A DNA stretch of 64,000 bases from assembly GCF_002902905.1 (NCBI RefSeq), contig NZ_CP026124.1, forward strand, positions 4,154,001 through 4,218,000. The letters run 5' to 3'. The DNA comes from Achromobacter sp. AONIH1. Its GTDB lineage: Bacteria > Pseudomonadota > Gammaproteobacteria > Burkholderiales > Burkholderiaceae_B. Position 1 is the first letter of the stretch, and each line of letters starts with the position of its first letter. Below the pieces are notes generated by a model. The model worked only from the letters and a program-made list of their open reading frames with translations. It was not told where the DNA came from and searched no databases. The position numbers and the translations under genes are program-made. This document shows, piece after piece, positions 1 to 64,000 of the stretch.

Positions 1-153
1 TTCCTGCGCGACGCCGGCGGGCGCGTCTTGCGCGGGAGGCGGGATCAGGACGGCGGTCTCGGCCGAGGCGGCAATGCCGGGCAGCGTGGCGGCGAGGGCG
101 CAGGCGGCCGTCAGCAGGCCGGGAAGTTTGCGCGACAGGAATGAGGCAGGCAT
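1..153 (-). CDS. msrA: Secreted peptide-methionine (S)-S-oxide reductase MsrA, N-terminal part only
   Basis: Only the first 51 codons are in the window; the gene runs off the left edge. They encode a signal peptide (basic start with SRK, a hydrophobic stretch LLTAACALAATL, an A-x-A cleavage region near residues 29-31) and a short linker containing VLIPPP. A secreted protein with a proline-rich linker of this kind, 44 bp downstream of a Tat-secreted MsrB on the same strand, is what periplasmic MsrA looks like in related bacteria. The catalytic GCFW motif would lie beyond the edge, so the identity rests on the linker and the neighbour. It would reduce methionine-S-sulfoxide in periplasmic proteins. 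Confidence 0.55.
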   Translation of the reverse strand, partial: MPASFLSRKLPGLLTAACALAATLPGIAASAETAVLIPPPAQDAPAGVAQE

Positions 154-197
154 GGCGATGGATCCTATGGTTTGGGGGGTGAGGCGGCGCGTGTGTC

Positions 198-695
198 TCA
201 GCTCTGCGCCGTGAAACGCAGCGCGACGCCGTTCATGCAGTAGCGCAGGCCGGTCGGGCGCGGGCCGTCGTCGAACACGTGTCCCAGATGGCCGCCGCAG
301 TTGGCGCAATGCACCGCCGTGCGGACCATGCCGAAGGTGCGGTCCTCGGTCTCGCCCACGGCGTCCGGCAGGGGCTGCCAGAAGCTGGGCCAGCCGGTGC
401 CGCTGTCGAACTTGCGGTCCGACGAGAACAGCTTGTGGGCGCAGCCGGCGCAGGTATACAGGCCCTTGCGGTGCTCGTTGTTCAGCGGACTGGAATAGGG
501 CCGTTCGGTGGCCTCGCGCCGCAGCACCTCATATTCCTCGCGGCTGAGCCGTTCGCGCCATTGCGCGTCGCTGAGCGCATAGGGAAACGATGCGGCGGCC
601 GGCTGCGCGGCGCGGCTGCCCAATGCGGGGGCCAGCGCGGCGGCCAGCGCCGCCGCCGCGCCCGTGCCCAGGAAGCGTCTGCGTCCCAGTGTCAT
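198..695 (-). CDS. msrB: Tat-exported peptide-methionine (R)-S-oxide reductase MsrB
   Basis: 165 aa. The protein starts with a twin-arginine signal (RRRFLG at residues 5-10, then an alanine-rich hydrophobic stretch to about 29), so it acts in the periplasm. The mature part is a complete MsrB domain: zinc-binding pairs C82/C85 (CAGC) and C130/C133 (CANC), the GTGWPSFW segment at 99-106, and the catalytic cysteine C153 in RYCMNG. MsrB reduces the R epimer of methionine sulfoxide and MsrA the S epimer; the two genes are adjacent here, suggesting one transcript. Together with the methionine-rich protein and the MsrP-like enzyme upstream, it points to repair of oxidised periplasmic methionine. Confidence 0.95.
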   Translation of the reverse strand: MTLGRRRFLGTGAAAALAAALAPALGSRAAQPAAASFPYALSDAQWRERLSREEYEVLRREATERPYSSPLNNEHRKGLYTCAGCAHKLFSSDRKFDSGTGWPSFWQPLPDAVGETEDRTFGMVRTAVHCANCGGHLGHVFDDGPRPTGLRYCMNGVALRFTAQS

Positions 696-803
696 GGCTT
701 GCTCCTTGCTTGTATCGCGGGACCGGCCGGCGCCTGGTCGTGGCGCGTCCGGGCCGGTCCCGCTCCATGTCGGTGACGGCGCGCGTCGCGCGCGCCGGCT
801 TGC

Positions 804-1115
804 TTACTTGGACATGCCATCCTTGCTCATGCCGTCCTTGGACATGCCGCCTTTGGACATGCCATCCTTCGACATCCCGTCCTTCGACATTCCGTCCTTG
901 GCCATGCCGCCCTTGGACATGCCATCCTTCGACATGCCGTCCTTGGACATCGCATCCTTGGCCATGCCGTCCTTCTTCATGCCGTCCTTGCCCATGGCGT
1001 CCTTGGACATGCCGCTTTTCTGCATGCCGTCCTTGCTCATGTCATCGGCGGCATGCGCGGCGACCGCGCCGAAGGCCAGGCACAGGGAAAACGCGGCGGT
1101 GGTGAGAGTCTTCAT
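804..1115 (-). CDS. Secreted methionine-rich pentapeptide M-x-K-D-x repeat protein (MrpX-like)
   Basis: 103 aa from the ATG at 1115, chosen because it follows a GGAA ribosome site and starts a signal peptide (MKTLTTAAFSLCLAFG..., cleavage near AHA at residues 20-22). A further in-frame ATG upstream would bury the signal. Residues 26-103 consist only of 15 five-residue units plus a final MSK, mostly MSKDG, with variants such as MQKSG, MGKDG, MKKDG and MAKDA. Nearly one residue in five is methionine and the chain is highly charged and probably unfolded. This is the pentapeptide MXKDX family. A periplasmic methionine-rich peptide called MrpX, coupled to a YedY-type reductase, scavenges hypochlorite in Azospira; the position between msrB and the msrP-like gene fits the same role. 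Confidence 0.85.
   Translation of the reverse strand: MKTLTTAAFSLCLAFGAVAAHAADDMSKDGMQKSGMSKDAMGKDGMKKDGMAKDAMSKDGMSKDGMSKGGMAKDGMSKDGMSKDGMSKGGMSKDGMSKDGMSK
807..1040 (-). repeat. 15-bp coding tandem repeat
   Basis: About 15.6 direct copies of a 15-bp unit, seen on the + strand as variants of gacatgccgtccttg, encode the M-x-K-D-x pentapeptides. Copies differ at scattered bases but keep Met and Lys at fixed positions. Copy number in such arrays can change by slippage. Confidence 0.9.
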
Positions 1116-1166
1116 GATGATTTCCTTCAATGGTGATGAGTGCGGGAGAAAAAGAGCGAGATCCAC

Positions 1167-1958
1167 CTAGCTGCCGCCGAACCAGTTGTAGCCCTGGTCC
1201 TCCCAGTAGCCGCCCGGGTAGGTGTTGGTGACGAAGATCGCCTGGATATGCTTGGGGTTCTTGTATCCAAGCTTGGTGGGCATGCGCAGCTTCATCGGGA
1301 AGCCGTATTCCGGCGGCAGGGTCTTGCCGTCGTAGGTCAGCGCCAGAATGGTCTGCGCATGCAAAGCAGTGGGCATGTCGATGCTGGTGTAGTAGTCGTC
1401 GGCGCACTTGAAGCCCACGTAGCGCGCGCTCAGGTCGGCGCCGACGCGCTTGAGGAAGGCCGAGAACGGCACGCCGCCCCATTTGCCGATGGCGCTCCAG
1501 CCCTCGACGCAGATGTGGCGCGTCACCTGGTCGATCTGCGCCATCCGCCGCAGCTCGTCCAGCCGCCACTGGCGTTTGTCCGCGACCAGGCCGCTGACCT
1601 CCAGGCGGAACGATTCCTCGTCCACGTGCCGGACCTCGTCGATGCCGTAATAGGCATTGAACGGAAACGGCCGCGTGATCATCGATTCCGGATAGGTGGG
1701 CGCGAGCTTGTCGGGGTCGAACAGCCAGGCCTGCACGCGGTCGTTCCAGCGCGAGACGACGCCCAGCGCTTTTTCCGCGCTTTCGTTGTCCGACAGCGAG
1801 CAGCCGGACAGCATGGCCAGGCCGCCCAGCGTCAGTCCACGAGCGAGGAAGGCGCGGCGGGCGGGCGCGTCCAGGCGACGCTCCACCAGGCGCGAGGCTT
1901 CGCGCAACACGGCCGGGCCGTCGATGCCGGGCAGGGACAGGGGTTTGCGAGGCTTCAC
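1167..1958 (-). CDS. MsrP/YedY-like molybdopterin-dependent oxidoreductase, Tat lipoprotein
   Basis: 263 aa, sulfite oxidase fold family. The N-terminus has a twin arginine (R34-R35 in ARRAFL) followed by a hydrophobic stretch ending in a lipobox LSGC (C53), so it is probably a Tat-exported lipoprotein rather than a soluble enzyme. The molybdenum-ligand cysteine is C150 in the HICVEGWSAIGKWGG region, and the DDYYTSIDM and PTKLGYKNPK segments are typical of the family. Its gene lies 10 bp upstream of no other oxidase but directly downstream of the cytochrome b gene, which would feed it electrons. Family members reduce methionine sulfoxide in periplasmic proteins; substrate here is inferred from msrA, msrB and the Met-rich protein nearby. 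Confidence 0.85.
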   Translation of the reverse strand: MKPRKPLSLPGIDGPAVLREASRLVERRLDAPARRAFLARGLTLGGLAMLSGCSLSDNESAEKALGVVSRWNDRVQAWLFDPDKLAPTYPESMITRPFPFNAYYGIDEVRHVDEESFRLEVSGLVADKRQWRLDELRRMAQIDQVTRHICVEGWSAIGKWGGVPFSAFLKRVGADLSARYVGFKCADDYYTSIDMPTALHAQTILALTYDGKTLPPEYGFPMKLRMPTKLGYKNPKHIQAIFVTNTYPGGYWEDQGYNWFGGS

Positions 1959-1968
1959 GTGCGACTCC

Positions 1969-2595
1969 TTACTTTCCGCGGATCATGGCGAGCAGGCTGC
2001 GCGGCACCAGCGCCACCATCGCCAGGTGGACGACGACGAAGGCGACCAGCAGCGCCATCGCATAGAAATGGATATGGCGCGCCATCTCGTAGCCGCCCAG
2101 CAGTTCGCGCAGCACGCTGAACTGCACCGACTTCCACAGCACCAGCCCGGACAGCACCAGCACTGTGATATCCAGCATCACGAACAGATAGGCCAGCCGC
2201 TGCACCTGGTTGTAACGGCGCGGATCGGCGTGCGAGAGACGGCCGCGCAGGGCCGCGCCCAGGTCGGCGAGCACGCCGCGCGGGCTCAGGGGGAAGAATT
2301 TGCGGCGCAGCCGGCCGCTGGCCAGGTTCAACGCCAGGTACAGAAGACCGTTCAGGCCCAGCAGCCACATGCCGGCGAAATGCCATTGCAGCGCGCCGCC
2401 CAGCCAGCCGCCCAGCGTGTAATCGCGCGGGAAGCTGAAGTCGTAGAGCGGCGAGGCGTTGTAGATGCGCCAGCCGCTGGCGATCATCACCAGCACCGCC
2501 AGCGCGTTCAGCCAGTGCGTCAGTCGCAGCCAGCCAGGGTGGATGGCGGGCGCCGGCGGGGCGGCGGGATTCGGGGGGACGGTCGCGGCGGTCAT
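1969..2595 (-). CDS. Membrane cytochrome b (b561-type), electron donor to the MsrP-like enzyme
   Basis: 208 aa from the ATG at 2595, the first ATG that gives a normal N-terminus; longer readings enter the promoter region. There are about four membrane helices: ALAVLVMIASGW, FAGMWLLGLNGLLYLAL, LAYLFVMLDITVLVLSGLVLW and YAMALLVAFVVVHLAMVAL. Candidate haem ligands lie in RLTHWLNA (H27), LQWHFAG, and ARHIHFYAM with VVVHLAM. The stop is 10 bp before the start of the molybdoenzyme gene, so they form one operon. It would take electrons from quinol or another donor and pass them to the periplasmic molybdenum enzyme, the role of MsrQ/YedZ in other bacteria, although it is a b561-like rather than a clear YedZ protein. 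Confidence 0.85.
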   Translation of the reverse strand: MTAATVPPNPAAPPAPAIHPGWLRLTHWLNALAVLVMIASGWRIYNASPLYDFSFPRDYTLGGWLGGALQWHFAGMWLLGLNGLLYLALNLASGRLRRKFFPLSPRGVLADLGAALRGRLSHADPRRYNQVQRLAYLFVMLDITVLVLSGLVLWKSVQFSVLRELLGGYEMARHIHFYAMALLVAFVVVHLAMVALVPRSLLAMIRGK

Positions 2596-2739
2596 GGCGG
2601 TTTCCTGGGCGGCTGGCTTCGGTTGACGCCATTCTTTCCCCGGGGCCGTATCCAAGTCCTCACGCAAACTTAAAAAAAATGTGATAACTCGGCCGCGCCG
2701 ATTGGCGACAATAGCGCTATCCCATCGCCCGAGCCCCCC
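2596..2739. promoter_or_regulatory. Divergent promoter region between the cytochrome b operon and the two-component pair
   Basis: 144 bp between the divergent starts at 2595 and 2740. It contains an AT-rich core (a run of A near 2670-2680 and gtgataactc) that stands out from the GC-rich surroundings. A plausible + strand promoter is ttggcg near 2702 with gctatc about 12-17 bp further on. No clear direct repeats for an OmpR-type regulator could be fixed by eye. Confidence 0.4.
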
Positions 2740-3459
2740 ATGGAACCCTCCCGCCGCGTGCTGATCGTCGAGGACGACGCCCATATCGCCGAATTGCTGC
2801 GCATGCACCTGCGCGACGAAGGCTACGCGGTCGAGCATGCCGCCGACGGCCATGAAGGCATGCGCCGGCTGGAAGAGGGCGGCTGGGACGCGTTGGTGCT
2901 GGACTTGATGCTACCGGGCGTGGACGGCCTGGAGATATGCAAGCGCGCGCGCGGCATGGCGCGCTACACGCCCATCATCATCACCAGCGCCCGCTCCAGC
3001 GAGGTGCACCGCATCCTGGGCCTGGAGCTGGGCGCCGACGACTACCTGGCCAAGCCCTTCTCGATGCTGGAGCTGGTGGCGAGGGTACGGGCGCTGCTGC
3101 GCCGCAGCGACGCGCTGGCGCGCAACGCCCGCATGGACGCCGGCACGCTGGAGCTGCACGGCCTGGCCATCGATCCGGTGGCGCGCACCGCGCTGCTGGA
3201 CGGGCGCGCGCTGGACCTGACGCCGCGCGAGTTCGACCTGCTGCATTTCTTCGCCCGCCATCCCGACAAGGTCTATTCGCGGCTGGACCTGCTGAACCAG
3301 GTCTGGGGCTACCAGCACGAGGGCTACGAGCACACCGTCAACACGCACATCAACCGGCTGCGCACCAAGATCGAGGACGACCCGTCCGAGCCGCGCCGCA
3401 TCCTCACGGTCTGGGGGCGCGGCTACAAGTTCGCCGCCACGCAGGGAGACGCGGCATGA
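2740..3459 (+). CDS. OmpR/PhoB-family response regulator
   Basis: 239 aa. An N-terminal receiver domain has the acidic pocket E11-D12-D13, phospho-acceptor D55 in LVLDLMLPG, and the conserved lysine in LAKPFS. The C-terminal winged-helix domain shows LTPREFDLLHFFARHPDKVYSR and the recognition region EHTVNTHINRLRTKIE, ending in GRGYKF. The gene overlaps the sensor kinase by ATGA (3456-3459), so the pair is translated together. It faces the MsrP-like operon across 144 bp. In other bacteria HprRS (YedWV) controls msrPQ in response to hypochlorite, so control of the divergent operon is a reasonable inference. Confidence 0.93.
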   Translation: MEPSRRVLIVEDDAHIAELLRMHLRDEGYAVEHAADGHEGMRRLEEGGWDALVLDLMLPGVDGLEICKRARGMARYTPIIITSARSSEVHRILGLELGADDYLAKPFSMLELVARVRALLRRSDALARNARMDAGTLELHGLAIDPVARTALLDGRALDLTPREFDLLHFFARHPDKVYSRLDLLNQVWGYQHEGYEHTVNTHINRLRTKIEDDPSEPRRILTVWGRGYKFAATQGDAA

Positions 3460-4979
3460 TCAAGCGCCTGAGCCTGACCCAGCGCCTGTCCGCCGTGTTC
3501 GCGCTGCTGCTGTTGGCTTGCTGCGGCGCATCGGCCTGGCTGCAGATGGCGGCCAACGCCCGCTACGAGCAGGAAGTGGTGCAGCGCCTGTCGGGCGGGT
3601 TGGCCGGACATATCGCCGGCGCCAACGAACTGATGGACGCCCAGGGCTGGAAGCCCGAGGCGGTGCGCGCGCTGTTCGACAAGCTGATGGCCGTGAATCC
3701 GGCGGTCGAGGTCTACCTGCTGGACCTGGACGGCCGCGTTGTCGGCGATGCCGCGCCGCCGGGCCAGCTCAAGCTGGACCGCGTCGACCTGGCGCCGCTG
3801 CGGCGCGCGCTGGCCGGCGGCATGCTGCCCATCATGGGCGACGATCCGCGCAACGCCGGCGCGCGCAAGGTCTTCAGCGTGGCGCCGGCGCGGGCCGGCG
3901 GCAAGGACATCGGCTACGTTTACGTGGTGCTGCAGGGCCAGGCCCACGACGAGCTGGCCATGGCCGTGTCGCGCAGCACCGTGCTGCGCACCACGCTGTG
4001 GTCGATCGCGCTGGTGGCGCTGCTGGGCCTGGTCGCCGGCCTGGCCGCCTTCGCCCTGATCACGCGGCCGCTGCGCGGGCTGACGCGCGCGGTGCGGGCC
4101 TTCGACGGTGGCGACAGCGGCGCGCTGGCGGCGCTGGAGGATGGCGGCAGGGATAGCGACAAGGATAGCGACAAGGCCGGTGGCAAGGATGGCGCCCCGG
4201 ACGCCGCTCGCGGCGGCGACGAGATCGTCGCGCTGCGGCGCAGCTTCGCGCAGATGGGCCGCCGCATCTCGGAGCAATGGCGCGAGCTGACGCGCCAGGA
4301 CCAGCAGCGCCGTGACATGGTCGCCAATATCTCGCACGATCTGCGCACGCCGCTGACCTCGTTGCACGGCTATCTGGAAACGCTGCGGTTGAAGGACGCG
4401 ACGCTCGAAGCCGATGAGCGTCGTCGCTACCTGGACATCGCGCTGGCGCAAAGCCGCAAGGTGGGCCGGCTGGCGCAGGAGTTGTTCGAGCTGGCGCGGC
4501 TGGAGTCCGGGCTGGTGCGGCTGGAGCCTGAAGTGTTCTCGCTGCCCGAGCTGATGCACGACGTGGCGCAGAAGTTCGAGCTGGCCGCCGAGGCGCGACG
4601 GCAGCGGCTGCATATGGAAATCCCGCCGGACCTGCCGGCGGTGCGGGCCGACCTGGGCCTGATCGAGCGCGTGCTGACCAATCTGCTGGACAACGCCATC
4701 CGCCACACGCCGCCGGGCGGCGACATCGCGCTGCGGCTGGCGCGGTTGCCGCAAGGCCTACGGGTGCAGGTCGCCGACACTGGCGAAGGCATTCCCGCCT
4801 CGCTGCGCGCCGGCCTGTTCACGCGCGCCTCGGCGCTGAGTCATGGCGCGCGCGACGGCGGCGGGTTGGGACTGGTGATCGTGCAGCGCATTCTGCAGCT
4901 GCACCAGAGCGAGATCCGGCTGGTGGACCGCGAGGCGCCGGGCGCCTTGTTCCAGTTTGATTTGCCGGCCGCGCGCTAG
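3456..4979 (+). CDS. Membrane sensor histidine kinase partner of the OmpR-type regulator
   Basis: 507 aa from the ATG at 3456. Order: membrane helix about residues 12-30, periplasmic sensor region about 31-170, second helix about 172-196 (LWSIALVALLGLVAGLAAFALI), HAMP linker, dimerisation box with H294 in NISHDLRTPLTSLHGYLETL, then the ATPase domain with NLLDNAIRHTPPGG (N box), DTGEGIP (G1) and GGGLGLVIV (G2). Between HAMP helices there is an unusual low-complexity insert of about 25 residues rich in D, G, S and K (GRDSDKDSDKAGGKDG). The periplasmic part contains several methionines, which may matter if it senses oxidants, but that is a guess. Confidence 0.92.
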   Translation: MIKRLSLTQRLSAVFALLLLACCGASAWLQMAANARYEQEVVQRLSGGLAGHIAGANELMDAQGWKPEAVRALFDKLMAVNPAVEVYLLDLDGRVVGDAAPPGQLKLDRVDLAPLRRALAGGMLPIMGDDPRNAGARKVFSVAPARAGGKDIGYVYVVLQGQAHDELAMAVSRSTVLRTTLWSIALVALLGLVAGLAAFALITRPLRGLTRAVRAFDGGDSGALAALEDGGRDSDKDSDKAGGKDGAPDAARGGDEIVALRRSFAQMGRRISEQWRELTRQDQQRRDMVANISHDLRTPLTSLHGYLETLRLKDATLEADERRRYLDIALAQSRKVGRLAQELFELARLESGLVRLEPEVFSLPELMHDVAQKFELAAEARRQRLHMEIPPDLPAVRADLGLIERVLTNLLDNAIRHTPPGGDIALRLARLPQGLRVQVADTGEGIPASLRAGLFTRASALSHGARDGGGLGLVIVQRILQLHQSEIRLVDREAPGALFQFDLPAAR

Positions 4980-5075
4980 CGGTGGTCGTGGCGCGGGCGG
5001 GAATGCGCCGCGGCGCATACACTGGCTCCTTCAAGCCTGTCTGACGCCCGGCGCGCCGGCTTCCGGAAAGCATCC

Positions 5076-5330
5076 ATGTCCAAGCTGAAATCCATCCTGT
5101 TGCTGTGCGCCCTGGCCGGCGGCGCCTACCTGTGGTTCCAGCTGTCCAACCTGCACATCGCCATCGGCGAGCGCGCGACGGGCGGCTATGACGGCGCGTC
5201 GACCCGCTCGCCGGAGGACGTCGACAGGGCGGTGCGCGAGGCCGAGGAGGCGGCGGCGAAGGCGCAAGCCGCACGGCCCGAAGCGCAGCGCGGCAACCAA
5301 GCCGGGCCGAGTCAGGCCGGGCCGCGCTAG
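5076..5330 (+). CDS. Small single-span membrane protein of unknown function
   Basis: 84 aa. Residues 5-23 (KSILLLCALAGGAYLWFQL) form one hydrophobic helix that could be an anchor or signal. The rest is hydrophilic, with an alanine/glutamate-rich helical stretch (EDVDRAVREAEEAAAKAQA) and a charged tail. I do not recognise the family. It follows the sensor kinase by 96 bp with a weak ribosome site and its stop overlaps the stop of the convergent dikinase gene by 3-4 bp. GC content and codon use resemble the neighbours, so it is probably a real gene. Confidence 0.6.
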   Translation: MSKLKSILLLCALAGGAYLWFQLSNLHIAIGERATGGYDGASTRSPEDVDRAVREAEEAAAKAQAARPEAQRGNQAGPSQAGPR

Positions 5331-7909
5331 GCCAGGTCACGCTTCGCGGTCGCCGCCACCCGGCTGACCCGGCCCGCGCCGGCATCCACGTCCAGCAGAT
5401 CGCCATCGGCCACGGCATCGAGGATGCCGGGCACGCTGGCCAGCGCGGGGATGCCGAACTCGCGCGCCACGATGGCGCCATGGGACAGATAGCCGCCGGC
5501 CTCCATGACCAGCGCGCTGGCGCGCAGGAACAGCGGCGTCCAGGCCGGATCGGTGGACGGAGCCACCAGCACGGCCCCGGCAGGCATGGCCAGCCCGGCG
5601 GCCGGATCGCGCGCCACGAAGGCGGGGCCGCGCGCATGGCCGGCCGCCACCGGCGTGCCGCGCCAGCTGTCGGCGCCGGGATCGATTCCGGCATCCGCGC
5701 CGCGCGGCGCGCAGGGGCCGGCCAGCGCGCCGCCGTCGCTTTCCTCCACCACGTCCGGGTCTTCCGCGCCCGCCCATTGTTGCAGCTGTGTCCTGCGCCA
5801 CGCGGCGCGCCGGGCCGCCGCCTCCGCCGGCAGCGCGCCGTCGGCCAGGGCCAGCAATTCCTCGACGCTCAGGTGGAACACATCGTCGGGCGCGGCCAGG
5901 CCGCCGGGGCCGGCGCAGCGTTCGCCCAGCGCCAGCGCGCAGCGCCTGGCGGCGGCGACGTAGCCGACCAGCACGCTGCGCGCGGCCTCGCGCTGGCGGC
6001 AGTCCAACCGCGCGCCGGCGATCAGCGGCCGCGCCAGCGGCCGCTTCCAGCGCGGCAGCGCCGCGTTCAGCGTCCGCCAGGCCGCAAGCGCGGCGGCCTC
6101 CTGGCGCGCACGCAGCGCGGCCGGGTCGGCGCCAATCAGGTTCAGCACGCTGTCCAGCAGATAATCCGGCGCTTCGCGCCAGCGCGGATGACGCAGATAG
6201 GTTTCGTAGACGGCGCGATGGCCGTAGCGCTCCAGGAAGTCCGCGAAGGCGTGGCGAAACGGGCTGTCTGGCGGCAGCGCGTCGCGCCAGTCCGAGCCGC
6301 GCCGGTCGGGTGCGCGCAGCCAGGCCAGCGCCGCCGCATCGTCGCGCGCCAGCGCGGCCAGATCCATCAGCGCGTAGCTCTGGGCGGCCGTCACGCTGGG
6401 CGCGCCGCCAGCCATGAGCGCGGCGGTCAGCGCGTGGCTCTGGCCAGGGCAGGCCGCCTCGACCAGTTCCAGCAGTTTCGACAGGGTGCCGCCGGCCGAG
6501 CCTTGCAGGAAGAACAGGTCGTCGGCGGACAGCAGCGCGGTGAATTGCTCGCGCAGCCGTCGGCCCAGCGCCGCGGTGTCCTCGGGCAGGGCTTCCCCGG
6601 CCCAGGCGCGGGCGCGCGCGGCCTGTCGCGGCAGCCCGGTATTGGCGGCCAGCCGAATGGGAATGGCGCGGCGGCTGTAGGTCAGGATGCGCCAGCCGTG
6701 CAGCCACTTGCGCGCGCGGCCGATGGCCGGCGCGGCGATGGCCGGCTGCGGTCCGCCCAGCATGCTGTTGGTGAGCGCGGGCGCGACGCCGAGCGCGTCG
6801 TAGGCCAGCCACTGGATCGTGGACGCGTCCAGGTAGACCCGGCCATGGAACAGCCGGGCCAGCGCCACGCCGGGCCGGGGGCGGTAACCGGCCAGCTCGA
6901 AGCCGCGATTCAGCACGCGCAGGCACATGACGCGCAGCGCCTCCCATTCCAGCGCCGACACCGCATAGGGCAGCACCTCGCGCGTGTTGCCGCGCGACCA
7001 GTACGAGGGCTGGCCGCGCAGCCCGTCATAGGCATGGCGCGCCGCGGCGGTGATGGGGCGCGCCTGCAGGATCCAGAAACGTTGGCCGTCCCAGGCCCAT
7101 TCCAGGTCATGGCCTTGCGCCGAGTAGTCCAGCGCGCGGGCCGCGTCCCGGGCGATCGCGCCCAGCGCTTCGGCCTGGGCCGGCGTCAGCGTGGCGGCGC
7201 TCGCCTCATCGTCCCGCGTGGGCCGCAGGCCGGTGCCCTGGCCGTCGGCCAGCGGCCGGCTGGCCTGGCGCTTGGCGCCGATCCGGCTGGCGGCCAGGCG
7301 CCACGACAGCGTCGTCGCGTCCTCCCACAGCCGGTACTCGTCGCCCTCGGCCTGGCCGCTGACCAGCGCCTCGCCCAGGCCCCAGTTGGCGTGGATCAGC
7401 ATCTCGTCATGGCGTCCGCCGACCGGATCGCGGGTGAAGGCGATGCCCGAGACGCGCGCCTCGATCAGCGGCATGACCACCACCGCCATGCCGCCGTCGC
7501 CGGCCAGTCCCAGTCGTTCGCGATAGGCGCGCGCCTGCGGCGTGGCCGCCGAGTCCCAGATGCGGCGCGCGGCCGCGAACGCCGCATCGGCGCCGCGCAC
7601 GTTCAGGCAGGACAGGTGGATGCCGGCAAAGGACGCGCCCGCCGAATCCTCCTGAGGCGCGGACGAGCGCAGCGCCAGCGGCAGGTCCAGCCAGCCGCGC
7701 GCCTCCAGCGCCTGGCGCAAGGCCTGCCGCGCCGACGGCGACAAGTCGCCGTCGGCGGCGCGCTCGTGGCTGGCCTGGGCCGACAGCACGAAGCCGTCGG
7801 GCACCGGCACGCCCATGCGCGCCATCATCGCCAGCTGCCAGCCCTTGCCGCCGGCCAGCGCGGGGCCGGCGTCGGCGGCGGCGGCCCAATCCAGCATCAG
7901 CGCGCTCAT
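5327..7909 (-). CDS. Rifampin-phosphotransferase-like ATP/PEP dikinase
   Basis: 860 aa. The N-terminus is an ATP-binding PPDK/PEP-synthase domain (GGKGWQLAMMARMGVPVPDGFV near residue 20; LALRSSAPQEDSAGASFAG; HDLEWAWDG...ILQARPIT near 290). A long middle region follows. The phosphohistidine domain is at the very C-terminus with H810 in GGYLSHGAIVAREFGIPAL. True PEP synthase has a further barrel domain after the histidine domain, which is absent here. This ATP-binding, middle, His order and the length match the rifampin phosphotransferase type, which transfers the beta-phosphate of ATP to a drug-like acceptor. Substrate is unknown. The start ATG overlaps the stop of the upstream tetR gene (ATGA), so both share one transcript and probably one inducer. 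Confidence 0.75.
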   Translation of the reverse strand: MSALMLDWAAAADAGPALAGGKGWQLAMMARMGVPVPDGFVLSAQASHERAADGDLSPSARQALRQALEARGWLDLPLALRSSAPQEDSAGASFAGIHLSCLNVRGADAAFAAARRIWDSAATPQARAYRERLGLAGDGGMAVVVMPLIEARVSGIAFTRDPVGGRHDEMLIHANWGLGEALVSGQAEGDEYRLWEDATTLSWRLAASRIGAKRQASRPLADGQGTGLRPTRDDEASAATLTPAQAEALGAIARDAARALDYSAQGHDLEWAWDGQRFWILQARPITAAARHAYDGLRGQPSYWSRGNTREVLPYAVSALEWEALRVMCLRVLNRGFELAGYRPRPGVALARLFHGRVYLDASTIQWLAYDALGVAPALTNSMLGGPQPAIAAPAIGRARKWLHGWRILTYSRRAIPIRLAANTGLPRQAARARAWAGEALPEDTAALGRRLREQFTALLSADDLFFLQGSAGGTLSKLLELVEAACPGQSHALTAALMAGGAPSVTAAQSYALMDLAALARDDAAALAWLRAPDRRGSDWRDALPPDSPFRHAFADFLERYGHRAVYETYLRHPRWREAPDYLLDSVLNLIGADPAALRARQEAAALAAWRTLNAALPRWKRPLARPLIAGARLDCRQREAARSVLVGYVAAARRCALALGERCAGPGGLAAPDDVFHLSVEELLALADGALPAEAAARRAAWRRTQLQQWAGAEDPDVVEESDGGALAGPCAPRGADAGIDPGADSWRGTPVAAGHARGPAFVARDPAAGLAMPAGAVLVAPSTDPAWTPLFLRASALVMEAGGYLSHGAIVAREFGIPALASVPGILDAVADGDLLDVDAGAGRVSRVAATAKRDLA

Positions 7910-8532
7910 GCGGGGCTCCCGGCGCCTTGCGTGAACAGGCTGACGACGGCGTCGAACTCGCGCTTCAGGCTGGCGCGGGGATCGGCCAGCCAGCGGGTCA
8001 GCGCGCCCAGGTACAGCAATTGCAGGTGTTGGGCGAGCTGCGCGGCGGACAGGTCGGTGCGCAGCTCGCCGGCGGCCTGGCCAGATTCGATCAGCGCGGC
8101 GAACAGCGTATGCATGCCGCTGCGCGGATACCGGGCGTCGTCCTGGGCGGCGGGCTGCGCGGTCGCCAGCCGATAGTGCAGGTAGGGCGCCATGTAGGCG
8201 CGGTGCGCCTCGGACCAGTGGGCGGAAGCGTGCAGCGTCTTGGTCAGGCGCTGGGCGAAGCCGGGCAGCTTCATCAGGCGGGGCAGCAAGTCGCGCGCCG
8301 AGCGGGCCAGCTCCTGGTGGAAGTAATGCGCCAGCAGCGCTTCCTTCACGGGAAAGTGGTTGTACAGCGTGCCCTTGGAGACGCCGGCCTGCGCCGCGAT
8401 CTGCTCCATCGTCACGCCGTCATAGCCGTGGGTCTCGAACAGCGTGTAGGCGCTGCGGGTCAGCAGGTCCAGGGTCTGCAGGCGCTTGCGTTCGCGCAGG
8501 CCGGGCGCGGCATCCGGTTCGGAGGGGGACAT
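7906..8532 (-). CDS. TetR-family transcriptional repressor
   Basis: 208 aa from the ATG at 8532, which places the helix-turn-helix at the usual N-terminal position: TLFETHGYDGVTMEQIAAQAGVSKGTLYNHFPVKEALLAHYF (residues about 31-73). The C-terminal ligand-binding part is variable as expected. The gene is the first of an operon with the dikinase. A long palindrome begins 12 bp upstream of the start codon (8544-8585), so the protein most likely represses its own operon and is released by a small molecule that the dikinase modifies. The ligand cannot be read from the sequence. Confidence 0.93.
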   Translation of the reverse strand: MSPSEPDAAPGLRERKRLQTLDLLTRSAYTLFETHGYDGVTMEQIAAQAGVSKGTLYNHFPVKEALLAHYFHQELARSARDLLPRLMKLPGFAQRLTKTLHASAHWSEAHRAYMAPYLHYRLATAQPAAQDDARYPRSGMHTLFAALIESGQAAGELRTDLSAAQLAQHLQLLYLGALTRWLADPRASLKREFDAVVSLFTQGAGSPA

Positions 8533-8543
8533 GGCGATCCATG

Positions 8544-8585
8544 AATTATTGAACGACGAATAATATTGTACGTCGTTCAATAATT
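8544..8585. promoter_or_regulatory. Near-perfect 42-bp palindrome, predicted TetR operator
   Basis: Two 15-bp arms are exact reverse complements: AATTATTGAACGACG at 8544-8558 and CGTCGTTCAATAATT at 8571-8585, separated by 12 bp (AATAATATTGTA) that is itself symmetric apart from two base pairs. It is much more AT-rich than its surroundings and lies directly upstream of the tetR start at 8532. Promoter elements probably overlap it. Confidence 0.85.
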
Positions 8586-8645
8586 TTGGAAAGCCCGCGC
8601 GTCGCCGGAATGTCCCCCCCGGCGGCGGGCGAAGGGAATGAAGGA

Positions 8646-9806
8646 TCAGGCCGCCGTGGCCGGCAGGTTCCCGTGCAGCAGGTAATCCATCAGTTCGCGC
8701 ACCGAGCGCATGGCGTTGCCGAAGGGCAGCTTGGACGCGCCCCGGAAGAACAGCCCTCGGCCGACTTCGCCGCGCATGGCCGCCGCCAGCTTCAGGTCGA
8801 TGCAGAACTGACCGAAGCGCGAGATGCCGTCGCGCATGCCGCACTGGGTCAGGCAATCCATGCGCTGGCTGCAGCGTCGCTCGTCGCAGCGCGCGTTGGC
8901 CTGCAGCGTCTTTTCCTGCTTCAGGTAGCGCGTCAGCCAGGGCGTGGCCACGGCGCGCGCCGGCAGGCCGGCCACGCTGGTGAACTCGGCCAGCTTGTCC
9001 GGATCGGCCTCGATCAGCACGCGCTTGAAGTTCTCGTGCGCGTCGCCCTCCTGGGTGACGGCGAAGGCCGTGCCGACCTGCACCGCGTCGGCGCCGTGGC
9101 CCAGCCAGTGGCGCACCTGCTCATGGCTGCCCACGCCGCCGGCCACGATCAGGCGCGGCGCGTCGCGGCCCAGTTGCAGCTCCTGGAACAGCTTGTGGCA
9201 TTCGGCCAGCACGCGCTTGAAGTCGAAGCGCTCGTCGTGCACATCCTCCAGCTTGGCCGCGCCCAGGTGGCCGCCGGCATGGCCGGGATGCTCGATCACC
9301 ACGGCGTCGGCCATGCGGCCTTTCTTCAGCCATTTCTTCAGCACCACGGCCACGCCGCGCGCCTCGGACAGGATGGGGATGAGCGAGACCTTGGGATGGT
9401 CCGCCGTCATCTCGGGCAGGTCCATCGGCAGGCCGGCGCCCATGACGATGGCGTGCGCGCCGCTTTCGCAGGCCTGGCGCACCAGCGCGGGATGGTCGCG
9501 CACCGCCTTCATCACGTTCACGGCGACCAGGCCGCGGCCCTGCGACAGGTCCAGCGCGGCGCGCACCTCGCGGTCCAGCGCCTCCAGGTTGGCCTGGGTG
9601 ATCAGCTCGCGGTCGCGGCAATGCTCGGTCTTTTCGACCAGGTCGGGGTGGTGGTGACGCAAATCCACGCTGGCGATGGTGCCCACCGCGTTCTGGCTGG
9701 CCACCGCGCCGGCGAGCCGGTGCGCCGACACGCCGACGCCCATGCCTCCCTGGACGATGGGCAGCAGCTCGCGGCCGGCTAGGGAGAGGGATTTGAACCA
9801 CGTCAT
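8646..9806 (-). CDS. Nitronate monooxygenase-family flavin oxidoreductase with a cysteine-rich C-terminal part
   Basis: 386 aa from the ATG at 9806, preferred over the in-frame ATG at 9824 because AAAGG lies about 9 bp before it. It is a TIM-barrel FMN enzyme of the 2-nitropropane dioxygenase/NMO group: PIVQGGMGVGVSAHRLAGAVA at the start, GHAGGHLGA in the middle, and the phosphate-binding IVAGGVGS region followed by GADAVQVGTAF. Unusual for the basic fold is a cysteine cluster near the C-terminus: C307, C312, C318, C322 and C335. Such clusters could bind metal or Fe-S. The gene is monocistronic by spacing; its substrate is unknown (nitroalkane, or another NAD(P)H-linked reduction). Confidence 0.82.
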   Translation of the reverse strand: MTWFKSLSLAGRELLPIVQGGMGVGVSAHRLAGAVASQNAVGTIASVDLRHHHPDLVEKTEHCRDRELITQANLEALDREVRAALDLSQGRGLVAVNVMKAVRDHPALVRQACESGAHAIVMGAGLPMDLPEMTADHPKVSLIPILSEARGVAVVLKKWLKKGRMADAVVIEHPGHAGGHLGAAKLEDVHDERFDFKRVLAECHKLFQELQLGRDAPRLIVAGGVGSHEQVRHWLGHGADAVQVGTAFAVTQEGDAHENFKRVLIEADPDKLAEFTSVAGLPARAVATPWLTRYLKQEKTLQANARCDERRCSQRMDCLTQCGMRDGISRFGQFCIDLKLAAAMRGEVGRGLFFRGASKLPFGNAMRSVRELMDYLLHGNLPATAA

Positions 9807-9924
9807 GTTGAGAGAGCCTTTCATTGGAACAGTGTTTGGAGGCTAGGCGATCGCGATCGCGGGCGTGTTGCGCGAAATCAAATCCGCGCATGAAGCCGCT
9901 TCAGGCGTCAAGCGGGGCGGCACA

Positions 9925-10713
9925 CTAGCGGCACGCGAATTCGTCGAACCAGCCGCGCAGCATTTCCTGCGCGCCGGGGCCCAGGCGCGAGGCCGCCGCC
10001 GCCGTCGGGCTGCTGCGCGCGTTCTGCACCGCGAAGCGGCGCACGCCGCGTCGCGCCAGTTCGCGCGCCAGCGCCAGCAGACGGGTCTCGTCGAGCCAAT
10101 CCGGATGCCAGGTGATGCGGCATTCGAAATCCGCGCCGGACGCCAGCAGCAAGGTCAGGCAGGCTTGCGCCGGCCGCTGCGATTCGCGCCGGCCGGTGAT
10201 GTCGTCATAGCCCTGGGCGTCGGCCTTGATGTCCAGGCCAACCCAGTCCAGGTGGCGCAGCGCGTCGGCCAGCCGCAGCGGATAGATGCCGGCCGTATGC
10301 AGGCCGATGCGAAAGCCCATGCGTCGCGCGTCGCGGATCATGGCCGGCAGGCGCGGTTCGCTCAGGGGTTCGCCGCCGGAGAACACCACCGCGTCCAGCA
10401 GGCCCTGGCGGGTGGCCAGGAAGGCGCGCACCTCGCGCCAGTCGTAGCGCGCGGCGCGGGTCTGCAGTTCCGGGTTGTGGCAGTAGTGGCAGCGCCAGGG
10501 GCAGCCGGCGATGAAGACCACGGCGGCCAGCGTGCCAGGCCAGTCCACGGTGGAGAAAGGGGTCAGCCCGCCGACGGCGGGCGAGTGGCGCGGCAGCGCC
10601 TGCGCGGCGGGCAGGGGCGGCGTGGCGTGGGCGCGCGCGGTGTGCAGGCGCGAACCGGCCCGGGGGCCGGCCGCCGCCTCAGGCGCGGGGTTCGACGAAG
10701 AAGCGGCGCTCAT
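9925..10713 (-). CDS. nrdG: Anaerobic ribonucleotide reductase activating enzyme (radical SAM)
   Basis: 262 aa. The radical SAM motif C-x3-C-x2-C is present in GCPWRCHYCHNP, following the family signature VGGLTPFSTVDWPGTLAAVVF. FSGGEPL supplies the SAM-contact glycine motif. The enzyme reduces SAM with its [4Fe-4S] cluster and makes the glycyl radical on NrdD under anoxia. About 50 residues precede the recognisable domain, so the true start could be a later non-ATG codon. The assigned ATG lies inside the preceding small gene (35-bp overlap), suggesting tight translational coupling with the glycyl-radical subunit. Confidence 0.92.
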   Translation of the reverse strand: MSAASSSNPAPEAAAGPRAGSRLHTARAHATPPLPAAQALPRHSPAVGGLTPFSTVDWPGTLAAVVFIAGCPWRCHYCHNPELQTRAARYDWREVRAFLATRQGLLDAVVFSGGEPLSEPRLPAMIRDARRMGFRIGLHTAGIYPLRLADALRHLDWVGLDIKADAQGYDDITGRRESQRPAQACLTLLLASGADFECRITWHPDWLDETRLLALARELARRGVRRFAVQNARSSPTAAAASRLGPGAQEMLRGWFDEFACR

Positions 10714-10867
10714 TGAACTCGCCTTGTTTGCCGGTGTTGAACGAAGAGACGGGGCGGTGATAGCCCATGACGCGGGTCCAGACTTCGCAGCGCACGCGCT
10801 GGCTGTCGTCCAGGACCGGCGCGGTGGCGGCCTGGGGCGTGGATGGTTCGGTCATCAGGGTTTGCAT
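10679..10867 (-). CDS. Separate glycyl-radical segment of class III ribonucleotide reductase
   Basis: 62 aa, ATG at 10867 with AAGGA about 9 bp upstream. The sequence CEVWTRVMGYHRPVSSFN...GKQGEFNERRFF matches the extreme C-terminus of ordinary NrdD proteins, where RVxGY carries the glycine that becomes the radical (G35 here). The main NrdD gene just upstream stops before this motif. The two are in the same reading frame, divided by one TAG (10928-10930) and 20 further sense codons with no other stop. It could act as a separate subunit that docks on NrdD, or be joined by readthrough. The ribosome site favours a separate protein. It overlaps nrdG. Confidence 0.85.
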   Translation of the reverse strand: MQTLMTEPSTPQAATAPVLDDSQRVRCEVWTRVMGYHRPVSSFNTGKQGEFNERRFFVEPRA

Positions 10868-10927
10868 GGTGGGGTTTCCTTCTGGGTGGGACGTCGGGCG
10901 GGCTGCCCGGCGCGGGTGAGCATTGCG

Positions 10928-12928
10928 CTAGGCCGGGACGCGGCAGGCCGATTGCCGGGCCAGCAGTTCGGCGTCGCACTTGGGGCAGAACTCGTGGCGC
11001 CCGGCCAGGTAGCCGTGCGTGGGGCAGATCGAGAAGGTCGGCGTGACCGTGATGTAGGGCAGCCGGAAATTCGCCAGCGCGCGCCGCACCAGCGTCTTGC
11101 AGGCTTCGGCCGAGGACACGGCTTCGTTCATGTACAGGTGCAGCACGGTGCCGCCGGTGTACTTGCCCTGCAGCGCCTCCTGTTGCGCCAGCGCCTGGAA
11201 CGGGTCGTCGGTATGGCCCACCGGCAGCTGGCTGGAGTTGGTGTAGTAGGGCTGGGCCTCGGTGCCGGCCTGCAGGATACCGGGATAGCGCTTGCGGTCC
11301 TCGCGGGCGAAGCGGTAGGTGGTGCCCTCGGCCGGCGTGGCTTCCAGGTTGTAGAGGTGGCCGGTCTGTTCCTGGAATTCGGTCATGCGCGCGCGCACCC
11401 GGTCCAGCAGGCGCAGCGCCAGCGCGTGGCCGGCGGGCGTGGTCAGGTCGTCGGCGTCGCCGCTGAAGTTGCGGACCATCTCGTTGATGCCATTCACGCC
11501 CAGCGTGCTGAAGTGGTTGCGCAGCGTGCCCAGGTAGCGCCGGGTATAGGGATACAGGCCCTGGTCGATGTAGCGCTGCACCACCTTGCGCTTGGTCTCC
11601 AGCACGTCGCGGCCCAGTTCCAGCAGGCGGTCCAGCCGCGCCATCAGGCCGGCCTCGTCGCCCCGGTGCAGATGGCCCAGGCGCGCGCAGTTCACCGTCA
11701 CCACGCCGACCGAGCCGGTCTGTTCGGCCGAGCCGAACAGACCGTTGCCGCGCTTGAGCAGCTCGCGCAGGTCCAGCTGCAGGCGGCAGCACATGGAGCG
11801 CACCATGTGCGGCTCCAGGTCCGAGTTCAGGAAGTTCTGGAAATAGGGCAGGCCGTAGCGCGCCGTCATCTCGAACAGGCGCGTGGTGTTGGGATGGTCC
11901 CAGTCGAAATCGGGCGTGATGTTGTAGGTCGGGATGGGAAAGGTGAAGGCGCGTCCCTTGGCGTCGCCGGCCATCATCACCTCGATGTAGGCGCGGTTGA
12001 TCATGTCCATCTCGGCCTGCAGGTCGCCGTAGGCGAAGGGCATTTCCTCGCCGCCGATGTAGGGGATCTGCTCGCGCAGGTCGGCCGGGCAGGTCCAGTC
12101 GAAGGTCAAGTTGGTGAAGGGCGTCTGCGTGCCCCAGCGGCTGGGCACGTTCAGGTTGTAGATCAGCTCCTGCATCGCCTGCTTGACGTCGGCGTAGGTC
12201 ATCGCGTCGCGGCGGATGAAGGGCGCCATGTAGGTGTCGAAGGAGCTGAAGGCCTGCGCGCCGGCCCATTCGTTCTGCAGCGTGCCGAGGAAGTTGACGA
12301 TCTGGCCGATGGCGGCCGACATGTGGCGCGGCGGCGTGGCCTCGACCTTGCCGGGGATGCCGTTGAAGCCCTCGGTCAGCAGCTGGCGCAGCGACCAGCC
12401 GGCGCAATAGCCGCTGAGCATGTCCAGGTCGTGGATGTGGATGTCGCCGTCGCGGTGGGCCTGGCCCGCCTCGGGCGTGAAGACATTGGACAGCCAGTAG
12501 TTGGCCGTGACCTTGCCGGCCACGTTCAGGATCAGGCCGCCCAGGCTGTAGCCCTGGTTGGCGTTGGCGTTGACGCGCCAGTCGCGCTGCTCCAGGTATT
12601 CCTCCATCGCGCTTTCCACGTCCACCAGCGTGTGGCGCAGCGAGCGCAGCCGCGCGTGCTGCTCGCGGTGCACGATGTAGGCGCGCGCCGTGCGCCAGTG
12701 GCCGGCGCGCACCAGCGCTTCCTCGACATGGTTCTGGATGGTCTCCACGCCGGGGCAGACATTGCCGTCGCGCGTCAGGGCCTCGGCCACCGTGGCGGCC
12801 AGCGCCCGGGCGGCATGCGGCTCCAGCTCTCCGGTGCTCCGGCCCGCCGCCGCGATGGCCTGGGCGATCTTGCCGGCGTCGAATCCGACGACCCGGCCGT
12901 CACGCTTGAGGATGTGTTCAATCTGCAT
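10928..12928 (-). CDS. nrdD: Anaerobic ribonucleoside-triphosphate reductase, catalytic body without glycyl-radical tail
   Basis: 666 aa from the ATG at 12928 (the in-frame ATG at 12940 lies inside an NrdR box and lacks a ribosome site). The N-terminus is an ATP-cone regulatory domain (HILKRDGRVVGFDAGKIAQAI). The central barrel shows the class III signatures HIHDLDMLSGYCAGWSLRQLL, NWAYIE-type segments and GSVGVVTVNCARLGHL. Near the C-terminus is the zinc site CPTHGYLAGRHEFCPKCDAEL. The reading frame ends right after it, so the RVxGY radical motif is missing here and is found in the next small gene. The enzyme makes deoxynucleotides without oxygen. NrdR boxes and an ANR-like box lie upstream. 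Confidence 0.92.
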   Translation of the reverse strand: MQIEHILKRDGRVVGFDAGKIAQAIAAAGRSTGELEPHAARALAATVAEALTRDGNVCPGVETIQNHVEEALVRAGHWRTARAYIVHREQHARLRSLRHTLVDVESAMEEYLEQRDWRVNANANQGYSLGGLILNVAGKVTANYWLSNVFTPEAGQAHRDGDIHIHDLDMLSGYCAGWSLRQLLTEGFNGIPGKVEATPPRHMSAAIGQIVNFLGTLQNEWAGAQAFSSFDTYMAPFIRRDAMTYADVKQAMQELIYNLNVPSRWGTQTPFTNLTFDWTCPADLREQIPYIGGEEMPFAYGDLQAEMDMINRAYIEVMMAGDAKGRAFTFPIPTYNITPDFDWDHPNTTRLFEMTARYGLPYFQNFLNSDLEPHMVRSMCCRLQLDLRELLKRGNGLFGSAEQTGSVGVVTVNCARLGHLHRGDEAGLMARLDRLLELGRDVLETKRKVVQRYIDQGLYPYTRRYLGTLRNHFSTLGVNGINEMVRNFSGDADDLTTPAGHALALRLLDRVRARMTEFQEQTGHLYNLEATPAEGTTYRFAREDRKRYPGILQAGTEAQPYYTNSSQLPVGHTDDPFQALAQQEALQGKYTGGTVLHLYMNEAVSSAEACKTLVRRALANFRLPYITVTPTFSICPTHGYLAGRHEFCPKCDAELLARQSACRVPA

Positions 12929-12934
12929 GGGTGG

Positions 12935-12979
12935 CACCATATGTAGTGGAGTGCGAAAACTCTATCACCACATATGGTG
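12935..12979 (-). promoter_or_regulatory. Tandem NrdR boxes upstream of nrdD
   Basis: Two copies related to the NrdR consensus CACTATATATAGTG: CACCATATGTAGTG at 12935-12948 (12 of 14) and CACCACATATGGTG at 12966-12979 (11 of 14). They are 31 bp apart start to start, three helical turns, the arrangement NrdR requires. NrdR is the ATP/dATP-sensing repressor of ribonucleotide reductase genes. The proximal box is 6 bp upstream of the nrdD start codon. Confidence 0.85.
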
Positions 12980-13016
12980 TTGATTGCGGCGCAGCCGCGC
13001 CGGATTTGGCCGGCGC

Positions 13017-13030
13017 TTGATCGGGCGCAA
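13017..13030 (-). promoter_or_regulatory. ANR/FNR-like box upstream of nrdD
   Basis: TTGATcgggCGCAA matches the FNR/ANR palindrome TTGAT-N4-ATCAA at 8 of 10 positions. Its centre is about 95 bp before the nrdD start. If it acts as a class II activator site, transcription would begin near 12982, just ahead of both NrdR boxes. The same variant, followed by AAACCC, occurs upstream of narK1 at 53476. Confidence 0.5.
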
Positions 13031-13069
13031 ACCCCGCCGGCCGGGCGGGAAAAGACGCAATGCGTCCCC

Positions 13070-13264
13070 TCAAGCGCCGTTCGGCGGCACCCTGAAGTTG
13101 TCGGTGATGCGTTTTTCAGCGCGTCGCAGCCGGCGCATCAAGGCCGCGCCCAGGCGGTGGAGCCAGGGCATGGCGGGACGCGGCCGGGTTGCGTCCGACG
13201 GCGGTTCGATGGTGGGGCGGGCGGTGGCGGCGTGGGAGGGCGGTGTGGATGTGTCGTGATTCAT
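13070..13264 (-). CDS. Possible small basic protein of unknown function
   Basis: 64 codons from the ATG at 13264. The first half is rich in P, T and S; the second half has a basic amphipathic stretch (WLHRLGAALMRRLRRAEKR) and a short polar tail. No ribosome site is obvious and I do not recognise the family. It fills the otherwise empty 353-bp interval between the nrdD control region and the LysR gene at 13337. The rest of that interval holds only the ANR-like box and a GAGCA-GCA-TGCTC inverted repeat at 13266-13278, which may belong to the LysR promoter. Confidence 0.3.
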   Translation of the reverse strand: MNHDTSTPPSHAATARPTIEPPSDATRPRPAMPWLHRLGAALMRRLRRAEKRITDNFRVPPNGA

Positions 13265-13336
13265 GGAGCAGCATGCTCGGAGATACACTGCCATCCGTAA
13301 AGTTGAATGAACTGACCTAAATCGTCAGGAAAGCTG

Positions 13337-14224
13337 ATGCGTAACCTGAACCTGGATCAGATCCAGACCCTGATCGCGATCGCCGACCTGGGCACCTTCG
13401 CGGCGGCGTCGCAGGCGCTGCATCTGGCGCCGCCCACGATCAGCCTGCACATCAAGGAACTGGAGGCGCGCATGCAGGTTCCGCTGGTGCTGCGCGGCCG
13501 GCGTCAGGCCGGACTGACGGCGGCGGGCCAGGCGCTGGTCGAGGAAGGACGCAAGCTGCTGGCCGCCAGCGACGATCTCGTGGACATCGTGCGCCGCCGC
13601 GCCGCCGGCAGCGTGGGCGTGGTGAAGGTGGGCGTGTCGGCCGGCGTCGGCATCCGCCTGCTGCCGCTCGTGCTGGAGGCCTTGGGGCGGCGCGCGCCCG
13701 GCGTGGACGTGAAACTGGAAGCGGCGGGTTCGGCCGAGGCGATGTTGCGGCTGCAGGGCGGCACGCTGGACGTGGCCATCGTCGCCAGTCCGCAGCCCGC
13801 CACGGCCCGGGTGGCCGTGATGCCCTGGCGCGACGACGAAATGGTCGCGCTGTTGCCCGCCTCATGGGAAGCGCCCGAGGCGGTCACGCCCGAATGGCTG
13901 TCGACGCGGCGCTGGGCCTGCTTCGCGCCGGGCACGCAGATGCACGGCCTGATCGCGTCCTGGTTTGGCCAGGCCGGTTTCAATCCGAGGCCATTCCTGG
14001 CCCTGAGCTACCCGGGCGCGTTGAAGGGCCTGGCGGCGGCCAGCCAGAGCGCGGCCATCCTGCCGCTGGCCGAAGTGGAGGACGCGGGGCACGCGGACGT
14101 GCAATGGCGCGCGCTGTCGCCGCCGCTCAGGCGGCCGATGGCGCTGGCCTATCGCGCCGCGCCCGAGCCGGGCGCGGCGGCGGCCGCCGTGCTGGAGGCG
14201 CTGGCGGCGTTCTCCACCGCTTGA
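13337..14224 (+). CDS. LysR-family transcriptional regulator
   Basis: 295 aa, preceded by AGGAAA 6 bp before the ATG. The N-terminal helix-turn-helix is LNLDQIQTLIAIADLGTFAAASQALHLAPPTISLHIKELEARM, and a LysR substrate-binding domain follows (VGVSAGVGIRLLPLVLEALGRRAPGVDVKLE). It points toward the Bug receptor/M20 pair but is convergent with it, 38 bp apart, so regulation of that pair is not implied by position. Its target may be elsewhere. Confidence 0.92.
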   Translation: MRNLNLDQIQTLIAIADLGTFAAASQALHLAPPTISLHIKELEARMQVPLVLRGRRQAGLTAAGQALVEEGRKLLAASDDLVDIVRRRAAGSVGVVKVGVSAGVGIRLLPLVLEALGRRAPGVDVKLEAAGSAEAMLRLQGGTLDVAIVASPQPATARVAVMPWRDDEMVALLPASWEAPEAVTPEWLSTRRWACFAPGTQMHGLIASWFGQAGFNPRPFLALSYPGALKGLAAASQSAAILPLAEVEDAGHADVQWRALSPPLRRPMALAYRAAPEPGAAAAAVLEALAAFSTA

Positions 14225-14262
14225 GGTCCGCCAGAAGGCGGCAAGGCAAATGGCGGCCTGTC

Positions 14263-15243
14263 TCAGTCCAGCGTGATGCCGGCGCGCTTGCCGACGGCGC
14301 CGAAGGTGGCGAGTTCGCTGGAAATCTGATCGCGGAAGGCCGGGCCAGGCATGAACACCGGCTCCATCGCCATGTCCTCGATGGACTTGCGCACCTGCGG
14401 GTCGCGCATGACTTCCTCGACCGCGCGGCCCAGCGTATCCAGCACCGGCGCGGGCGTCTTGGCCGGCGCCACCAGGCCGTACCATCCGACCATGGACACG
14501 CCGGGCAGGCCGGCCTCGGCGAAGGTCGGCACGTCCGGCAGCTGCGGCGAGCGATGCGCGCCGGTGACGGCCAGCGCGCGCACCTTGCCGGCCTTGGCGT
14601 GCGGCGCGGCGGACGCCACGGTGTCCACGCCCAGCGCGACCTCGCCGCCGATCAGCGCGGTCACCAGCGGCGCGCTGCCCTTGTACGGGACCGGCGTCAT
14701 TCTGGCGCCGGCGGCCTCGGCGTACATCTCGCCGGCCAGGTGGGGCGCGGAACCCGGGCCGAAGGTGCCGTACATCAGTTCGCCCTTGCCGCTCTGCTTG
14801 CGGGCCAGCTCGGCCGCTTCGCCGGCCGTGCTGGCGGGCAGGTCCTTGCGCGCCAGCAGCACCAGCGGCGCCAGCGAGACGATGGCAATGTGTTCGTAGC
14901 TGCGCAGCGGATCGTAGGGCAGGTCGGTCTTGAGCGCGGGCAGCACGGAATAGGTGGTGCTGCCCGACACCATCAGCGTGTAGCCGTCGGGTCGCGCGCG
15001 GGCCACGGCCTCGGCGCCGATCACGGTGGACGCGCCGGGGCGGTTCTCGATGATGACCGGCTGGCCCAGCTTGCCGGCCAGCTTGCTGGCCAGCAGGCGC
15101 GCCACCGAGTCGGTCGCGCCGCCCGGCGTGAAGGGCACGACGATCTTGATCGGCTGTTCGGGATAGGCGGCGTGCGCCGTCGCGCCGCCAGCGGCGGCGG
15201 CCAGGGCCAGGGCGGTTGCGGCGGCGCGGGTCTTGATGGACAT
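14263..15243 (-). CDS. Bug-family periplasmic solute receptor (tripartite tricarboxylate transport type)
   Basis: 326 aa with a signal peptide (residues 1-25, ending AHA). The mature part begins YPEQPIKIVVPFTPGGATDSVARLLA, the hallmark of Bug receptors, with VIIENRPGASTVIGA and the YAGPRTY-like core further on. Bug proteins bind carboxylates or amides; most genomes carry many without a matching membrane pair, and no TctA/TctB genes are seen here. It is 15 bp downstream of the M20 hydrolase gene on the same strand, so the bound ligand may be a substrate or product of that hydrolase. Confidence 0.93.
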   Translation of the reverse strand: MSIKTRAAATALALAAAAGGATAHAAYPEQPIKIVVPFTPGGATDSVARLLASKLAGKLGQPVIIENRPGASTVIGAEAVARARPDGYTLMVSGSTTYSVLPALKTDLPYDPLRSYEHIAIVSLAPLVLLARKDLPASTAGEAAELARKQSGKGELMYGTFGPGSAPHLAGEMYAEAAGARMTPVPYKGSAPLVTALIGGEVALGVDTVASAAPHAKAGKVRALAVTGAHRSPQLPDVPTFAEAGLPGVSMVGWYGLVAPAKTPAPVLDTLGRAVEEVMRDPQVRKSIEDMAMEPVFMPGPAFRDQISSELATFGAVGKRAGITLD

Positions 15244-15258
15244 GGCGTGGTCTCGGCG

Positions 15259-16671
15259 TCAGGGTCGAAGGGGCGCGGCGGCGTCGCGCAGGGCCGGTCC
15301 CTGGTCGCCCAGGTCCCAGAACAGGCCGGCCATGATGGCCAGGCCCTCGCGGGCGACGCTGCCCAGCAGGTGCTCGTTGGGCGCGTGCTGCGCGCAGGCC
15401 GGGTACGAGTGGGGCACCCAGATCGTGGGCAGGCCCAGCAGGTCGGCGAAGATGTCGTTGGGCAGCGAGCCGCCCAGGTTGGGCAGCAGCGCGGGCCGCT
15501 TGCCGGTGCTGCGCTCGATCGAGGCCGCGGCCCAGCGGACCCAGGCGTTGTCCGGGGACAGCCGGGTGGCGCCGGCCTGCGCGCCCAGGCGGATGCGGAC
15601 CTGGCCGAAGCCGGCCTGGCGCAGGTGTTCGCGCACATGGGTTTCCAGCGCGCGCCAGTCCGTGCCGACCACGAAGCGCAGCTGGCACCACGCAGAGGCC
15701 TCGGGCGGGATGGCGTTGACCGGCTTGGCCGGATCGCCGGCGCCGAAGGTCAGCACGTCCAGGCTGTTCCAGCCGAACACCTTTTCCGAGGCCGACAGGC
15801 CGGGCTCGCCCCAATGCGCGTCTATGGCGGGATCGTCCGCGCCGCCGCCCACGTCCAGCTCGGCCAGGGCCCCGGCCACCGCCAGCGGGATGGGCGGCGG
15901 ACGCAGGCCGGGCACCGTGATGCGGCCGCGCGCGTCCACCAGCGTGGCGATGGCGTGGGCCAGCACGATGGCGGGGTTGGACAGCAGCCCACCCCAGTTG
16001 CCCGAGTGATAGCCGCGCTCGCGCGCGCGCAGCGACAGCTCGAAATTCACCGCGCCGCGCGAGCCCATGAACAGCGTGGGCCGCTCGGCGTGCAGGCGCG
16101 GGCCGTCGCTGGCCAGGAAGACATCGGCCGCCAGCTCATCGCGCCGGGCCTCGCAGAAGGCGGCCAGGCCGGGCGAGCCGGCTTCCTCGCCGGTCTCGAT
16201 CAGCCAGACGGCGTTGAAGCCCAGCCTGCCGCCGCGCGCGGCGATGGCCTGGCGCAGCGCGGCCAGGTTGATGCTGTGCTGGCCCTTGTTGTCGGCGGTG
16301 CCGCGCCCGTACCAGCGGTCGCCCTCGACGCGCAGCGTCCAGGGATCGCGGCCAGCGTCCCAGCGCGCCGCGTTGCCGCGCACCACGTCGCCGTGTCCAT
16401 ACAGCAGCACGGTGGGCAGGGCCGGGTCTTCGATGCGCCGCGCCACCAGGATGGGCAGGTCGGCGCCGGCCGGGTTGTCGTGGATGCGACAGGCAAAGCC
16501 CAGGCCGGCCAGCAGCGGCGCCATGTCGTCGCGCAGATAGGCGTGCTGCGCGGCCGCCTGGCCGGCTTCCTCGCTCTCGGTCCGGAACGCCACGCGGCGG
16601 GCCAGATCGGCCTGGAAGGTGCCGTCGTCGTACTCTGCGACGGCCTGCATGAGGGCTTGCTGGCGATTCAC
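15259..16671 (-). CDS. M20-family metallohydrolase (carboxypeptidase/deacylase type)
   Basis: 470 aa from a GTG at 16671, chosen because GAGGA lies 5 bp upstream; longer readings give an unrelated cysteine-rich N-terminus. Metal-binding signatures are in order: LLYGHGDVV, GRGTADNKGQHSINLAAL, ETGEEAGSPG with the catalytic glutamate, and the late histidine in SYPACAQHAPNEH. The lid/dimerisation domain lies between (FELSLRARERGYHSGNWGG). Family members hydrolyse dipeptides, N-acyl or N-carbamoyl amino acids. No signal peptide, so cytoplasmic. Operon with the Bug receptor downstream; divergent from a LysR gene at 16783. Confidence 0.88.
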   Translation of the reverse strand: MNRQQALMQAVAEYDDGTFQADLARRVAFRTESEEAGQAAAQHAYLRDDMAPLLAGLGFACRIHDNPAGADLPILVARRIEDPALPTVLLYGHGDVVRGNAARWDAGRDPWTLRVEGDRWYGRGTADNKGQHSINLAALRQAIAARGGRLGFNAVWLIETGEEAGSPGLAAFCEARRDELAADVFLASDGPRLHAERPTLFMGSRGAVNFELSLRARERGYHSGNWGGLLSNPAIVLAHAIATLVDARGRITVPGLRPPPIPLAVAGALAELDVGGGADDPAIDAHWGEPGLSASEKVFGWNSLDVLTFGAGDPAKPVNAIPPEASAWCQLRFVVGTDWRALETHVREHLRQAGFGQVRIRLGAQAGATRLSPDNAWVRWAAASIERSTGKRPALLPNLGGSLPNDIFADLLGLPTIWVPHSYPACAQHAPNEHLLGSVAREGLAIMAGLFWDLGDQGPALRDAAAPLRP

Positions 16672-16752
16672 GATGGTCCTCGTTGCGGATTCGAGGCACA
16701 AAGTTATTACGCTTCTTCGCGTGCCACAATTAGATAATTCGCATTTCAAACA

Positions 16753-16765
16753 TGCCATTTTGGCA
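16753..16765. promoter_or_regulatory. Inverted repeat in the M20/LysR divergent promoter
   Basis: TGCCA-TTT-TGGCA lies 17 bp before the LysR start codon at 16783, in an AT-rich 110-bp interval between divergent genes. LysR proteins usually bind imperfect inverted repeats at such positions and repress themselves while controlling the divergent gene. Prediction only. Confidence 0.4.
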
Positions 16766-16782
16766 ATGCTTGGGAGTCCGCC

Positions 16783-17694
16783 GTGATTTCATTGGGCCTG
16801 AGGTATTTCCTGGAAGTCGCGCGCAGCGGCTCGATCGCCGCCGCCGCCGGCGCGCAGCACGTGGCGGCCTCGGCGGTCAGCCGGCAGATCGCCAAGCTGG
16901 AGGACGAGCTGGGCATCGCGCTGTTCGAGCGTCAGGCGCGCGGCATGGCGCTCAGCGACGCCGGACGCCAGCTGGCCGCCTACGCCAGCGCCGCTGCGCT
17001 GGAGGCCGAGCGCGTCGCCACCGAGATCCGCCATCGCGGCGAGCAGGGCGACGTGACCGTGCGGCTGGCCTGCACCGAGGGCTTCGCCCATCGCTTCCTG
17101 CCGCAGTGCATGGCCGAGTTCAAGCGCCTGCGCCCGCAGGCGCGCTTTCACCTGCGGGTCGAGCGGCCCGAGGAGGTCGGCCGCCTGCTGCTGGAAGGCC
17201 TCTCGCAAATCGGACTGCGTTACACCACGGTCCATGACGACCGCCTGTCCACCGAGGTGCTGTGCCGCGCGCCGGTCTATGCGGTGATGTGCCGCCGGCA
17301 CGCGCTGGCCGGCCGTCGCAGCGTCAGCGTGCGCGACCTGGCCCGGCTGCCGCTGTCGCTGGGCGACCAGGGCACCACGGTGCGGCAGCTGTTCGACGCG
17401 GCCTGCGCCAATGCCGGGCTGCACATCGAGCCGGCCTACGTGTCCAATCATTCCGCCGCCTTCCTGCCCATGCTGGCCGGCAGCGATATCGTGGCCCTGT
17501 CCGGCTACCTGACCGTCGACGGCCAGCTCGACGCGCTGCGTCTGGCCGCCGTGCCATTCAGCAATCCGGAAATGCGCCAGCGCAGCGTGCAGGCGCAGAC
17601 GCTGCAGGGGCGCACGCTGCCGGGATTGGCGCGGGAGTTCATGGACCTGCTCGGGGAGCGCCTGGAACAGGGACTGCGGGCCAGGGAGGGGTGA
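16783..17694 (+). CDS. LysR-family regulator, divergent from the M20/Bug operon
   Basis: 303 aa from a GTG at 16783 with GGGAG 6 bp upstream. The helix-turn-helix region is LRYFLEVARSGSIAAAAGAQHVAASAVSRQIAKLEDELG, followed by a substrate-binding domain (VRLACTEGFAHRFLPQCMAEF). It is divergent from the M20 hydrolase gene across 111 bp, so it is the likely regulator of the M20/Bug operon. It is convergent with the M81 gene downstream. Confidence 0.93.
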   Translation: MISLGLRYFLEVARSGSIAAAAGAQHVAASAVSRQIAKLEDELGIALFERQARGMALSDAGRQLAAYASAAALEAERVATEIRHRGEQGDVTVRLACTEGFAHRFLPQCMAEFKRLRPQARFHLRVERPEEVGRLLLEGLSQIGLRYTTVHDDRLSTEVLCRAPVYAVMCRRHALAGRRSVSVRDLARLPLSLGDQGTTVRQLFDAACANAGLHIEPAYVSNHSAAFLPMLAGSDIVALSGYLTVDGQLDALRLAAVPFSNPEMRQRSVQAQTLQGRTLPGLAREFMDLLGERLEQGLRAREG

Positions 17695-17712
17695 GGCTCT
17701 GGCCCGCCGGCC

Positions 17713-19191
17713 CTACATCGGATCCAGCGGATAGATCGGCCGGCGCACGCGCTTGAACTCGATCTGGCTGTAATCCGATGTGGTGACGCCGTTGCCGGCG
17801 CATTCGATGATGGCCGTCGCCATGTCGGCGTAGCCCGCGCGCCAGTGCATCCGGCTCTTGAGCGCCAGGTAGCGCTTCTGCGTCGGATCGATGCCGGCCG
17901 ACAGCAGGCAGTTGACGTCGTAGGGCTCCTGGTGGCCGGAGATGACGACGATCTCGACGCGGCCCGTGTCGATCACCACGGTCAGCCCGGTGTCGTTGAG
18001 CGTGCCGCGCCCCATCGGGCCGCGGCTGCGGTACAGGCCGTCGAACACCAGCTTGACGCGGCCCGTGACCTCCAGCGGCAGGCTGGGCTGGCGCAGCGCG
18101 GGGGCCTGGATCTTGCCGCCCAGCGAGAGCGTGACCGTCTGGCCCACGCCGGCCCGGGCGGCCTGTTGCGCGGCGTCGGGATCATAGATGGCGTAGAAGG
18201 CCACGTTGTCCAGTCCCTGGCGCAGGATCTCGGCCAGCACCGTGGTGTTGTCCATCGAGCCGCCCGAGGCCGCGTTGTCGCAATGGTCCAGCAGCACGAC
18301 GGGGCCCTGTTCGATGCCGGCGGCGCGGGCGACCGAGGGTTGCAGCGCGTCGGAGCGGTAGACCCAGTCGGCGCGCGTCGCCCAGGCGCGGTCCAGCAGT
18401 TCGTCGCGCAGCTGCTCGGCCTGCGCGGGGCTGGCGTCGGTACAGACCACGGCGCTCAGGCCGGCCTCGCGGATGTCGGCGTGCGGAAAGCCCACGAACA
18501 CCGACGCGGCCAGCGCCTGGCCCTGGGTCTCCAGCTCGATGCAGCGCGCCTGCAGCGACCGGTTGGGCTCGACATGGGTGCCCTGGCGCAGCACGTGCGG
18601 CAGCATGGGCCGGTTGCCCCAGGCCATCACCGGACGGATCTCGCCCTTGAGCGCGCGCGCCACGATGCGCGCGGCGCGCACGGCGGCGGCGTGGATGTCG
18701 ACGTGAGGGTAGGTGTGATAGCCGGATATCACGGTCGCGTGCCTGACCATGTCGTCGTACAGATTGGCATGCATGTCCAGCGTCACCGCCACCGGGATGT
18801 CCGGCGCGATTTCGCGGATGCGGCGCAGCAGGTCGCCTTCCGCGTCTTCCAGGTCGCTGGTCACCATGGCTCCGTGCAGGTCCAGCAGCACCGCGTCGTA
18901 GCCGCCGCGCGCCAGCTCGTCCAGCACGGGCTGGCACAGCGCTCGATAGGTCTCGGCCGTGGCGGGGCCGCTGGGCCAGGCGGCCGCGGCCACCGGAATG
19001 GTGACGTCCGCGCCGGTCTCGCGCGCCACGTCCAGGTAGCCGGCCAGGCCGCTGTTGGTGCCGCCGTACAGCGCCACCGCCGCGTCGCCCGAGACGGGCT
19101 CGGCGCTGCCGCGGAAGAAGCGTTCCAGCGGGGTGGGGACGGGCGAGAACGTGTTCGTCTCATGCTTGATCATTGCCAATAGCCAACGCAT
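17713..19191 (-). CDS. M81-family metallohydrolase (MlrC-like)
   Basis: 492 aa from the ATG at 19191, with GGAGG 4 bp upstream. The N-terminus IKHETNTFSPVPT and later DLHGAMVTSDLEDAEGD, HTYPHVDIHAA and LLDHCDNAASGGSMDNT are the conserved metal-binding segments of the MlrC family, named after an enzyme of microcystin breakdown; most members have unknown substrates. No signal peptide. The next gene upstream on the same strand is an oligopeptide-type receptor, 86 bp away, so a peptide or amide substrate taken up from outside is likely. Confidence 0.9.
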   Translation of the reverse strand: MRWLLAMIKHETNTFSPVPTPLERFFRGSAEPVSGDAAVALYGGTNSGLAGYLDVARETGADVTIPVAAAAWPSGPATAETYRALCQPVLDELARGGYDAVLLDLHGAMVTSDLEDAEGDLLRRIREIAPDIPVAVTLDMHANLYDDMVRHATVISGYHTYPHVDIHAAAVRAARIVARALKGEIRPVMAWGNRPMLPHVLRQGTHVEPNRSLQARCIELETQGQALAASVFVGFPHADIREAGLSAVVCTDASPAQAEQLRDELLDRAWATRADWVYRSDALQPSVARAAGIEQGPVVLLDHCDNAASGGSMDNTTVLAEILRQGLDNVAFYAIYDPDAAQQAARAGVGQTVTLSLGGKIQAPALRQPSLPLEVTGRVKLVFDGLYRSRGPMGRGTLNDTGLTVVIDTGRVEIVVISGHQEPYDVNCLLSAGIDPTQKRYLALKSRMHWRAGYADMATAIIECAGNGVTTSDYSQIEFKRVRRPIYPLDPM

Positions 19192-19277
19192 GCTGCCTCC
19201 AGTGAGGGAAAAAGGGAATGGGCCGCCGGGCCGGCCCGGCGGGAAGACGCGTCCGCGATACCGTGGCGGCGCGGCGC

Positions 19278-20930
19278 TCAGGGGGTCTTGTCGACCCCCC
19301 AGAACACCGGGGCCGGCGCCAACGGCAGTCCGGAGAGCTTGCTGGAATACGCCCGCAACGGCGTGCTCTGCCCCAACGGCACGTACAGGCCTTCGTCGAT
19401 GGCCACGCGCTGCAGCTCGGCGGCGATCCGCTTCTGTTCGGCCGGGTCCGAGCTTAGCGCGTACTGGTCGCGCAGCGCCTCGACCTGGGGAAAGTCGGGC
19501 CAGCCGTACCAGGCCTTGTCGCCATCGGCCGCGGCCATGGGCGTGCGTACCGGATCGGCCAGGTCGGCGGTGTACATATTGGTGTTCAGGATGCTCCAGC
19601 CGCCGTCGGCCGGCAGCGCCCTGGACGCGCGCCGCGAGGCCACGCTCTGCCAGTCCATGGCCGCCAGTGTGACGTTGAAACCGGCCTTGCGCAGCGCCTG
19701 GGCCATGACCACCGGCTGCGGCGACAGCGAGGCCACGTCGGTGGCGTGCAGCATCAGCACGGGCGTGTTGTCGTAGCCGGCTTCCTTCAGCAGCGCGCGG
19801 GCCTTGTCGATGTTCGAGGGCACCACCATGTCCTGGCCGGCATCCGCCTGCATCGGCGTGCCGCAGCCCCACAGCGAGGCGCAGGTGCGCCAGTACTTGG
19901 GATTGCCGACCAGCGCCTTCATCACGTCCTCCTGGCCGATGGCGTACATGGCGGCCTGGCGGATCTTCCTGTCATTGAACGGCGGATGCAGGAAGTTGAA
20001 GCGATACATCGAGTAGGCGGGGCTGGACGTGGCCGGCTCCACCTTGATGCCGGCATCGCCTTCCAGCATGGGCAGCAGGTCGTAGGGGAACTGCTCGACC
20101 AGATCGATCTCGCCGCTCGTCAGGGCATTGGCGGTGGTCAGGTGATCGGGCATCACCAGCCACTCGACCCGGTCCACCTTGACGCGCTTGCCGCCGGCCA
20201 GGCCGCTGGCGGGTTCCGGGCGGGGCACGTAGGCGGCGTTCTTGACGTAGACCGTCTTCACGCCGGGCTTGAACTCGACGAGCTTGAACGGGCCGGAACC
20301 GGTCATGTCGGTGATGGGCTTGCCGGGCGGCTGCTCGGCGACGCGCCGGGGCAGGATGAAGGGCGCCGACGTGGAGGGCTTGGCCAGCGCGCGCAGCGCG
20401 AGGTCGGTGGGCTGCGTCATGACGAAGCGCAGGCGGCGCGCGTCCACCGCCTCGATGCGCTCGGTGAACTTGAGCAGCTTCTGGCCCATGGCGTCGATGG
20501 CGGCCCAGCGCCGGATCGAGGCCACGCAGTCCTCGGCCGTCACGGGCTGGCCGTCATGCCAGGCCAGGCCTTCGCGCAATGTCAGCGTATAGGTCTTGCC
20601 GTCCTCGGACACGTCCCATTTTTCCAGCATCTGCGGTTGCAGCGCGTTGTCCCCGTCCACGGCGATCAGCGTGTCGTAGATCATGTAGCCGTGCCAGGCG
20701 GTGATGTAGGCCGTGGTCGCGTGCGGGTCGGTCAGGCGCAGCGGCGAATGCATCACCGCCCTGAGCGTGGTCTCGGCCGTGGCGGGCGCGGCGGCGGCCA
20801 GCGGCAGCAGCGCCAGGAGCGCCGCTCCCAGCCGCGCGCGCGCCGCGTCGGCCCAGGTTGGCCGCGCGGCCCGCGCGATGGCGGCGGTACAGGGATACAC
20901 AGGGGGGCAAGGCTGGTCGCGATGGCGCAT
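19278..20930 (-). CDS. ABC transporter family 5 (oligopeptide/dipeptide type) substrate-binding protein
   Basis: 550 aa from the ATG at 20930 (GGGAG 5 bp upstream). There is an extended N-terminus followed by a signal peptide core (LGAALLALLPLAAAAPATA). The mature domain matches family 5 receptors: LRLTDPHATTAYITAWHGYMIYDTLI, WDVSEDGKTYTLTLREGLAWHDGQPVTAEDCVASI, GSGPFKLVEFKPG. No permease or ATPase genes are nearby, so it is an orphan receptor that must borrow a membrane complex. It forms a two-gene operon with the M81 hydrolase and is divergent from the MocR gene. Confidence 0.93.
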   Translation of the reverse strand: MRHRDQPCPPVYPCTAAIARAARPTWADAARARLGAALLALLPLAAAAPATAETTLRAVMHSPLRLTDPHATTAYITAWHGYMIYDTLIAVDGDNALQPQMLEKWDVSEDGKTYTLTLREGLAWHDGQPVTAEDCVASIRRWAAIDAMGQKLLKFTERIEAVDARRLRFVMTQPTDLALRALAKPSTSAPFILPRRVAEQPPGKPITDMTGSGPFKLVEFKPGVKTVYVKNAAYVPRPEPASGLAGGKRVKVDRVEWLVMPDHLTTANALTSGEIDLVEQFPYDLLPMLEGDAGIKVEPATSSPAYSMYRFNFLHPPFNDRKIRQAAMYAIGQEDVMKALVGNPKYWRTCASLWGCGTPMQADAGQDMVVPSNIDKARALLKEAGYDNTPVLMLHATDVASLSPQPVVMAQALRKAGFNVTLAAMDWQSVASRRASRALPADGGWSILNTNMYTADLADPVRTPMAAADGDKAWYGWPDFPQVEALRDQYALSSDPAEQKRIAAELQRVAIDEGLYVPLGQSTPLRAYSSKLSGLPLAPAPVFWGVDKTP

Positions 20931-21101
20931 TAAGGCTCCCGTCAGGGTTGGCCGCCCGGCCTGCAAGAAACGGTACTGCAAGGCATGTGACCAGCGGCAT
21001 GCGGCCCATTCTGGGTACGCCCGCCAGGTTTGAAAATACACGCCCCAGGCCAAACCGGGGCGCTTGTATAGTCGGGAAAATTGCAACTGTACAGGTCGTG
21101 C

Positions 21102-22535
21102 GTGGTGGCCGAATCCTTGATCGAGTTCCAGCCCGTGCGCGGCGACGCCGCGTCGACGCTGGTGGAACAGGTGGTCGCGGCCGTGCGCCGGGCGATCGAG
21201 CGGCGGGCGCTGCCGCCCGGGGCCATGCTGCCGTCGATACGCGCGTTCGCCAGCGTGCACCGCGTCAGCGTCCATACCGTCGCCCGCGCCTATGGCCGGC
21301 TGGCCCTGGACGGCTGGCTGACGGCCCGGCCCAGGCTGGGCTACCGCGTCGCGCGTCCGCGTCCGCCGCGGGCCGCGCCGGCGGTCTGCCGGCCCGCCGC
21401 GCTGGACACGCAGTGGCGCCTGTGCGAAACCCATGCCGACAGCCCCCCGCGCCTGAGCCCTGGCTGCGGCTGGCTGCCGGACGACTGGCTCAACCAGGAC
21501 GGCCTGCGCGCCGCGTTGCGACACATCAGCCGCCAGCCGATGCGGCGTATGGCGCACTACGGCCATCCCCTGGGCTACGCGCCCTTGCGCGCGCACATCG
21601 CGGCGAGGCTGGGCGAGCGCGGTATCGCGGTCGACGCGCAGCGGGTCCTGCTGACGCAGGGCGCCACGCAAGGCCTGGACATCGTCGTGCGCACGCTGCT
21701 GCGTCCGGGCGACACCATGGCGGTGGAGCAGCCCTGTTATGCCAATCTGTTCCCGATCCTGCGCCTGGCGCAGGTGCGCGCCGTGCCGGTGCCGCGCGGC
21801 GCGGCCGGGCTGGACTGCGTGGCCCTGGAGCGGGTGGCGCGGCTGCACCGGCCCAGGCTGCTGTTCATCAACACCGCGCTGCACAATCCCACGGGAACGA
21901 GCCTGGAAGCGGCCAACGCCGCCGAGGTGCTGGCGCTGGCCGCGCGCCATGATTTCCACATCGTCGAGGACGACGTCTCGCGCGAGCTGCTGGATGGCTG
22001 GTCCCCGTCGCTGGCGGGACTGGATGGCGCGTGGCGCGTGATCTACCTGGGCGGCTACTCCAAGAGCATCGCGCCGTCGCTGCGGGTCGGCTACATGGTG
22101 GCCCACGACGCGCTGCTGCGGGTCTGCGCGCGCAGCAAGATGCTGAGCGGGCTGACCGGACCCGAGACCATGGAACGCCTGGTCCACCACGTGCTGCTCG
22201 AAGGACGCCACGCGGCGCACACCGCGCGCCTGCGCGACCGGCTGGCGGGGGCGCACGAGCAGATCGAGGCGCTGCTCGACGCCCATGGCTTCGAGATCTG
22301 CGCGCGGCCGCGAGCCGGCCTGTTCCTGTGGGCGCGACCCGCCGGCCGCCGGGCCGGGCTGGGCGCCGACGCGCTGGCCAGGATGGCGGCGGATGCCGGC
22401 ATTTGGCTGACGCCGGGCTCGCTGTTCGACATAGGCGGGAAGGACCTGCCCTGGCTGCGCTTTAACGTGGCGTATTCGCAGGATCCGGAGCTGTGGCGCT
22501 TCCTGCGCGAGGCGGGGGCGGCGGGCGGGACGTAG
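21102..22535 (+). CDS. MocR-type regulator (GntR helix-turn-helix fused to an aminotransferase-like domain)
   Basis: About 477 aa. The start is uncertain: GTG at 21102 has AGG 6 bp upstream, but TTG at 21081 and GTG at 21105 are possible. The N-terminal winged helix is LVEQVVAAVRRAIERRALPPGAMLPSIRAFASVHRVSVHTVARAYGRLALDGWL. The fold-type I aminotransferase domain shows YGHPLGYAPLRAHIAARLG, TQGATQGLDIVV, NPTG and the cofactor lysine in GGYSKSIAPSLRVGY. MocR proteins bind PLP and often sense an amino compound. Both the divergent receptor/M81 operon and the permease gene downstream are plausible targets. Confidence 0.9.
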   Translation: MVAESLIEFQPVRGDAASTLVEQVVAAVRRAIERRALPPGAMLPSIRAFASVHRVSVHTVARAYGRLALDGWLTARPRLGYRVARPRPPRAAPAVCRPAALDTQWRLCETHADSPPRLSPGCGWLPDDWLNQDGLRAALRHISRQPMRRMAHYGHPLGYAPLRAHIAARLGERGIAVDAQRVLLTQGATQGLDIVVRTLLRPGDTMAVEQPCYANLFPILRLAQVRAVPVPRGAAGLDCVALERVARLHRPRLLFINTALHNPTGTSLEAANAAEVLALAARHDFHIVEDDVSRELLDGWSPSLAGLDGAWRVIYLGGYSKSIAPSLRVGYMVAHDALLRVCARSKMLSGLTGPETMERLVHHVLLEGRHAAHTARLRDRLAGAHEQIEALLDAHGFEICARPRAGLFLWARPAGRRAGLGADALARMAADAGIWLTPGSLFDIGGKDLPWLRFNVAYSQDPELWRFLREAGAAGGT

Positions 22536-22649
22536 CGCCGGCATCGCCAGTCTCGCGGCCCTGATCCACGATGCCTGTTCCTGAGACATTTCGCTGCGTC
22601 CTAGGACTGGCGGCAGCCAGACATCAAGCCATCAGAGAGCGCGAGCCAA

Positions 22650-22680
22650 TGGTTCCACGCGACGCATGCAAGTGGTTCCA
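22650..22680. promoter_or_regulatory. Direct repeat TGGTTCCA x2, possible MocR operator
   Basis: TGGTTCCA occurs at 22650-22657 and again at 22673-22680, 23 bp apart, about two helical turns. It lies in the 228-bp gap between mocR and the permease gene, just upstream of a TATGTT that could serve as a -10. Direct repeats are the usual target form for MocR regulators. No other gene is visible in this gap. Confidence 0.4.
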
Positions 22681-22763
22681 TCAGTCATCGCGAGGCGCTG
22701 CTATGTTGGCCGGACAAGAACGCAAGCCCGACAGGGCCCAACGCAGCCTCAAGGAGACACGTC

Positions 22764-24203
22764 GTGAATCACACGCACGAGCAGGGCGGCGCCGGCGCGC
22801 CGCAAGGCGCCAATGAAAACGCGCTCAGCGCGACGCTGAAGACGCGTCATCTCACCATGATGTCCATCGCCGGCGTGATCGGCGGCAGCCTGTTCGTCGG
22901 CTCGGGCAGCATCGTGCACTCGGCGGGGCCGGCGGCGGTGCTGGCTTATCTGGCCGGCGGCATCGTGGTGGTGTTCATCATGCGCATGCTGGGCGAGATG
23001 GCCACCGCCAATCCCGACACCGGCTCGTTCTCCACCTATGCCGACCGGGCCATCGGCCGCTGGGCGGGCTTCACCATCGGCTGGCTGTACTGGGGCTACT
23101 GGGCGCTGCTGATGGCCTGGGAGGCGCACGTCGCGGGCATCATCCTGCACGAGTGGTTCCCGATGCTGTCGGTCAACGCGTTCACGCTGGGCGCCACGCT
23201 GGTGCTGATCCTGCTGAACTTCTTCAACGTCAGGAACTACGGCGAGGCCGAGTTCTGGTTCGCGCTGATCAAGGTCGTGGCCATCGTCTGCTTCATCGTC
23301 GTCGGCACGCTGGCCGTGCTGCGGCTGTGGCCCTGGGGCGAGGCCCAGGGCGTGGCCAACCTGGTGGCGCATGGCGGCTTCATGCCCAACGGCGGCAAGG
23401 CGGTGGTGGTGGCGCTGCTGGGGGTGATGTTCGCCTTCCTGGGCGTGGAGATCGTCACCATCGCCGCGTCCGAGTCTCCCAATCCGGCGCAGCAGATCAG
23501 CCGCGCCACGCGCTCGGTGGTGTGGCGGGTCTGCCTGTTCTACATCGGCTCGATCTTCCTGATCGCCGCGCTGGTGCCGTGGAATGATCCGCTGCTGGGC
23601 CAGTCGGGCTACGGCGCCTACCGGCGCACGCTGGAGCTGCTGGGTGTGCCGGGCGCGCAGTTCCTGATGAACTTCGTGGTGCTGACGTCCGTCAGCAGCT
23701 GCCTGGTGTCGGCGCATTACACGGCCTCGCGCATGCTGTACTCGCTGGCCCGGCGCGGCGACGCGCCGGCCATGTTGCAGCGCACGCGCGGGCGCAGCGG
23801 CATACCGGTGCATTCGGTCATCGCCTCCTGCGCCGTGGCGGTGTGCATGGCCCTGATCAACTTCGTCGATTTCCTGCGTCCCAAGGATGTGCTGGACACG
23901 CTGATGAACATCACCGGCATGGTCGCCATGCTGGTCTATCTGGTGATTGCCTGCTCGCAACTGCGCATGCGCGGCAAGCTGCGCGCCGAAGGCAAGGAGC
24001 CGCTGGTGCGCATGTGGCTGTTTCCCTGGCTGACCTGGGCGGTGATCATCTTCATCGTGGCGGCGCTGATCACGATGGTGTTCGTCGATGAGTACCGGAC
24101 GGTGGTGCTGTCCACCGGCGCGGCGGCGCTGGCCGTGGTGGCGGTCGGGCTGCTGCGGCATGGACGCGGCGGGGCCGCGCGCCTGCACGGCGCGCGGGCC
24201 TGA
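22764..24203 (+). CDS. APC-family amino acid permease
   Basis: 479 aa with about 12 membrane helices. AAGGAGA precedes the start by about 8 bp. The first helix carries the family signature MMSIAGVIGGSLFVGSGSIVHSAGPAAVLAYLAGG, followed by the EMATANPDTGSFSTYADRAIG loop typical of the GABA/aromatic amino acid branch. It is an inner-membrane proton-coupled importer of amino acids or related amines; the substrate cannot be fixed. It follows the MocR gene in the same direction, with a possible MocR operator between. Confidence 0.92.
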   Translation: MNHTHEQGGAGAPQGANENALSATLKTRHLTMMSIAGVIGGSLFVGSGSIVHSAGPAAVLAYLAGGIVVVFIMRMLGEMATANPDTGSFSTYADRAIGRWAGFTIGWLYWGYWALLMAWEAHVAGIILHEWFPMLSVNAFTLGATLVLILLNFFNVRNYGEAEFWFALIKVVAIVCFIVVGTLAVLRLWPWGEAQGVANLVAHGGFMPNGGKAVVVALLGVMFAFLGVEIVTIAASESPNPAQQISRATRSVVWRVCLFYIGSIFLIAALVPWNDPLLGQSGYGAYRRTLELLGVPGAQFLMNFVVLTSVSSCLVSAHYTASRMLYSLARRGDAPAMLQRTRGRSGIPVHSVIASCAVAVCMALINFVDFLRPKDVLDTLMNITGMVAMLVYLVIACSQLRMRGKLRAEGKEPLVRMWLFPWLTWAVIIFIVAALITMVFVDEYRTVVLSTGAAALAVVAVGLLRHGRGGAARLHGARA

Positions 24204-24212
24204 AGCCGCCGG

Positions 24213-24246
24213 GGCCGGCGGTCGCCGGCCTTGGCCTGTTGTTTTG
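24213..24246 (+). terminator. Rho-independent terminator after the permease gene
   Basis: An inverted repeat GGCCGGCG (24213-24220) and CGCCGGCC (24223-24230) forms a very GC-rich hairpin 10 bp after the permease stop codon. It is followed by ttggcctgttgtttt, a T-rich tail. This separates the permease from the GntR operon. Confidence 0.65.
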
Positions 24247-24317
24247 CAACCGGGGCCAGGTTGGCCCATCGCCTCGGTATTTTCCCGATGGAACAACCCA
24301 TACGCGCATTTGTTCTA

Positions 24318-24346
24318 TTGACCATACATTAGGACACTTCTAGAGT
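24318..24346 (+). promoter_or_regulatory. Sigma70-type promoter of the GntR/Liv operon
   Basis: TTGACC at 24318-24323 and TAGAGT at 24341-24346 are separated by exactly 17 bp, in a locally AT-rich stretch. The expected transcription start is at or 1-2 bp from the GntR start codon at 24354, so the mRNA may be leaderless. The region between contains catacattaggacac, which may include the regulator's own site. Confidence 0.6.
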
Positions 24347-24353
24347 TCGCGGC

Positions 24354-25151
24354 ATGGATACCGCGATGCCCTTGCCGAAGTACCACCAGATCTACCTTGT
24401 GCTGCGCGAGCAGTTGCAGGAAGGGCGCTACGACGTGGACGGCGTGCCGGGCGAGCATGCGCTGGCCGCGCAGTTCCAGGTGGCCCGCATCACCATCCGC
24501 AAGGCGATGGAGATGCTGGTGGCCGACGGGCTGGTGTCGCGCCGGCCCGGCCTGGGCACCTGGCCGCGCAGCGCGCCGGCTGCGTCCGCTACCGCGCCGC
24601 GCCCGCGCGCGGCGCAGAAGGCGCAGCTGACCGGGCTGATGGAGAACATCGTCAACATGGGCCTGCGCACCGCCGTGCGCGTGCTGGATTGCGTCCAGGT
24701 CGGCGCGCCGCCGGCGGTGGCCGAGGCGCTGGAGATCGCGCCGGGCGAGCCGGTGATCAAGAGCCTGCGGGTGCGCAGCACCGAGGCCGGCCCCTTGTCC
24801 TACATCACCACCTACGTGCCGCTGGCCGTCGCCGCCTTCACGCGCGAGGACCTGGAGCGCCAGCCCTTGCTGATGCTGCTGGAGTCGGCCGGCGTCGAGT
24901 TCGGCGGCGCCACGCAGACCATCAGCGCCCGGTTGGCCGACGCGCAGGTCGCGCCGCATCTGGACGTGGCCGTGGGCTCGGCCCTGCTGGCCGTGACGCG
25001 CCTGGTGCGCGACGTCAAGGAACGTCCGGTGCAGCTGCTGCAGGGCCTGTACCGGCCCGACCGCTACCAATATCAGTTGCAACTCTCGCGCGTCGGCGGC
25101 ATCGACGCCAAGGTCTGGGTCAGCGAAGAGCTGTCGGCCCAATTCCATTGA
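24354..25151 (+). CDS. GntR-family regulator, HutC/UTRA subfamily
   Basis: 265 aa. The winged helix-turn-helix is at residues about 9-72 (YHQIYLVLREQLQEGRYDVDGVPGEHALAAQFQVARITIRKAMEMLVADGLVSRRPGLGTW). A proline/alanine-rich linker follows, then a UTRA ligand-binding domain (PVIKSLRVRSTEAGPLSYITTYVPLAVAAFTREDL). The second ATG at codon 5 is an alternative start; neither has a ribosome site. It is the first gene of a cluster of at least thirteen genes in one direction and probably controls it in response to the imported substrate or an intermediate. Confidence 0.93.
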   Translation: MDTAMPLPKYHQIYLVLREQLQEGRYDVDGVPGEHALAAQFQVARITIRKAMEMLVADGLVSRRPGLGTWPRSAPAASATAPRPRAAQKAQLTGLMENIVNMGLRTAVRVLDCVQVGAPPAVAEALEIAPGEPVIKSLRVRSTEAGPLSYITTYVPLAVAAFTREDLERQPLLMLLESAGVEFGGATQTISARLADAQVAPHLDVAVGSALLAVTRLVRDVKERPVQLLQGLYRPDRYQYQLQLSRVGGIDAKVWVSEELSAQFH

Positions 25152-25171
25152 TCCCACTCCGGAGATTCGCC

Positions 25172-26377
25172 ATGAACACGCGCCGTCATTTCCTGACCCG
25201 ATCCGCCGCCGCCGCGGCCTTGTTGTCCGCGCCCTGGATCGCGCGCGGCCAGTCCGCGTCCGCCGTGAAAATCGGCGTGCTGCATCCGGTGACGGGCGCG
25301 CTGGCCTATTCGGGCCAGCAGTGCCGGCTGGGCGCGTTGCTGGCCATCGAGGACATCAACCAGGCCGGTGGCATCAAGTCGCTGGGCGGCGCGCCGCTGG
25401 AGGCGGTGCTGGGCGACGCGCAATCGCGTCCCGAGGCGGGCTCGGCCGAGGTCGAGAAAATGGCGGCGGCCGGCGTGTCCGCCGTGGTCGGCGCCTACGC
25501 CTCGGCGATCTGCCTGGCGACCACGCAGACCGCCGCGCGCTACGGGCTGCCCCATGTGGTCGACGTGGGCGTGGCCGACCAGATCGTCGAGCGCGGGCTG
25601 AAGAACACCTTTCGCTTCGGGCCGGGCTATCGCAGCTGTACCGAGCGCGCCATTCAGGACCTGGCGGCGCTGAACCAGGCCGCCGGCAAGCCGGCGCGCA
25701 CGGTGATGATCGTGCACGAGGACTCGCTGTTCGGCGCGGGCACGGCGGCGCTGCTGTCCAAGTCGCTGCCCGAGCACGGCTTCGAGGTGAAAGAGGTCAT
25801 CAAGCATCCGAACCCGACGCGCGACTTCAACAATATCGTGCTGCGCATGCGCTCGGTCAATCCGGACATTGTGATTCCGGCCAACTACTACAACGAATAC
25901 GCGCTGCTGCTGCGCGCCATGAAGCAGCAGAAGGTGCAGCCCAAGGCGATCTACTCCGTGCTGGGCGGGGCGGCGTCGAGCTACAAGTTCCTCAAGGAAT
26001 ATCCCGACGTGGCCCACGGCATCATCGACTGCAACCACTGGTTCAATCCCAAGGACGCGCGTGTCGCGCCGCTGAAGGCGCGGGTGGAGCAGAAGGGCGC
26101 CTACTTCAGCTACGAAGTCTTCATGACCTACACCAGCATGTTCCTGCTGGCGGACGCGCTGGAACGGGCGAAGTCGGCCGACCGCGCCGCCATCATCGAG
26201 GCGCTGGCGGCCAGCGCGTTCTCCGATCATCTGATGCCTTACGGCCCGACCCGTTTCGTCGACGGCCAGAACACCGGCGCGCGGCCCCTGCTGACGCAGG
26301 TCCTGGGCGGCGACATCCAGGTCATCATCCCGCCCGAGTACCGGCAGGCGGACGCGCAGTTCCCCGTGAAGGCCTGA
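25172..26377 (+). CDS. Branched-chain amino acid/amide-type ABC substrate-binding protein
   Basis: 401 aa from the ATG at 25172 (GGAG 9 bp upstream). The N-terminus TRRHFLTRSAAAAALLSAPWIARG has a twin arginine and resembles a Tat signal, common in this receptor group. The mature protein is a type I periplasmic-binding fold: VKIGVLHPVTGALAYSGQQCRLGALLAIEDINQAGGI, SAVVGAYASAICLATTQTAARYGLPHVV, DSLFGAGTAALL. It delivers the ligand to the LivHMGF complex encoded next, with only 4 bp before livH. Members of this family bind amino acids, amides, urea or aromatic acids; the enzymes downstream suggest an amide or imide. Confidence 0.93.
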   Translation: MNTRRHFLTRSAAAAALLSAPWIARGQSASAVKIGVLHPVTGALAYSGQQCRLGALLAIEDINQAGGIKSLGGAPLEAVLGDAQSRPEAGSAEVEKMAAAGVSAVVGAYASAICLATTQTAARYGLPHVVDVGVADQIVERGLKNTFRFGPGYRSCTERAIQDLAALNQAAGKPARTVMIVHEDSLFGAGTAALLSKSLPEHGFEVKEVIKHPNPTRDFNNIVLRMRSVNPDIVIPANYYNEYALLLRAMKQQKVQPKAIYSVLGGAASSYKFLKEYPDVAHGIIDCNHWFNPKDARVAPLKARVEQKGAYFSYEVFMTYTSMFLLADALERAKSADRAAIIEALAASAFSDHLMPYGPTRFVDGQNTGARPLLTQVLGGDIQVIIPPEYRQADAQFPVKA

Positions 26378-26381
26378 CGCG

Positions 26382-27257
26382 ATGCCGCTGGATCCCGCCA
26401 TCCTCTTCAGCGCCGTGCTCAACGGCCTGACCACCGGCGCCGTGTACGCGCTGGTGGCGCTGGGCCTGACCCTGATCTACGGCGTGCTGCACATCATCAA
26501 CTTCGCCCATGGCGCGGCGCTGATGGTGGCGCTGTACGCGGTCTATCTGCTCAACCAGCGGCTGGGCCTGGATCCCTACGCGGCGCTGCCGCTGGTGATG
26601 GCGGGCATGTTCGCGCTGGGCTACCTGTTGCAGCGGCTGGTGATCAACCGCGCCAGCCATGGCAAGGACGAGAACATCCTGCTGGTCACGCTGGGACTGT
26701 CCATCGTGCTGGAGAACCTCGCGCTGGTCTGGTTCAAGTCCGATACGCGCAGCATCGACACGCCCTATGCGCTGTCGACGGTCGAGATCGGGCCTGCGCT
26801 GATCGCGCTGCCCAAGCTGATCGCATTCGGCGGCGCGCTGGCCGTGGCCGCCTGCCTGCTGTGGCTGATCCGGGGCACGGACCTGGGGCGCGCCATCCGC
26901 GCGGTGGCGCGCGAGAAGCAGGGCGCCCGGCTCATGGGCATCGACGTGGAACGGGTCTACGCGCTGTCGTTCGGCATCGGCATGGCCTGCCTGGGCGCGG
27001 CCGCCTGTTTCCTGCTGCCGGCGTACTACGTCAATCCGCAGGTCGGCGGCGGCTTCGTGCTGGTGGCCTTCACCATCGTGGTGCTGGGCGGCATGGGCAG
27101 CTTCGCCGGCGCATTGGCCGGCGGGCTGCTGATCGGCGTGGTCGAGTCGCTGGGCGGCCTGTTCCTGGGCGACTCGCTGGGCCAGATGGGCATCTTCGCC
27201 ATCTTCATCCTGGTGTTGCTGTTCCGCCCGCAGGGGCTGTTCGGGGGGAAAGCATGA
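26382..27257 (+). CDS. Liv-type ABC transporter permease (LivH family)
   Basis: 291 aa, very hydrophobic, with about eight membrane helices. The family start AVLNGLTTGAVYALVALGLTLIYGVLHIINFAHGAALM is intact, and the EAA-like cytoplasmic loop contains TDLGRAIRAVAREKQGARLMGID. One half of the membrane channel of the importer. The stop overlaps the start of the next permease (ATGA at 27254-27257). Confidence 0.95.
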   Translation: MPLDPAILFSAVLNGLTTGAVYALVALGLTLIYGVLHIINFAHGAALMVALYAVYLLNQRLGLDPYAALPLVMAGMFALGYLLQRLVINRASHGKDENILLVTLGLSIVLENLALVWFKSDTRSIDTPYALSTVEIGPALIALPKLIAFGGALAVAACLLWLIRGTDLGRAIRAVAREKQGARLMGIDVERVYALSFGIGMACLGAAACFLLPAYYVNPQVGGGFVLVAFTIVVLGGMGSFAGALAGGLLIGVVESLGGLFLGDSLGQMGIFAIFILVLLFRPQGLFGGKA

Positions 27258-28240
27258 ACACGAGCGTCAAGGACGCCTGCGCCATCCTGGCCTTCGGCCT
27301 GGCGGTGCTGGCCATCACCGGGTTCACGCAGTCGGGCGTGCTGCTGACCTTCATCATGATGTCGCTGTACGCGGCGCTGCTGTCGCAGGCCTGGAACATC
27401 CTGGGCGGTTACGGCGGCCAGCTGTCCTTCGGCCATGCGCTGTTCTTCGGCGTGGGCGCCTATGCCCAGGCGCTGGGCCAGCTGTCGCTGGGCTGGAATC
27501 CCTGGCTGGCCTTGCCCTGTGCGATCGCGCTGGGCATGGCGGCGGGGCTGGCCGTGGGCGGGCTGACGTTCCGCTACGGACTGCGCGGCTCCTACTTCGC
27601 GCTGGTCACGCTGGCCTTCGCCGAGGTGCTGCGCATCGTGGCGACCAGCGTGTCCTTCACCGGCGGCGGCGTGGGCCTGATGCTGCCCTTGCGCGAAGTC
27701 GCGACCAACATGCAGTTCCCCAGCCGCCATGGCTACATCTACCTGATCCTGGCCTTCGTGCTGCTGGCGCTGGCCGTCACGGCCTGGCTGCGCCGCTCGC
27801 GCTTCGGCGCCTATCTGCAGGCCGTGCGCGACAACGAGGACGCGGCGCGCGCCATCGGCGTCGATCCGCTGCGCGTGAAGCTGGGCGGCATCGCGTTGTC
27901 GGCGGCCTTCATGAGCGCGGCCGGCGCCTTCTATGTGCAGGTGTTTCAGTACATCGATCCGGCCATCGCCTTCGGTCCGGCCGTGTCGGTCGAGGCGCTG
28001 GTGGGCGCCATCGTCGGCGGCATGGGCACGCTTTGGGGGCCGGTGCTGGGCGCGCTGGCGCTGCACGCGCTGGCCGACCTGACGCGCAACCTGTTCGGCG
28101 AGCTGCCCGGCATCAGCATGGTGATCTACGGCGTGGTGCTGATCCTGATCGTGACCTTCGCGCCGCGCGGCATCAGCGGCTGCGGCCAGTCGGCGGCGCG
28201 GCTGTTCAAGCGGCCCGCGCGCCGCGCGCTGGAGAAATGA
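27254..28240 (+). CDS. Liv-type ABC transporter permease (LivM family)
   Basis: 328 aa with about nine helices. LYAALLSQAWNILGGYGGQLSFGHALFFGVGAYAQA is the LivM signature, and the coupling loop is SRFGAYLQAVRDNEDAARAIGVD. Second half of the channel, translationally coupled to livH by a 4-bp overlap and followed by the ATPase gene after 1 bp. The C-terminus ends in a basic tail (FKRPARRALEK). Confidence 0.95.
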   Translation: MNTSVKDACAILAFGLAVLAITGFTQSGVLLTFIMMSLYAALLSQAWNILGGYGGQLSFGHALFFGVGAYAQALGQLSLGWNPWLALPCAIALGMAAGLAVGGLTFRYGLRGSYFALVTLAFAEVLRIVATSVSFTGGGVGLMLPLREVATNMQFPSRHGYIYLILAFVLLALAVTAWLRRSRFGAYLQAVRDNEDAARAIGVDPLRVKLGGIALSAAFMSAAGAFYVQVFQYIDPAIAFGPAVSVEALVGAIVGGMGTLWGPVLGALALHALADLTRNLFGELPGISMVIYGVVLILIVTFAPRGISGCGQSAARLFKRPARRALEK

Positions 28241-28241
28241 C

Positions 28242-29002
<761 letters not shown>

Positions 29003-29006
<4 letters not shown>

Positions 29007-29713
29007 GCGGCTTGCTGGAAGTGCAGGGCCTGCGGGCCGGCTACGGCCGCACGGAAGTGCTGCGCGGCGTGGACCTGAGCGTGGGCCAGGGCGAGATCGT
29101 GGTGCTGCTGGGCAGCAACGGCGCGGGCAAGTCCACGCTCAACAATACCCTGTGCGGACTGCTCCGGCCCTGGGGCGGCCGCGTGCGCTTCGACGGCTCG
29201 GACCTGACCGGCCGCCACTACCGCGACGTGGTGCGCGCCGGCCTGATCCAGGTGCCGGAGGGGCGGCGCGTGTTTCCCAACCTGAGCGTGCGCGAGAACC
29301 TGGAGCTGGGCTCCTATGCGCGGGCGCGCGCCCGGCGCGCGGCCAATCTGGAACAGGTGCTGGACACCTTTCCCCGGTTGCGCGAGCGCCTGGGCCAGCT
29401 GGCCGGCTCCATGTCCGGCGGCGAACAGCAGATGCTGGCCATCGGCCGGGGCCTGATGGCCGAGCCCAGGCTGCTGATCCTGGACGAACCCTCGCTCGGG
29501 CTGTCGCCGCTGATGGTCGAGGAACTGTTCGCGCTGATCGCCCGCCTGCACCGCGCCGGGCTGTCCATCCTGCTGGTCGAGCAGAACGTGGGCCAGTCGC
29601 TGGAAACCGGGCAGCGCGCCTATGTGCTGGAAGAGGGCGCGATCCGCCACAGCGGATCCTGCGCCGAACTGATGGCCAGCGACGACGTGCGCCGCGCCTA
29701 TCTGGGGATGTAG
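29003..29713 (+). CDS. Liv-type ABC transporter ATPase (LivF family)
   Basis: 236 aa. Walker A GSNGAGKST, full signature MSGGEQQMLAIGRGLM, Walker B LLILDEPSLGLSP and switch LLVEQNV are all present. It pairs with the LivG-type ATPase. The gene overlaps its upstream neighbour by 4 bp and is 2 bp from the hydratase gene, which shows that transport and catabolism are encoded on one transcript. Confidence 0.95.
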
Positions 29714-29715
29714 CC

Positions 29716-31044
29716 ATGGATCCTGTCAGTCCTTCCGCCGCCTTGCGCGCCGTGGTCCGGGCGGGCGAGGGCGGGGATGCCGTACCGCAGACCCTGGCCC
29801 AGAAGCTGATCGCCGCCGCCTGCGGGCGCGAAACGGTGGCCGAGGGCGAGATCGTCACCTGCCGCGTCGACCTGGCCATGTTCCATGATTCCAGCGGCCC
29901 GCGCCGCCTGGAACCGATGTTGCGCGAAGTCGGCGCCCGACTGTGGGATCCCGCCAGGGTGGTGCTGGTGATCGACCACTACGTGCCCGAGTCCGACGAG
30001 GAATCGCGCCGCATCGTGCGCATCGCGCGGGAATGGGCCGTGCGCGAGCGATTGCCCAATGTCTACGACAGCCAGGGCATCTGCCACGTGGTGCTGCCGC
30101 AGGGCGGGCATCTGCGGCCCGGCATGTTCTGCGTCGGCGGCGATTCGCATTCACCCACCGGCGGCGCCTTCGGCGCCTACATGTTCGGCATCGGCAGCAC
30201 CGAGATGCTGGGCGTGGCCGTCACCGGCGGCATCTGGGTGCGCGTGCCGCGCACGCTGATGATGCGCTGGAACGGCCGGCTGGGCGCGGGCGTGACCGCC
30301 AAGGACATGATGCTGCGCATGATAGGCCGCCTGGGCATGAATGGCGGCCGCTATCAGGCCGTGGAGTTCTGCGGCGAGGCGGTGCGCGCGCTGTCCATGC
30401 AGGAGCGCATGACGCTGTCCAACATGAGCGCCGAGCTGGGCTCGCAGGTCGGCCTGGTGGCGCCCGACGCCACCACCGAGGCCTGGCTGCGCGAGGCCGG
30501 CGTGCGGGGACCGCTCGATATCGCGCACTGGCAGAGCGACCCCGACGCCGACGCCGAGTGGCACGATTTCGACGCCGCCGCGCTGGCGCCGCAGGTGGCC
30601 GCCCCGCACAGCCCCGCCAATGCGGCGGATGTGAGCGTCCATGCTGGCGTGGCGGTGCAGGCGGCCTATATCGGCGCCTGCACCGGCGCCAAGCTGGACG
30701 ACCTGCGCGCCGCAGCCGCCGTGCTGCGCGGCCGCCGCGTGGCGGCGGGCGTCAAGCTGATGGTGGCGCCCGCCAGCCTGCGCGACCAGAGCGATGCCGA
30801 GCGCGAGGGCGTGCTGCAGACGCTGCTGGAGGCGGGCGCGCAGCTGCTGCCCACGTCCTGCGGCGCCTGCGCCGGCTACGGCGGCTCGATTCCCGACGGC
30901 GCCACGGTGATCTCGACCACGGCGCGCAATTTCAAGGGCCGCATGGGTTCCGAGACCGCTCAGGTCTACCTGGCCTCGCCCTACAGCGTGGCCGCCGCGG
31001 CGGCCACGGGCCGCATCATCGATCCCAGGGAGGTGCTGCAATGA
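29716..31044 (+). CDS. Aconitase-superfamily hydro-lyase, large subunit (LeuC-like)
   Basis: 442 aa. The aconitase-family core is clear: DHYVPESDEESRRIVRIARE, GDSHSPTGGAFGAYMFGIGSTEMLGV, and [4Fe-4S] cysteines in YIGACTGAKLDD and SCGACAGYGGS, ending STTARNFKGRMGS. It is a stand-alone large subunit of the isopropylmalate isomerase kind. The context (no leuA or leuB, but transporter and ICL/PEPM lyase) argues against leucine synthesis. Related two-subunit enzymes hydrate citraconate, maleate or dimethylmaleate; dimethylmaleate hydratase (DmdAB) in nicotinate fermentation is the best-known analogue. The substrate here is inferred. ATGA overlap with the small subunit gene. Confidence 0.9.
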   Translation: MDPVSPSAALRAVVRAGEGGDAVPQTLAQKLIAAACGRETVAEGEIVTCRVDLAMFHDSSGPRRLEPMLREVGARLWDPARVVLVIDHYVPESDEESRRIVRIAREWAVRERLPNVYDSQGICHVVLPQGGHLRPGMFCVGGDSHSPTGGAFGAYMFGIGSTEMLGVAVTGGIWVRVPRTLMMRWNGRLGAGVTAKDMMLRMIGRLGMNGGRYQAVEFCGEAVRALSMQERMTLSNMSAELGSQVGLVAPDATTEAWLREAGVRGPLDIAHWQSDPDADAEWHDFDAAALAPQVAAPHSPANAADVSVHAGVAVQAAYIGACTGAKLDDLRAAAAVLRGRRVAAGVKLMVAPASLRDQSDAEREGVLQTLLEAGAQLLPTSCGACAGYGGSIPDGATVISTTARNFKGRMGSETAQVYLASPYSVAAAAATGRIIDPREVLQ

Positions 31045-31571
31045 ACCAGCACGGCCGCGTCTGGCGGGTAGGCGCAGATATCGACACCGACGCGCTCGCC
31101 CCGGGCGCCTACATGAAGTTCGGCATCGACGAGATCGCGCGCCATTGCCTGCAGCGCGTGCGGCCAGACTTCGCCGCCGGCGTGCGGCCCGGCGACGTGC
31201 TGGTGGCCGGGCCCAACTTCGGCATCGGCTCCTCGCGCGAACAGGCCGCCGCCGCCCTGGTCCGGCTGGGCGTGGCGGCGGTGGTGGCGCCGTCCTATAA
31301 CGGCCTGTACTTCCGCAACGCCTTCAACGTCGGCCTGCTGCTGCTGACCTGCCCGCATGCCGCCCGGCTGGTCGAGGGCGAACGCGTCAGCCTGGACCCG
31401 GACGCCGGCCGCATCCATCGCCGGGACGGCGAGGCGCTGGCCTGCGAGCCGCTGCCGGACTTCCTGCTGGACATGGTGCGGGCCGGCGGCCTGCTCAATC
31501 AACTGAAGGCGCTGCAAAAAGGAGCGCGGCCACAGGCCGGCCAGGCTCCGGGCAATGCCACCGAATCCTGA
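31041..31571 (+). CDS. Aconitase-superfamily hydro-lyase, small subunit (LeuD-like)
   Basis: 176 aa. VGADIDTDALAPGAYMKFG at the start and GPNFGIGSSREQAAAALVRLGVAAVVAPSYNGLYFRNAFNVGL are the conserved swivelling-domain segments that complete the active site of the large subunit. Overlaps the large-subunit gene by 4 bp. An extra tail of about 25 residues after the domain is poorly ordered. Confidence 0.92.
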   Translation: MNQHGRVWRVGADIDTDALAPGAYMKFGIDEIARHCLQRVRPDFAAGVRPGDVLVAGPNFGIGSSREQAAAALVRLGVAAVVAPSYNGLYFRNAFNVGLLLLTCPHAARLVEGERVSLDPDAGRIHRRDGEALACEPLPDFLLDMVRAGGLLNQLKALQKGARPQAGQAPGNATES

Positions 31572-31589
31572 CGAACCGGAACTGCCATC

Positions 31590-33269
31590 ATGCTAGACCC
31601 CGTCACCCTGGCCGTGCTCAACGGCCGGCTGGAACAGATCGCCGATGAAATGGACGCGACCCTGTACCGCAGCGCCTTCAATCCCATCATCGCCGAGGCG
31701 CACGACGCCTGCCACGGCCTGTACGACGCCGCCAGCGGCGCCACGCTGGTGCAGGGCAAGTCCGGCCTGCCGGTGTTCGTGGGCGCCATGTCATTCGCGG
31801 TCCAGGCCGCCGCCCGCGCCGCCCAGGGGCGCGGCGGCATGCGGGATGGCGACGTCTGGATCCTGAACGATCCCTACGACGGCGGCACCCACGCCAACGA
31901 CTTCAAGCTGGTGCGCCCGGTGTTCCGGGGCGGCGAGCTGTATTGCTACCTGGCCTCGGCCGCGCACTGGCATGACGTCGGCGGCGCGGTGCCCGGCAAC
32001 TACAACCCGGCCGCGACCGAGTGCTGGCAGGAGGCGGTGCAGATCCCGCCGGTGCGCATGGTGCGCGGCGGCGAGCTGGACGAGGACGTGCTGGCCATCC
32101 TGAAGGCCAATTCGCGCCTGCCCGACAGCCTGTGGGGCGACCTGAACGGCCAGCTGGCCGCGCTGGAACTGGGCGCGGGCCGGCTCGACGACCTGTTGCA
32201 GGAGTATGGCGACGACACCGTGCGGGCCGCGCTGGACACGCTGCGCCAGCGCGCCCGGCGCCTGATGCTGGACCACGTGGCCAGCCTGCCGGACGGCGAG
32301 TACCGCTATCGCGACACGCTGGACAACGACGGCGTCAAGGACGCCGAGCTGACCATCGCCCTGCGGCTGCGCGTGAGCGGTGAACGGCTGGAACTGGATT
32401 TTTCGGAGACCTCGCCGGCCTGCGCCGGCCCGGTCAATATCTCGCGCGCCACCGCCGTGGCCGCCTGCTACGTGGCGCTCAAGCACGTGTTCCCGGACGT
32501 GCCGGCCAATGCCGGCGTGCTGGACGCGGTGACGGTGACGCTGCCCGACGGCCTCTTGATCTCGGCGGAACGGCCGCGCCCGGTGGGCGGCTATACCGAG
32601 ACCATCCTGCGCATGATCGACGTGATCTTCTGCGCCGTGGCCCAGGCCGCGCCCGAGCGCGCGCCGGCCCAGGCCTACGGCACCATCAACGCGCTGTCCA
32701 TCGCCGGCTACCGCAGCGACGCGGCGCGCAAGGGGCAGCGCTGGGTCATGTTCAGTTTCTTCGGCGGCGGCCACGGCGGCCATAGCGCCGGCGACGGCCT
32801 GAGCCACGGCAACGCGCCGATCTCCACGGCGACGATTCCGCCGCTGGAGATCCTGGAGGCCGCTTATCCGGTGCGCTTCACGCAATGGGCGCTGCGGCCC
32901 GACTCGGCCGGCGACGGCAGGCATCGCGGCGGCCTGGGCGCCATCTACGAAATCGAATTGCTGGAAGACAGCGCCGAGGCCTTCATCTTCGGCGAGCGCG
33001 GCCGCAGCAGCCCCAAGGGCGTGGCCGGCGGCGAGCCGGCGGCATCGAACGTGTTCCGCTATCAGCAGGACGGGCAGTGGCTGGCGCCGCCCATGACCTC
33101 GAAGATGCTGGGCATCGCGCTCAAGCGCGGCGAACGCGTGCGGCTGGAAACGCCGGGCGGCGGCGGCTACGGACCGCCGGCGCAGCGCAGCGAGGCGGCG
33201 CGCCGGCGCGACCGCGATATGGGCTATGTGAGCGGCGCGGCCGCCGCGCAGGAAAAGGGAAGGGCATGA
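31590..33269 (+). CDS. Hydantoinase B/oxoprolinase family protein (HyuB)
   Basis: 559 aa. The family signatures are LEQIADEMDATLYRSAFNPIIAEAHDACHGLYD, DVWILNDPYDGGTHANDFKLVRPVF, VNISRATAVAACYVALKHVFPDVPANAGVLDAV and GGGHGGHSAGDGLSHGN, ending with LETPGGGGYGPP. HyuB partners HyuA in ATP-dependent opening of cyclic amides such as hydantoins, 5-oxoproline or caprolactam, and in some cases carboxylation of ketones. Overlaps hyuA by ATGA. In this operon a cyclic imide or lactam is the most likely substrate. Confidence 0.92.
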   Translation: MLDPVTLAVLNGRLEQIADEMDATLYRSAFNPIIAEAHDACHGLYDAASGATLVQGKSGLPVFVGAMSFAVQAAARAAQGRGGMRDGDVWILNDPYDGGTHANDFKLVRPVFRGGELYCYLASAAHWHDVGGAVPGNYNPAATECWQEAVQIPPVRMVRGGELDEDVLAILKANSRLPDSLWGDLNGQLAALELGAGRLDDLLQEYGDDTVRAALDTLRQRARRLMLDHVASLPDGEYRYRDTLDNDGVKDAELTIALRLRVSGERLELDFSETSPACAGPVNISRATAVAACYVALKHVFPDVPANAGVLDAVTVTLPDGLLISAERPRPVGGYTETILRMIDVIFCAVAQAAPERAPAQAYGTINALSIAGYRSDAARKGQRWVMFSFFGGGHGGHSAGDGLSHGNAPISTATIPPLEILEAAYPVRFTQWALRPDSAGDGRHRGGLGAIYEIELLEDSAEAFIFGERGRSSPKGVAGGEPAASNVFRYQQDGQWLAPPMTSKMLGIALKRGERVRLETPGGGGYGPPAQRSEAARRRDRDMGYVSGAAAAQEKGRA

Positions 33270-35320
33270 CGATGGCGACGACGCAACAATCCCTGGTGGT
33301 GGGCGTGGACGTGGGCGGCACGTTCACGGACCTGTTCGTGCTCGATGAGCACACCGGCGAGGCGCGCGTGATCAAGGTGCCGTCCACGCGCGGCGAGGAA
33401 GCGCGCGGCTTCATGAATGGCATCGGCCGCGCGGCCGAGGGCGCGGGCGCCATCGCCACCATCGTGCACGGCACCACCGTCGGCACCAATGCGCTGCTGG
33501 AACGCAAGGTGGCGCGCACCGGCATCATCACGACGGCGGGCTTTCGCGACGTGCTGGAGATGCGCCGGCGCGACCGGCCGCAGACCTGGGGCCTGCGCGG
33601 CGGCTACGAACCCGTGGTGCCGCGCGACCTGCGGCTGGAGGTCGACGAGCGGGTGCTAGCCGACGGCGCGATCCACACCGAGGTCAACCTGGACCAGGTC
33701 GAGGCGGCGGCGCGCGAGCTGCTGGTGCGCGGCTGCGAGGCGGTCTGCGTGTTCTTCGTCAATGCCTACGCCAATCCGGCCAACGAGGCCCGCGCGGTGG
33801 CGCGGGTGCGCGAGATCTGGCCCAACGGCCACGTCACCGCCGCGACCGAGGTGTTGCCCGAGATCCGCGAGTTCGAGCGCTGCTCCACGGCCACGCTCAA
33901 CGCCGCCCTGCAACCGGTGGTGGGCAGCTACCTGACCCGGCTGCAACAGGACCTGCGTGGCCACGGCTTCGACGGCGAGCTGCTGGTGGTGCAGAGCAAT
34001 GGCGGCGTGATGTCTCGCGAAACCGCCTGCGACGTGCCGGTGCGCACGGCGCTGTCCGGTCCGGCGGCCGGCGTCATCGCCTGCGCCGCCATCGCGCGCG
34101 CCGCCGGCCTGCCGGACGTGGTCACGGGCGACATGGGCGGCACGTCCTTCGACGTGTCGCTGGTGGCGGGCGGCGAGGTCTCGCTGGCGGCGCAGACCGC
34201 GATCGAGTTCGGCATGGTGGTGCGCGCGCCGATGATACAGATCGAGACCATCGGCGCGGGCGGCGGTTCGATCGCCAGCGTGGATGCCGGCGGCCTGCTG
34301 CAGGTCGGTCCGGAATCGGCCGGCAGCAATCCCGGGCCGGCCTGCTATGGCCGGGGCAACACACGGCCCACCGTCACCGACGCCAATGTGCTGCTCGGCC
34401 GCATCGCGGCCGACCGGCCGCTGGGCGGCGGACTGCTGGCGCGGCTGGATGCCGAACGCGCGCGCGCGGCCATCGACGAGCACGTGGGCCGGCCGCTGGG
34501 CCTGGACCCGCAGGCGGCGGCCGAGGCCATCCTCACGGTGGCCAACGCCAAGATGGCCGGCGCGATCCGCGTGGTGTCGATCGAGCGCGGCCACGATCCG
34601 CGCAAGTTCGCCTACATGCCCTTCGGTGGCGGCGGCGCGCTGCACGTCTGCGCGCTGATGCGCGAGGTCGGCTGCCTGCAGGGCATCGTGCCGCGCTTTC
34701 CGGGCGTGACCTCGGCGCTGGGTTGCGTCATGGCCGATATGCGCCACGACAGCGTGCAGACGCTGAACACCACGCTGGCGGGCCTGGACGAGGCCGATCT
34801 GGCGCGCCGCGTACAGGCCCTGGCCGACAGCTGCCAGCAACGGCTGGACTCGGCCGGCGTGGCCTTCGAGGGCGTGCGCGAGCGCATCGAGCTGGACATG
34901 CTGTACGCCGGCCAGAGCCATACGGTGAACGTGCCGGTCGAGCGCCAGGCGCTGACGCGCACCGGCATCGCCGCCGCTTTCGAGGCCGCCTACCGTCGCG
35001 CCTATGGCCGCAGCCTGGACGGCATGCCGGTGCGCGTGCTGAACCTGCGCTATGCGCGCATCGGCATGCGGCCCAAGTTCGATCTGGCGGTGCTCGCGCC
35101 CACCGCCGGGGCGATGCCGGCCGTGCTGGGCACGCAGGCCGTCTACCACGGCGGGCAATGGTGGGACGCGGCGCGTTACGAACGGTTGGCGCTGCCCGTC
35201 GACGCGGAAGTGGCCGGCCCGGCCATCCTGGAACAGCCCGACACCACGATCTGGATCGAGCCCGGCTTCACCGGCCGCGTGGACCGCCTGGGCAATCTGC
35301 TGATCCGCCGCCAGCCATGA
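33266..35320 (+). CDS. Hydantoinase A/oxoprolinase family protein (HyuA)
   Basis: 684 aa from the ATG at 33266; a second ATG at 33272 is an alternative. The N-terminal nucleotide-binding motif GVDVGGTFTDLFVLDE belongs to the acetate-kinase-like ATPase fold. Other signatures are VHGTTVGTNALLERK, GDMGGTSFDVSLV and IGAGGGSIASVD. HyuA uses ATP to activate the substrate carbonyl and works with HyuB. No biotin or acetone-carboxylase gamma gene follows, which favours amide hydrolysis over carboxylation. An 82-bp gap with a small GC hairpin (gcccc-tgcg-ggggc) separates it from the next gene. Confidence 0.92.
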   Translation: MTMATTQQSLVVGVDVGGTFTDLFVLDEHTGEARVIKVPSTRGEEARGFMNGIGRAAEGAGAIATIVHGTTVGTNALLERKVARTGIITTAGFRDVLEMRRRDRPQTWGLRGGYEPVVPRDLRLEVDERVLADGAIHTEVNLDQVEAAARELLVRGCEAVCVFFVNAYANPANEARAVARVREIWPNGHVTAATEVLPEIREFERCSTATLNAALQPVVGSYLTRLQQDLRGHGFDGELLVVQSNGGVMSRETACDVPVRTALSGPAAGVIACAAIARAAGLPDVVTGDMGGTSFDVSLVAGGEVSLAAQTAIEFGMVVRAPMIQIETIGAGGGSIASVDAGGLLQVGPESAGSNPGPACYGRGNTRPTVTDANVLLGRIAADRPLGGGLLARLDAERARAAIDEHVGRPLGLDPQAAAEAILTVANAKMAGAIRVVSIERGHDPRKFAYMPFGGGGALHVCALMREVGCLQGIVPRFPGVTSALGCVMADMRHDSVQTLNTTLAGLDEADLARRVQALADSCQQRLDSAGVAFEGVRERIELDMLYAGQSHTVNVPVERQALTRTGIAAAFEAAYRRAYGRSLDGMPVRVLNLRYARIGMRPKFDLAVLAPTAGAMPAVLGTQAVYHGGQWWDAARYERLALPVDAEVAGPAILEQPDTTIWIEPGFTGRVDRLGNLLIRRQP

Positions 35321-35402
35321 CGCCTACACACGATGCCCGGCGCCCCTGCGGGGGCGGCGTCTTCCATCCCGGAACGGTCCGGCGATGAAACAGGAGCACA
35401 CC

Positions 35403-36004
35403 ATGTCCGACGCCCGATCCACCGCCTTGATCGTCATCGACCTGCAGAACGACTTCCTCGCGCCCGGCGGCGCCTATGATCGTGGCGGCGCCGTCTCGGC
35501 CGAGGCGCGCGCGCTGCCGCCCGGGTGGCGCCGGTGGCGCGCGCCCTGAAGGCCGCCGGCGGCTTCGTCGCCGCCAGCCAGTTCACGCTGTGGCCCGACG
35601 CGGCCGGCGAACCCATGATCTCGCCACACCTGCGCCGGCTGCGGCCTTTCCTGCGGCGCGGCGATTTCGCAGCCGGCGGCCCGGGCCATGCCTGCGTGGC
35701 CGAGCTGGACGGCCTGGTCGACGTGGCCGTCTGGAAGGTCGCCTATTCGGCTTTCTTCAATACGCAGCTGGACTGGGTGCTGCGGCGTGCCGGCATCGAG
35801 CACGTGGCCATCTGCGGCATCGTGACCAACGGCGGCGTGGCCAGCACGGCGCGCGACGCGCACATGCGGGATTACCACGTCACCGTGCTGGCTGACGGCT
35901 GCGCCGCGCCGACGCCGGCGTTGCACAACGCCGCGCTGGCCGATCTGCGCAGCGTGGCGGACCTGCGCGCCTGCGAGGACTTCATCGCGGGAATCGTCCG
36001 ATGA
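35403..36004 (+). pseudogene. Isochorismatase-family hydrolase interrupted by a frameshift
   Basis: Reading from the ATG at 35403 (AGGAG 6 bp upstream) gives a normal N-terminus with STALIVIDLQNDFLAPGGAYD, but the frame hits TGA at 35547. The rest of the protein continues in another frame (RVAPVARALKAAGGFVAASQFTLWPD to the end at 36004). Joining them needs one extra base near 35515-35525, where the DNA reads ctgccgcccgggtgg. The family aspartate (DLQNDF) and lysine (WKVAYSAF) are present. The position of the catalytic cysteine, normally TNxCV, is Gly-Gly-Val here (IVTNGGVASTARDAH), so even an intact protein might not be a cysteine hydrolase. The stop overlaps the flavoprotein start, so it was built as part of the operon. 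A sequencing error is possible. Confidence 0.8.
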
Positions 36005-37398
36005 ACGGACCGGACGCGCAGCCCGCGCCGGAACTGTCGCTGCCCGTGCTCATCATCGGCGGCGGCGCCTGCGGCCTGACCGCCGCCATCCGGCTGGCGC
36101 GGTCGGGCGTGGAATGCGTGGTGATCGAGCGTGACGCCGTGCCGGCCGGGTCCACCGCGCTGTCGTCCGGCTTCATTCCGGCGGCGGGTACGCGCGTGCA
36201 GCGCGCCGCCGGCGTGGCGGACAGCGTGGACGACTTCGCCGCCGACATCCTGGCAAAGAGCGGCGGCGCCGCCGCCGCGCATCTGGTGCAAGCCTATGCC
36301 CGGGCCGCGCCGGCCGCCATCGACGCGCTGGAACAGGCCGGGCTGCGCTTCGAGCTGCTGGACGGCTTCCTGTACCCCGGTCATCGCGCCCGCCGCATGC
36401 ACACGCTGCGCCAGCGCTCGGGCCAGGCGCTGATGGCCGCGCTGGGACAGGCGGCGGCGGACGCGGGCGCGCTGGTGCTGACGCGCACACTGGCGCGCGA
36501 GCTGCGGCATGACGGCCAGGGCCGGATCACGGCCGTGATCTGCGAACGACCGGACGGCACGCGTGAATCCATCGGCTGCGATGCGCTGATCCTGGCCTGT
36601 AACGGCTTCGGCGGCAACGCCGCCATGGTGCGCGAGCATCTGCCAGCCATGGCGGACGCGGTCTATGGCGGCCACGCCGGCAACGATGGCAGCGCGGTGC
36701 GCTGGGGGCGGGAGCTGGGCGCGGGCCTGGCCGATATGGGCGCCTATCAGGGGCACGGCTCCTGGGCCACGCCGCAGGGCGCGCTGGTGTCCTGGGCCGT
36801 GATCATGGATGGCGGCGTGCAGGTCAATCGGCTGGGCCGGCGCTTTCACGACGAGACCCAGGGCTATTCGGAAGCGGCCGTGCGCGTGCTGGCGCAGCCG
36901 GATGGCGTGGCCTGGAACGTGTTCGACGACCAGGCGCTGGCGCTGGTGCGCGACTTTCCCGATTTCCAGGCAGCGCGCGCGGCGGGCGCGCTGCGCAGCG
37001 CCGACGACGTGCCGGCGCTGGCCGCGCTGATCGGCTGCGATGCGCGGGCGCTGGCCGACACGCTGCGGTCGGTAGCCAGGGATGCACGGGACGTCCACGG
37101 ACGCCGTTTCACGCGCGCCTTGTCCGCGCCATATCACGCGGTCAAGGTCACCGGCGCGCTGTTCCATACCCAGGGCGGCCTCGACATCGACGCCCGCTGC
37201 CGCGTGCGGCGGGCGGACGGCGGCCTGTTCCCGAATCTGCTGGCGGCGGGCGGCGCGGCGCGCGGCGTGTCGGGCAACGATGTGGCGGGCTATCTGTCGG
37301 GCAACGGCCTGCTCAGCGCCATCGCGGGCGGCCATATCGCCGCGGCGACGGCCGCCGGGATCGCGGGCACGGCGCTGGCCGATGAGCCGACTCCGTAG
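36001..37398 (+). CDS. FAD-dependent oxidoreductase, fumarate reductase/KstD-like flavoprotein
   Basis: 465 aa. The FAD-binding motif VLIIGGGACGLTAAIRLARSGVECVVIERD is at residues 15-44. STALSSGFIPAAGTRVQ, LILACNGFGGN and the late YHAVKVTGALFHTQGGLDIDARCRV followed by GGAARGVSGNDVAGYLSGNGLLSA are typical of the FAD_binding_2 family (fumarate reductase, 3-ketosteroid dehydrogenase, tricarballylate dehydrogenase). It would add or remove a C=C double bond next to a carbonyl. In this operon it could desaturate a succinimide or succinate-like ring to the maleate level. No signal peptide. ATGA overlap with the preceding gene. Confidence 0.87.
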   Translation: MNGPDAQPAPELSLPVLIIGGGACGLTAAIRLARSGVECVVIERDAVPAGSTALSSGFIPAAGTRVQRAAGVADSVDDFAADILAKSGGAAAAHLVQAYARAAPAAIDALEQAGLRFELLDGFLYPGHRARRMHTLRQRSGQALMAALGQAAADAGALVLTRTLARELRHDGQGRITAVICERPDGTRESIGCDALILACNGFGGNAAMVREHLPAMADAVYGGHAGNDGSAVRWGRELGAGLADMGAYQGHGSWATPQGALVSWAVIMDGGVQVNRLGRRFHDETQGYSEAAVRVLAQPDGVAWNVFDDQALALVRDFPDFQAARAAGALRSADDVPALAALIGCDARALADTLRSVARDARDVHGRRFTRALSAPYHAVKVTGALFHTQGGLDIDARCRVRRADGGLFPNLLAAGGAARGVSGNDVAGYLSGNGLLSAIAGGHIAAATAAGIAGTALADEPTP

Positions 37399-37465
37399 CG
37401 TCGCGCGGCCACAGGCATGCGCATGACTTTCATACAGGCATCCACGTTCATGGAGGCATCCAGGC

Positions 37466-38323
37466 ATGAACACCTTGAGTAAGCAGCTGGCCCAGGGCCC
37501 GGTCCTCGCGCCCGGCGTGTACGACGCCTTGTCGGCGCTGGCCGCCGAGCAGGCCGGTTTCCAGGCCCTGTACCTGTCCGGCGCGTCCATCGCCTATACG
37601 CGGCTGGGCCGTTCCGACGTGGGCCTGACCACGTACAGCGAGGTCGAGGACACGCTGGCGCGCATCGCCGAACGGGTCCGGGCGCGCATCATCGTCGACG
37701 CCGACACCGGTTTCGGCAATGCACTGAACGTGCAGCGCACCGTGCGCGGCCTGGAGCGGGCCGGCGCGGCCATGATCCAGCTGGAGGACCAGACCTTTCC
37801 CAAGCGCTGCGGCCACCTGGACGGCAAGTCCGTGGTGCCGGCCGCCGAGATGTGCGGCAAGCTGCGCGCCGCCGTGGACGCGCGCCAATCGCGCGAGACT
37901 CTGATCCTGGCGCGTACCGACGCGCTGGCCTCGGAAGGGCTGGACGCGGCGCTGGAACGGGCCGAGCGCTATCTGGAAGCCGGCGCGGACGCCTTGTTCA
38001 TCGAGGCCCTGCGCAGCGGCGAGCAGATGCGGGCGGCCTGCGGACGCTTCGCCGGCCGCGCGCCGCTGCTGGCCAACATGGTCGAGGGCGGCAAGACGCC
38101 GGTGCAGGGCGCGCAGGAGCTGGCCGCGCTGGGATTCGGCATCGTCATCTTTCCGGGCGGCACGGCGCGCGCGGTGGCCCACACGCTGGCGGGCTACTAC
38201 GGCAGCCTGCGCCAGCACGGCAGCACGACGCCCTGGCGCGACCGCATGCTGGACTTCGACGGCCTGAACGCGATGATCGGCACGCCGGAACTGCTGGCGG
38301 CGGGCAAGCGCTACGAGGCTTGA
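37466..38323 (+). CDS. Isocitrate lyase/PEP mutase superfamily lyase
   Basis: 285 aa. The superfamily signature K-R-C-G-H is at 113-117 (FPKRCGHLDGK) with catalytic C115. Metal ligands lie in IIVDADTGFGNALNV and QLEDQ, and the SGASIAYTRLG loop is near the start. Length and motif fit 2-methylisocitrate lyase and 2,3-dimethylmalate lyase, which cleave to pyruvate plus a second acid, better than PEP mutase. The prpC/prpD genes of the methylcitrate cycle are absent, and a LeuCD-like hydratase is in the same operon, so a substituted malate is the likely substrate. A short gap of 67 bp precedes it; it is the last gene of the cluster. Confidence 0.88.
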   Translation: MNTLSKQLAQGPVLAPGVYDALSALAAEQAGFQALYLSGASIAYTRLGRSDVGLTTYSEVEDTLARIAERVRARIIVDADTGFGNALNVQRTVRGLERAGAAMIQLEDQTFPKRCGHLDGKSVVPAAEMCGKLRAAVDARQSRETLILARTDALASEGLDAALERAERYLEAGADALFIEALRSGEQMRAACGRFAGRAPLLANMVEGGKTPVQGAQELAALGFGIVIFPGGTARAVAHTLAGYYGSLRQHGSTTPWRDRMLDFDGLNAMIGTPELLAAGKRYEA

Positions 38324-38453
38324 GCGGCCGCGCGCGCGGCGGTTGCGGGCCGGCCACGCTCAGGCTGGCGCGGCGCAAGGGCGGGTCGGGCGTCTGGTTT
38401 AGAATCCCCTGGTTTCCCTGTCCGCCCGCATCGTCGCGCGCGGTTTGACGGCC

Positions 38454-39566
38454 ATGCGCGCAGACACCAGCAACTACCGCGATCTCTTCCTCGACAACGT
38501 GCCCATGATGGACGCCCGCGCGCCCGTCGAGTTCGCCAAGGGCGCGTTTCCCGGCGTGGTGAATCTGCCGCTGATGACCGACGAAGAGCGCGAGCTGGTC
38601 GGCATCTGCTACAAGCAGCGCGGCCAGCAGGCCGCCATCGAGCTGGGGCACCGGCTGGTCGGCGGCGCCGTCAAGGCGGCCCGTCTCGACGCCTGGGCCG
38701 CGTTCGCGAAGGCGCATCCGGACGGCTACCTGTATTGCTTCCGGGGCGGCCTGCGTTCGCAGATCGTGCAGCAATGGCTGCGCGACGAGGCCGGCATCGC
38801 CTATCCGCGCGTGACCGGCGGCTACAAGGCCATGCGCGGCTTCCTGCTGGACACGCTGGACCGGGCCATCGCCGAATGCGATTTCCTGGTGCTGGGCGGC
38901 ATGACCGGCACCGGCAAGACCGAGGTGCTGCGCCGGCTGGACGATGCGCTGGACCTGGAAGGGCACGCCAATCATCGCGGCTCCAGCTTCGGCAAGCGCG
39001 TGAGCGGCCAGCCCACGCAGATCAATTTCGACAATGCGCTGGCGATCGACATCCTGAGAAAACGCGCCGCCGGACACGCGCGCTTCGTGGTCGAGGACGA
39101 AGGCCAGGCCGTGGGCAGCTGCAGCCTGCCGCCCGCGCTGTACCAGGGCATGCAGCGCCATGGCCTGGTGTGGCTGGAGGACAGCCTGGAGAATCGCAAG
39201 CAGCGCATCCTGCGCGACTACGTGATCGACCTGGGCGCCGAGTTCGTGGCGGCCCACGGCGCCGAGCAGGGCCAGGCCCTGTTCGCGCAACGCCTGCGCC
39301 AGAGCCTGGACAACATCGCCAGGCGACTGGGCGGCGAGCGCCACAAGCGCCTGGCGGCCATCATGGACGAGGCGCTGCGCGGCCAGGCGCTGGGCCTGGG
39401 CGTGGCTGGTCACCTGGGCTGGATCGAGGGCCTGCTGTCGGAATACTACGATCCCATGTATGTCTACCAGCGCCAGCAGAAGGCCTCGCGCATCGTGTTC
39501 GCGGGGGACCAGGCGGCGGTGACGCAGTACCTGGCGCAACAGGCCGCGGCGCCGGCACGGCGATGA
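38454..39566 (+). CDS. selU: tRNA 2-selenouridine/geranyl-2-thiouridine synthase
   Basis: 370 aa from the ATG at 38454; a TTG 9 bp earlier is possible. The N-terminal rhodanese domain has the catalytic cysteine C95 in [11 protein letters not shown], and the C-terminal part has a P-loop at about 149-157 ([11 protein letters not shown]). The enzyme replaces sulfur with selenium at the wobble 2-thiouridine of tRNAs for Lys, Glu and Gln, by way of a geranylated intermediate. No selD is in the window. It is monocistronic and convergent with the Usp gene. Confidence 0.95.
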
Positions 39567-39608
39567 CGCGCCGCCGCATCCGGGCAGGCCGGCGTCCCGG
39601 GCCCGGGA

Positions 39609-40067
39609 TCAGGCGGCGTGGTCCGACGAACGCACCAGCAGCACGGGAACGGGCGCGCTGCGCAGGATGTTCTCGGCGCTGCTGCCCAGCACCAGGCGGC
39701 TGACGCCTCGCCGGCCGTGCGTGCCGATCACGATGAGATCGGCCTTCCACATTTCGGCTTCGGCGATGACGCGCTGCTGCACCGTTTTCTCCAGGTTTTC
39801 ATAAAGCACGCTGTCCACGGTGACGCCGTGCTCGCGCGCCGTGTCGGCGGCGTGCTGGAGGATCGCCGCGCCGTCCTTGCGCAGCAGGTCCAGCAGCTCG
39901 CCGGCATAGTAGCCATAGCTGTCTATGCCCAGGGCGAACGAGAGTTCGTCGATCACATGGATCAGACGCAGCTCGCCATGCGTGAGCCGGGCCAGGCGGA
40001 TGGCTTCCTGCAGGCCGCGGTCGGACGTGGGGCTGCCGTCGACGGGTACGAGAATGCGTTGGTACAT
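39609..40067 (-). CDS. Universal stress protein (UspA family)
   Basis: 152 aa from the ATG at 40067 (GGAG about 8 bp upstream). It starts MYQRILVPVDGSPTS and ends with the nucleotide-binding GTHGRRGVSRLVLGSSAENILRSAPVPVLLV, so it is an ATP-binding type Usp. An ANR-like box at 40125-40138 is centred about 64 bp before the start codon, which would put transcription about 23 bp upstream of the ATG. Usp proteins of this type help survival during oxygen limitation. Confidence 0.93.
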   Translation of the reverse strand: MYQRILVPVDGSPTSDRGLQEAIRLARLTHGELRLIHVIDELSFALGIDSYGYYAGELLDLLRKDGAAILQHAADTAREHGVTVDSVLYENLEKTVQQRVIAEAEMWKADLIVIGTHGRRGVSRLVLGSSAENILRSAPVPVLLVRSSDHAA

Positions 40068-40124
40068 GCGTGTGCTCCAGGAGACGGGGATTGCTTTACG
40101 GTAGTTCGGCGGGCGCGGGCCATG

Positions 40125-40138
40125 TTGACGGCCGTCAA
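40125..40138 (-). promoter_or_regulatory. ANR/FNR-like box upstream of the Usp gene
   Basis: TTGACggccGTCAA is a perfect palindrome and matches TTGAT-N4-ATCAA at 8 of 10 positions, with the important TTGA and TCAA cores intact. It lies between the divergent Usp gene (start 40067) and the DUF4010 gene (start 40213) and suits the Usp gene best. Confidence 0.6.
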
Positions 40139-40212
40139 TAAATCGCGGTCCGGACGCCGCCATCGGAGTCGCCCGCATAACCGATAGCCGCGGGGGCCGC
40201 CTCGGGGGGACA

Positions 40213-41484
40213 ATGGGAATCCCGGCGACGCCGCCGGCACCTCGTCATCGCGGGCACATGAACATGCAGAGTCCACTTCCATTCGCCGTCGCGCTGGGCA
40301 TCGGCCTGCTGATCGGCGTGGAGCGCGAGCGGCGCAAGCGGACAGGATTGTCGCGCCCGGCCGCGGGCATACGCAGTTTCGCGCTGGCCTCGCTGCTGGG
40401 CGCGGTCTCCGTGCACCTGGGCGGGCCGGTGCTGCTGGGGCTGGCGGAGGTGGGGTTGGCCCTGCTGCTGCTGACCCGGGCGCCGGACGCGGGCCAGGGC
40501 ATGGCCACGCGGGCCGCCTTGCTGCTGACGCTGGCGCTGGGCGGACTCTGCCTGCACGACCCGGCGCTGGCCTCCGGCCTGGCCGTCGCGGTCGCGATCC
40601 TGCTGGCGGCGCGATCCCGCCTGCACCGCTTCGTGCGCACGGTGCTGAGCCGCAACGAGCTGGTCGACGCGCTGATCCTGGCCGCGGGCGCGCTGGTCGT
40701 GCTGCCCCTGTTGCCAGACACGTACCTGGGGCCGTTCGACGCGCTGAATCCGCGCACCCTGTGGAAGTTCACGCTGCTGGTCATGACGATCAGCGCGGGT
40801 GGCCATGTGGCGCTGCGGCTGTTCGGGCCGCGCATCGGACTGCCGCTGGCCGGTTTCGCGTCCGGCTTCATTTCCAGCACGCTCACCGTCGGCACCATGG
40901 GCCAGCGCGTCGCCGCCGAGCCCCTGCTGATGGGGCCGGCGGTGGCGGGCGCGGTCCTGTCGTCGGTGTCCACGCTGGTGCTGATGGCCACCGTGCTGGC
41001 GGCGATCAGTCCCGCGGCCTTGCAGGCCCTGGCGCTGCCGCTGGCGTGCAGCGGGGCGGCCGCGCTGGCCTATGCCTTGCTGCTGCTGTTCAAGGCGATG
41101 CGGCAGAAGACGACCGCGCCGATCCAGGCCGGACGGCCCTTCACCTTGCAGGCGGCGCTGACGCTGGCGCTGGTGGCGGCGGCGGCCCTGATCGCGGCGG
41201 CGGCGCTGGACGCCTGGCTGGGGCCGCGCGGGATCACGGTGGCGGCGGTGCTGGGCGGCCTGGTCGACACGCACGCGGCGGCGGCGTCGGTGGCCGCGCT
41301 GGCGGCGGCGGACAGGATCGACCCGGCGCAGACGGTGGTGCCGGTGCTGGCGGCGCTGTCGGCCAACGCGGCTAGCAAGGCGGTGTACGCGGTGATCAGC
41401 GGCGGCCGCCGCTACGCGGTCCAGGTGATTCCCGGGCTGTTGCTGATGATCGCCGCCGCCTGGGCGGGCTACGCGGCGGTTTGA
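40213..41484 (+). CDS. MgtC/DUF4010-family multi-pass membrane protein
   Basis: 423 aa from the ATG at 40213; an in-frame ATG at 40258 (MNMQSPLPFAVALGIG) removes a polar leader and may be the true start. The first domain resembles MgtC/SapB (ALGIGLLIGVERERRKR, AAGIRSFALASLLGAVS) and the rest is the DUF4010 domain, with about ten membrane helices in total. The function of this family is not established; a transport role is often assumed. Its end overlaps the end of the convergent phasin gene by 16 bp. Confidence 0.88.
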   Translation: MGIPATPPAPRHRGHMNMQSPLPFAVALGIGLLIGVERERRKRTGLSRPAAGIRSFALASLLGAVSVHLGGPVLLGLAEVGLALLLLTRAPDAGQGMATRAALLLTLALGGLCLHDPALASGLAVAVAILLAARSRLHRFVRTVLSRNELVDALILAAGALVVLPLLPDTYLGPFDALNPRTLWKFTLLVMTISAGGHVALRLFGPRIGLPLAGFASGFISSTLTVGTMGQRVAAEPLLMGPAVAGAVLSSVSTLVLMATVLAAISPAALQALALPLACSGAAALAYALLLLFKAMRQKTTAPIQAGRPFTLQAALTLALVAAAALIAAAALDAWLGPRGITVAAVLGGLVDTHAAAASVAALAAADRIDPAQTVVPVLAALSANAASKAVYAVISGGRRYAVQVIPGLLLMIAAAWAGYAAV

Positions 41485-41897
41485 GCGTGACGGTCGGCGC
41501 CGGCCACGGCGCCTGGGGTGGCCTGGGCCAGGAAGCGGGCGGCGCCTTCGGCGATTTCCGCCATCCGTTCCTGCCAGGGGTTCTGGCCGCTGATCAGGGC
41601 GGCCGAGGCCGAGCTGGATATGTCGCGGGTCATTTTTTCCAGGTCGCGGAAATAGGCCAGTTCGCGTTCCATCAGGTCCGTCATGAGCTGCTGCTGCACG
41701 GCCAGCAGGGCCGTCATCGAGCCGGCCCCGTCGATATCGGCGGCGGCCTTCTGGGCGAAGGCCTGCATTTCCTTGTCGGTCTTGAGCTGCAGCGTGCGCA
41801 ACTGCCGTAGCGCTTCGTAGTAGCTCGAGGCGTTGGCCACGAGGCTGTTGAGCGCGTACTTGTACAGGGCTGCGTAGGGGGTGTATTCGACTTGCAT
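41469..41897 (-). CDS. Phasin-family protein (polyhydroxyalkanoate granule associated)
   Basis: 142 aa from the ATG at 41897 (GAGGA 7 bp upstream). It is a short helical protein: YAALYKYALNSLVANASSYYEALRQLRTLQLKTDKEMQAFAQKAA, then LMERELAYFRDLEKMTRDISSSASAALISGQNPWQERMAEIAEGAARFL, and an alanine-rich tail, matching the phasin domain. Phasins coat PHB granules and may also act in stress. An ANR-like box is about 98 bp upstream with a possible TAAGCT -10, so it may be induced when oxygen is low, when PHB acts as an electron sink. Confidence 0.85.
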   Translation of the reverse strand: MQVEYTPYAALYKYALNSLVANASSYYEALRQLRTLQLKTDKEMQAFAQKAAADIDGAGSMTALLAVQQQLMTDLMERELAYFRDLEKMTRDISSSASAALISGQNPWQERMAEIAEGAARFLAQATPGAVAGADRHAQTAA

Positions 41898-41988
41898 GGC
41901 GATGTCCTCTGGAGCGGGGGCAGGGCCGGCGTCGCGATGGCGGCGCCGGCTCGTCGATCCCAGCTTAGGATTTCCCAGCCGGCGGATG

Positions 41989-42002
41989 TTGACCAAACTC
42001 AA
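41989..42002 (-). promoter_or_regulatory. ANR/FNR-like box upstream of the phasin gene
   Basis: TTGACcaaaCTCAA matches TTGAT-N4-ATCAA at 8 of 10 positions. A -10-like TAAGCT (minus strand, 41962-41967) lies at the distance expected for an activator site centred near -41. Located between the end of anr and the phasin start. Confidence 0.5.
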
Positions 42003-42035
42003 CTAGCGGGTTCCACGCGGGGCGGTTCCCCTGGC

Positions 42036-42770
42036 TCAGCCGCTGCTCATGCGGCGCAGCGCGTCGATGTCGGGCAGTTTCAGGTGGCGCTTGCTGACCT
42101 GCAGCAGGGAGGCGGCCTGCAGCCGCGAGAACACCCGGCTCACCGTCTCGATCTCCATGCCCAGGTAGTTGGCGATGTCCTCGCGCGTCATTTTCAGGAT
42201 GAACTCGCGCGCGGAATAGCCATGCGCGGCCATCTGCTCGGAGGTCTCGACCAGGAAGCTGGCGATGCGCTCGTCGGTGCTCATGCGGCCCAGCGTCAGC
42301 AACAGTCGCTGGCAATGGTTGATGTCGTGCGCGATCAGGCGGTGGAACTGGCGCGCGGCCAGCGGGTCCAGTCCGCAGTTGGCGACCAGCTGGGCATAGG
42401 GCAGGGCGCATAGCAGGGAATCTTCCAGCGCGATGGCGTCGCAGGCATGGAAGCCGCTTTCGATGGCGTCGAGCCCGAGCAGGGCGCCAGAGGCCGGAAA
42501 CGCGGTGATCTGTTCCAGCCCGGCGTGATTGGTGACGCGGATCTTCAGGGAGCCGGCGCGCAACTGATACAGATACTGCAGGGCGTCGCCGGCGCGAAAC
42601 AGGGCCTCGCCGCGCCGCAGCAGGCGCCGGCCGCGCTCGCCCTGCGCCATGGCGGGCTCGGCGCAGGCCGGATGGCAGACGCGCGCCATGGGACAGGATT
42701 CGCACTCGTGGCGTCCCAGCGGGGCGCCCGTGGGCGCGGCGATCGGCAGGGCGGATGTGGGCATGTCCAT
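42036..42770 (-). CDS. anr: ANR/FNR-type oxygen-sensing transcription regulator
   Basis: 244 aa. Four cysteines can hold the oxygen-labile [4Fe-4S] cluster: C23, C26, C32 (C-x2-C-x5-C in CESCPMARVC) and C110, the same arrangement as in E. coli FNR. A cyclic-nucleotide-binding-like beta domain follows. The helix-turn-helix is MTREDIANYLGMEIETVSRVFSRLQ, with the E--SR recognition residues that read TTGAT half-sites. Without oxygen it dimerises and activates anaerobic genes. It sits in the middle of the low-oxygen block whose promoters carry matching boxes. No box was seen before its own start. Confidence 0.95.
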   Translation of the reverse strand: MDMPTSALPIAAPTGAPLGRHECESCPMARVCHPACAEPAMAQGERGRRLLRRGEALFRAGDALQYLYQLRAGSLKIRVTNHAGLEQITAFPASGALLGLDAIESGFHACDAIALEDSLLCALPYAQLVANCGLDPLAARQFHRLIAHDINHCQRLLLTLGRMSTDERIASFLVETSEQMAAHGYSAREFILKMTREDIANYLGMEIETVSRVFSRLQAASLLQVSKRHLKLPDIDALRRMSSG

Positions 42771-42893
42771 GGTGGCATCTCTCCGGGGCGCGCAGGCCGC
42801 TGAGCCTGTCGGGGCATGGAAAAAGTATGCGCGTTGCGCGGGGCCGGCGCTATCGGCGCTTGGCGCTGGTTTTCGGGGAAACCGGCCTACGCC

Positions 42894-42911
42894 TGTAGGA
42901 AAAGTCCTACA
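42894..42911. promoter_or_regulatory. 18-bp inverted repeat upstream of anr
   Basis: TGTAGGA-AAAG-TCCTACA is a perfect 7-bp inverted repeat, in the 162-bp gap between the response regulator stop (42933) and the anr start (42770). No T-tract follows it in the minus direction, so it is more likely an operator than a terminator. The binding protein is unknown; the adjacent NarL-type regulator is a candidate. Confidence 0.45.
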
Positions 42912-42932
42912 TGGCGCCAGCGTCCGCGCGGT

Positions 42933-43586
42933 TCAGTTCCCGGCGTCGTCGTCCGCATCGATCAGGCGATGCTTGAGCGCGTAGCGGATCAGGTCGGCCT
43001 GGTTGCGCAGGCGCATCTTGACGAGGATCCTGCTCTTGTAGGTGCTGATCGTCTTGACGCTCAGGCACAGCAGCTTGCCGATGTCGGCGTTTTTCAGCCC
43101 GCGGGCCAGGTGCCGGAACACGGCGGATTCGCGGTCGGACAGCAGCAGATGCGGCTCGGCGTTGCTGTCTCCGTGCCGTTCGAAGGCGATGCTTTCGGCG
43201 ATCGAGGGGCTCAGGTAACGGCCGCCGGCCGCTACCTTGCGCACGGCCTGCTCCAGCTGCGCGGCCGCGCAGTCCTTGGTCAGGTAGCCGGCGGCGCCGG
43301 CCTTGATGGCCTGCACGGCGTATTGCTGTTCGCCGTGCATGGTCAGCACCAGGATCGGCACCGCGGGATGGTCGCGCCGGATCTGGCGGATCAGGTCCAC
43401 GCCGTCGCGGCCCGGCATCGACATGTCCAGCACCAGCAGGTCCCAGGGGCGCTGGGCCAGCAGGCGCAGCGCCTCGCCGCCGTTGCTGGCCTGGCCCTGC
43501 ACCGCGATGCCGCCGGCCCGCTCCAGCAGTCGGCACAGGCCTTCACGCACCAGCGTGTGGTCGTCCGCCAGCAGGACCGCGATCAT
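42933..43586 (-). CDS. NarL/FixJ-family response regulator
   Basis: 217 aa. The receiver has D8-D9 and phospho-acceptor D54 in LVLDMSMPGRDG, with the lysine in YLTKD. The C-terminal LuxR-type helix-turn-helix is LSDRESAVFRHLARGLKNADIGKLLCLSVKTISTYKSRILVKM. Its start overlaps the kinase stop (43583-43586), so the pair is coupled. Position next to anr suggests redox or oxygen control, but the signal is unknown. Confidence 0.94.
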   Translation of the reverse strand: MIAVLLADDHTLVREGLCRLLERAGGIAVQGQASNGGEALRLLAQRPWDLLVLDMSMPGRDGVDLIRQIRRDHPAVPILVLTMHGEQQYAVQAIKAGAAGYLTKDCAAAQLEQAVRKVAAGGRYLSPSIAESIAFERHGDSNAEPHLLLSDRESAVFRHLARGLKNADIGKLLCLSVKTISTYKSRILVKMRLRNQADLIRYALKHRLIDADDDAGN

Positions 43587-44680
43587 GTGTCCTCCCAGTG
43601 TGGCAGGGCCGGCTGTGGCGGTTGCGCCGGCAAGGCCGCCTTCAGGCGGAAGCCGCCATTGCGCGGCGTGCTGATGCTGACATCGCCATGCAGCAGCCTG
43701 ACCCGTTCCCGGATGCCCTGCAGGCCCAGCGCGTGCGGCAGCTTGCGGGCCAGGCTGGCCGGCGTGGCGCCTACGCCGTTGTCCTGCACCACCAGCGTGC
43801 ACAGCGTGGCGCTGCAGGACAGCTGCACCCGCACCTTCGTGGCCTGCGCGTGCTTGGCGATATTGGTCAGCGCTTCCTGGACCGTGCGGAACAGGGCGGT
43901 CGCCACCAGCTTGGACGGTTCGCCCTGGTCGACCTCGATCTGGGCGTCGGTGTCGATGCCGTAGCGCGAGACGAAGTTCGACACCAGCCATTCCACCGCC
44001 GCCGCCAGTCCGAGATCGTCGAGCATGATGGGCCGCAGGTCGGCGGCGATGCGCCGCAACGAGGTGAAGGTCAGGCCGGTCAGGTGACGGATGGCTTCCA
44101 CCCGGCCGCGCAGTTCGGCGTCGTCGGGAGGCAGCCGGGTTTCCAGCTCGGCCAGTTCCATGGTCAGGGCGGTCAGGCTCTGGCCCAGGTCGTCGTGCAG
44201 TTCCCGGGCGATGTGCTTTTTTTCCTGCTCGCGCACATGCAGCAGAGCGTTGGACAGGCGAGTCAGCTCGTCGCGCGAGGCCAGCAGCGCCTGGGAAACC
44301 CGCTCGCGTTCAGTGATGTCGCGCAGGAAGATGGAGAGGAACACGCCCGCCGCGCTGTGCGTCTGCGAGATCGACGCTTCCATGGGAAATTCTTCCCCGT
44401 TGGCGCGCAGGCCCCACAGCGGGGAGCCCAACCCCATTTTCCGCTCGGACACGCCCGTTTCGCGGAAGCGGTCGACGTGCCGGGCGTGGATGTCGCGAAA
44501 GCGCGCCGGGATCAGGATGTCGAGACTGGCGCCGATGGCGCGGTCCGCCTTGCAGAGAAAAACGCGCTCCGCCGCGGAGTTGAACATCACGATGCGCTGC
44601 TGCGCGTCGACCGTGATGATGGGTTCCGTGGCGGACTGGATGATGTCGAGAAGCGGTGGCGCGTTGGCCATAGGCTTCAT
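43583..44680 (-). CDS. Soluble PAS-domain histidine kinase (HisKA_3 type)
   Basis: 365 aa with no membrane helix, so it is cytoplasmic. A PAS domain spans about residues 8-125 (IIQSATEPIITVDAQQRIVMFNSAAERVF ... FLSIFLRDITERERVSQ). The dimerisation/phosphoacceptor region has H162 in ARELHDDLGQSLTALTMELAEL, and the ATPase domain ends with VQDNGVGA and LGLQGIRERVRLLHGDVSI. It phosphorylates the NarL-type regulator encoded immediately downstream. The PAS ligand or cofactor is not evident. Confidence 0.93.
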   Translation of the reverse strand: MKPMANAPPLLDIIQSATEPIITVDAQQRIVMFNSAAERVFLCKADRAIGASLDILIPARFRDIHARHVDRFRETGVSERKMGLGSPLWGLRANGEEFPMEASISQTHSAAGVFLSIFLRDITERERVSQALLASRDELTRLSNALLHVREQEKKHIARELHDDLGQSLTALTMELAELETRLPPDDAELRGRVEAIRHLTGLTFTSLRRIAADLRPIMLDDLGLAAAVEWLVSNFVSRYGIDTDAQIEVDQGEPSKLVATALFRTVQEALTNIAKHAQATKVRVQLSCSATLCTLVVQDNGVGATPASLARKLPHALGLQGIRERVRLLHGDVSISTPRNGGFRLKAALPAQPPQPALPHWEDT

Positions 44681-44843
44681 GGGCGGAGATCGGGATGTGC
44701 GGGCGCCGGCCCGGCGCGGGTATTGAAGGATTGCAGCACATCCGCGCGGGCCGCGCCACAGGCGCGATGCATTGCGCCAAACGGCCGACTTGCCCGCGTC
44801 CCTGTTTTCGTGCGCGCGGACGGCCTGTCCGGGGCCGCCGCGC

Positions 44844-45365
44844 TCAGTCGACCGCCGGCAAGACCGGATCCGCCCAGTCGCTGGCCTGGCCGGCCGTCAG
44901 GATCTGCCGCTTGAAGCGGCACAGGGCCGCGTCGCTTTCGCCGGCCAGCACATCGTATTGCTTGAGCAGCAGGATGGAACGGGGCCTGGCGCCGGTCACG
45001 GTGGCGATATCGTCCACCGCGCGAAATCCGCCATAGCCCGACATCACGCAGATGACCGAGTAGGCGGGCAGCAGCGGACGCTCGGTGTCCAGGAAGGCCC
45101 GCATGGGCGCCGCCAGCGAGCGCAGCCACACCGGCGTGATCAGGACGACGTGGTCGTAGGAGTCCAGGGACGGCCCGGCATAGCGGAAGGCCGGCTTGCG
45201 CTTGAACACGCTGTCCACAATGCAGCGCAGGTCGCCGTACAGCCCGATCCTGGGCGCGGCGTCGCGCACTTCGTGTACCGGCCAGCGGGTCAGCTCCGCC
45301 AGGCGGTCGGCCACGACGCGGCCGGTGCCGCTGCGGGAATAGAAAACGATGCCGATGCGGTTCAT
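44844..45365 (-). CDS. Flavodoxin-family protein
   Basis: 173 aa. The FMN phosphate loop is at the start (IGIVFYSRSGTGRVVADRLAEL), and further flavodoxin segments are YDHVVLITPVWLRSLAAPMRAFL and CVMSGYGGFRAVDDI. It is an electron carrier or quinone/redox reductase of the cytoplasm. The start overlaps the stop of the CBS-domain gene (ATGA), so the two are co-translated. An ANR-like box precedes the pair. Confidence 0.88.
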   Translation of the reverse strand: MNRIGIVFYSRSGTGRVVADRLAELTRWPVHEVRDAAPRIGLYGDLRCIVDSVFKRKPAFRYAGPSLDSYDHVVLITPVWLRSLAAPMRAFLDTERPLLPAYSVICVMSGYGGFRAVDDIATVTGARPRSILLLKQYDVLAGESDAALCRFKRQILTAGQASDWADPVLPAVD

Positions 45366-45847
45366 AGGGCCTCCGAGCGGGCGGGGTGGTCCTGGCCTTC
45401 CTGGGCCAGCAGCGCGCGCAGGATGTCGCGGCGGCTGACCACGCCCACCAGCCGGCCTTCGCGCGTGACCGGAACGCGCTTGATGGCATGCTTGAGCAGC
45501 AGGTCGGCGATGCGCGCCAGCGGCGCCGACTCGTCCACCGTGATGACGGGACTGCTCATCACGGACGCGGCGGCGCGTTCGCCCAGCTGCAGGCTGTGCA
45601 GGAACTCCAGGTTCAGCGCCTCTCCCTCGGCCAGCTGGGCCAGCCAATGGTCCAGCTTTTTCTGGTGCACGCTGTCCTGGCGTCGCACCAGATCGCCTTC
45701 GCTGACCAGCCCGATGAGCGTGCCGTCGTCGCCGATCACCATGACGGCGCTGATGTCCAGGTCCACCATGGCCCGCATGATCTGGGAGACGGGCGTCCGG
45801 GCGCTGACGCAATATGGTTGCTTGGTCATGAGTTCGCTCGCTAGCAT
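45362..45847 (-). CDS. Two-CBS-domain protein
   Basis: 161 aa from the ATG at 45847 (GGGAG 7 bp upstream). CBS 1 is residues about 5-60 (MTKQPYCVSARTPVSQIMRAMVDLDISAVMVIGDDGTLIGLVSEGDLVRR), a helical linker follows, and CBS 2 is about 95-150 (VMSSPVITVDESAPLARIADLLLKHAIKRVPVTREGRLVGVVSRRDILRAL). Such stand-alone pairs bind adenine nucleotides and act as energy sensors, often in oxygen-limited cells. Operon with flavodoxin. Confidence 0.92.
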   Translation of the reverse strand: MLASELMTKQPYCVSARTPVSQIMRAMVDLDISAVMVIGDDGTLIGLVSEGDLVRRQDSVHQKKLDHWLAQLAEGEALNLEFLHSLQLGERAAASVMSSPVITVDESAPLARIADLLLKHAIKRVPVTREGRLVGVVSRRDILRALLAQEGQDHPARSEAL

Positions 45848-45929
45848 GCTTGTTCTCCCGGGGGAAGGGGGCGTACGCTGTGTGCACGCGCCGGTTGTTT
45901 CCATGTTGATCCCGCCGGATCCGCGCATC

Positions 45930-45943
45930 TTGATCTAGGTCAA
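45930..45943 (-). promoter_or_regulatory. ANR/FNR-like box upstream of the CBS/flavodoxin operon
   Basis: TTGATctagGTCAA matches the ANR/FNR consensus at 9 of 10 positions, the best site in the window. It is centred about 90 bp before the CBS gene start (45847) and about 78 bp before the divergent MBL gene (46014), so it could serve either or both. Confidence 0.7.
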
Positions 45944-46013
45944 GCGCCGGTTCGCCCGGCCCGCCGCGCGCGGCCTGCGCATGCGAAGCTGGAAGCCGCT
46001 CAAAGGAGGATCC

Positions 46014-47387
46014 ATGCCCATCTCTCCGACCCTGCGTTTCCTGGGCGCCGCCGGCACGGTGACCGGCTCGCGTCACCTGCTGGAAGCCGGCGGACGCCGC
46101 ATCCTGCTCGATTGCGGCCTGTTCCAGGGCGTGAAGCCGCTGCGGCTGCGCAACTGGGCGCCGTTTCCCGTGCCGCCGGCGGATATCGACGCGGTGGTGT
46201 TGTCGCACGCGCACCTGGACCATTCCGGCTACCTGCCCAGGCTGGTGCGGGATGGATTTCGGGGACCGATTCTTTGCTCGCCCGCCACGCTGGACCTGTG
46301 CCGCCTGCTGTTGCTGGATAGCGCCCATCTGCAGGAAGCCGACGCCGACTACCTGAACCGGCACGGACTGTCCCGTCACCAGCCGGCGCTGCCGCTCTAC
46401 ACCGTCGCCGACGCGCAGCGCGCGATCGCGGCCTTGCGGCCGGTCGACTTCGACACGGCTACGGACCTGCCGGGCGGTTGCGGCGTCCAGCTGACCCCGG
46501 CCGGCCATATCCTGGGCGCCGCCATCGTCCAGATCCGCCATCCCGGCGGACGCCTGGTGTTTTCCGGCGACCTGGGCCGCTACGGCGATCCGTTGATGCC
46601 GCCGCCTGGCGGGGTGGCGCAAGCCGATCATCTGATCGTCGAGTCCACCTATGGCAACCGCAAGCACAGCGCGGAGCAGGCGGCCGACGCGTTGGAAGCC
46701 GTCATCACGCGCACGGTCAGGCGCGGCGGCACCGTGGTGATACCCGCGTTCGCGGTGGGGCGCGCGCAGGCGCTGCTCTACTACATCTGGCAACTCAAGC
46801 AGGCGGGGCGCATCGCCCGCGACCTGCCGGTGTTCCTGGACAGCCCGATGGCCAGCGGCGCCGTCGATGTCTATCTTCGGCACGCCGGCGACCAACGCCT
46901 GTCGGCGGCCGACGCGCGGGCGGCGTTCGGCGTGGCGACCTATGTGACCGAGGTGGAACAGTCCAAGGCGCTGGACAGCTCGCCCATGCCCAAGATCATC
47001 GTGTCGGCCAGCGGCATGGCCACCGGCGGGCGCGTGATCCATCATCTGAAGCACTACCTGCCCGATCCGCGCAGCACGGTGCTGTTCGCCGGTTTCCAGG
47101 CCGAGGGCACGCGCGGCGCGGCGATGCTGGACGGCGCCGCCACGGTCAAGATCCATGGCGGCTATGTGCCCGTGCGCGCCGAGATCGACAGCCTGCCGAT
47201 GCTGTCGGCGCACGCGGATGCCGACGAGATCCTGCGCTGGCTGCGCGGGTTCGAGCGCGCGCCCCGGGAAACCTTCATCGTGCATGGCGAGCCCGGCGCC
47301 GCCGACGCGCTGCGCCTGCGCATCAAGGACGAGCTGGGCTGGCGCTGCCGGGCGGTGGAGCAGAACGACGTGGCGGAGCTGGGCTGA
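46014..47387 (+). CDS. Metallo-beta-lactamase/beta-CASP fold nuclease-like protein
   Basis: 457 aa from the ATG at 46014 with a strong AAAGGAGGA ribosome site. Zinc-binding HxHxDH is at 65-70 (SHAHLDHSGYLP), with further ligands in TPAGHILGA and FSGDLGRYG. The beta-CASP region (IVSASGMATGGRVIHHLKHYLPDPRSTVLFAGFQAEGTRG) and the C-terminal RMMBL part (LSAHADADEILRWLRGF, FIVHGEPGAADAL) follow. Relatives include RNases of the CPSF/RNase J type. In many Proteobacteria this form is found in low-oxygen stress gene sets, as here. Likely RNA processing; substrate unknown. Confidence 0.9.
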   Translation: MPISPTLRFLGAAGTVTGSRHLLEAGGRRILLDCGLFQGVKPLRLRNWAPFPVPPADIDAVVLSHAHLDHSGYLPRLVRDGFRGPILCSPATLDLCRLLLLDSAHLQEADADYLNRHGLSRHQPALPLYTVADAQRAIAALRPVDFDTATDLPGGCGVQLTPAGHILGAAIVQIRHPGGRLVFSGDLGRYGDPLMPPPGGVAQADHLIVESTYGNRKHSAEQAADALEAVITRTVRRGGTVVIPAFAVGRAQALLYYIWQLKQAGRIARDLPVFLDSPMASGAVDVYLRHAGDQRLSAADARAAFGVATYVTEVEQSKALDSSPMPKIIVSASGMATGGRVIHHLKHYLPDPRSTVLFAGFQAEGTRGAAMLDGAATVKIHGGYVPVRAEIDSLPMLSAHADADEILRWLRGFERAPRETFIVHGEPGAADALRLRIKDELGWRCRAVEQNDVAELG

Positions 47388-47401
47388 CCGGCGGGGCCGC
47401 G

Positions 47402-48268
47402 CTACCAGCGCGCCGCCGCCTCGGTCAATCGTTCCAGGCAGTAACGCGCGCGCTCGGACAGCGGTCCCTTGGCGCGCGCGGCGTACAGGGCGAAAGACGG
47501 CGGACGCCGGGCCTGCGGCGCGGCGACCAGCTGCCCGGCCCGCAAGGCGTCGCGGCACAGGCATTCAGGCGCCACGGCCAGTCCGGCGCCGGCGCGGGCC
47601 GCGTCCAGCGCGGTCTGATAGTCGGGCAGGACCAGCGCCGGCGCTTCGGGATCGAGCGCGTAGACCTGCTTCCAGTAGGGCGTCAGCGGCGCGGCGGGGC
47701 CTTGCTGGTCGATCAGCGGCAGGCCCCGGGGCGCGGCGCTTTTCGGCAGCCTGCCGCTCCACTGCGGCGCGCACACCAGCCGTTGCGGGCACTCATGCAG
47801 CAGCTGGTATTCCACGCCCTTGTGCGGAATCCGCGCCGGCGTCACCGCCACGTCGATCACGCGCTCGGCCAGCGCCGACAGCAGGGCGGGCGGCGGCATG
47901 GCGCGCAGGTCCACGCGCAGGCCACGCCGATGCAGGCCGGCCAACGCCGGCAGCAGCAGCGCGATGAAGCCGCTGGTGGCGCCGACATGCGCGACGCCGG
48001 CCAGCGCGCCGCCTGCGCCCCGCGCGTCCAGCATGCCCTCCAGCGCGTCCAGGTGCGGTCCGGCTTGCCGCTCCAGCTCGACCGCCGCCGGCGTGGGCGC
48101 CAGCCCGCGAGGCAGCCGGGTGAACAGCGTCGCGCCCAGGCGCCCCTCCAGCAGCTTCACATGGCGCGACACGGCGGGTTGGGTCAGCGACAGCGCGGAC
48201 GCGGCGCGCGAGATCGAGCTATGCCGGTAGACGCTGACGAAGCTGCGCAGATAGAGCAGATATGACAT
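47402..48268 (-). CDS. LysR-family regulator, divergent from the short-chain dehydrogenase
   Basis: 288 aa. Helix-turn-helix YLRSFVSVYRHSSISRAASALSLTQPAVSRHVKLLEGRLG, then a LysR ligand-binding domain. It is divergent from the SDR gene at 48361 with a 92-bp AT-rich control region that includes the 10-bp palindrome ATAAATTTAT at 48271-48280, directly upstream of its own start. It probably represses itself and controls the SDR gene. Confidence 0.93.
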   Translation of the reverse strand: MSYLLYLRSFVSVYRHSSISRAASALSLTQPAVSRHVKLLEGRLGATLFTRLPRGLAPTPAAVELERQAGPHLDALEGMLDARGAGGALAGVAHVGATSGFIALLLPALAGLHRRGLRVDLRAMPPPALLSALAERVIDVAVTPARIPHKGVEYQLLHECPQRLVCAPQWSGRLPKSAAPRGLPLIDQQGPAAPLTPYWKQVYALDPEAPALVLPDYQTALDAARAGAGLAVAPECLCRDALRAGQLVAAPQARRPPSFALYAARAKGPLSERARYCLERLTEAAARW

Positions 48269-48360
48269 AAATAAATTTATGGATCAGCGAAAAAACGATG
48301 AATTGAGTATAGCCACGGCGGCTTCTACGCTGCGTCTTTCCCTACACCGGAGCGCAGGCC

Positions 48361-49146
48361 ATGACGACCCATTCATCCACGATCTCCCTCTATCCCGACC
48401 TGCGCGGCAAGGTCGCGCTGGTGACCGGCGGCTCGCGCGGCATCGGCGCGGCGACGTGCCGGGCCCTGGCCGCCAGCGGCGCGAAAGTGGCCGTCAACGG
48501 TCGCGACGAGGCGGCGATCCAGGCCGTGGTCGCCTCGATCCGGGACGCCGGCGGCCAGGCCATGGCGGCGCCCGCCGATTGCGCCAACCTGGCGGACACG
48601 CGACGCATGGCCGGGGAACTGCGCCAGGCCTGGGGCGAGCCGGACCTGCTGGCGGCCTTCGCCGGCGGCGGCACGGGCCGGCCGCAGCCGCTGGGCGAGA
48701 TCAGCGAGCAGGACTGGCGCTCCAGCCTCGACAACAACCTGACGTCCACGTTCTTCACGCTGCAATGCTTCCTGCCGGGCATGATGGCGCGCGGCGCGGG
48801 CAGCGCGGTGACAATGGCCTCGGCCGGCGGCCGCGTGGCCTCGGGCGCGCCGGCCGGCTACGGCGCGGCCAAGGCTGGGGTCATCATGCTGACGCGGCAT
48901 GCCGCCGTGGAAGCGGGGCCGGCGGGCGTGCGGGTCAATTGCCTGTCGCCGTCGGCGGTGCTGACCGAGCGGACCGCCTTGCGCATGCCGGATGCGCAGC
49001 GCCGCGCCATGCTGCCGGCGTTTCCGCTGGGGCGCCTGGGCGAGCCGGATGATGTGGCGGCGGCGGCCTTGTTCCTGCTGTCGTCGGCGTCGGGGTGGAT
49101 CACCGGGGTGACGCTGGATGTGGCGGGGGGGAGGGTGATGGTTTGA
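48361..49146 (+). CDS. Short-chain dehydrogenase/reductase
   Basis: 261 aa. The NAD(P)-binding motif TGGSRGIGAA is at 22-31. The catalytic residues are S154, Y167 and K171 (YGAAK), with DNNLTS contributing the helix-4 asparagine. The C-terminus shows GRLGEPDDVAAAALFLLSSASGWITGVTLDVAGG, normal for classical SDRs. NG(R)D after the second strand suggests NADP preference but is not decisive. Substrate unknown. Controlled probably by the divergent LysR. Confidence 0.93.
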   Translation: MTTHSSTISLYPDLRGKVALVTGGSRGIGAATCRALAASGAKVAVNGRDEAAIQAVVASIRDAGGQAMAAPADCANLADTRRMAGELRQAWGEPDLLAAFAGGGTGRPQPLGEISEQDWRSSLDNNLTSTFFTLQCFLPGMMARGAGSAVTMASAGGRVASGAPAGYGAAKAGVIMLTRHAAVEAGPAGVRVNCLSPSAVLTERTALRMPDAQRRAMLPAFPLGRLGEPDDVAAAALFLLSSASGWITGVTLDVAGGRVMV

Positions 49147-49335
49147 GGGGGCGCGGCTGTCGCGGGAAAGGAAGGCGGCGGTGGCCAGGGGGAGTGATGA
49201 TGCCTTTGCGTCAGACACGGAGATGGGGGATAGTTGTCGCTCGTTCCAGGTCGGGGGGGCGGCGCCGCGACGTACAACAGCGATACGACCCGCCCAGGGA
49301 ACATGGCGCAGGTTCTTTCCAGGAAAGACAGCACG

Positions 49336-49698
49336 ATGAACATCTCCGACTCCATCTGCCCCGACTGCGGCGGACTCCTGGAAGTCCGACGCCAAGGCGC
49401 CAGCCAGGGCATGTTCTGCACACTCTGCTCCTGGGCTTTGCTCACCACCTGCCTGCCGGACTTCCTGAACGATGCGACTTCCTACCGAGTGACCGTGATC
49501 TCGGGTGACGTCGACAACAGCGCGCACGTACAGGCGGTGGCGAGCCTGACGGGCCTTGCGCTGCCGCAGGCGCGAGCACTGCTGCGAGCGCCCGCGGGGC
49601 TGGCGTTTACAGGCTTGGCATACGAGGTCGCGCCGATGCAGGAGACGCTTGCCGGGGCCGGACTGGAGTTCAGGATCGAGCCGCCATTTCCGTGGTGA
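49336..49698 (+). CDS. Small protein with zinc ribbon and L7/L12-C-terminal-like domain
   Basis: 120 aa from the ATG at 49336 (AGGA about 11 bp upstream; earlier in-frame codons give a longer unlikely N-terminus). Residues 8-31 hold two CxxC pairs (CPDC and CTLC), a zinc ribbon. Residues about 60-117 (HVQAVASLTGLALPQARALLRAPAG...LAGAGLEFRIEP) follow the pattern of the C-terminal domain of ribosomal protein L7/L12, where VIKAVRALTGLGLKEAK and AGAxVEL occur. Ribosome or translation-factor contact is possible but no function is known. The 189-bp gap before it holds no recognisable feature. Confidence 0.75.
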   Translation: MNISDSICPDCGGLLEVRRQGASQGMFCTLCSWALLTTCLPDFLNDATSYRVTVISGDVDNSAHVQAVASLTGLALPQARALLRAPAGLAFTGLAYEVAPMQETLAGAGLEFRIEPPFPW

Positions 49699-49746
49699 TC
49701 CACGGCGCCCCATGCGGGCAATACCCGCGCGAGGGCGTTGCCGCGC

Positions 49747-50664
49747 TCAGGCTTGGGCCGGCGTCATCTCATCCAAGCGCAGCTTGATCAGGTCCAGCAA
49801 GGTCCGTACACGCGCGCTGGCCGAATGCCGATGGCCATACACGGCCAGCAGCTGCAAGGGCGCCGGCCGCAATTCCAGCGGCACCTCCACTAGCCGGCCC
49901 GCCGCCAGATCCTCCTGGCAGGGACCGGCCGCCAGGATTGCATAGCCGATGCCCTGGCGCGCGCCCGCCAGCGCCAGCGCGCCGCTGTTGACGCGGTAGC
50001 GGCTGCGCACCGGCACCTTCACCATGCGTCCGGCGGCGTCCACGAAACGCCAGGGTTGCCCTTGCAGCGCGCTCAAGGTCGTGATGCAGGGCAGCGTCTT
50101 GAGCTGCGCCGTGCGCGTGGGCATGCCGGCGCGGGCGATCAGCCCGGGCGCGCCCACGACCAGGCTGGGCAGGCTGGCCAGTTCGCGCGTGACCAGCGTG
50201 CTGTCGTCCTGGTCGCCACGATGGAACACGATGGCCAGGTCCATGTCCTCGCGCAGCGCCTGTTCGCCGGCCATGCGGGTGTCGCATTGCAGTTCGACGC
50301 CGGGATGGCTGGCGCAGAATTCCGCGATGATCGGGCCCAGCAGCAGCGGGGCTTCCCCGGGCATGCACATGCGCAGCGGCCCGCGCAATGCCTGTTCGCC
50401 GGCGCCCAGTTCCTCGGCGGTGGCTGCCAGCGTGTCCAGCAGGGGCTTGGCGCGCTGGTATAGCAGGCGGCCGGCCTCGGTCATGCGCAGGTGGCGGGTG
50501 CTGCGTTCCAGCAGGCGCACGCCCAGGCTGCGTTCCAGCGCGGCGACGTGGCGGCTGACGTTGGAGGCCGGCAGCTGGAGCTGGCGCGCCGCGCCGGCGA
50601 AGCTCTGTTCATCGACCACGGCCGCATAGACGCGCACCGTGTTCAGGTCCAGCTTGCTGGGCAT
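49747..50664 (-). CDS. LysR-family regulator, divergent from the FAD monooxygenase
   Basis: 305 aa. Helix-turn-helix LDLNTVRVYAAVVDEQSFAGAARQLQLPASNVSRHVAALERSLG, then a ligand-binding domain of the CrgA/DsdC-like group (LRGPLRMCMPGEAPLLLGPIIAEF). The monooxygenase gene is divergent across 116 bp, in which a candidate operator lies at 50704-50723. Confidence 0.93.
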   Translation of the reverse strand: MPSKLDLNTVRVYAAVVDEQSFAGAARQLQLPASNVSRHVAALERSLGVRLLERSTRHLRMTEAGRLLYQRAKPLLDTLAATAEELGAGEQALRGPLRMCMPGEAPLLLGPIIAEFCASHPGVELQCDTRMAGEQALREDMDLAIVFHRGDQDDSTLVTRELASLPSLVVGAPGLIARAGMPTRTAQLKTLPCITTLSALQGQPWRFVDAAGRMVKVPVRSRYRVNSGALALAGARQGIGYAILAAGPCQEDLAAGRLVEVPLELRPAPLQLLAVYGHRHSASARVRTLLDLIKLRLDEMTPAQA

Positions 50665-50703
50665 GGATTATCCCGTTTCAGGTCATAGAGAACTGCATTT
50701 TCG

Positions 50704-50723
50704 CACTCTGGTTATCAAGAGTG
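50704..50723. promoter_or_regulatory. Inverted repeat between LysR and the monooxygenase gene
   Basis: CACTCT and AGAGTG flank an 8-bp AT-rich centre (GGTTATCA). The position, 40 bp upstream of the LysR start and 57 bp before the monooxygenase start, and the form fit a LysR binding site. Confidence 0.45.
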
Positions 50724-50780
50724 GCGGAATCTAGCATGACGGCTTTGCGCAAGAGCGCGTCTGTACGGGAGATGGCAAGC

Positions 50781-52031
50781 ATGGATATCGCGATTCTGGG
50801 CGGCGGCGTGGCGGGGTTGGCCACGGCCCTGGCGCTGGCGCGCCGGGGACATGAACCCCGCGTCTACGAGCGCCGCCCGGCGCCGGCCACGATGGGGGCG
50901 GGCGTGACGCTGTGGCCGAATGCCGGCTTCGTGCTGGCGGATCTGGAATTGCTGGACGAGGTGCTGGCGCTGGGCGGCACGCCCGCCGCCATGCATCGCT
51001 ACGACGCCCAGGGCAGGTCGCTGGGCGGCCTTGATATCGAGCCGCTGGATCGCCTGATGGGATATCCCACTTGCGCCATCCTGCGCACGGACCTGCAAGC
51101 GGTGCTGCTACGGCGGGCGCGCGAGGCGGGCGTGCCGGTGGCGTTCGGCCGCGAGGCCACGGCCATCGCCAACGATCCGGATGGCCGGGCCGTGGTGCAC
51201 TTCGCGGATGGCGGGCATGCGCGCCCGGACCTGATCATCGGCGCGGACGGACGCATGTCCTCGGTGGCGCGGGCCCATGTGGCGGGCGGCAACGCGCCGG
51301 TCTATCAAGGCTTCGTCAACTGGATCGGCGTGGCCGAAAGCTCGCGCGATCTGGTGGACGGCGCTGCCATCCACGACTACTGGGGGCACGGCGAGCGCGT
51401 CGGCATCGTGGCGCTGGGGCGGCGCAAGGTCTATTGGGCGGGCGCGCAGGCGCAGACGCTGGAGCAGGCGCGCGCGTCGGCGGCCGCCGCGCAGGACGGC
51501 GAGTGGCGCAAGGTGCGCCGCCTGTTCGAGAGCTGGCCCGATCCCATAGGCGCGGTCATCGATGCCACGCCGCCGCGGGCCCTGCGCCTGATCGCGGTGC
51601 ACGACCTGGAACCGCTGGCCCGCTGGCATCGCGGCAATGTGCTGCTGGTGGGCGACGCCGCGCACGCGCCGCTGCCCACGTCGGGACAGGGCGCCTGCCA
51701 GGCGCTGGAGGATGCCTGGCATCTGGCGCGCTGCCTGGAGGATCCGGCCATGGGTCCGGGCGCGGAACTGGAGCAGGCGCTGGAACGGTTCGGCGGATTG
51801 CGGCGGGAGAAAACCGAGGCCATCACGCGGCAGGCGCGGTACTTCGCGCGAGAGTTGTTCATCACGGACCCGCAGGCTTGCCGCGAGCGCGACGCGCGCG
51901 TGCGCGCTAGCGATCCGCTGCAAGGCGTGCATGCGTTGGCGCAAGGCTGGGGGCGGGGCCTGCCTTTGCCGGCGTTGGCGCTGGCCGAAGCCGGGGCGGC
52001 CACCGTTGCCGGCAGCGGCGCGGGACGGTAG
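50781..52031 (+). CDS. FAD-dependent monooxygenase (aromatic hydroxylase family)
   Basis: 416 aa from the ATG at 50781, 9 bp after GGGAG. The FAD motif MDIAILGGGVAGLATALALARRGHEPRVYERR starts the protein. The middle motif ADGRMSSVARAHV (DG type) and the late LVGDAAHAPLPTSGQGACQALEDAWHLARCL (GD type) complete the group A flavin monooxygenase pattern. It would hydroxylate an aromatic or similar ring with NAD(P)H and oxygen. Substrate not deducible. Probably activated by the divergent LysR. Convergent with nnrS. Confidence 0.92.
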   Translation: MDIAILGGGVAGLATALALARRGHEPRVYERRPAPATMGAGVTLWPNAGFVLADLELLDEVLALGGTPAAMHRYDAQGRSLGGLDIEPLDRLMGYPTCAILRTDLQAVLLRRAREAGVPVAFGREATAIANDPDGRAVVHFADGGHARPDLIIGADGRMSSVARAHVAGGNAPVYQGFVNWIGVAESSRDLVDGAAIHDYWGHGERVGIVALGRRKVYWAGAQAQTLEQARASAAAAQDGEWRKVRRLFESWPDPIGAVIDATPPRALRLIAVHDLEPLARWHRGNVLLVGDAAHAPLPTSGQGACQALEDAWHLARCLEDPAMGPGAELEQALERFGGLRREKTEAITRQARYFARELFITDPQACRERDARVRASDPLQGVHALAQGWGRGLPLPALALAEAGAATVAGSGAGR

Positions 52032-52116
52032 CGGTAACGTCGGCCACGAGTTGGCTGGGCGGCCGAGGGGAGTGAGGCCTGAATTGCGACGCGGGTAGCG
52101 GCGCGAACCCGCGCGC

Positions 52117-53373
52117 TCAACCGCGCGGCGCCACCACCGGCTTGATCCGCATCACCGGCGTCGCCTGGCCGCCCGCGTCCGCGCGCGGCCGGATCATCAT
52201 CGGGAAAAAACGCCACAAATACAGCGCCAGGGCCAGCGCCCAGGCCGTGGCCGAGGCGTGCAGCAAGCCCGTCACGGCGCTCGACGGCAGCAGCGCCGCC
52301 AGCCGCAGCAGCGCGGCCAGGATGATGAGCGCGTAGCTCAGCACCATGCTGCGGTCGGTCTGCAGCGGACGGCCCAGGTGGCCCAGCGCGGTGCGCGTGA
52401 CCATGCCCAGGATCATGACCGAAAAGCCGGCCACGCCGATCACGTGCGCGGGCCAGGCCACGCGCACGACCAGGCCGGCCAGTTGCGCCGCGCCGACGAG
52501 CAGCCCGATGCTCAGGCCCAGGTAGCCGGCGTACAGGATCCACAGCAGCGGCACGCGCCGCGCGGTCCAGGGTTTCCAGGCCAGCCACTGGACCAGCGCG
52601 ATCAGGCCGCTGGCGGCCAGCGCCAGCGCGGCGCCCTTGGGCGCGCCGGCCAGCAGCAGCACGATGGCGGCCACGCCGGCCGCGAGCTGCCAGTGGCCGC
52701 TCCGGGTATGCGGCGGAATGTCCAGGCCGGTCACGGCGCGCTTGGCGAAGAAGGGCAGCACGCGGCGCGCGATCAGCAGGGTCAGCACGGCCATGCTGAG
52801 CAGGCCGGCGTTGAAGTAGCGCATCAGGCCCAGGTAGTCGCCGGAGACGGCGGCCGTCAGGTACAGCAGATGGGCGGATGCCAGCGCGGCCAGCAGCAAG
52901 GGCACGCCGTAGTTGCGCTTGTTGCGCGTCAGCCAGACCGAGCGCCCCAGCGCCGCCGCGCCCCACAGGAAGAAGACCAGGTCGGCGATGCCCGCCAGCA
53001 GGAAGGCCGGACGGCCGGGAACCAGGTAGCCGGCGCGCGCGGCCAGCCACACCAGGCACAGCGCGGCCAGCGCGTTGCCGCGCAGCGGATTGCGGCCGGT
53101 CCAGTTGGCGCCGGCCGTGAGCAGGAAGCCCACGGCGATGGTGGCGACGAAGCCCCACAGCATCTCGTGCGCGTGCCAGGCCAGCCCGTTCAATTCGCCG
53201 CGCAGCAGCGAAGGCGCGTGGACCCAGAGCAGCACCGAGATCAAGGCCCAGGCACAGCCGGCAAGGTACAGCGGGCGGAAACCCATTTCGGTGAAGGCGC
53301 GCCATTGCGGGCGGGGCCGGGCGGGGGCTCGGACGGGTTCGTCGATGGAAAGCAGGCTGCTCATGGTGGACAT
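52117..53373 (-). CDS. nnrS: NnrS family haem/copper membrane protein
   Basis: 418 aa with about twelve helices. The early LNGLAWHAHEMLWGFVATIAVGFLLTAGANWTG, the central MRYFNAGLLSMAVLTLLIARRVLPFFAKRAV and the late VIGVAGFSVMILGMVTRTALGHLGRPL are NnrS signatures, with conserved histidines in HAHEM and ALGH. NnrS counters cell damage by nitric oxide during nitrate or nitrite respiration. It is divergent from the nar operon and has an NsrR-like box about 57 bp upstream, so nitric oxide probably induces it. Start could also be the ATG at 53364. Confidence 0.93.
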   Translation of the reverse strand: MSTMSSLLSIDEPVRAPARPRPQWRAFTEMGFRPLYLAGCAWALISVLLWVHAPSLLRGELNGLAWHAHEMLWGFVATIAVGFLLTAGANWTGRNPLRGNALAALCLVWLAARAGYLVPGRPAFLLAGIADLVFFLWGAAALGRSVWLTRNKRNYGVPLLLAALASAHLLYLTAAVSGDYLGLMRYFNAGLLSMAVLTLLIARRVLPFFAKRAVTGLDIPPHTRSGHWQLAAGVAAIVLLLAGAPKGAALALAASGLIALVQWLAWKPWTARRVPLLWILYAGYLGLSIGLLVGAAQLAGLVVRVAWPAHVIGVAGFSVMILGMVTRTALGHLGRPLQTDRSMVLSYALIILAALLRLAALLPSSAVTGLLHASATAWALALALYLWRFFPMMIRPRADAGGQATPVMRIKPVVAPRG

Positions 53374-53418
53374 GCGCCGTGTGGCGCCCTGTGCATGGAA
53401 CCGGCAGGGCCGGCTTTT

Positions 53419-53441
53419 AAGGTGTATTTCAAATGCATATT
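53419..53441. promoter_or_regulatory. NsrR-like nitric oxide repressor box upstream of nnrS
   Basis: Left arm AAGGTGTATTT (53419-53429), one spacer base, right arm AAATGCATATT (53431-53441). Compared with the known 11-1-11 NsrR site (AAGATGyATTT and AAATrCATCTT) only two of 22 arm positions differ. It lies between nnrS and narK1, close to the nnrS start. No nsrR gene is in the window. Confidence 0.75.
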
Positions 53442-53475
53442 AATGCTAGCCCACAAGCCATGCCAGCGCGCGGAT

Positions 53476-53489
53476 TTGATCTGGCGCAA
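53476..53489 (+). promoter_or_regulatory. ANR/FNR-like box upstream of narK1
   Basis: TTGATctggCGCAA matches the consensus at 8 of 10 positions and shares the flank CGCAAACCC with the box upstream of nrdD. With an activator centred near -41, transcription would start near 53524, which leaves a leader of about 105 bp before narK1. Confidence 0.55.
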
Positions 53490-53510
53490 ACCCGGCTTCC
53501 GGGCAGGGGG

Positions 53511-53520
53511 TGACTAGTCA
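53511..53520. promoter_or_regulatory. Palindrome TGACTAGTCA, copy 1 (narK1 promoter)
   Basis: A perfect 10-bp palindrome preceded by a G run, giving GGGGTGACTAGTCA. The identical 14 bases recur upstream of narG at 56314-56327. The repeat in front of two transcription units of the same operon suggests a specific regulator site; it could also overlap the narK1 -10 region. Confidence 0.5.
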
Positions 53521-53628
53521 CATCGGCGCGGCCGGATGGTCGGCCGGCGAATGGCGCGCGCGGCGGGGTATCCCTAGTCTGAGCGCATGTATTCGTCGGA
53601 TAGATCCGTCAGCAAAGCGAGAACGACC

Positions 53629-54894
53629 ATGACAGCATCACCCAGTCATACCCGGCCCGGCGCGCCCATGCGCGTGCTGGTCTCCAGCACCTTCGCCTTC
53701 ACCATCTGCTTCGCGGTATGGATGATCTTCGCGGTGCTGGGCATCCCCATCAAGCAGCAGCTCGGGCTGTCCGAGACGGAATTCGGCCTGCTGGCCGCCA
53801 TGCCGGTGCTGACCGGCTCGCTGGTGCGCGTGCCGCTGGGCATCTGGACCGACCGCTACGGCGGCCGTCCGGTGTTCTTCGTGCTGATGCTGCTGGCCGT
53901 GGTGCCGATCTGGCTGCTGTCCTATGCCACCGAGTATTGGCACTTCCTGGTGCTGGCGCTGTTCGTCGGCCTGACGGGCGGCTCGTTCTCGGTCGGCACG
54001 CCCTATGTGGCGCGCTGGTTTCCGCGCAACAAGCAGGGCCTGGCCATGGGCGTGTTCGGCGCCGGCAACTCCGGCTCGGCCATCACCAAGTTCGTGGCGC
54101 CGGCGCTGATCGCGGCCGCCGGCGGCGCCTGGGTCATCGTGCCGCAGGTATACGCGGTGGCGCTGCTGGTGACGGCGGTGCTGTTCTGGCTGTTTTCGTC
54201 GTCCGATCCGGCGCATCGCGTCACCGGCGGCGCCAGCCTGAAGGCACAGTTCGCCATGCTCAAGGATCCGCGCGTGTGGCGCTACTGCCAGTACTACTCG
54301 GTGGTGTTTGGCGGCTATGTGGCGCTGGCGCTGTGGATGACCAAGTACTACATCGGCGAATACGGCTTCGACATGAAGCTGGCGGCGCTGCTGGCGGCCT
54401 GCTTCTCGCTGCCCGGCGGCGTGCTGCGCGCGGTGGGCGGCTGGATTTCGGACCGCTACGGCGCCTACAAGACCACCTGGTGGGTGATGTGGGTGTGCTG
54501 GGTCGCGTTCTTCCTGCTCAGCTACCCGCAGACGCAGTTCACCATCATGACCGCCGCCGGTCCGCGCAGCTTCGAGATCGCGCTCGGTCCCATCCCCTTC
54601 ACCGTGCTGCTGTTCGTGGTCGGCATCGCCATGGCCGTCGGCAAGGCCTCGGTCTTCAAGTTCATCTCGGACGAGTTCGGCCAGAACATCGGCGCGGTGT
54701 CCGGCATCGTCGGCCTGGCCGGCGGCCTGGGCGGCTTCATCCTGCCCATCCTGTTCGGCGTGCTGCTGGACCTGACCGGCGTGCGCTCCAGCGCCTTCAT
54801 GCTGCTGTACGGCACGGTCTGCGTGTCGCTCATCTTCATGCACTTCAGTTTCCGGCCCGAAAGCGCGGCCATCGCCCGGCGCCAGCCGGCCTGA
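53629..54894 (+). CDS. narK1: NarK1-type nitrate transporter
   Basis: 421 aa from the ATG at 53629; an ATG at 53587 is possible, but the chosen one has the same GCGAGAAC leader as narK2. About 12 helices of the major facilitator superfamily. GIWTDRYGGRPVF is the MFS loop motif, and GVFGAGNSGSAITKFVAP and GIVGLAGGLGGFILP are the two glycine-rich nitrate signatures. Type I NarK proteins are thought to import nitrate with protons to start nitrate respiration. First gene of the nar operon. Confidence 0.93.
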   Translation: MTASPSHTRPGAPMRVLVSSTFAFTICFAVWMIFAVLGIPIKQQLGLSETEFGLLAAMPVLTGSLVRVPLGIWTDRYGGRPVFFVLMLLAVVPIWLLSYATEYWHFLVLALFVGLTGGSFSVGTPYVARWFPRNKQGLAMGVFGAGNSGSAITKFVAPALIAAAGGAWVIVPQVYAVALLVTAVLFWLFSSSDPAHRVTGGASLKAQFAMLKDPRVWRYCQYYSVVFGGYVALALWMTKYYIGEYGFDMKLAALLAACFSLPGGVLRAVGGWISDRYGAYKTTWWVMWVCWVAFFLLSYPQTQFTIMTAAGPRSFEIALGPIPFTVLLFVVGIAMAVGKASVFKFISDEFGQNIGAVSGIVGLAGGLGGFILPILFGVLLDLTGVRSSAFMLLYGTVCVSLIFMHFSFRPESAAIARRQPA

Positions 54895-54918
54895 TTCCTC
54901 CCTTCTAGCGAGAACCCT

Positions 54919-56304
54919 ATGTCCACTCATGTCCTGCAGCGCTGGGAGCCGGAGAATCCCGGCTTCTGGCAACAGACCGGCGCGCGCATCGCCAACCGCA
55001 ACCTGTGGATCTCCATCCCCGCGCTGATGCTGGCCTTCAGCATCTGGATGCTGTGGAGCGTGGTGGTGGTCAACCTGGACCGCGCCGGCTTCATGCTGTC
55101 CAAGAACCAGATGTTCTGGCTGACGGCGCTGCCCGCGCTGTCGGGCGCCACGCTGCGCATCTTCTATTCCTTCCTGGTGCCGGTGTTCGGCGGCCGCAAG
55201 TGGACCGCCATCTCGACGGCCTCGCTGCTGATCCCGGCGCTGGGCATGGGCTTCGCGCTGCGCGATCCGTCCACCTCCTATCCGACGCTGCTGATCCTGG
55301 CGCTGCTGTGCGGCCTGGGCGGCGGCAACTTCAGCTCCAGCATGGCCAACATCAGCTTCTTCTTTCCCAAGGAAAAGAAGGGGCTGGCCACCGGCCTGAA
55401 CGCCGGCATCGGCAACCTGGGCGTGTCGCTGGTGCAGTTCGCCGTGCCGGTGGCGATCTCGGCCGGCATGTTCGGCGCGCTGGGCGGCGACCCGCAGCAG
55501 GCCATGGTCAAGGGCGCGGCGACCAATATCTGGCTGCAGAACGCCGGCTTCATCTGGGTGCTGCCGATCGCGCTGGCCTCGCTGGCGGCCTGGTTCGGCA
55601 TGAACGACATCGCCGACGCGCGCGCGTCCTTCGCCGACCAGGCGGTGATCTTCAAGCGCAAGCACAACTGGCTGATGTGCTGGCTGTACGTGGGCACCTT
55701 CGGCTCCTTCATCGGTTTCTCGGCCGGTTTCGCCATGCTGACCAAGACGCTGTTCCCGCAGGTCGATCCCACCGCCTATGCCTTCCTGGGGCCGCTGGTG
55801 GGTTCGCTGACGCGGCCGCTGGGCGGCTGGGTGTCGGACAAGCTGGGCGGCGCGCGCGTCACGCTGTTCACCTTCGTCGGCATGATCGCGGCGGTGCTTG
55901 GCGTGATGATGTTCATGCCGGTGAACGGGCAGGGCGGCGACTTCAACGGCTTCCTGGCCATGTTCATCGTGCTGTTCGCGCTGACCGGCGTGGGCAACGG
56001 CTCGACCTTCCGCATGATCCCCGTGATCTTCCTGCGCGAGCGTACCCAGGCCGCCGAGGGCCGGGGCGAGGCCGGGCGCAAGCAGGCGCTGGCCGAGGCC
56101 GCCAAGGAATCGGCGGCGGTGCTGGGCTTCTCCGGCGCGATCGGCGCCTATGGCGGCTTCTTCATCCCGCGCAGCTTCGGCACCTCGCTGGAGCTGACCG
56201 GCGGCGCGCAGGCGGCGCTCTATTGCTTCATCGCCTTCTACGCCACCTGCGTGCTGATCACCTGGTGGCAGTACGCGCGCCGCAATGCGCCGGTGCCGTG
56301 CTGA
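54919..56304 (+). CDS. narK2: NarK2-type nitrate/nitrite antiporter
   Basis: 461 aa, GAGAA before the start. Signature segments are GGGNFSSSMANISFFFPKEKKGLATGLNAGIGNLGVSL and AIGAYGGFFIPRSFG, plus GGWVSDKLGGARVT. Type II NarK exchanges external nitrate for internal nitrite. In some relatives NarK1 and NarK2 are fused; here they are separate genes 24 bp apart. Confidence 0.93.
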   Translation: MSTHVLQRWEPENPGFWQQTGARIANRNLWISIPALMLAFSIWMLWSVVVVNLDRAGFMLSKNQMFWLTALPALSGATLRIFYSFLVPVFGGRKWTAISTASLLIPALGMGFALRDPSTSYPTLLILALLCGLGGGNFSSSMANISFFFPKEKKGLATGLNAGIGNLGVSLVQFAVPVAISAGMFGALGGDPQQAMVKGAATNIWLQNAGFIWVLPIALASLAAWFGMNDIADARASFADQAVIFKRKHNWLMCWLYVGTFGSFIGFSAGFAMLTKTLFPQVDPTAYAFLGPLVGSLTRPLGGWVSDKLGGARVTLFTFVGMIAAVLGVMMFMPVNGQGGDFNGFLAMFIVLFALTGVGNGSTFRMIPVIFLRERTQAAEGRGEAGRKQALAEAAKESAAVLGFSGAIGAYGGFFIPRSFGTSLELTGGAQAALYCFIAFYATCVLITWWQYARRNAPVPC

Positions 56305-56317
56305 GCAATGACCGGGG

Positions 56318-56327
56318 TGACTAGTCA
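56318..56327. promoter_or_regulatory. Palindrome TGACTAGTCA, copy 2 (narK2-narG gap)
   Basis: Second copy of the palindrome with the same GGGG in front, 13 bp after narK2 and 121 bp before narG. The 144-bp gap also holds cctaaagtgg and a GC-rich inverted repeat near 56415-56432 (gcgccggccgggccggcgc). It may mark an internal promoter of narGHJI. Confidence 0.5.
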
Positions 56328-56448
56328 TTCTGCCGTGCCCGACCTGTGCCTGCGGGCAATGGCGGGCGCGGCGCCCCGGGCCTAAAGTGGATTCGCAAGC
56401 AGAGCAAGCAGCATGCGCCGGCCGGGCCGGCGCTCTTGGAGAGCAACA

Positions 56449-59400
56449 ATGAGTCATTTTCTGGATCGCCTGAAGTTCATGTCCAGGGTGAAATCCACCT
56501 TCGCGGACGGGCACGGCGAGACGGTCAACGAGGACCGCCGCTGGGAGAACGCCTACCGCGCGCGCTGGCAGCACGACAAGGTCGTGCGCTCGACCCACGG
56601 CGTGAACTGCACCGGTTCCTGCTCGTGGAAGGTCTACGTCAAGAACGGCCTGATCACCTGGGAAACGCAGCAGACCGACTACCCGCGCACGCGCCCGGAC
56701 CTGCCCAACCACGAACCTCGCGGCTGTCCCAGAGGCGCGTCCTACAGCTGGTATGTCTATTCGGCTCAGCGCGTGAAGTACCCGATGATCCGAGGCCGCC
56801 TGATCGAGATGTGGCGCGAGGCCCGCAAGACCATGGACCCGATCGCGGCCTGGGAATGGATCAGCCAGGATCCGGTCCGCGCCAAGCGCTACAAGGCCGT
56901 GCGCGGCCTGGGCGGCTTCGTGCGCGCCGACTGGGACACGGCCACCGAGATCATCGCCGCCGCCAATGCCTACACCATCAAGAAGTTCGGCCCCGACCGC
57001 CTGATCGGCTTCTCGCCGATCCCGGCCATGTCCATGGTCAGCTACGCGGCCGGCGCGCGCTACCTGAGCCTGCTGGGCGGCGCCTGCCTGAGCTTCTACG
57101 ACTGGTACTGCGACCTGCCGCCGGCCAGCCCGCAGGTCTGGGGCGAACAGACCGACGTGCCGGAATCGGCCGACTGGTACAACTCCACCTACCTGATGGT
57201 CTGGGGCTCGAACGTGCCGCAGACCCGCACGCCCGACGCGCACTTCTACACCGAGGTCCGCTACAAGGGCACCAAGACCGTGGCCGTGTCCAGCGACTTC
57301 GGCGAAATGGTTAAGTTCGGCGACATCTGGCTGGCGCCCAAGCAGGGCACCGACGCCGCGCTGGCCATGGCCATGGGCCATGTGATCCTGAAGGAATTCC
57401 ACCTGTCCGGCGCCTCGGACTACTTCCGCGACTACGTGCGCCGCTACACCGACATGCCCATGCTGGTGCTGCTCAAGGAGCGCGACGGCCGCCATGTGCC
57501 CGACCACTTCCTGCGCGCCTCGCACCTGGACGGCGCGCTGGGCGAGCAGAACAATCCCGACTGGAAGACGCTGGTCTATGACGAGGACAGTGGCGATCTG
57601 GTCGCGCCCAACGGCAGCATCGGCTTCCGCTGGGGCGAGGGCGCGGTCAACGGCGGCGAGAAGGTCGGCCGCTGGAACCTGGAAGCGCGCGACGGCGGCA
57701 GCGGCCGCGACATCACGCCGCGCCTGTCCCTGATCGACCAGGCCGATGCGGTCGTGGGCGTGGGCTTCCCGTACTTCGGCGGCGAGCACGACGAGCTGCT
57801 GACGCGCAATGTGCCGGCGCGCCGCATCCGCCTGGCGGACGGCACGGACGCGCTGGTCGCCACCGTGTACGACCTGCAGATGGCCAATTACGGCCTGGAT
57901 CGCGGCCTGGGCGGCGGCAATGTCGCCACGTCCTATGACGACGACGTGCCCTACACCCCGGCCTGGCAGGAAAAGCACACCTCGGTGCCGCGCGCCCAGG
58001 TGATCCAGGTGGCGCGCGAGTTCGCGCAGAACGCGCACGACACCCAGGGCAAGTCCATGGTGATCGTCGGCGCCGGCCTGAACCACTGGTACCACATGGA
58101 CATGATCTACCGAGGCATCATCAACATGCTGATGATGTGCGGCTGCGTGGGCAAGAGCGGCGGCGGCTGGGCGCACTACGTGGGCCAGGAAAAGCTGCGG
58201 CCGCAGTTCGGCTGGGCGCCGCTGGCCTTCGCCTCGGACTGGGCGCGCCCGCCGCGCCAGATGAACGGCACCTCGTTCTTCTACGCCCACACCAGCCAGT
58301 GGCGTCACGAGAAGCTGAACGTGCAGGAAGTGCTGGGCCCCACCGCCGACCGCGGCAAGTACGGCGAACTCAGCATGATCGACCTGAACGCCCGCGCCGA
58401 GCGCATGGGCTGGCTGCCGTCGGCGCCGCAGCTGCGCACCAATCCGCTGGACCTGGTGGCCGAGGCCGAGGCCGCCGGCAAGGACCCGGTGGCGCACGCC
58501 GTCGAGGGCCTGAAGTCGGGCGCGCTGCAGATGGCCTGCGAGAACCCGGACGATCCGGCCAACTTCCCGCGCAATATGTTCGTGTGGCGCTCCAACATCC
58601 TGGGCTCCAGCGGCAAGGGCCACGAGTACTTCCTGAAGTACCTGCTGGGCACGCAGAACGCCGTGTTCGGCGACGAGGCCGACGCCATCAAGCCGGTCGA
58701 GGTCGCCTATGAGGACGACGCCGCCGAGGGCAAGCTGGACCTTCTGACGGTGCTGGACTTCCGCATGAGCACGACCTGCCTGTACGGCGACATCGTGCTG
58801 CCGACCGCCACCTGGTACGAAAAGGACGACCTGAACACGTCCGACATGCACCCGTTCATCCACCCGCTCAGCGAGGCGGTGCAGCCGCTGTGGGAAAGCA
58901 AGACGGACTGGGAGATCTACAAGCTGCTGGCCAAGCGCTTCAGCGAGATCGGCGGCCCCTACCTGGGCAAGCGCCGCGACCTGGTGCTGGCTCCCTTGAT
59001 GCACGACACGCCGGGAGAACTGGGCCAGCCCTTCGAGCCCAAGGACTGGAAGTTGGGCGAGTGCGACCTGGTGCCGGGCAAGACCGCTCCCAACATGGTC
59101 GTGGTCGAGCGCGACTACAACGACATCTACCGCAAGTTCACCTCCGTCGGCCCCTTGCTGGACAAGCTGGGCAACGGCGGCAAGGGCATCAACTGGAACA
59201 CCGAGCACGAAGTGCGCGAGCTGGCCGGCCTGAACGACAGCGTCAGCGAGCCGGGCGTGAGCCAAGGCCGTCCGCGCCTGGACACGGCCATCGACGCCGC
59301 CGAGATGATCCTGACCTTCGCGCCCGAGACCAACGGCCATGTGTCGGTCAAGGCCTGGGAGGCATTGAGCAAGATCACCGGCCGCGAGCACGCCCACCTG

Positions 59401-60189
59401 GCGATCGGCCGCGAGCATGACAAGATCCGCTTCCGCGATATCCAGGCGCAGCCGCGCAAGATCATCTCGGCGCCGACCTGGTCGGGCCTGGAAAGCGAGG
59501 AGGTCAGCTACAACGCCGGCTACACCAACGTGCATGAGCTGATCCCATGGCGCACCCTGACCGGCCGCCAGCAGTTCTACCAGGATCACCGCTGGATGCT
59601 GGACTTCGGCGAGGGCTTCTGCGTCTACAAGCCGGCCATCGACACCAAGACGGTGGCGCCCATGCTGGGCCGCTATCCGAACGGCGAGAAGGAGCTGGTG
59701 CTGAACTGGCTGACGCCGCACCAGAAGTGGGGCATCCACAGCACCTACTCGGACAACCTGCGCATGCTGACCTTGAGCCGGGGCGGTCCCCACGTGTGGA
59801 TCTCCGAGGCCGAGGCCAGGCAGGCCGGCCTGGTGGACAACGACTGGGTCGAGGTCTTCAACGTCAACGGCACGCTGACCGCGCGCGTGGTGGTGAGCCA
59901 GCGCGTGCCGGTGGGCATGTGCCTGATGTACCACGCCCAGGAAAAGATCGTGAACGTGCCGGGCGCCGAGACCAGCGGCAAGCGCGGCGGCATCCACAAC
60001 TCCGTCACCCGCACCGTGCTCAAGCCCACCCACATGATCGGCGGCTATGCGCAGCAGGCCTACGGCTTCAACTACTACGGCACCGTGGGCGCCAACCGCG
60101 ATGAATTCGTGGTGCTGCGCAAGATGAAGAAAGTGGACTGGCTTGAAGGCCCGTTGGTTGAAACGCAACAAGAAGAGAAGCAATCATGA
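56449..60189 (+). CDS. narG: Respiratory nitrate reductase alpha subunit
   Basis: 1246 aa from the ATG at 56449 (GGAG about 8 bp upstream). The FS0 [4Fe-4S] ligands H50, C54, C58 and C93 (HGVNCTGSC ... RGCPRGAS) agree with E. coli NarG. The molybdenum aspartate lies in WGSNVPQTRTPDAHF. No Tat signal, as expected for the cytoplasm-facing enzyme, though the SRVKSTFADGHG start resembles the usual vestigial leader. It binds bis-MGD molybdenum cofactor and reduces nitrate to nitrite. Overlaps narH by ATGA. Confidence 0.97.
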   Translation: MSHFLDRLKFMSRVKSTFADGHGETVNEDRRWENAYRARWQHDKVVRSTHGVNCTGSCSWKVYVKNGLITWETQQTDYPRTRPDLPNHEPRGCPRGASYSWYVYSAQRVKYPMIRGRLIEMWREARKTMDPIAAWEWISQDPVRAKRYKAVRGLGGFVRADWDTATEIIAAANAYTIKKFGPDRLIGFSPIPAMSMVSYAAGARYLSLLGGACLSFYDWYCDLPPASPQVWGEQTDVPESADWYNSTYLMVWGSNVPQTRTPDAHFYTEVRYKGTKTVAVSSDFGEMVKFGDIWLAPKQGTDAALAMAMGHVILKEFHLSGASDYFRDYVRRYTDMPMLVLLKERDGRHVPDHFLRASHLDGALGEQNNPDWKTLVYDEDSGDLVAPNGSIGFRWGEGAVNGGEKVGRWNLEARDGGSGRDITPRLSLIDQADAVVGVGFPYFGGEHDELLTRNVPARRIRLADGTDALVATVYDLQMANYGLDRGLGGGNVATSYDDDVPYTPAWQEKHTSVPRAQVIQVAREFAQNAHDTQGKSMVIVGAGLNHWYHMDMIYRGIINMLMMCGCVGKSGGGWAHYVGQEKLRPQFGWAPLAFASDWARPPRQMNGTSFFYAHTSQWRHEKLNVQEVLGPTADRGKYGELSMIDLNARAERMGWLPSAPQLRTNPLDLVAEAEAAGKDPVAHAVEGLKSGALQMACENPDDPANFPRNMFVWRSNILGSSGKGHEYFLKYLLGTQNAVFGDEADAIKPVEVAYEDDAAEGKLDLLTVLDFRMSTTCLYGDIVLPTATWYEKDDLNTSDMHPFIHPLSEAVQPLWESKTDWEIYKLLAKRFSEIGGPYLGKRRDLVLAPLMHDTPGELGQPFEPKDWKLGECDLVPGKTAPNMVVVERDYNDIYRKFTSVGPLLDKLGNGGKGINWNTEHEVRELAGLNDSVSEPGVSQGRPRLDTAIDAAEMILTFAPETNGHVSVKAWEALSKITGREHAHLAIGREHDKIRFRDIQAQPRKIISAPTWSGLESEEVSYNAGYTNVHELIPWRTLTGRQQFYQDHRWMLDFGEGFCVYKPAIDTKTVAPMLGRYPNGEKELVLNWLTPHQKWGIHSTYSDNLRMLTLSRGGPHVWISEAEARQAGLVDNDWVEVFNVNGTLTARVVVSQRVPVGMCLMYHAQEKIVNVPGAETSGKRGGIHNSVTRTVLKPTHMIGGYAQQAYGFNYYGTVGANRDEFVVLRKMKKVDWLEGPLVETQQEEKQS

Positions 60190-61751
60190 GGATACGCGCC
60201 CAAATCGGCATGGTGCTGAACCTGGACAAGTGCATCGGCTGCCATACCTGCTCGGTCACCTGCAAGAACGTCTGGACCAGCCGCGACGGCGTCGAGTACG
60301 CCTGGTTCAACAACGTGGAAACCAAGCCCGGCATCGGCTATCCCAAGGAATGGGAGAACCAGGGCAAGTGGAAGGGCGGCTGGAACCGCACGGCCAGCGG
60401 CAAGCTGGAACCGCGCCAGGGCGGCAAGCTGCGCATCCTGGCCAATCTGTTCGCCAACCCGAACCTGCCGCAGATCGACGACTACTACGAGCCCTACACC
60501 TACGACTACGAGCACCTGAAGAACGCGCCGCTGTCGCAGACGCCGCCGACCGCGCGTCCGGTGTCGGTGCTGACCGGCAAGAAGATGGACAAGATCCATT
60601 GGGGCCCGAACTGGGAAGACGACCTGGGCGGCGAGTTCAGCGCGCGCAGCCGCGACCAGCTGTTCGAGGGCGTGCAGAAGGAGATGTACTCGACCTTCGA
60701 GAACACCTTCATGATGTACCTGCCGCGCCTGTGCGAGCACTGCCTGAACCCGGCCTGTGTCGCCAGCTGCCCGTCCGGCTCTATCTACAAGCGCGAGGAC
60801 GATGGCATCGTGCTGGTGGACCAGGACAAGTGCCGGGGCTGGCGCATGTGCATCTCCGGCTGCCCGTACAAGAAGATCTACTACAACTGGCAGAGCGGCA
60901 AGGCCGAGAAGTGCACCTTCTGCTATCCGCGCATCGAGGCCGGCCAGCCGACCGTGTGCTCCGAGACCTGCGTGGGCCGGATCCGCTACCTGGGCGTGAT
61001 GCTGTACGACGCCGACCAGATCGAGCGCGCCGCCGCCGTGGCCAGCGAGCAGGACCTGTACCAGTCGCAGCTGGACCTGTTCCTGGATCCGCACTCGCCC
61101 GAGGTGATCGCCGCCGCGCGCGAGCAGGGCATTCCCGAGTCCTGGCTGGAGGCCGCCCGCAAGTCGCCGGTCTACAAGATGGCCGTGCAATGGCGCGTGG
61201 CCTTCCCGCTGCACCCGGAATACCGCACGCTGCCCATGGTCTGGTACATCCCGCCGCTGTCGCCGATCCAGACGGCCGCCGAGTCCGGCAAGATGCCGAC
61301 CCGCACCGTGGGCAAGAGCGCCATGATCCCGGACGTGTCCAGCCTGCGCATCCCCGTGCGCTACCTGGCCAACCTGCTGACGGCGGGCAAGGAAGAGCCG
61401 GTGCTGCTGGCGCTGGAGCGCATGCTGGCCATGCGCGCCTACAAGCGCTCGGAGACCGTGCACGGCGAGCTGGACAGCGAGCTGCTGGCCCGGGTCGGCC
61501 TGGACGACGCCACCGTGCAGGACATGTACCGCATCATGGCCATCGCCGACTACGAGGACCGCTTCGTGGTGCCGAGCAGCCACAAGGAAATGGTCGAGGA
61601 CAGCTTCAACGAGAAGGGCAGCTGCGGCTTCACCTTCGGCAACGGCTGCTCGGGCGGCGTGTCCGAGGGCTCGCTGTTCGGCAAGAAGCCGCAGGGCAGC
61701 GAGATCTTCATCGACATGCCCAAGTCCCGCAAGAAGGCCGCCGCGGCCTGA
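60186..61751 (+). CDS. narH: Respiratory nitrate reductase beta subunit
   Basis: 521 aa. Four cysteine groups bind the Fe-S clusters: CIGCHTCSVTC, CEHCLNPACVASC, CRGWRMCISGC (tryptophan in place of one cysteine, giving the [3Fe-4S] cluster) and CTFCYPR...TVCSETC. It carries electrons from the NarI haems to NarG. Coupled to narG by a 4-bp overlap and followed by narJ after 15 bp. Confidence 0.97.
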   Translation: MRIRAQIGMVLNLDKCIGCHTCSVTCKNVWTSRDGVEYAWFNNVETKPGIGYPKEWENQGKWKGGWNRTASGKLEPRQGGKLRILANLFANPNLPQIDDYYEPYTYDYEHLKNAPLSQTPPTARPVSVLTGKKMDKIHWGPNWEDDLGGEFSARSRDQLFEGVQKEMYSTFENTFMMYLPRLCEHCLNPACVASCPSGSIYKREDDGIVLVDQDKCRGWRMCISGCPYKKIYYNWQSGKAEKCTFCYPRIEAGQPTVCSETCVGRIRYLGVMLYDADQIERAAAVASEQDLYQSQLDLFLDPHSPEVIAAAREQGIPESWLEAARKSPVYKMAVQWRVAFPLHPEYRTLPMVWYIPPLSPIQTAAESGKMPTRTVGKSAMIPDVSSLRIPVRYLANLLTAGKEEPVLLALERMLAMRAYKRSETVHGELDSELLARVGLDDATVQDMYRIMAIADYEDRFVVPSSHKEMVEDSFNEKGSCGFTFGNGCSGGVSEGSLFGKKPQGSEIFIDMPKSRKKAAAA

Positions 61752-61766
61752 GCAAAGGAGAACACG

Positions 61767-62414
61767 ATGAGCTTGTACCGACTGCTTTCCGCGCTGCTCA
61801 GCTACCCCGAGCAGGAGCTGCTGGACGCCTTGCCCGAGATCGACGCCGCGCTGGCCGAGCACCCCTGGGCCGGCGAGACGCTGGAACCCCTGACCGCCTG
61901 GCTGGGCGGCCAGGCCCTGATCCCGCTGCAGGAAACCTACGTCGCCACCTTCGACCGCAACCGCTCGCACTCGCTGCACCTGTTCGAGCACGTGCACGGC
62001 GAAAGCCGCGACCGGGGCCAGGCCATGGTGGACCTGTTGCAGACCTACCGCGACCATGGCTTTGAACCCGTGGTGTCGGAACTGCCGGACCATGTGCCGC
62101 TGTTCCTGGAGTTCCTGGGCGTGATCGACGCCAACCAGGCCCAGGCGCTGCTGGACGAGGCCATCCACGTGCTGGCCGCCATCGGTTCGCGGCTGGCGCG
62201 CGGCGACAGCCCCTATGCCTGCGTCTTCGCCGTGCTGCGCGACCTGTCCGGCGTGACGCCGCGCGAGCAGACCGAGGCGCCGGTGCGCGACATGGACGAG
62301 GCCATGGAGACCTTCGGCGCCGGCCCGGACGGCATCGAGCCGCTGCTGCGCCCGGCCGCCCAGGGCGGCGCGCACGCGGTGCATTTCTACCCCCGCGGGA
62401 CGGCCGCCCGCTGA
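61767..62414 (+). CDS. narJ: Nitrate reductase molybdenum cofactor assembly chaperone
   Basis: 215 aa, AAAGGAG before the start. The all-helical NarJ/TorD pattern is visible: LYRLLSALLSYPEQELLDAL, YVATFDRNRSHSLHLFEHVHGESRDRGQAMVDLLQTY and LPDHVPLFLEFLG. It holds NarGH open for insertion of the molybdenum cofactor and is not part of the final complex. The tail contains a conserved-looking EPLLRP segment. Confidence 0.96.
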   Translation: MSLYRLLSALLSYPEQELLDALPEIDAALAEHPWAGETLEPLTAWLGGQALIPLQETYVATFDRNRSHSLHLFEHVHGESRDRGQAMVDLLQTYRDHGFEPVVSELPDHVPLFLEFLGVIDANQAQALLDEAIHVLAAIGSRLARGDSPYACVFAVLRDLSGVTPREQTEAPVRDMDEAMETFGAGPDGIEPLLRPAAQGGAHAVHFYPRGTAAR

Positions 62415-62435
62415 CCGCTGCCAGGAACACGCATC

Positions 62436-63119
62436 ATGAACACCCTGAACCAGTTCTTCTTCGGCATCTATCCCTACATTGCCTTGACCGTCTTTCTTTT
62501 GGGCAGCCTGGTCCGCTTCGAGCGCGAGCAATACACCTGGAAGACCGACAGCTCGCAGCTGCTGCACCACGGCCGCCTGCGGCTGGGCAACATCCTGTTC
62601 CACGTCGGCATCCTGGGCCTGTTCTTCGGCCACGCCGTCGGCCTGCTGACGCCGGTGGTGGTCTGGGACACGCTGGGCGTGTCGCATTCGCTCAAGCAGA
62701 TGGTCGCCATGGTGGCCGGCGGCGTGATGGGAGGGCTGTGCCTGATCGGCCTGTTGATCCTGATCCACCGCCGCATGAGCGATCCGCGCATCGCCGCCAC
62801 CACCAAGCCGGGCGACAAGCTGCTGCTGCTCTGGATCCTGGTCACGCTGCTGCTGGGCCTGTCGACCATCGCGCTGTCCGCCGGTCACATGGACGGCGAG
62901 GTGATGGTCAGCCTGATGACCTGGGCGCAGCACATCGTCACCTTCCAGGGCGACGCCGCCAGCCATATCGCCGGCGTCTCGCCGGTGTTCAAGGCGCACC
63001 TGTTCATGGGACTCACGCTGTTCGTGATCTTTCCCTTCACCCGGCTGGTGCACGTCTGGAGCGGCTTCGCCTCGCTGGGCTACCTGGGCCGAGCCTGGCA
63101 GCTGGTGCGTCCGCGCTGA
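62436..63119 (+). CDS. narI: Respiratory nitrate reductase gamma subunit (cytochrome b)
   Basis: 227 aa with five helices: FFFGIYPYIALTVFLLGSLVRFEREQYTWKTDSSQLL, LGNILFHVGILGLFFGHAVGLL, MVAMVAGGVMGGLCLIGLLILI, LLLLWILVTLLLGLSTIAL and AHLFMGLTLFVIFPFTRLVHVWSG. Histidines in FHVGI, FGHAV, the AHLFM start and RLVHVW are the haem b ligands. It oxidises quinol and passes electrons to NarH. Confidence 0.97.
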   Translation: MNTLNQFFFGIYPYIALTVFLLGSLVRFEREQYTWKTDSSQLLHHGRLRLGNILFHVGILGLFFGHAVGLLTPVVVWDTLGVSHSLKQMVAMVAGGVMGGLCLIGLLILIHRRMSDPRIAATTKPGDKLLLLWILVTLLLGLSTIALSAGHMDGEVMVSLMTWAQHIVTFQGDAASHIAGVSPVFKAHLFMGLTLFVIFPFTRLVHVWSGFASLGYLGRAWQLVRPR

Positions 63120-63149
63120 GCCGCGTCCCGGAACACGAAGGAGTCGAAC

Positions 63150-63914
63150 ATGCCTGTCATCGTCAATGGCGTCGAACTGAACGATGCCGATCTGGAACGC
63201 GAATTGCCGCGCCACGCCGACGCCGGCAACCCGATGCGCAGCGCCATCACCGCGCTGGTGCTGCGCCGGGTGCTGCTGGACGAGGCCGGCCGGCAGGGGC
63301 TGGACGCCGAGGACGAGGAAGTCGCCATCGGCGCGCTGCTGGCCAGCGAGGCGAGGGCGCCGCAGGCCGATGAGGCCGCCTGCCGGCGCTTCTACCAGAC
63401 CCATCCCGAGCGCTTCATGGTGGGCGAGCTGATCGAGGCCGACCATATCCTGTTCCAGGTCACGCCCGGCGTGAACCTGGACATGCTGCGCGCCCACGCC
63501 AGGGTGGTGCTGGACGAGCTGATGGCCGATCCGTCGCGCTTCGCGGAGGTGGCGCGCGAGCAGTCCAACTGTCCGTCGGCCGCGGTCGGCGGCAGCCTGG
63601 GCCAGCTCGGGCGCGGCGATACGGTGCCGGAGTTCGAGCGCGCCGTGTTCGCCTTGCCCGCCGGCGGGCTGCTGCCGCAGCTGCTGGAAACCCGCCACGG
63701 CCTGCACATCGTGCGCGTCACGCGCCGCATCGAGGGGCGCATGCTGGCCTATGAGCAGGTGGCGCAGCAGATCGCCCACGCCTTGTCCTCGGTGAGCCGG
63801 GACACGGCCTGGCGTCAGTACATCAAGCTGCTGGTGGGGCGCGCCAGCGTCGAGGGCATCGACCTGGACGACGGCGAGCCCGAGCGCGTGTTCGGCGGCG
63901 GGAGCGCGCCATGA
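63150..63914 (+). CDS. Parvulin-type peptidyl-prolyl isomerase of the nar operon
   Basis: 254 aa, AAGGAG before the start. The parvulin domain is residues about 95-205: EADHILFQV, SRFAEVAREQSNCPSAAVGGSLGQLGRGDTVPEFERAVFALPAGG and ETRHGLHIVRV. No signal peptide, so cytoplasmic, which fits a folding helper for NarGH. A parvulin gene after narI is a known arrangement in beta- and gammaproteobacterial nar operons. Start of the next gene overlaps by ATGA. Confidence 0.93.
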   Translation: MPVIVNGVELNDADLERELPRHADAGNPMRSAITALVLRRVLLDEAGRQGLDAEDEEVAIGALLASEARAPQADEAACRRFYQTHPERFMVGELIEADHILFQVTPGVNLDMLRAHARVVLDELMADPSRFAEVAREQSNCPSAAVGGSLGQLGRGDTVPEFERAVFALPAGGLLPQLLETRHGLHIVRVTRRIEGRMLAYEQVAQQIAHALSSVSRDTAWRQYIKLLVGRASVEGIDLDDGEPERVFGGGSAP

Positions 63915-64000
63915 AGCCCCCGTCTGTTCTTGAGTCTGTTTCTGAATCCGCTGCTGCATCCGTCAAGGCCTCTGCCGTCGCGCCCGGCGCCCCGTCCTGG
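63911..64000 (+). CDS. Start of the next nar-operon gene, cut by the window edge
   Basis: 30 codons from the ATG at 63911, overlapping the parvulin gene stop by 4 bp. The visible part is low-complexity (S, A, P, E, V rich) and carries no motif. In related operons a molybdopterin-synthesis gene such as moaA follows, but nothing in these 30 residues proves that. Confidence 0.5.
   Translation, partial: MKPPSVLESVSESAAASVKASAVAPGAPSW

Follow-up and report, generated by a model that had tools for sequence, protein, structure and literature searches.

The DNA analysed here, 64,000 nucleotides of Achromobacter sp. AONIH1 (hereafter the window), contains 13 gene families whose open reading frames all lie on the + strand between 24354 and 38323. 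The question is what such a set of genes would degrade. It is probably a substituted cyclic imide, or some cyclic amide much like it, and we regard the block, judged from its sequence, as a putative catabolic operon for such a compound. The frames agree with the first-pass annotation, which had placed thirteen families in one direction here. It had also described many 4-bp overlaps. These were found at five of the 12 junctions (LivH/LivM, LivG/LivF, LeuC/LeuD, HyuB/HyuA, and isochorismatase/FAD), whereas the remaining seven are gaps of 20, 4, 1, 2, 18, 82, and 67 bases, in order along the block. Profile scans with Pfam and NCBIfam covered nine of the 13 families, and the four LivHMGF names were read from the sequence. 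The Pfam family matches are far above chance, with E-values of 1e-166 to 8e-45 among examples. The features are as follows.

24354..25151, + strand: GntR/UTRA-family regulator (Pfam GntR and UTRA)
25172..26377, + strand: branched-chain-type ABC receptor, Peripla_BP_6 (Pfam; GGAG upstream of the start at 25172)
26382..27257, + strand: LivH-type permease (frame, conserved order; name read from sequence)
27254..28240, + strand: LivM-type permease (frame, conserved order; name read from sequence)
28242..29006, + strand: LivG-type ATPase (frame, conserved order; name read from sequence)
29003..29713, + strand: LivF-type ATPase (frame, conserved order; name read from sequence)
29716..31044, + strand: LeuC/HacA-like hydratase large subunit (Aconitase 2.5e-88; hacA_fam TIGR01343)
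31041..31571, + strand: LeuD/DmdB-like hydratase small subunit (TIGR02087)
31590..33269, + strand: HyuB (Hydantoinase_B, 1.2e-166)
33266..35320, + strand: HyuA (Hydantoinase_A, 2.8e-85)
35403..35549, + strand: isochorismatase-family gene, N-terminal piece with catalytic-type Asp motif and in-frame stop at its end
35480..36004, + strand: isochorismatase-family gene, C-terminal piece in another frame, motif GIVTNGG (PF00857, 1.2e-29)
36001..37398, + strand: FAD_binding_2 flavoprotein (5.9e-52)
37466..38323, + strand: ICL/PEPM-superfamily lyase (PEP_mutase PF13714, 7.6e-45)

A promoter and terminator scan of the region gave nothing useful; the promoter-like match at 24318-24346 is not evidence, as the scan found two in the region against 1.0 expected.

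From the gene families and their neighbourhoods, we infer the substrate, the reactions, and their order. A LivKHMGF-type transporter would import the ring compound. The flavoprotein would form (or remove) a double bond adjacent to a carbonyl. After ATP-dependent ring opening by HyuAB, the isochorismatase-family protein or some other enzyme would take off the remaining amide. Hydration of the resulting maleate-type acid would fall to the LeuCD-like pair, and the ICL/PEPM-type lyase would split the substituted malate into a 2-oxo acid, probably pyruvate, and a second carboxylic acid. The first-pass annotation knew of no described pathway with the full set, and the literature search, in the parts of the sources available, turned up none; searches on details of the enzymes were equally unproductive.

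The identical 13-gene order was observed in 26 of 34 related loci fetched, and the genes flanking the block in the window were not found in those loci. This comparison of gene neighbourhoods supports the block as one discrete unit, as had been claimed for the adjacent genes. In an even sample of Burkholderiales, the HyuA of the block was found in five of 399 genomes, its own genome counted. Named loci come from several genera of this order, including Achromobacter, Pandoraea, Paraburkholderia, Variovorax, Polaromonas, and others, and two genomes outside the class of the window (L189 and L190) both carry the gene set.

The main survey comprised 103 distinct loci around the LeuC of the block. 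L131 was dropped before counting because it is on the same contig as L058. L036-L056 and L065-L069, mostly the same genomes as named loci, were kept out of the 103, as were L063 and L064 (LeuC about 40%). The counts are not independent: L186-L188 come from a single genus, the loci of freshwater Comamonadaceae are related to one another, and the HyuA loci are mostly from Achromobacter, Pandoraea, or Variovorax.

LeuC scored 405.7 bits against hacA_fam (TIGR01343, NCBIfam; cut-off 385.7) and LeuD 159 bits against the LeuD/DmdB family (TIGR02087; cut-off 109). Cys 322, 382, and 385 of LeuC, which we take to be the ligands of a [4Fe-4S] cluster, are present in 92 of 92 sequences. Both family scores and the Cys triad place the pair among the LeuCD/HacAB/DmdAB hydratases. 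Against the equivalog for biosynthetic 3-isopropylmalate dehydratase (TIGR00170), LeuC stayed below the cut-off (240 vs 560 bits), and so did the lyase against that for methylisocitrate lyase PrpB (TIGR02317, 286 vs 354 bits). The KRCGH motif of the lyase is kept in the 15 aligned sequences. By the rule of the survey, 16 of 103 loci lack the lyase, several of them on cut contigs, and the three genomes of L186-L188 contain no close lyase (best 37-38%). The proposed pairing of hydratase and lyase is the usual core. In 27 of 103 loci, the stretch surveyed has LeuC but neither flavoprotein nor opener, suggesting that the core also serves ring-free acids.

HyuAB contains the Hydant_A_N, Hydantoinase_A, and Hydantoinase_B domains (Pfam) and belongs to the hydantoinase/oxoprolinase family. 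Like the ATP-dependent hydantoinase, oxoprolinase, and caprolactamase of the HyuAB type, it has both subunits, with B adjoining A; unlike caprolactamase, it falls below both CapAB equivalog cut-offs (NCBIfam; 515 and 285 bits vs 1000). The nearest solved relatives of HyuA are N-methylhydantoinase (412 bits) and "5-oxoprolinase" (384 bits). Subunits of acetone and acetophenone carboxylases are also related to HyuA (137-276 bits), which would fit an ATP-dependent carboxylase that opens no ring. This role is very improbable, as the former two score higher and HyuAB is replaced elsewhere by two cyclic-amide hydrolase families.

Among the 103 LeuC loci, HyuA was found in 43, a dihydropyrimidinase/allantoinase-like protein in six, and a PuuE-like protein in 21, never two in one locus. 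Three unrelated families of predicted cyclic-amide hydrolases replace one another beside the hydratase and lyase core. In L123 and L180, the dihydropyrimidinase/allantoinase-like gene sits between the LeuD and FAD genes, the slot of HyuAB. Since one of the two other families is present in many of the loci that lack HyuAB, a cyclic amide or imide is the likely start, as had been supposed.

Of the 21 PuuE-like proteins, 15 are remote, scoring 100-134 bits with the L060 probe. Against TIGR03212 (cut-off 424.6), those of L060 and L113 reached 132-146 bits, and those of L117 and L132, the two remote ones scanned, which have no Pfam match, 71-75 bits. The L060 protein has matches to PuuE allantoinase 3cl6 (2e-29) and to 3qbu (1e-13), indicating homology by sequence. 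Both are relatives of the cyclic imidase HxnM, which was assigned by gene deletion (PMC9304392, in the part available). A Cys-bearing half-amidase-like protein (ISOCH2) accompanies some of the PuuE-type sets. A search anchored on ISOCH2 gave four matches in 369 genomes, with the same set in two of the four. In L211, FAD-PuuE-PuuE-ISOCH2-PEPM adjoins GntR-LeuC-LeuD; L212 has LeuC-LeuD-PuuE-ISOCH2; L213 has no LeuCD in its 20 kb; and in the fourth locus LeuC is about 26 kb off.

The link between flavoprotein and opener was examined in the 65 loci with full flanks, the 38 of 103 with short flanks being left out. An opener is present in 45 of 45 loci with the flavoprotein and in five of 20 without it (Fisher 7e-11, relatedness ignored). 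Six of the seven PuuE loci among those 45 rest on remote PuuE-like proteins. L060, whose match runs off the end of the stretch, and L109, although a 61-residue remnant is present, were scored as lacking the flavoprotein. Six further flavoprotein loci show no opener, all with cut flanks. The tracking of the opener supports, indirectly, the claim that the flavoprotein is a member of the pathway.

The AlphaFold model of the flavoprotein (pLDDT 91.6) is nearest in fold to flavocytochrome c3 and urocanate reductase, with TM 0.83-0.88 in most rows. H252, Y289, H389, and Y431 are present in 59 of 59 sequences. At the sites of Arg402, Glu378, Arg381, and Arg544 of flavocytochrome c3, presumably the catalytic residues of fumarate reductase, the flavoprotein has Tyr, Trp, Met or Ile, and Tyr in 59 of 59; in the alignment it lacks the catalytic arginines, which sets it apart from this type of fumarate reductase. 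It is also below the cut-off for tricarballylate dehydrogenase TcuA (NF006130, 120 vs 369 bits). The Tyr pattern hinted at a ketosteroid-dehydrogenase-like protein; this candidate was rejected, as ketosteroid dehydrogenases are lower by fold (0.75-0.77).

The isochorismatase-family gene belongs to its claimed family, but it is not a single open frame in the window: the pieces at 35403-35549 and 35480-36004 are in different frames. In 26 of 26 related loci the frame is unbroken, and close full-length copies exist elsewhere, so the break appears peculiar to this strain or its assembly. By predicted fold, an intact relative comes closest to RutB and biuret hydrolase, and maleamate amidases rank lower. 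The protein shares the isochorismatase fold with NicF and RutB; unlike these amidohydrolases, it has Gly for the nucleophilic, catalytic Cys in 39 of 39 relatives. In the Asp-Lys-Cys triad, the Asp motif is found in 36 of 39 (strict pattern), the Lys motif in 39 of 39, and the Cys in none of 39, which places it outside the Cys amidohydrolases of the NicF and RutB type. The missing Cys and the frame shift make the deamidation step doubtful, and within the imide-to-pyruvate scheme this protein as the deamidating enzyme gained no support, whereas the start, core, and flavoprotein did.

The same fold raises the question of whether the ring is a cyclic ureide of the hydantoin or dihydropyrimidine type, with the isochorismatase-family protein acting on the opened ureido acid. 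The names of matched relatives indicate that the opener families also act on ureides. The Cys is equally absent for this reaction, and a ureido acid normally gives an amino acid, needing neither a hydratase nor such a lyase, both of which would then be superfluous. A ureide is quite unlikely.

It is the family of the lyase that points to pyruvate as a product. The second product could come from a small imide (citraconimide, dimethylmaleimide, or methyl-ethyl-maleimide), giving pyruvate and acetate, propionate, or butyrate. The lyase loop NM-[IV]-EGGKTP, shared with petal death protein in the aligned sequences shown, and the LeuD score above the TIGR02087 cut-off are consistent with this. The family profile scores methylisocitrate lyases and petal death protein about equally, and the solved 2,3-dimethylmalate lyase 3fa3 is in row 12 of 18 (197 bits). 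Against a small imide, which we consider unlikely, glutaryl-CoA dehydrogenase was noticed within 8 kb of the core in six of 103 loci, in a survey that did not cover propionate genes.

These neighbours hint at glutarate, a second product that would exceed in size the short acid first proposed, and they point to carboxyethyl-maleimides, for example hematinic acid, as a possible source. Hematinic acid is known to arise when the rings of heme, bilins, and chlorophyll are oxidised. A carboxyethyl maleimide or succinimide of this type would pass through methyl-homoaconitate-like and methyl-homoisocitrate-like acids to pyruvate and glutarate, followed by glutaryl-CoA dehydrogenase. The dehydrogenase gene lies 6.6 to 7.6 kb from LeuC in L123, L133, and L180 and within 0.2 kb in L186, L187, and L188, where ISOCH2 and two PuuE-like genes stand in the same row. 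Against solved glutaryl-CoA dehydrogenases, the protein of L188 reaches 626 bits. One copy was found per genome in the six that were examined, and in four of these it is the neighbour of the core. L133 also has a succinate-glutarate CoA-transferase-like gene (544 bits, below the cut-off of 750), MmgE/PrpD-type genes are near 22 of 103 cores, and LeuC exceeds the HacA-family cut-off. Leaves and lake sediments are reported to contain hematinic acid and maleimides (PMC7318184, in the part available). On the other side, the six loci represent only about three lineages, the gene in the genome of the window is about 1.9 Mb distant, and that of L133 is accompanied by a LysR-type gene of its own (named from the sequence) and may lie there by chance. 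Lys26 in the specificity loop of LeuD, kept in 87 of 88 and aligned with Arg of a homoaconitase, was rejected as a sign of a third carboxylate: the second LeuD in L137 has Arg at the same place, so a basic residue there is no proof. CaiB genes beside the Pandoraea loci were also dropped as a glutarate clue; this looks like an insertion site, since the gene that follows in L093, named from its sequence, would be alanyl-tRNA synthetase. The hematinic-acid type is a rather doubtful substrate. Decidedly speculative is its extension to a bacterial pathway that would finish tetrapyrrole breakdown, in which opening, deamidation, and hydration of such imides would lead to a methyl-homoisocitrate that is then split into pyruvate and glutarate, and in which three openers would be interchangeable across Proteobacteria.

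Parts of the proposed imide route resemble known systems. In nicotinate fermentation by Eubacterium barkeri, the DmdAB hydratase is followed by 2,3-dimethylmalate lyase, giving pyruvate and a short acid. The block likewise combines a LeuCD-type hydratase with an ICL/PEPM-type lyase; the E. barkeri pathway has, to our knowledge, no imide opener, HyuAB, or such importer, whereas the block has a putative HyuAB opener and a Liv-type importer. The second half of the methylcitrate cycle consists of PrpD, aconitase, and PrpB, and is similar in its aconitase-type hydratase, PrpB-like lyase, and the MmgE/PrpD-type genes near some cores. Unlike that cycle, the block in the window has no MmgE/PrpD-type gene, and its lyase is under the PrpB cut-off and has VEGG where the listed methylisocitrate lyases have TEFG. 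HxnM/HxnN of Aspergillus nidulans and the cyclic imide hydrolase of Pseudomonas putida convert an imide to a half-amide, which is then deamidated (PMC9304392, in the part available). The proposed imide opening and deamidation are common to both, but the HxnM opener is PuuE-related while that of the block is HyuAB, and the LeuCD and lyase steps of the block were not met in the available part of that paper.

If this reading is correct, several genera of Burkholderiales and two genomes outside the class possess a so far undescribed way of bringing cyclic imides into central metabolism. HyuAB, LeuCD-like, and PrpB-like genes, whose annotation now stops at the family, would gain functions, and three unrelated ring openers would be seen to fill one slot. 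The route would also provide a testable answer to the fate of the imide end products of pigment oxidation.

The thirteen gene families of the candidate cyclic-imide operon lie on one strand of a 6.65-Mb, single-contig genome. Their order is GntR/UTRA regulator, receptor, LivHMGF, LeuC-like, LeuD-like, HyuB, HyuA, isochorismatase family, FAD_binding_2 flavoprotein, and ICL/PEPM lyase. Five of the 12 junctions are 4-bp overlaps, and the remaining seven have 1 to 82 bases between the genes. The G+C content of the block is 71.5%, compared with 70.2% for the window.

Features of the block and its flanks (window positions)
22764–24203, + strand: amino-acid permease (name from sequence reading), directly flanking the block
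24354–38323, + strand: whole block, thirteen gene families (family matches; LivHMGF names from sequence reading)
35403–35549, + strand: N-terminal piece of the split isochorismatase-family gene, with the Asp motif
35480–36004, + strand: C-terminal piece of the same gene, in a different frame from the N-terminal piece
38445–39566, + strand: tRNA 2-selenouridine synthase (name from sequence reading), directly flanking the block

Relatives of the LeuC-like protein at E ≤ 1e-80 were found in 35 of 101 genomes, including the window's own. The stretches around all 34 other loci were fetched, and 26 of them contain all thirteen genes in the same order. The genes neighboring the block on either side were not detected in any of the 34 stretches, indicating that the block occupies different chromosomal sites. 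The other eight loci show matches for LeuC, LeuD, and the lyase, and none for HyuAB or the isochorismatase-family protein; thus, the hydratase and the lyase are the usual core. Among these eight, the matches in L063 and L064 are ~40% alike, with the L064 lyase ~7.5 kb away, and L060 has a partial LivF and a partial flavoprotein at the cut ends of its stretch. Minimal GntR-LeuC-LeuD-lyase units are observed in Bordetella and relatives (L057–L059, L107, L116, L118, and similar loci). They adjoin receptors labeled as tripartite tricarboxylate-type from sequence reading, and perhaps serve the free acid.

The putative ring-opening enzyme differs between loci. A total of 103 loci were typed: 80 from the named genome scan (the best 80 of 573), L057–L062, and further loci, minus one duplicate. 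Of these, 43 have HyuA, 6 have a dihydropyrimidinase/allantoinase-like protein, 21 have a PuuE-like protein, and 33 have no opener; no locus has two opener families. The whole set of genes tested is present in 37 of the 43 HyuA loci. In L123, an amidohydrolase takes the place of HyuAB between LeuD and the flavoprotein; it has an HxH motif and scores 231 bits against allantoinase AllB, under the cut-off of 358. The PuuE-like protein of L060 matches PuuE allantoinase and 3qbu, which are relatives of the cyclic imidase HxnM (PMC9304392). With the L060 protein as a probe, six PuuE-like proteins score at least 379 bits (the self-match of L060 counted) and the other 15 score 100–134 bits. All 15 loci with these remote proteins carry MmgE/PrpD-type genes 56–67% identical to the L113 copy, and this shared content supports their placement in the same group.

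In most PuuE versions, MmgE/PrpD-type genes lie in the vicinity of the PuuE-like genes (L106 1–2178, L113 4845–8958, L133 4862–8943, and similar loci). In the versions from freshwater Comamonadaceae, a trio of SDR, DUF4387, and AtuA-family genes recurs upstream of GntR, between it and the Liv transporter (L106, L114, L117, L119, and similar loci).

The opener accompanies the flavoprotein. Among 65 loci with full flanks, an opener is present in 45 of 45 with the flavoprotein versus 5 of 20 without it; among all 103 loci, the numbers are 60 of 66 versus 10 of 37 (kinship ignored in both counts). The six flavoprotein loci without an opener all have cut flanks. Three HyuAB-type operons (L091, L095, and L098) keep the remaining tested genes, and the flavoprotein gene was not found there. 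The first-pass annotation proposed that a cyclic imide is imported, desaturated, opened, deamidated, hydrated, and cleaved to pyruvate and a short acid. The imide idea is now better supported than that annotation could know; the enzyme that would remove the amide, the substrate, and the products are candidates only.

Arg402, Glu378, Arg381, and Arg544 are catalytic residues of fumarate reductase. In 59 of 59 flavoprotein sequences, these positions are occupied by Tyr, Trp, Met or Ile, and Tyr, respectively. Its fold is nearest to the fumarate reductase group, although the four residues of that enzyme are missing. Judged by sequence, it is presumably not a fumarate reductase, and it is predicted either to add or to remove a double bond.

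The LeuC-like protein scores above the HacA-family cut-off and the LeuD-like protein above the LeuD/DmdB cut-off; both are far under the cut-offs for biosynthetic LeuC and LeuD. The lyase scores under the PrpB cut-off, and the alignment shows VEGG in place of the TEFG of the methylisocitrate lyases included in it. Its family profile scores methylisocitrate lyases at 217–229 bits, petal death protein at 226, and dimethylmalate lyase at 197, so that more than one substrate is possible by sequence.

The isochorismatase-family frame is unbroken in 26 of 26 related loci, and close copies at full length exist elsewhere; thus, the gene is interrupted in this assembly. The thirteen-gene block initially described is borne out in gene families, order, and strand, with one correction, for this gene. 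All 39 of the relatives tested have the motif GIVTNGG, in which Gly replaces the Cys of Cys hydrolases and Lys is kept. Among the best 120 matches, public records label orthologues as cysteine hydrolase or RutB despite the Cys-to-Gly change. An intact relative has a predicted fold (pLDDT 90.5) that most closely resembles those of RutB and biuret hydrolase, with maleamate amidases ranked lower. Pigmentiphaga L142 (5032–8382) has the hydratase, the Cys-less gene, and the lyase, and neither opener nor flavoprotein was found there, which suggests that the Cys-less protein works after, or apart from, ring opening.

A distinct Cys-bearing isochorismatase-type protein, half-amidase-like and here called ISOCH2, served as a second anchor. 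Of 369 genomes from the class, 4 gave a match to the L187 copy. In L211, the flavoprotein, two PuuE-like genes, ISOCH2, and PEPM are in one line, divergent from GntR, LeuC, and LeuD; the LeuC match spans two adjacent frames. L212 has LeuC, LeuD, a PuuE-like gene, and ISOCH2; its opposite strand carries a weak MmgE/PrpD relative (72 bits). Two PuuE-like genes accompany ISOCH2 in L213, with no LeuCD in its 20-kb stretch. The contig of the fourth genome also carries a LeuC relative, ~26 kb away.

Across an evenly drawn sample of the order (own genome counted), 5 of 399 genomes have HyuA at E ≤ 1e-200, and 20 of 399 have LeuC at 1e-150. LeuC at 1e-130 is found in 10 of 398 genomes of the phylum sample; two of these matches, L189 and L190, are outside the window's class and have the set, with the lyase adjoining LeuD. 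Searches of the open-access literature yielded nothing on this enzyme combination, and searches on dimethylmaleate enzymes, imidases, and hematinic acid gave no paper with an evident description of this pathway.

The second product may be hinted at by neighboring genes in a few loci. Of the 103 loci, 6 have glutaryl-CoA dehydrogenase close to the core: its distance to LeuC is 6.6–7.6 kb in L123, L133, and L180, and no more than 0.2 kb in L186–L188. With 626 bits, the L188 protein clearly belongs to the family. In L186–L188, the gene stands first in a row that also contains ISOCH2 and two PuuE-like genes; a close lyase was not found in those genomes. One copy of the dehydrogenase gene was detected per genome in the six examined, and in four of these it neighbors the core; in the window's genome it is ~1.9 Mb away. 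These neighborhoods, from a few lineages, suggest glutarate as the second product and hence, as a lead only, a carboxyethyl-substituted imide as the substrate. Hematinic acid is the obvious natural example of such an imide (PMC7318184).
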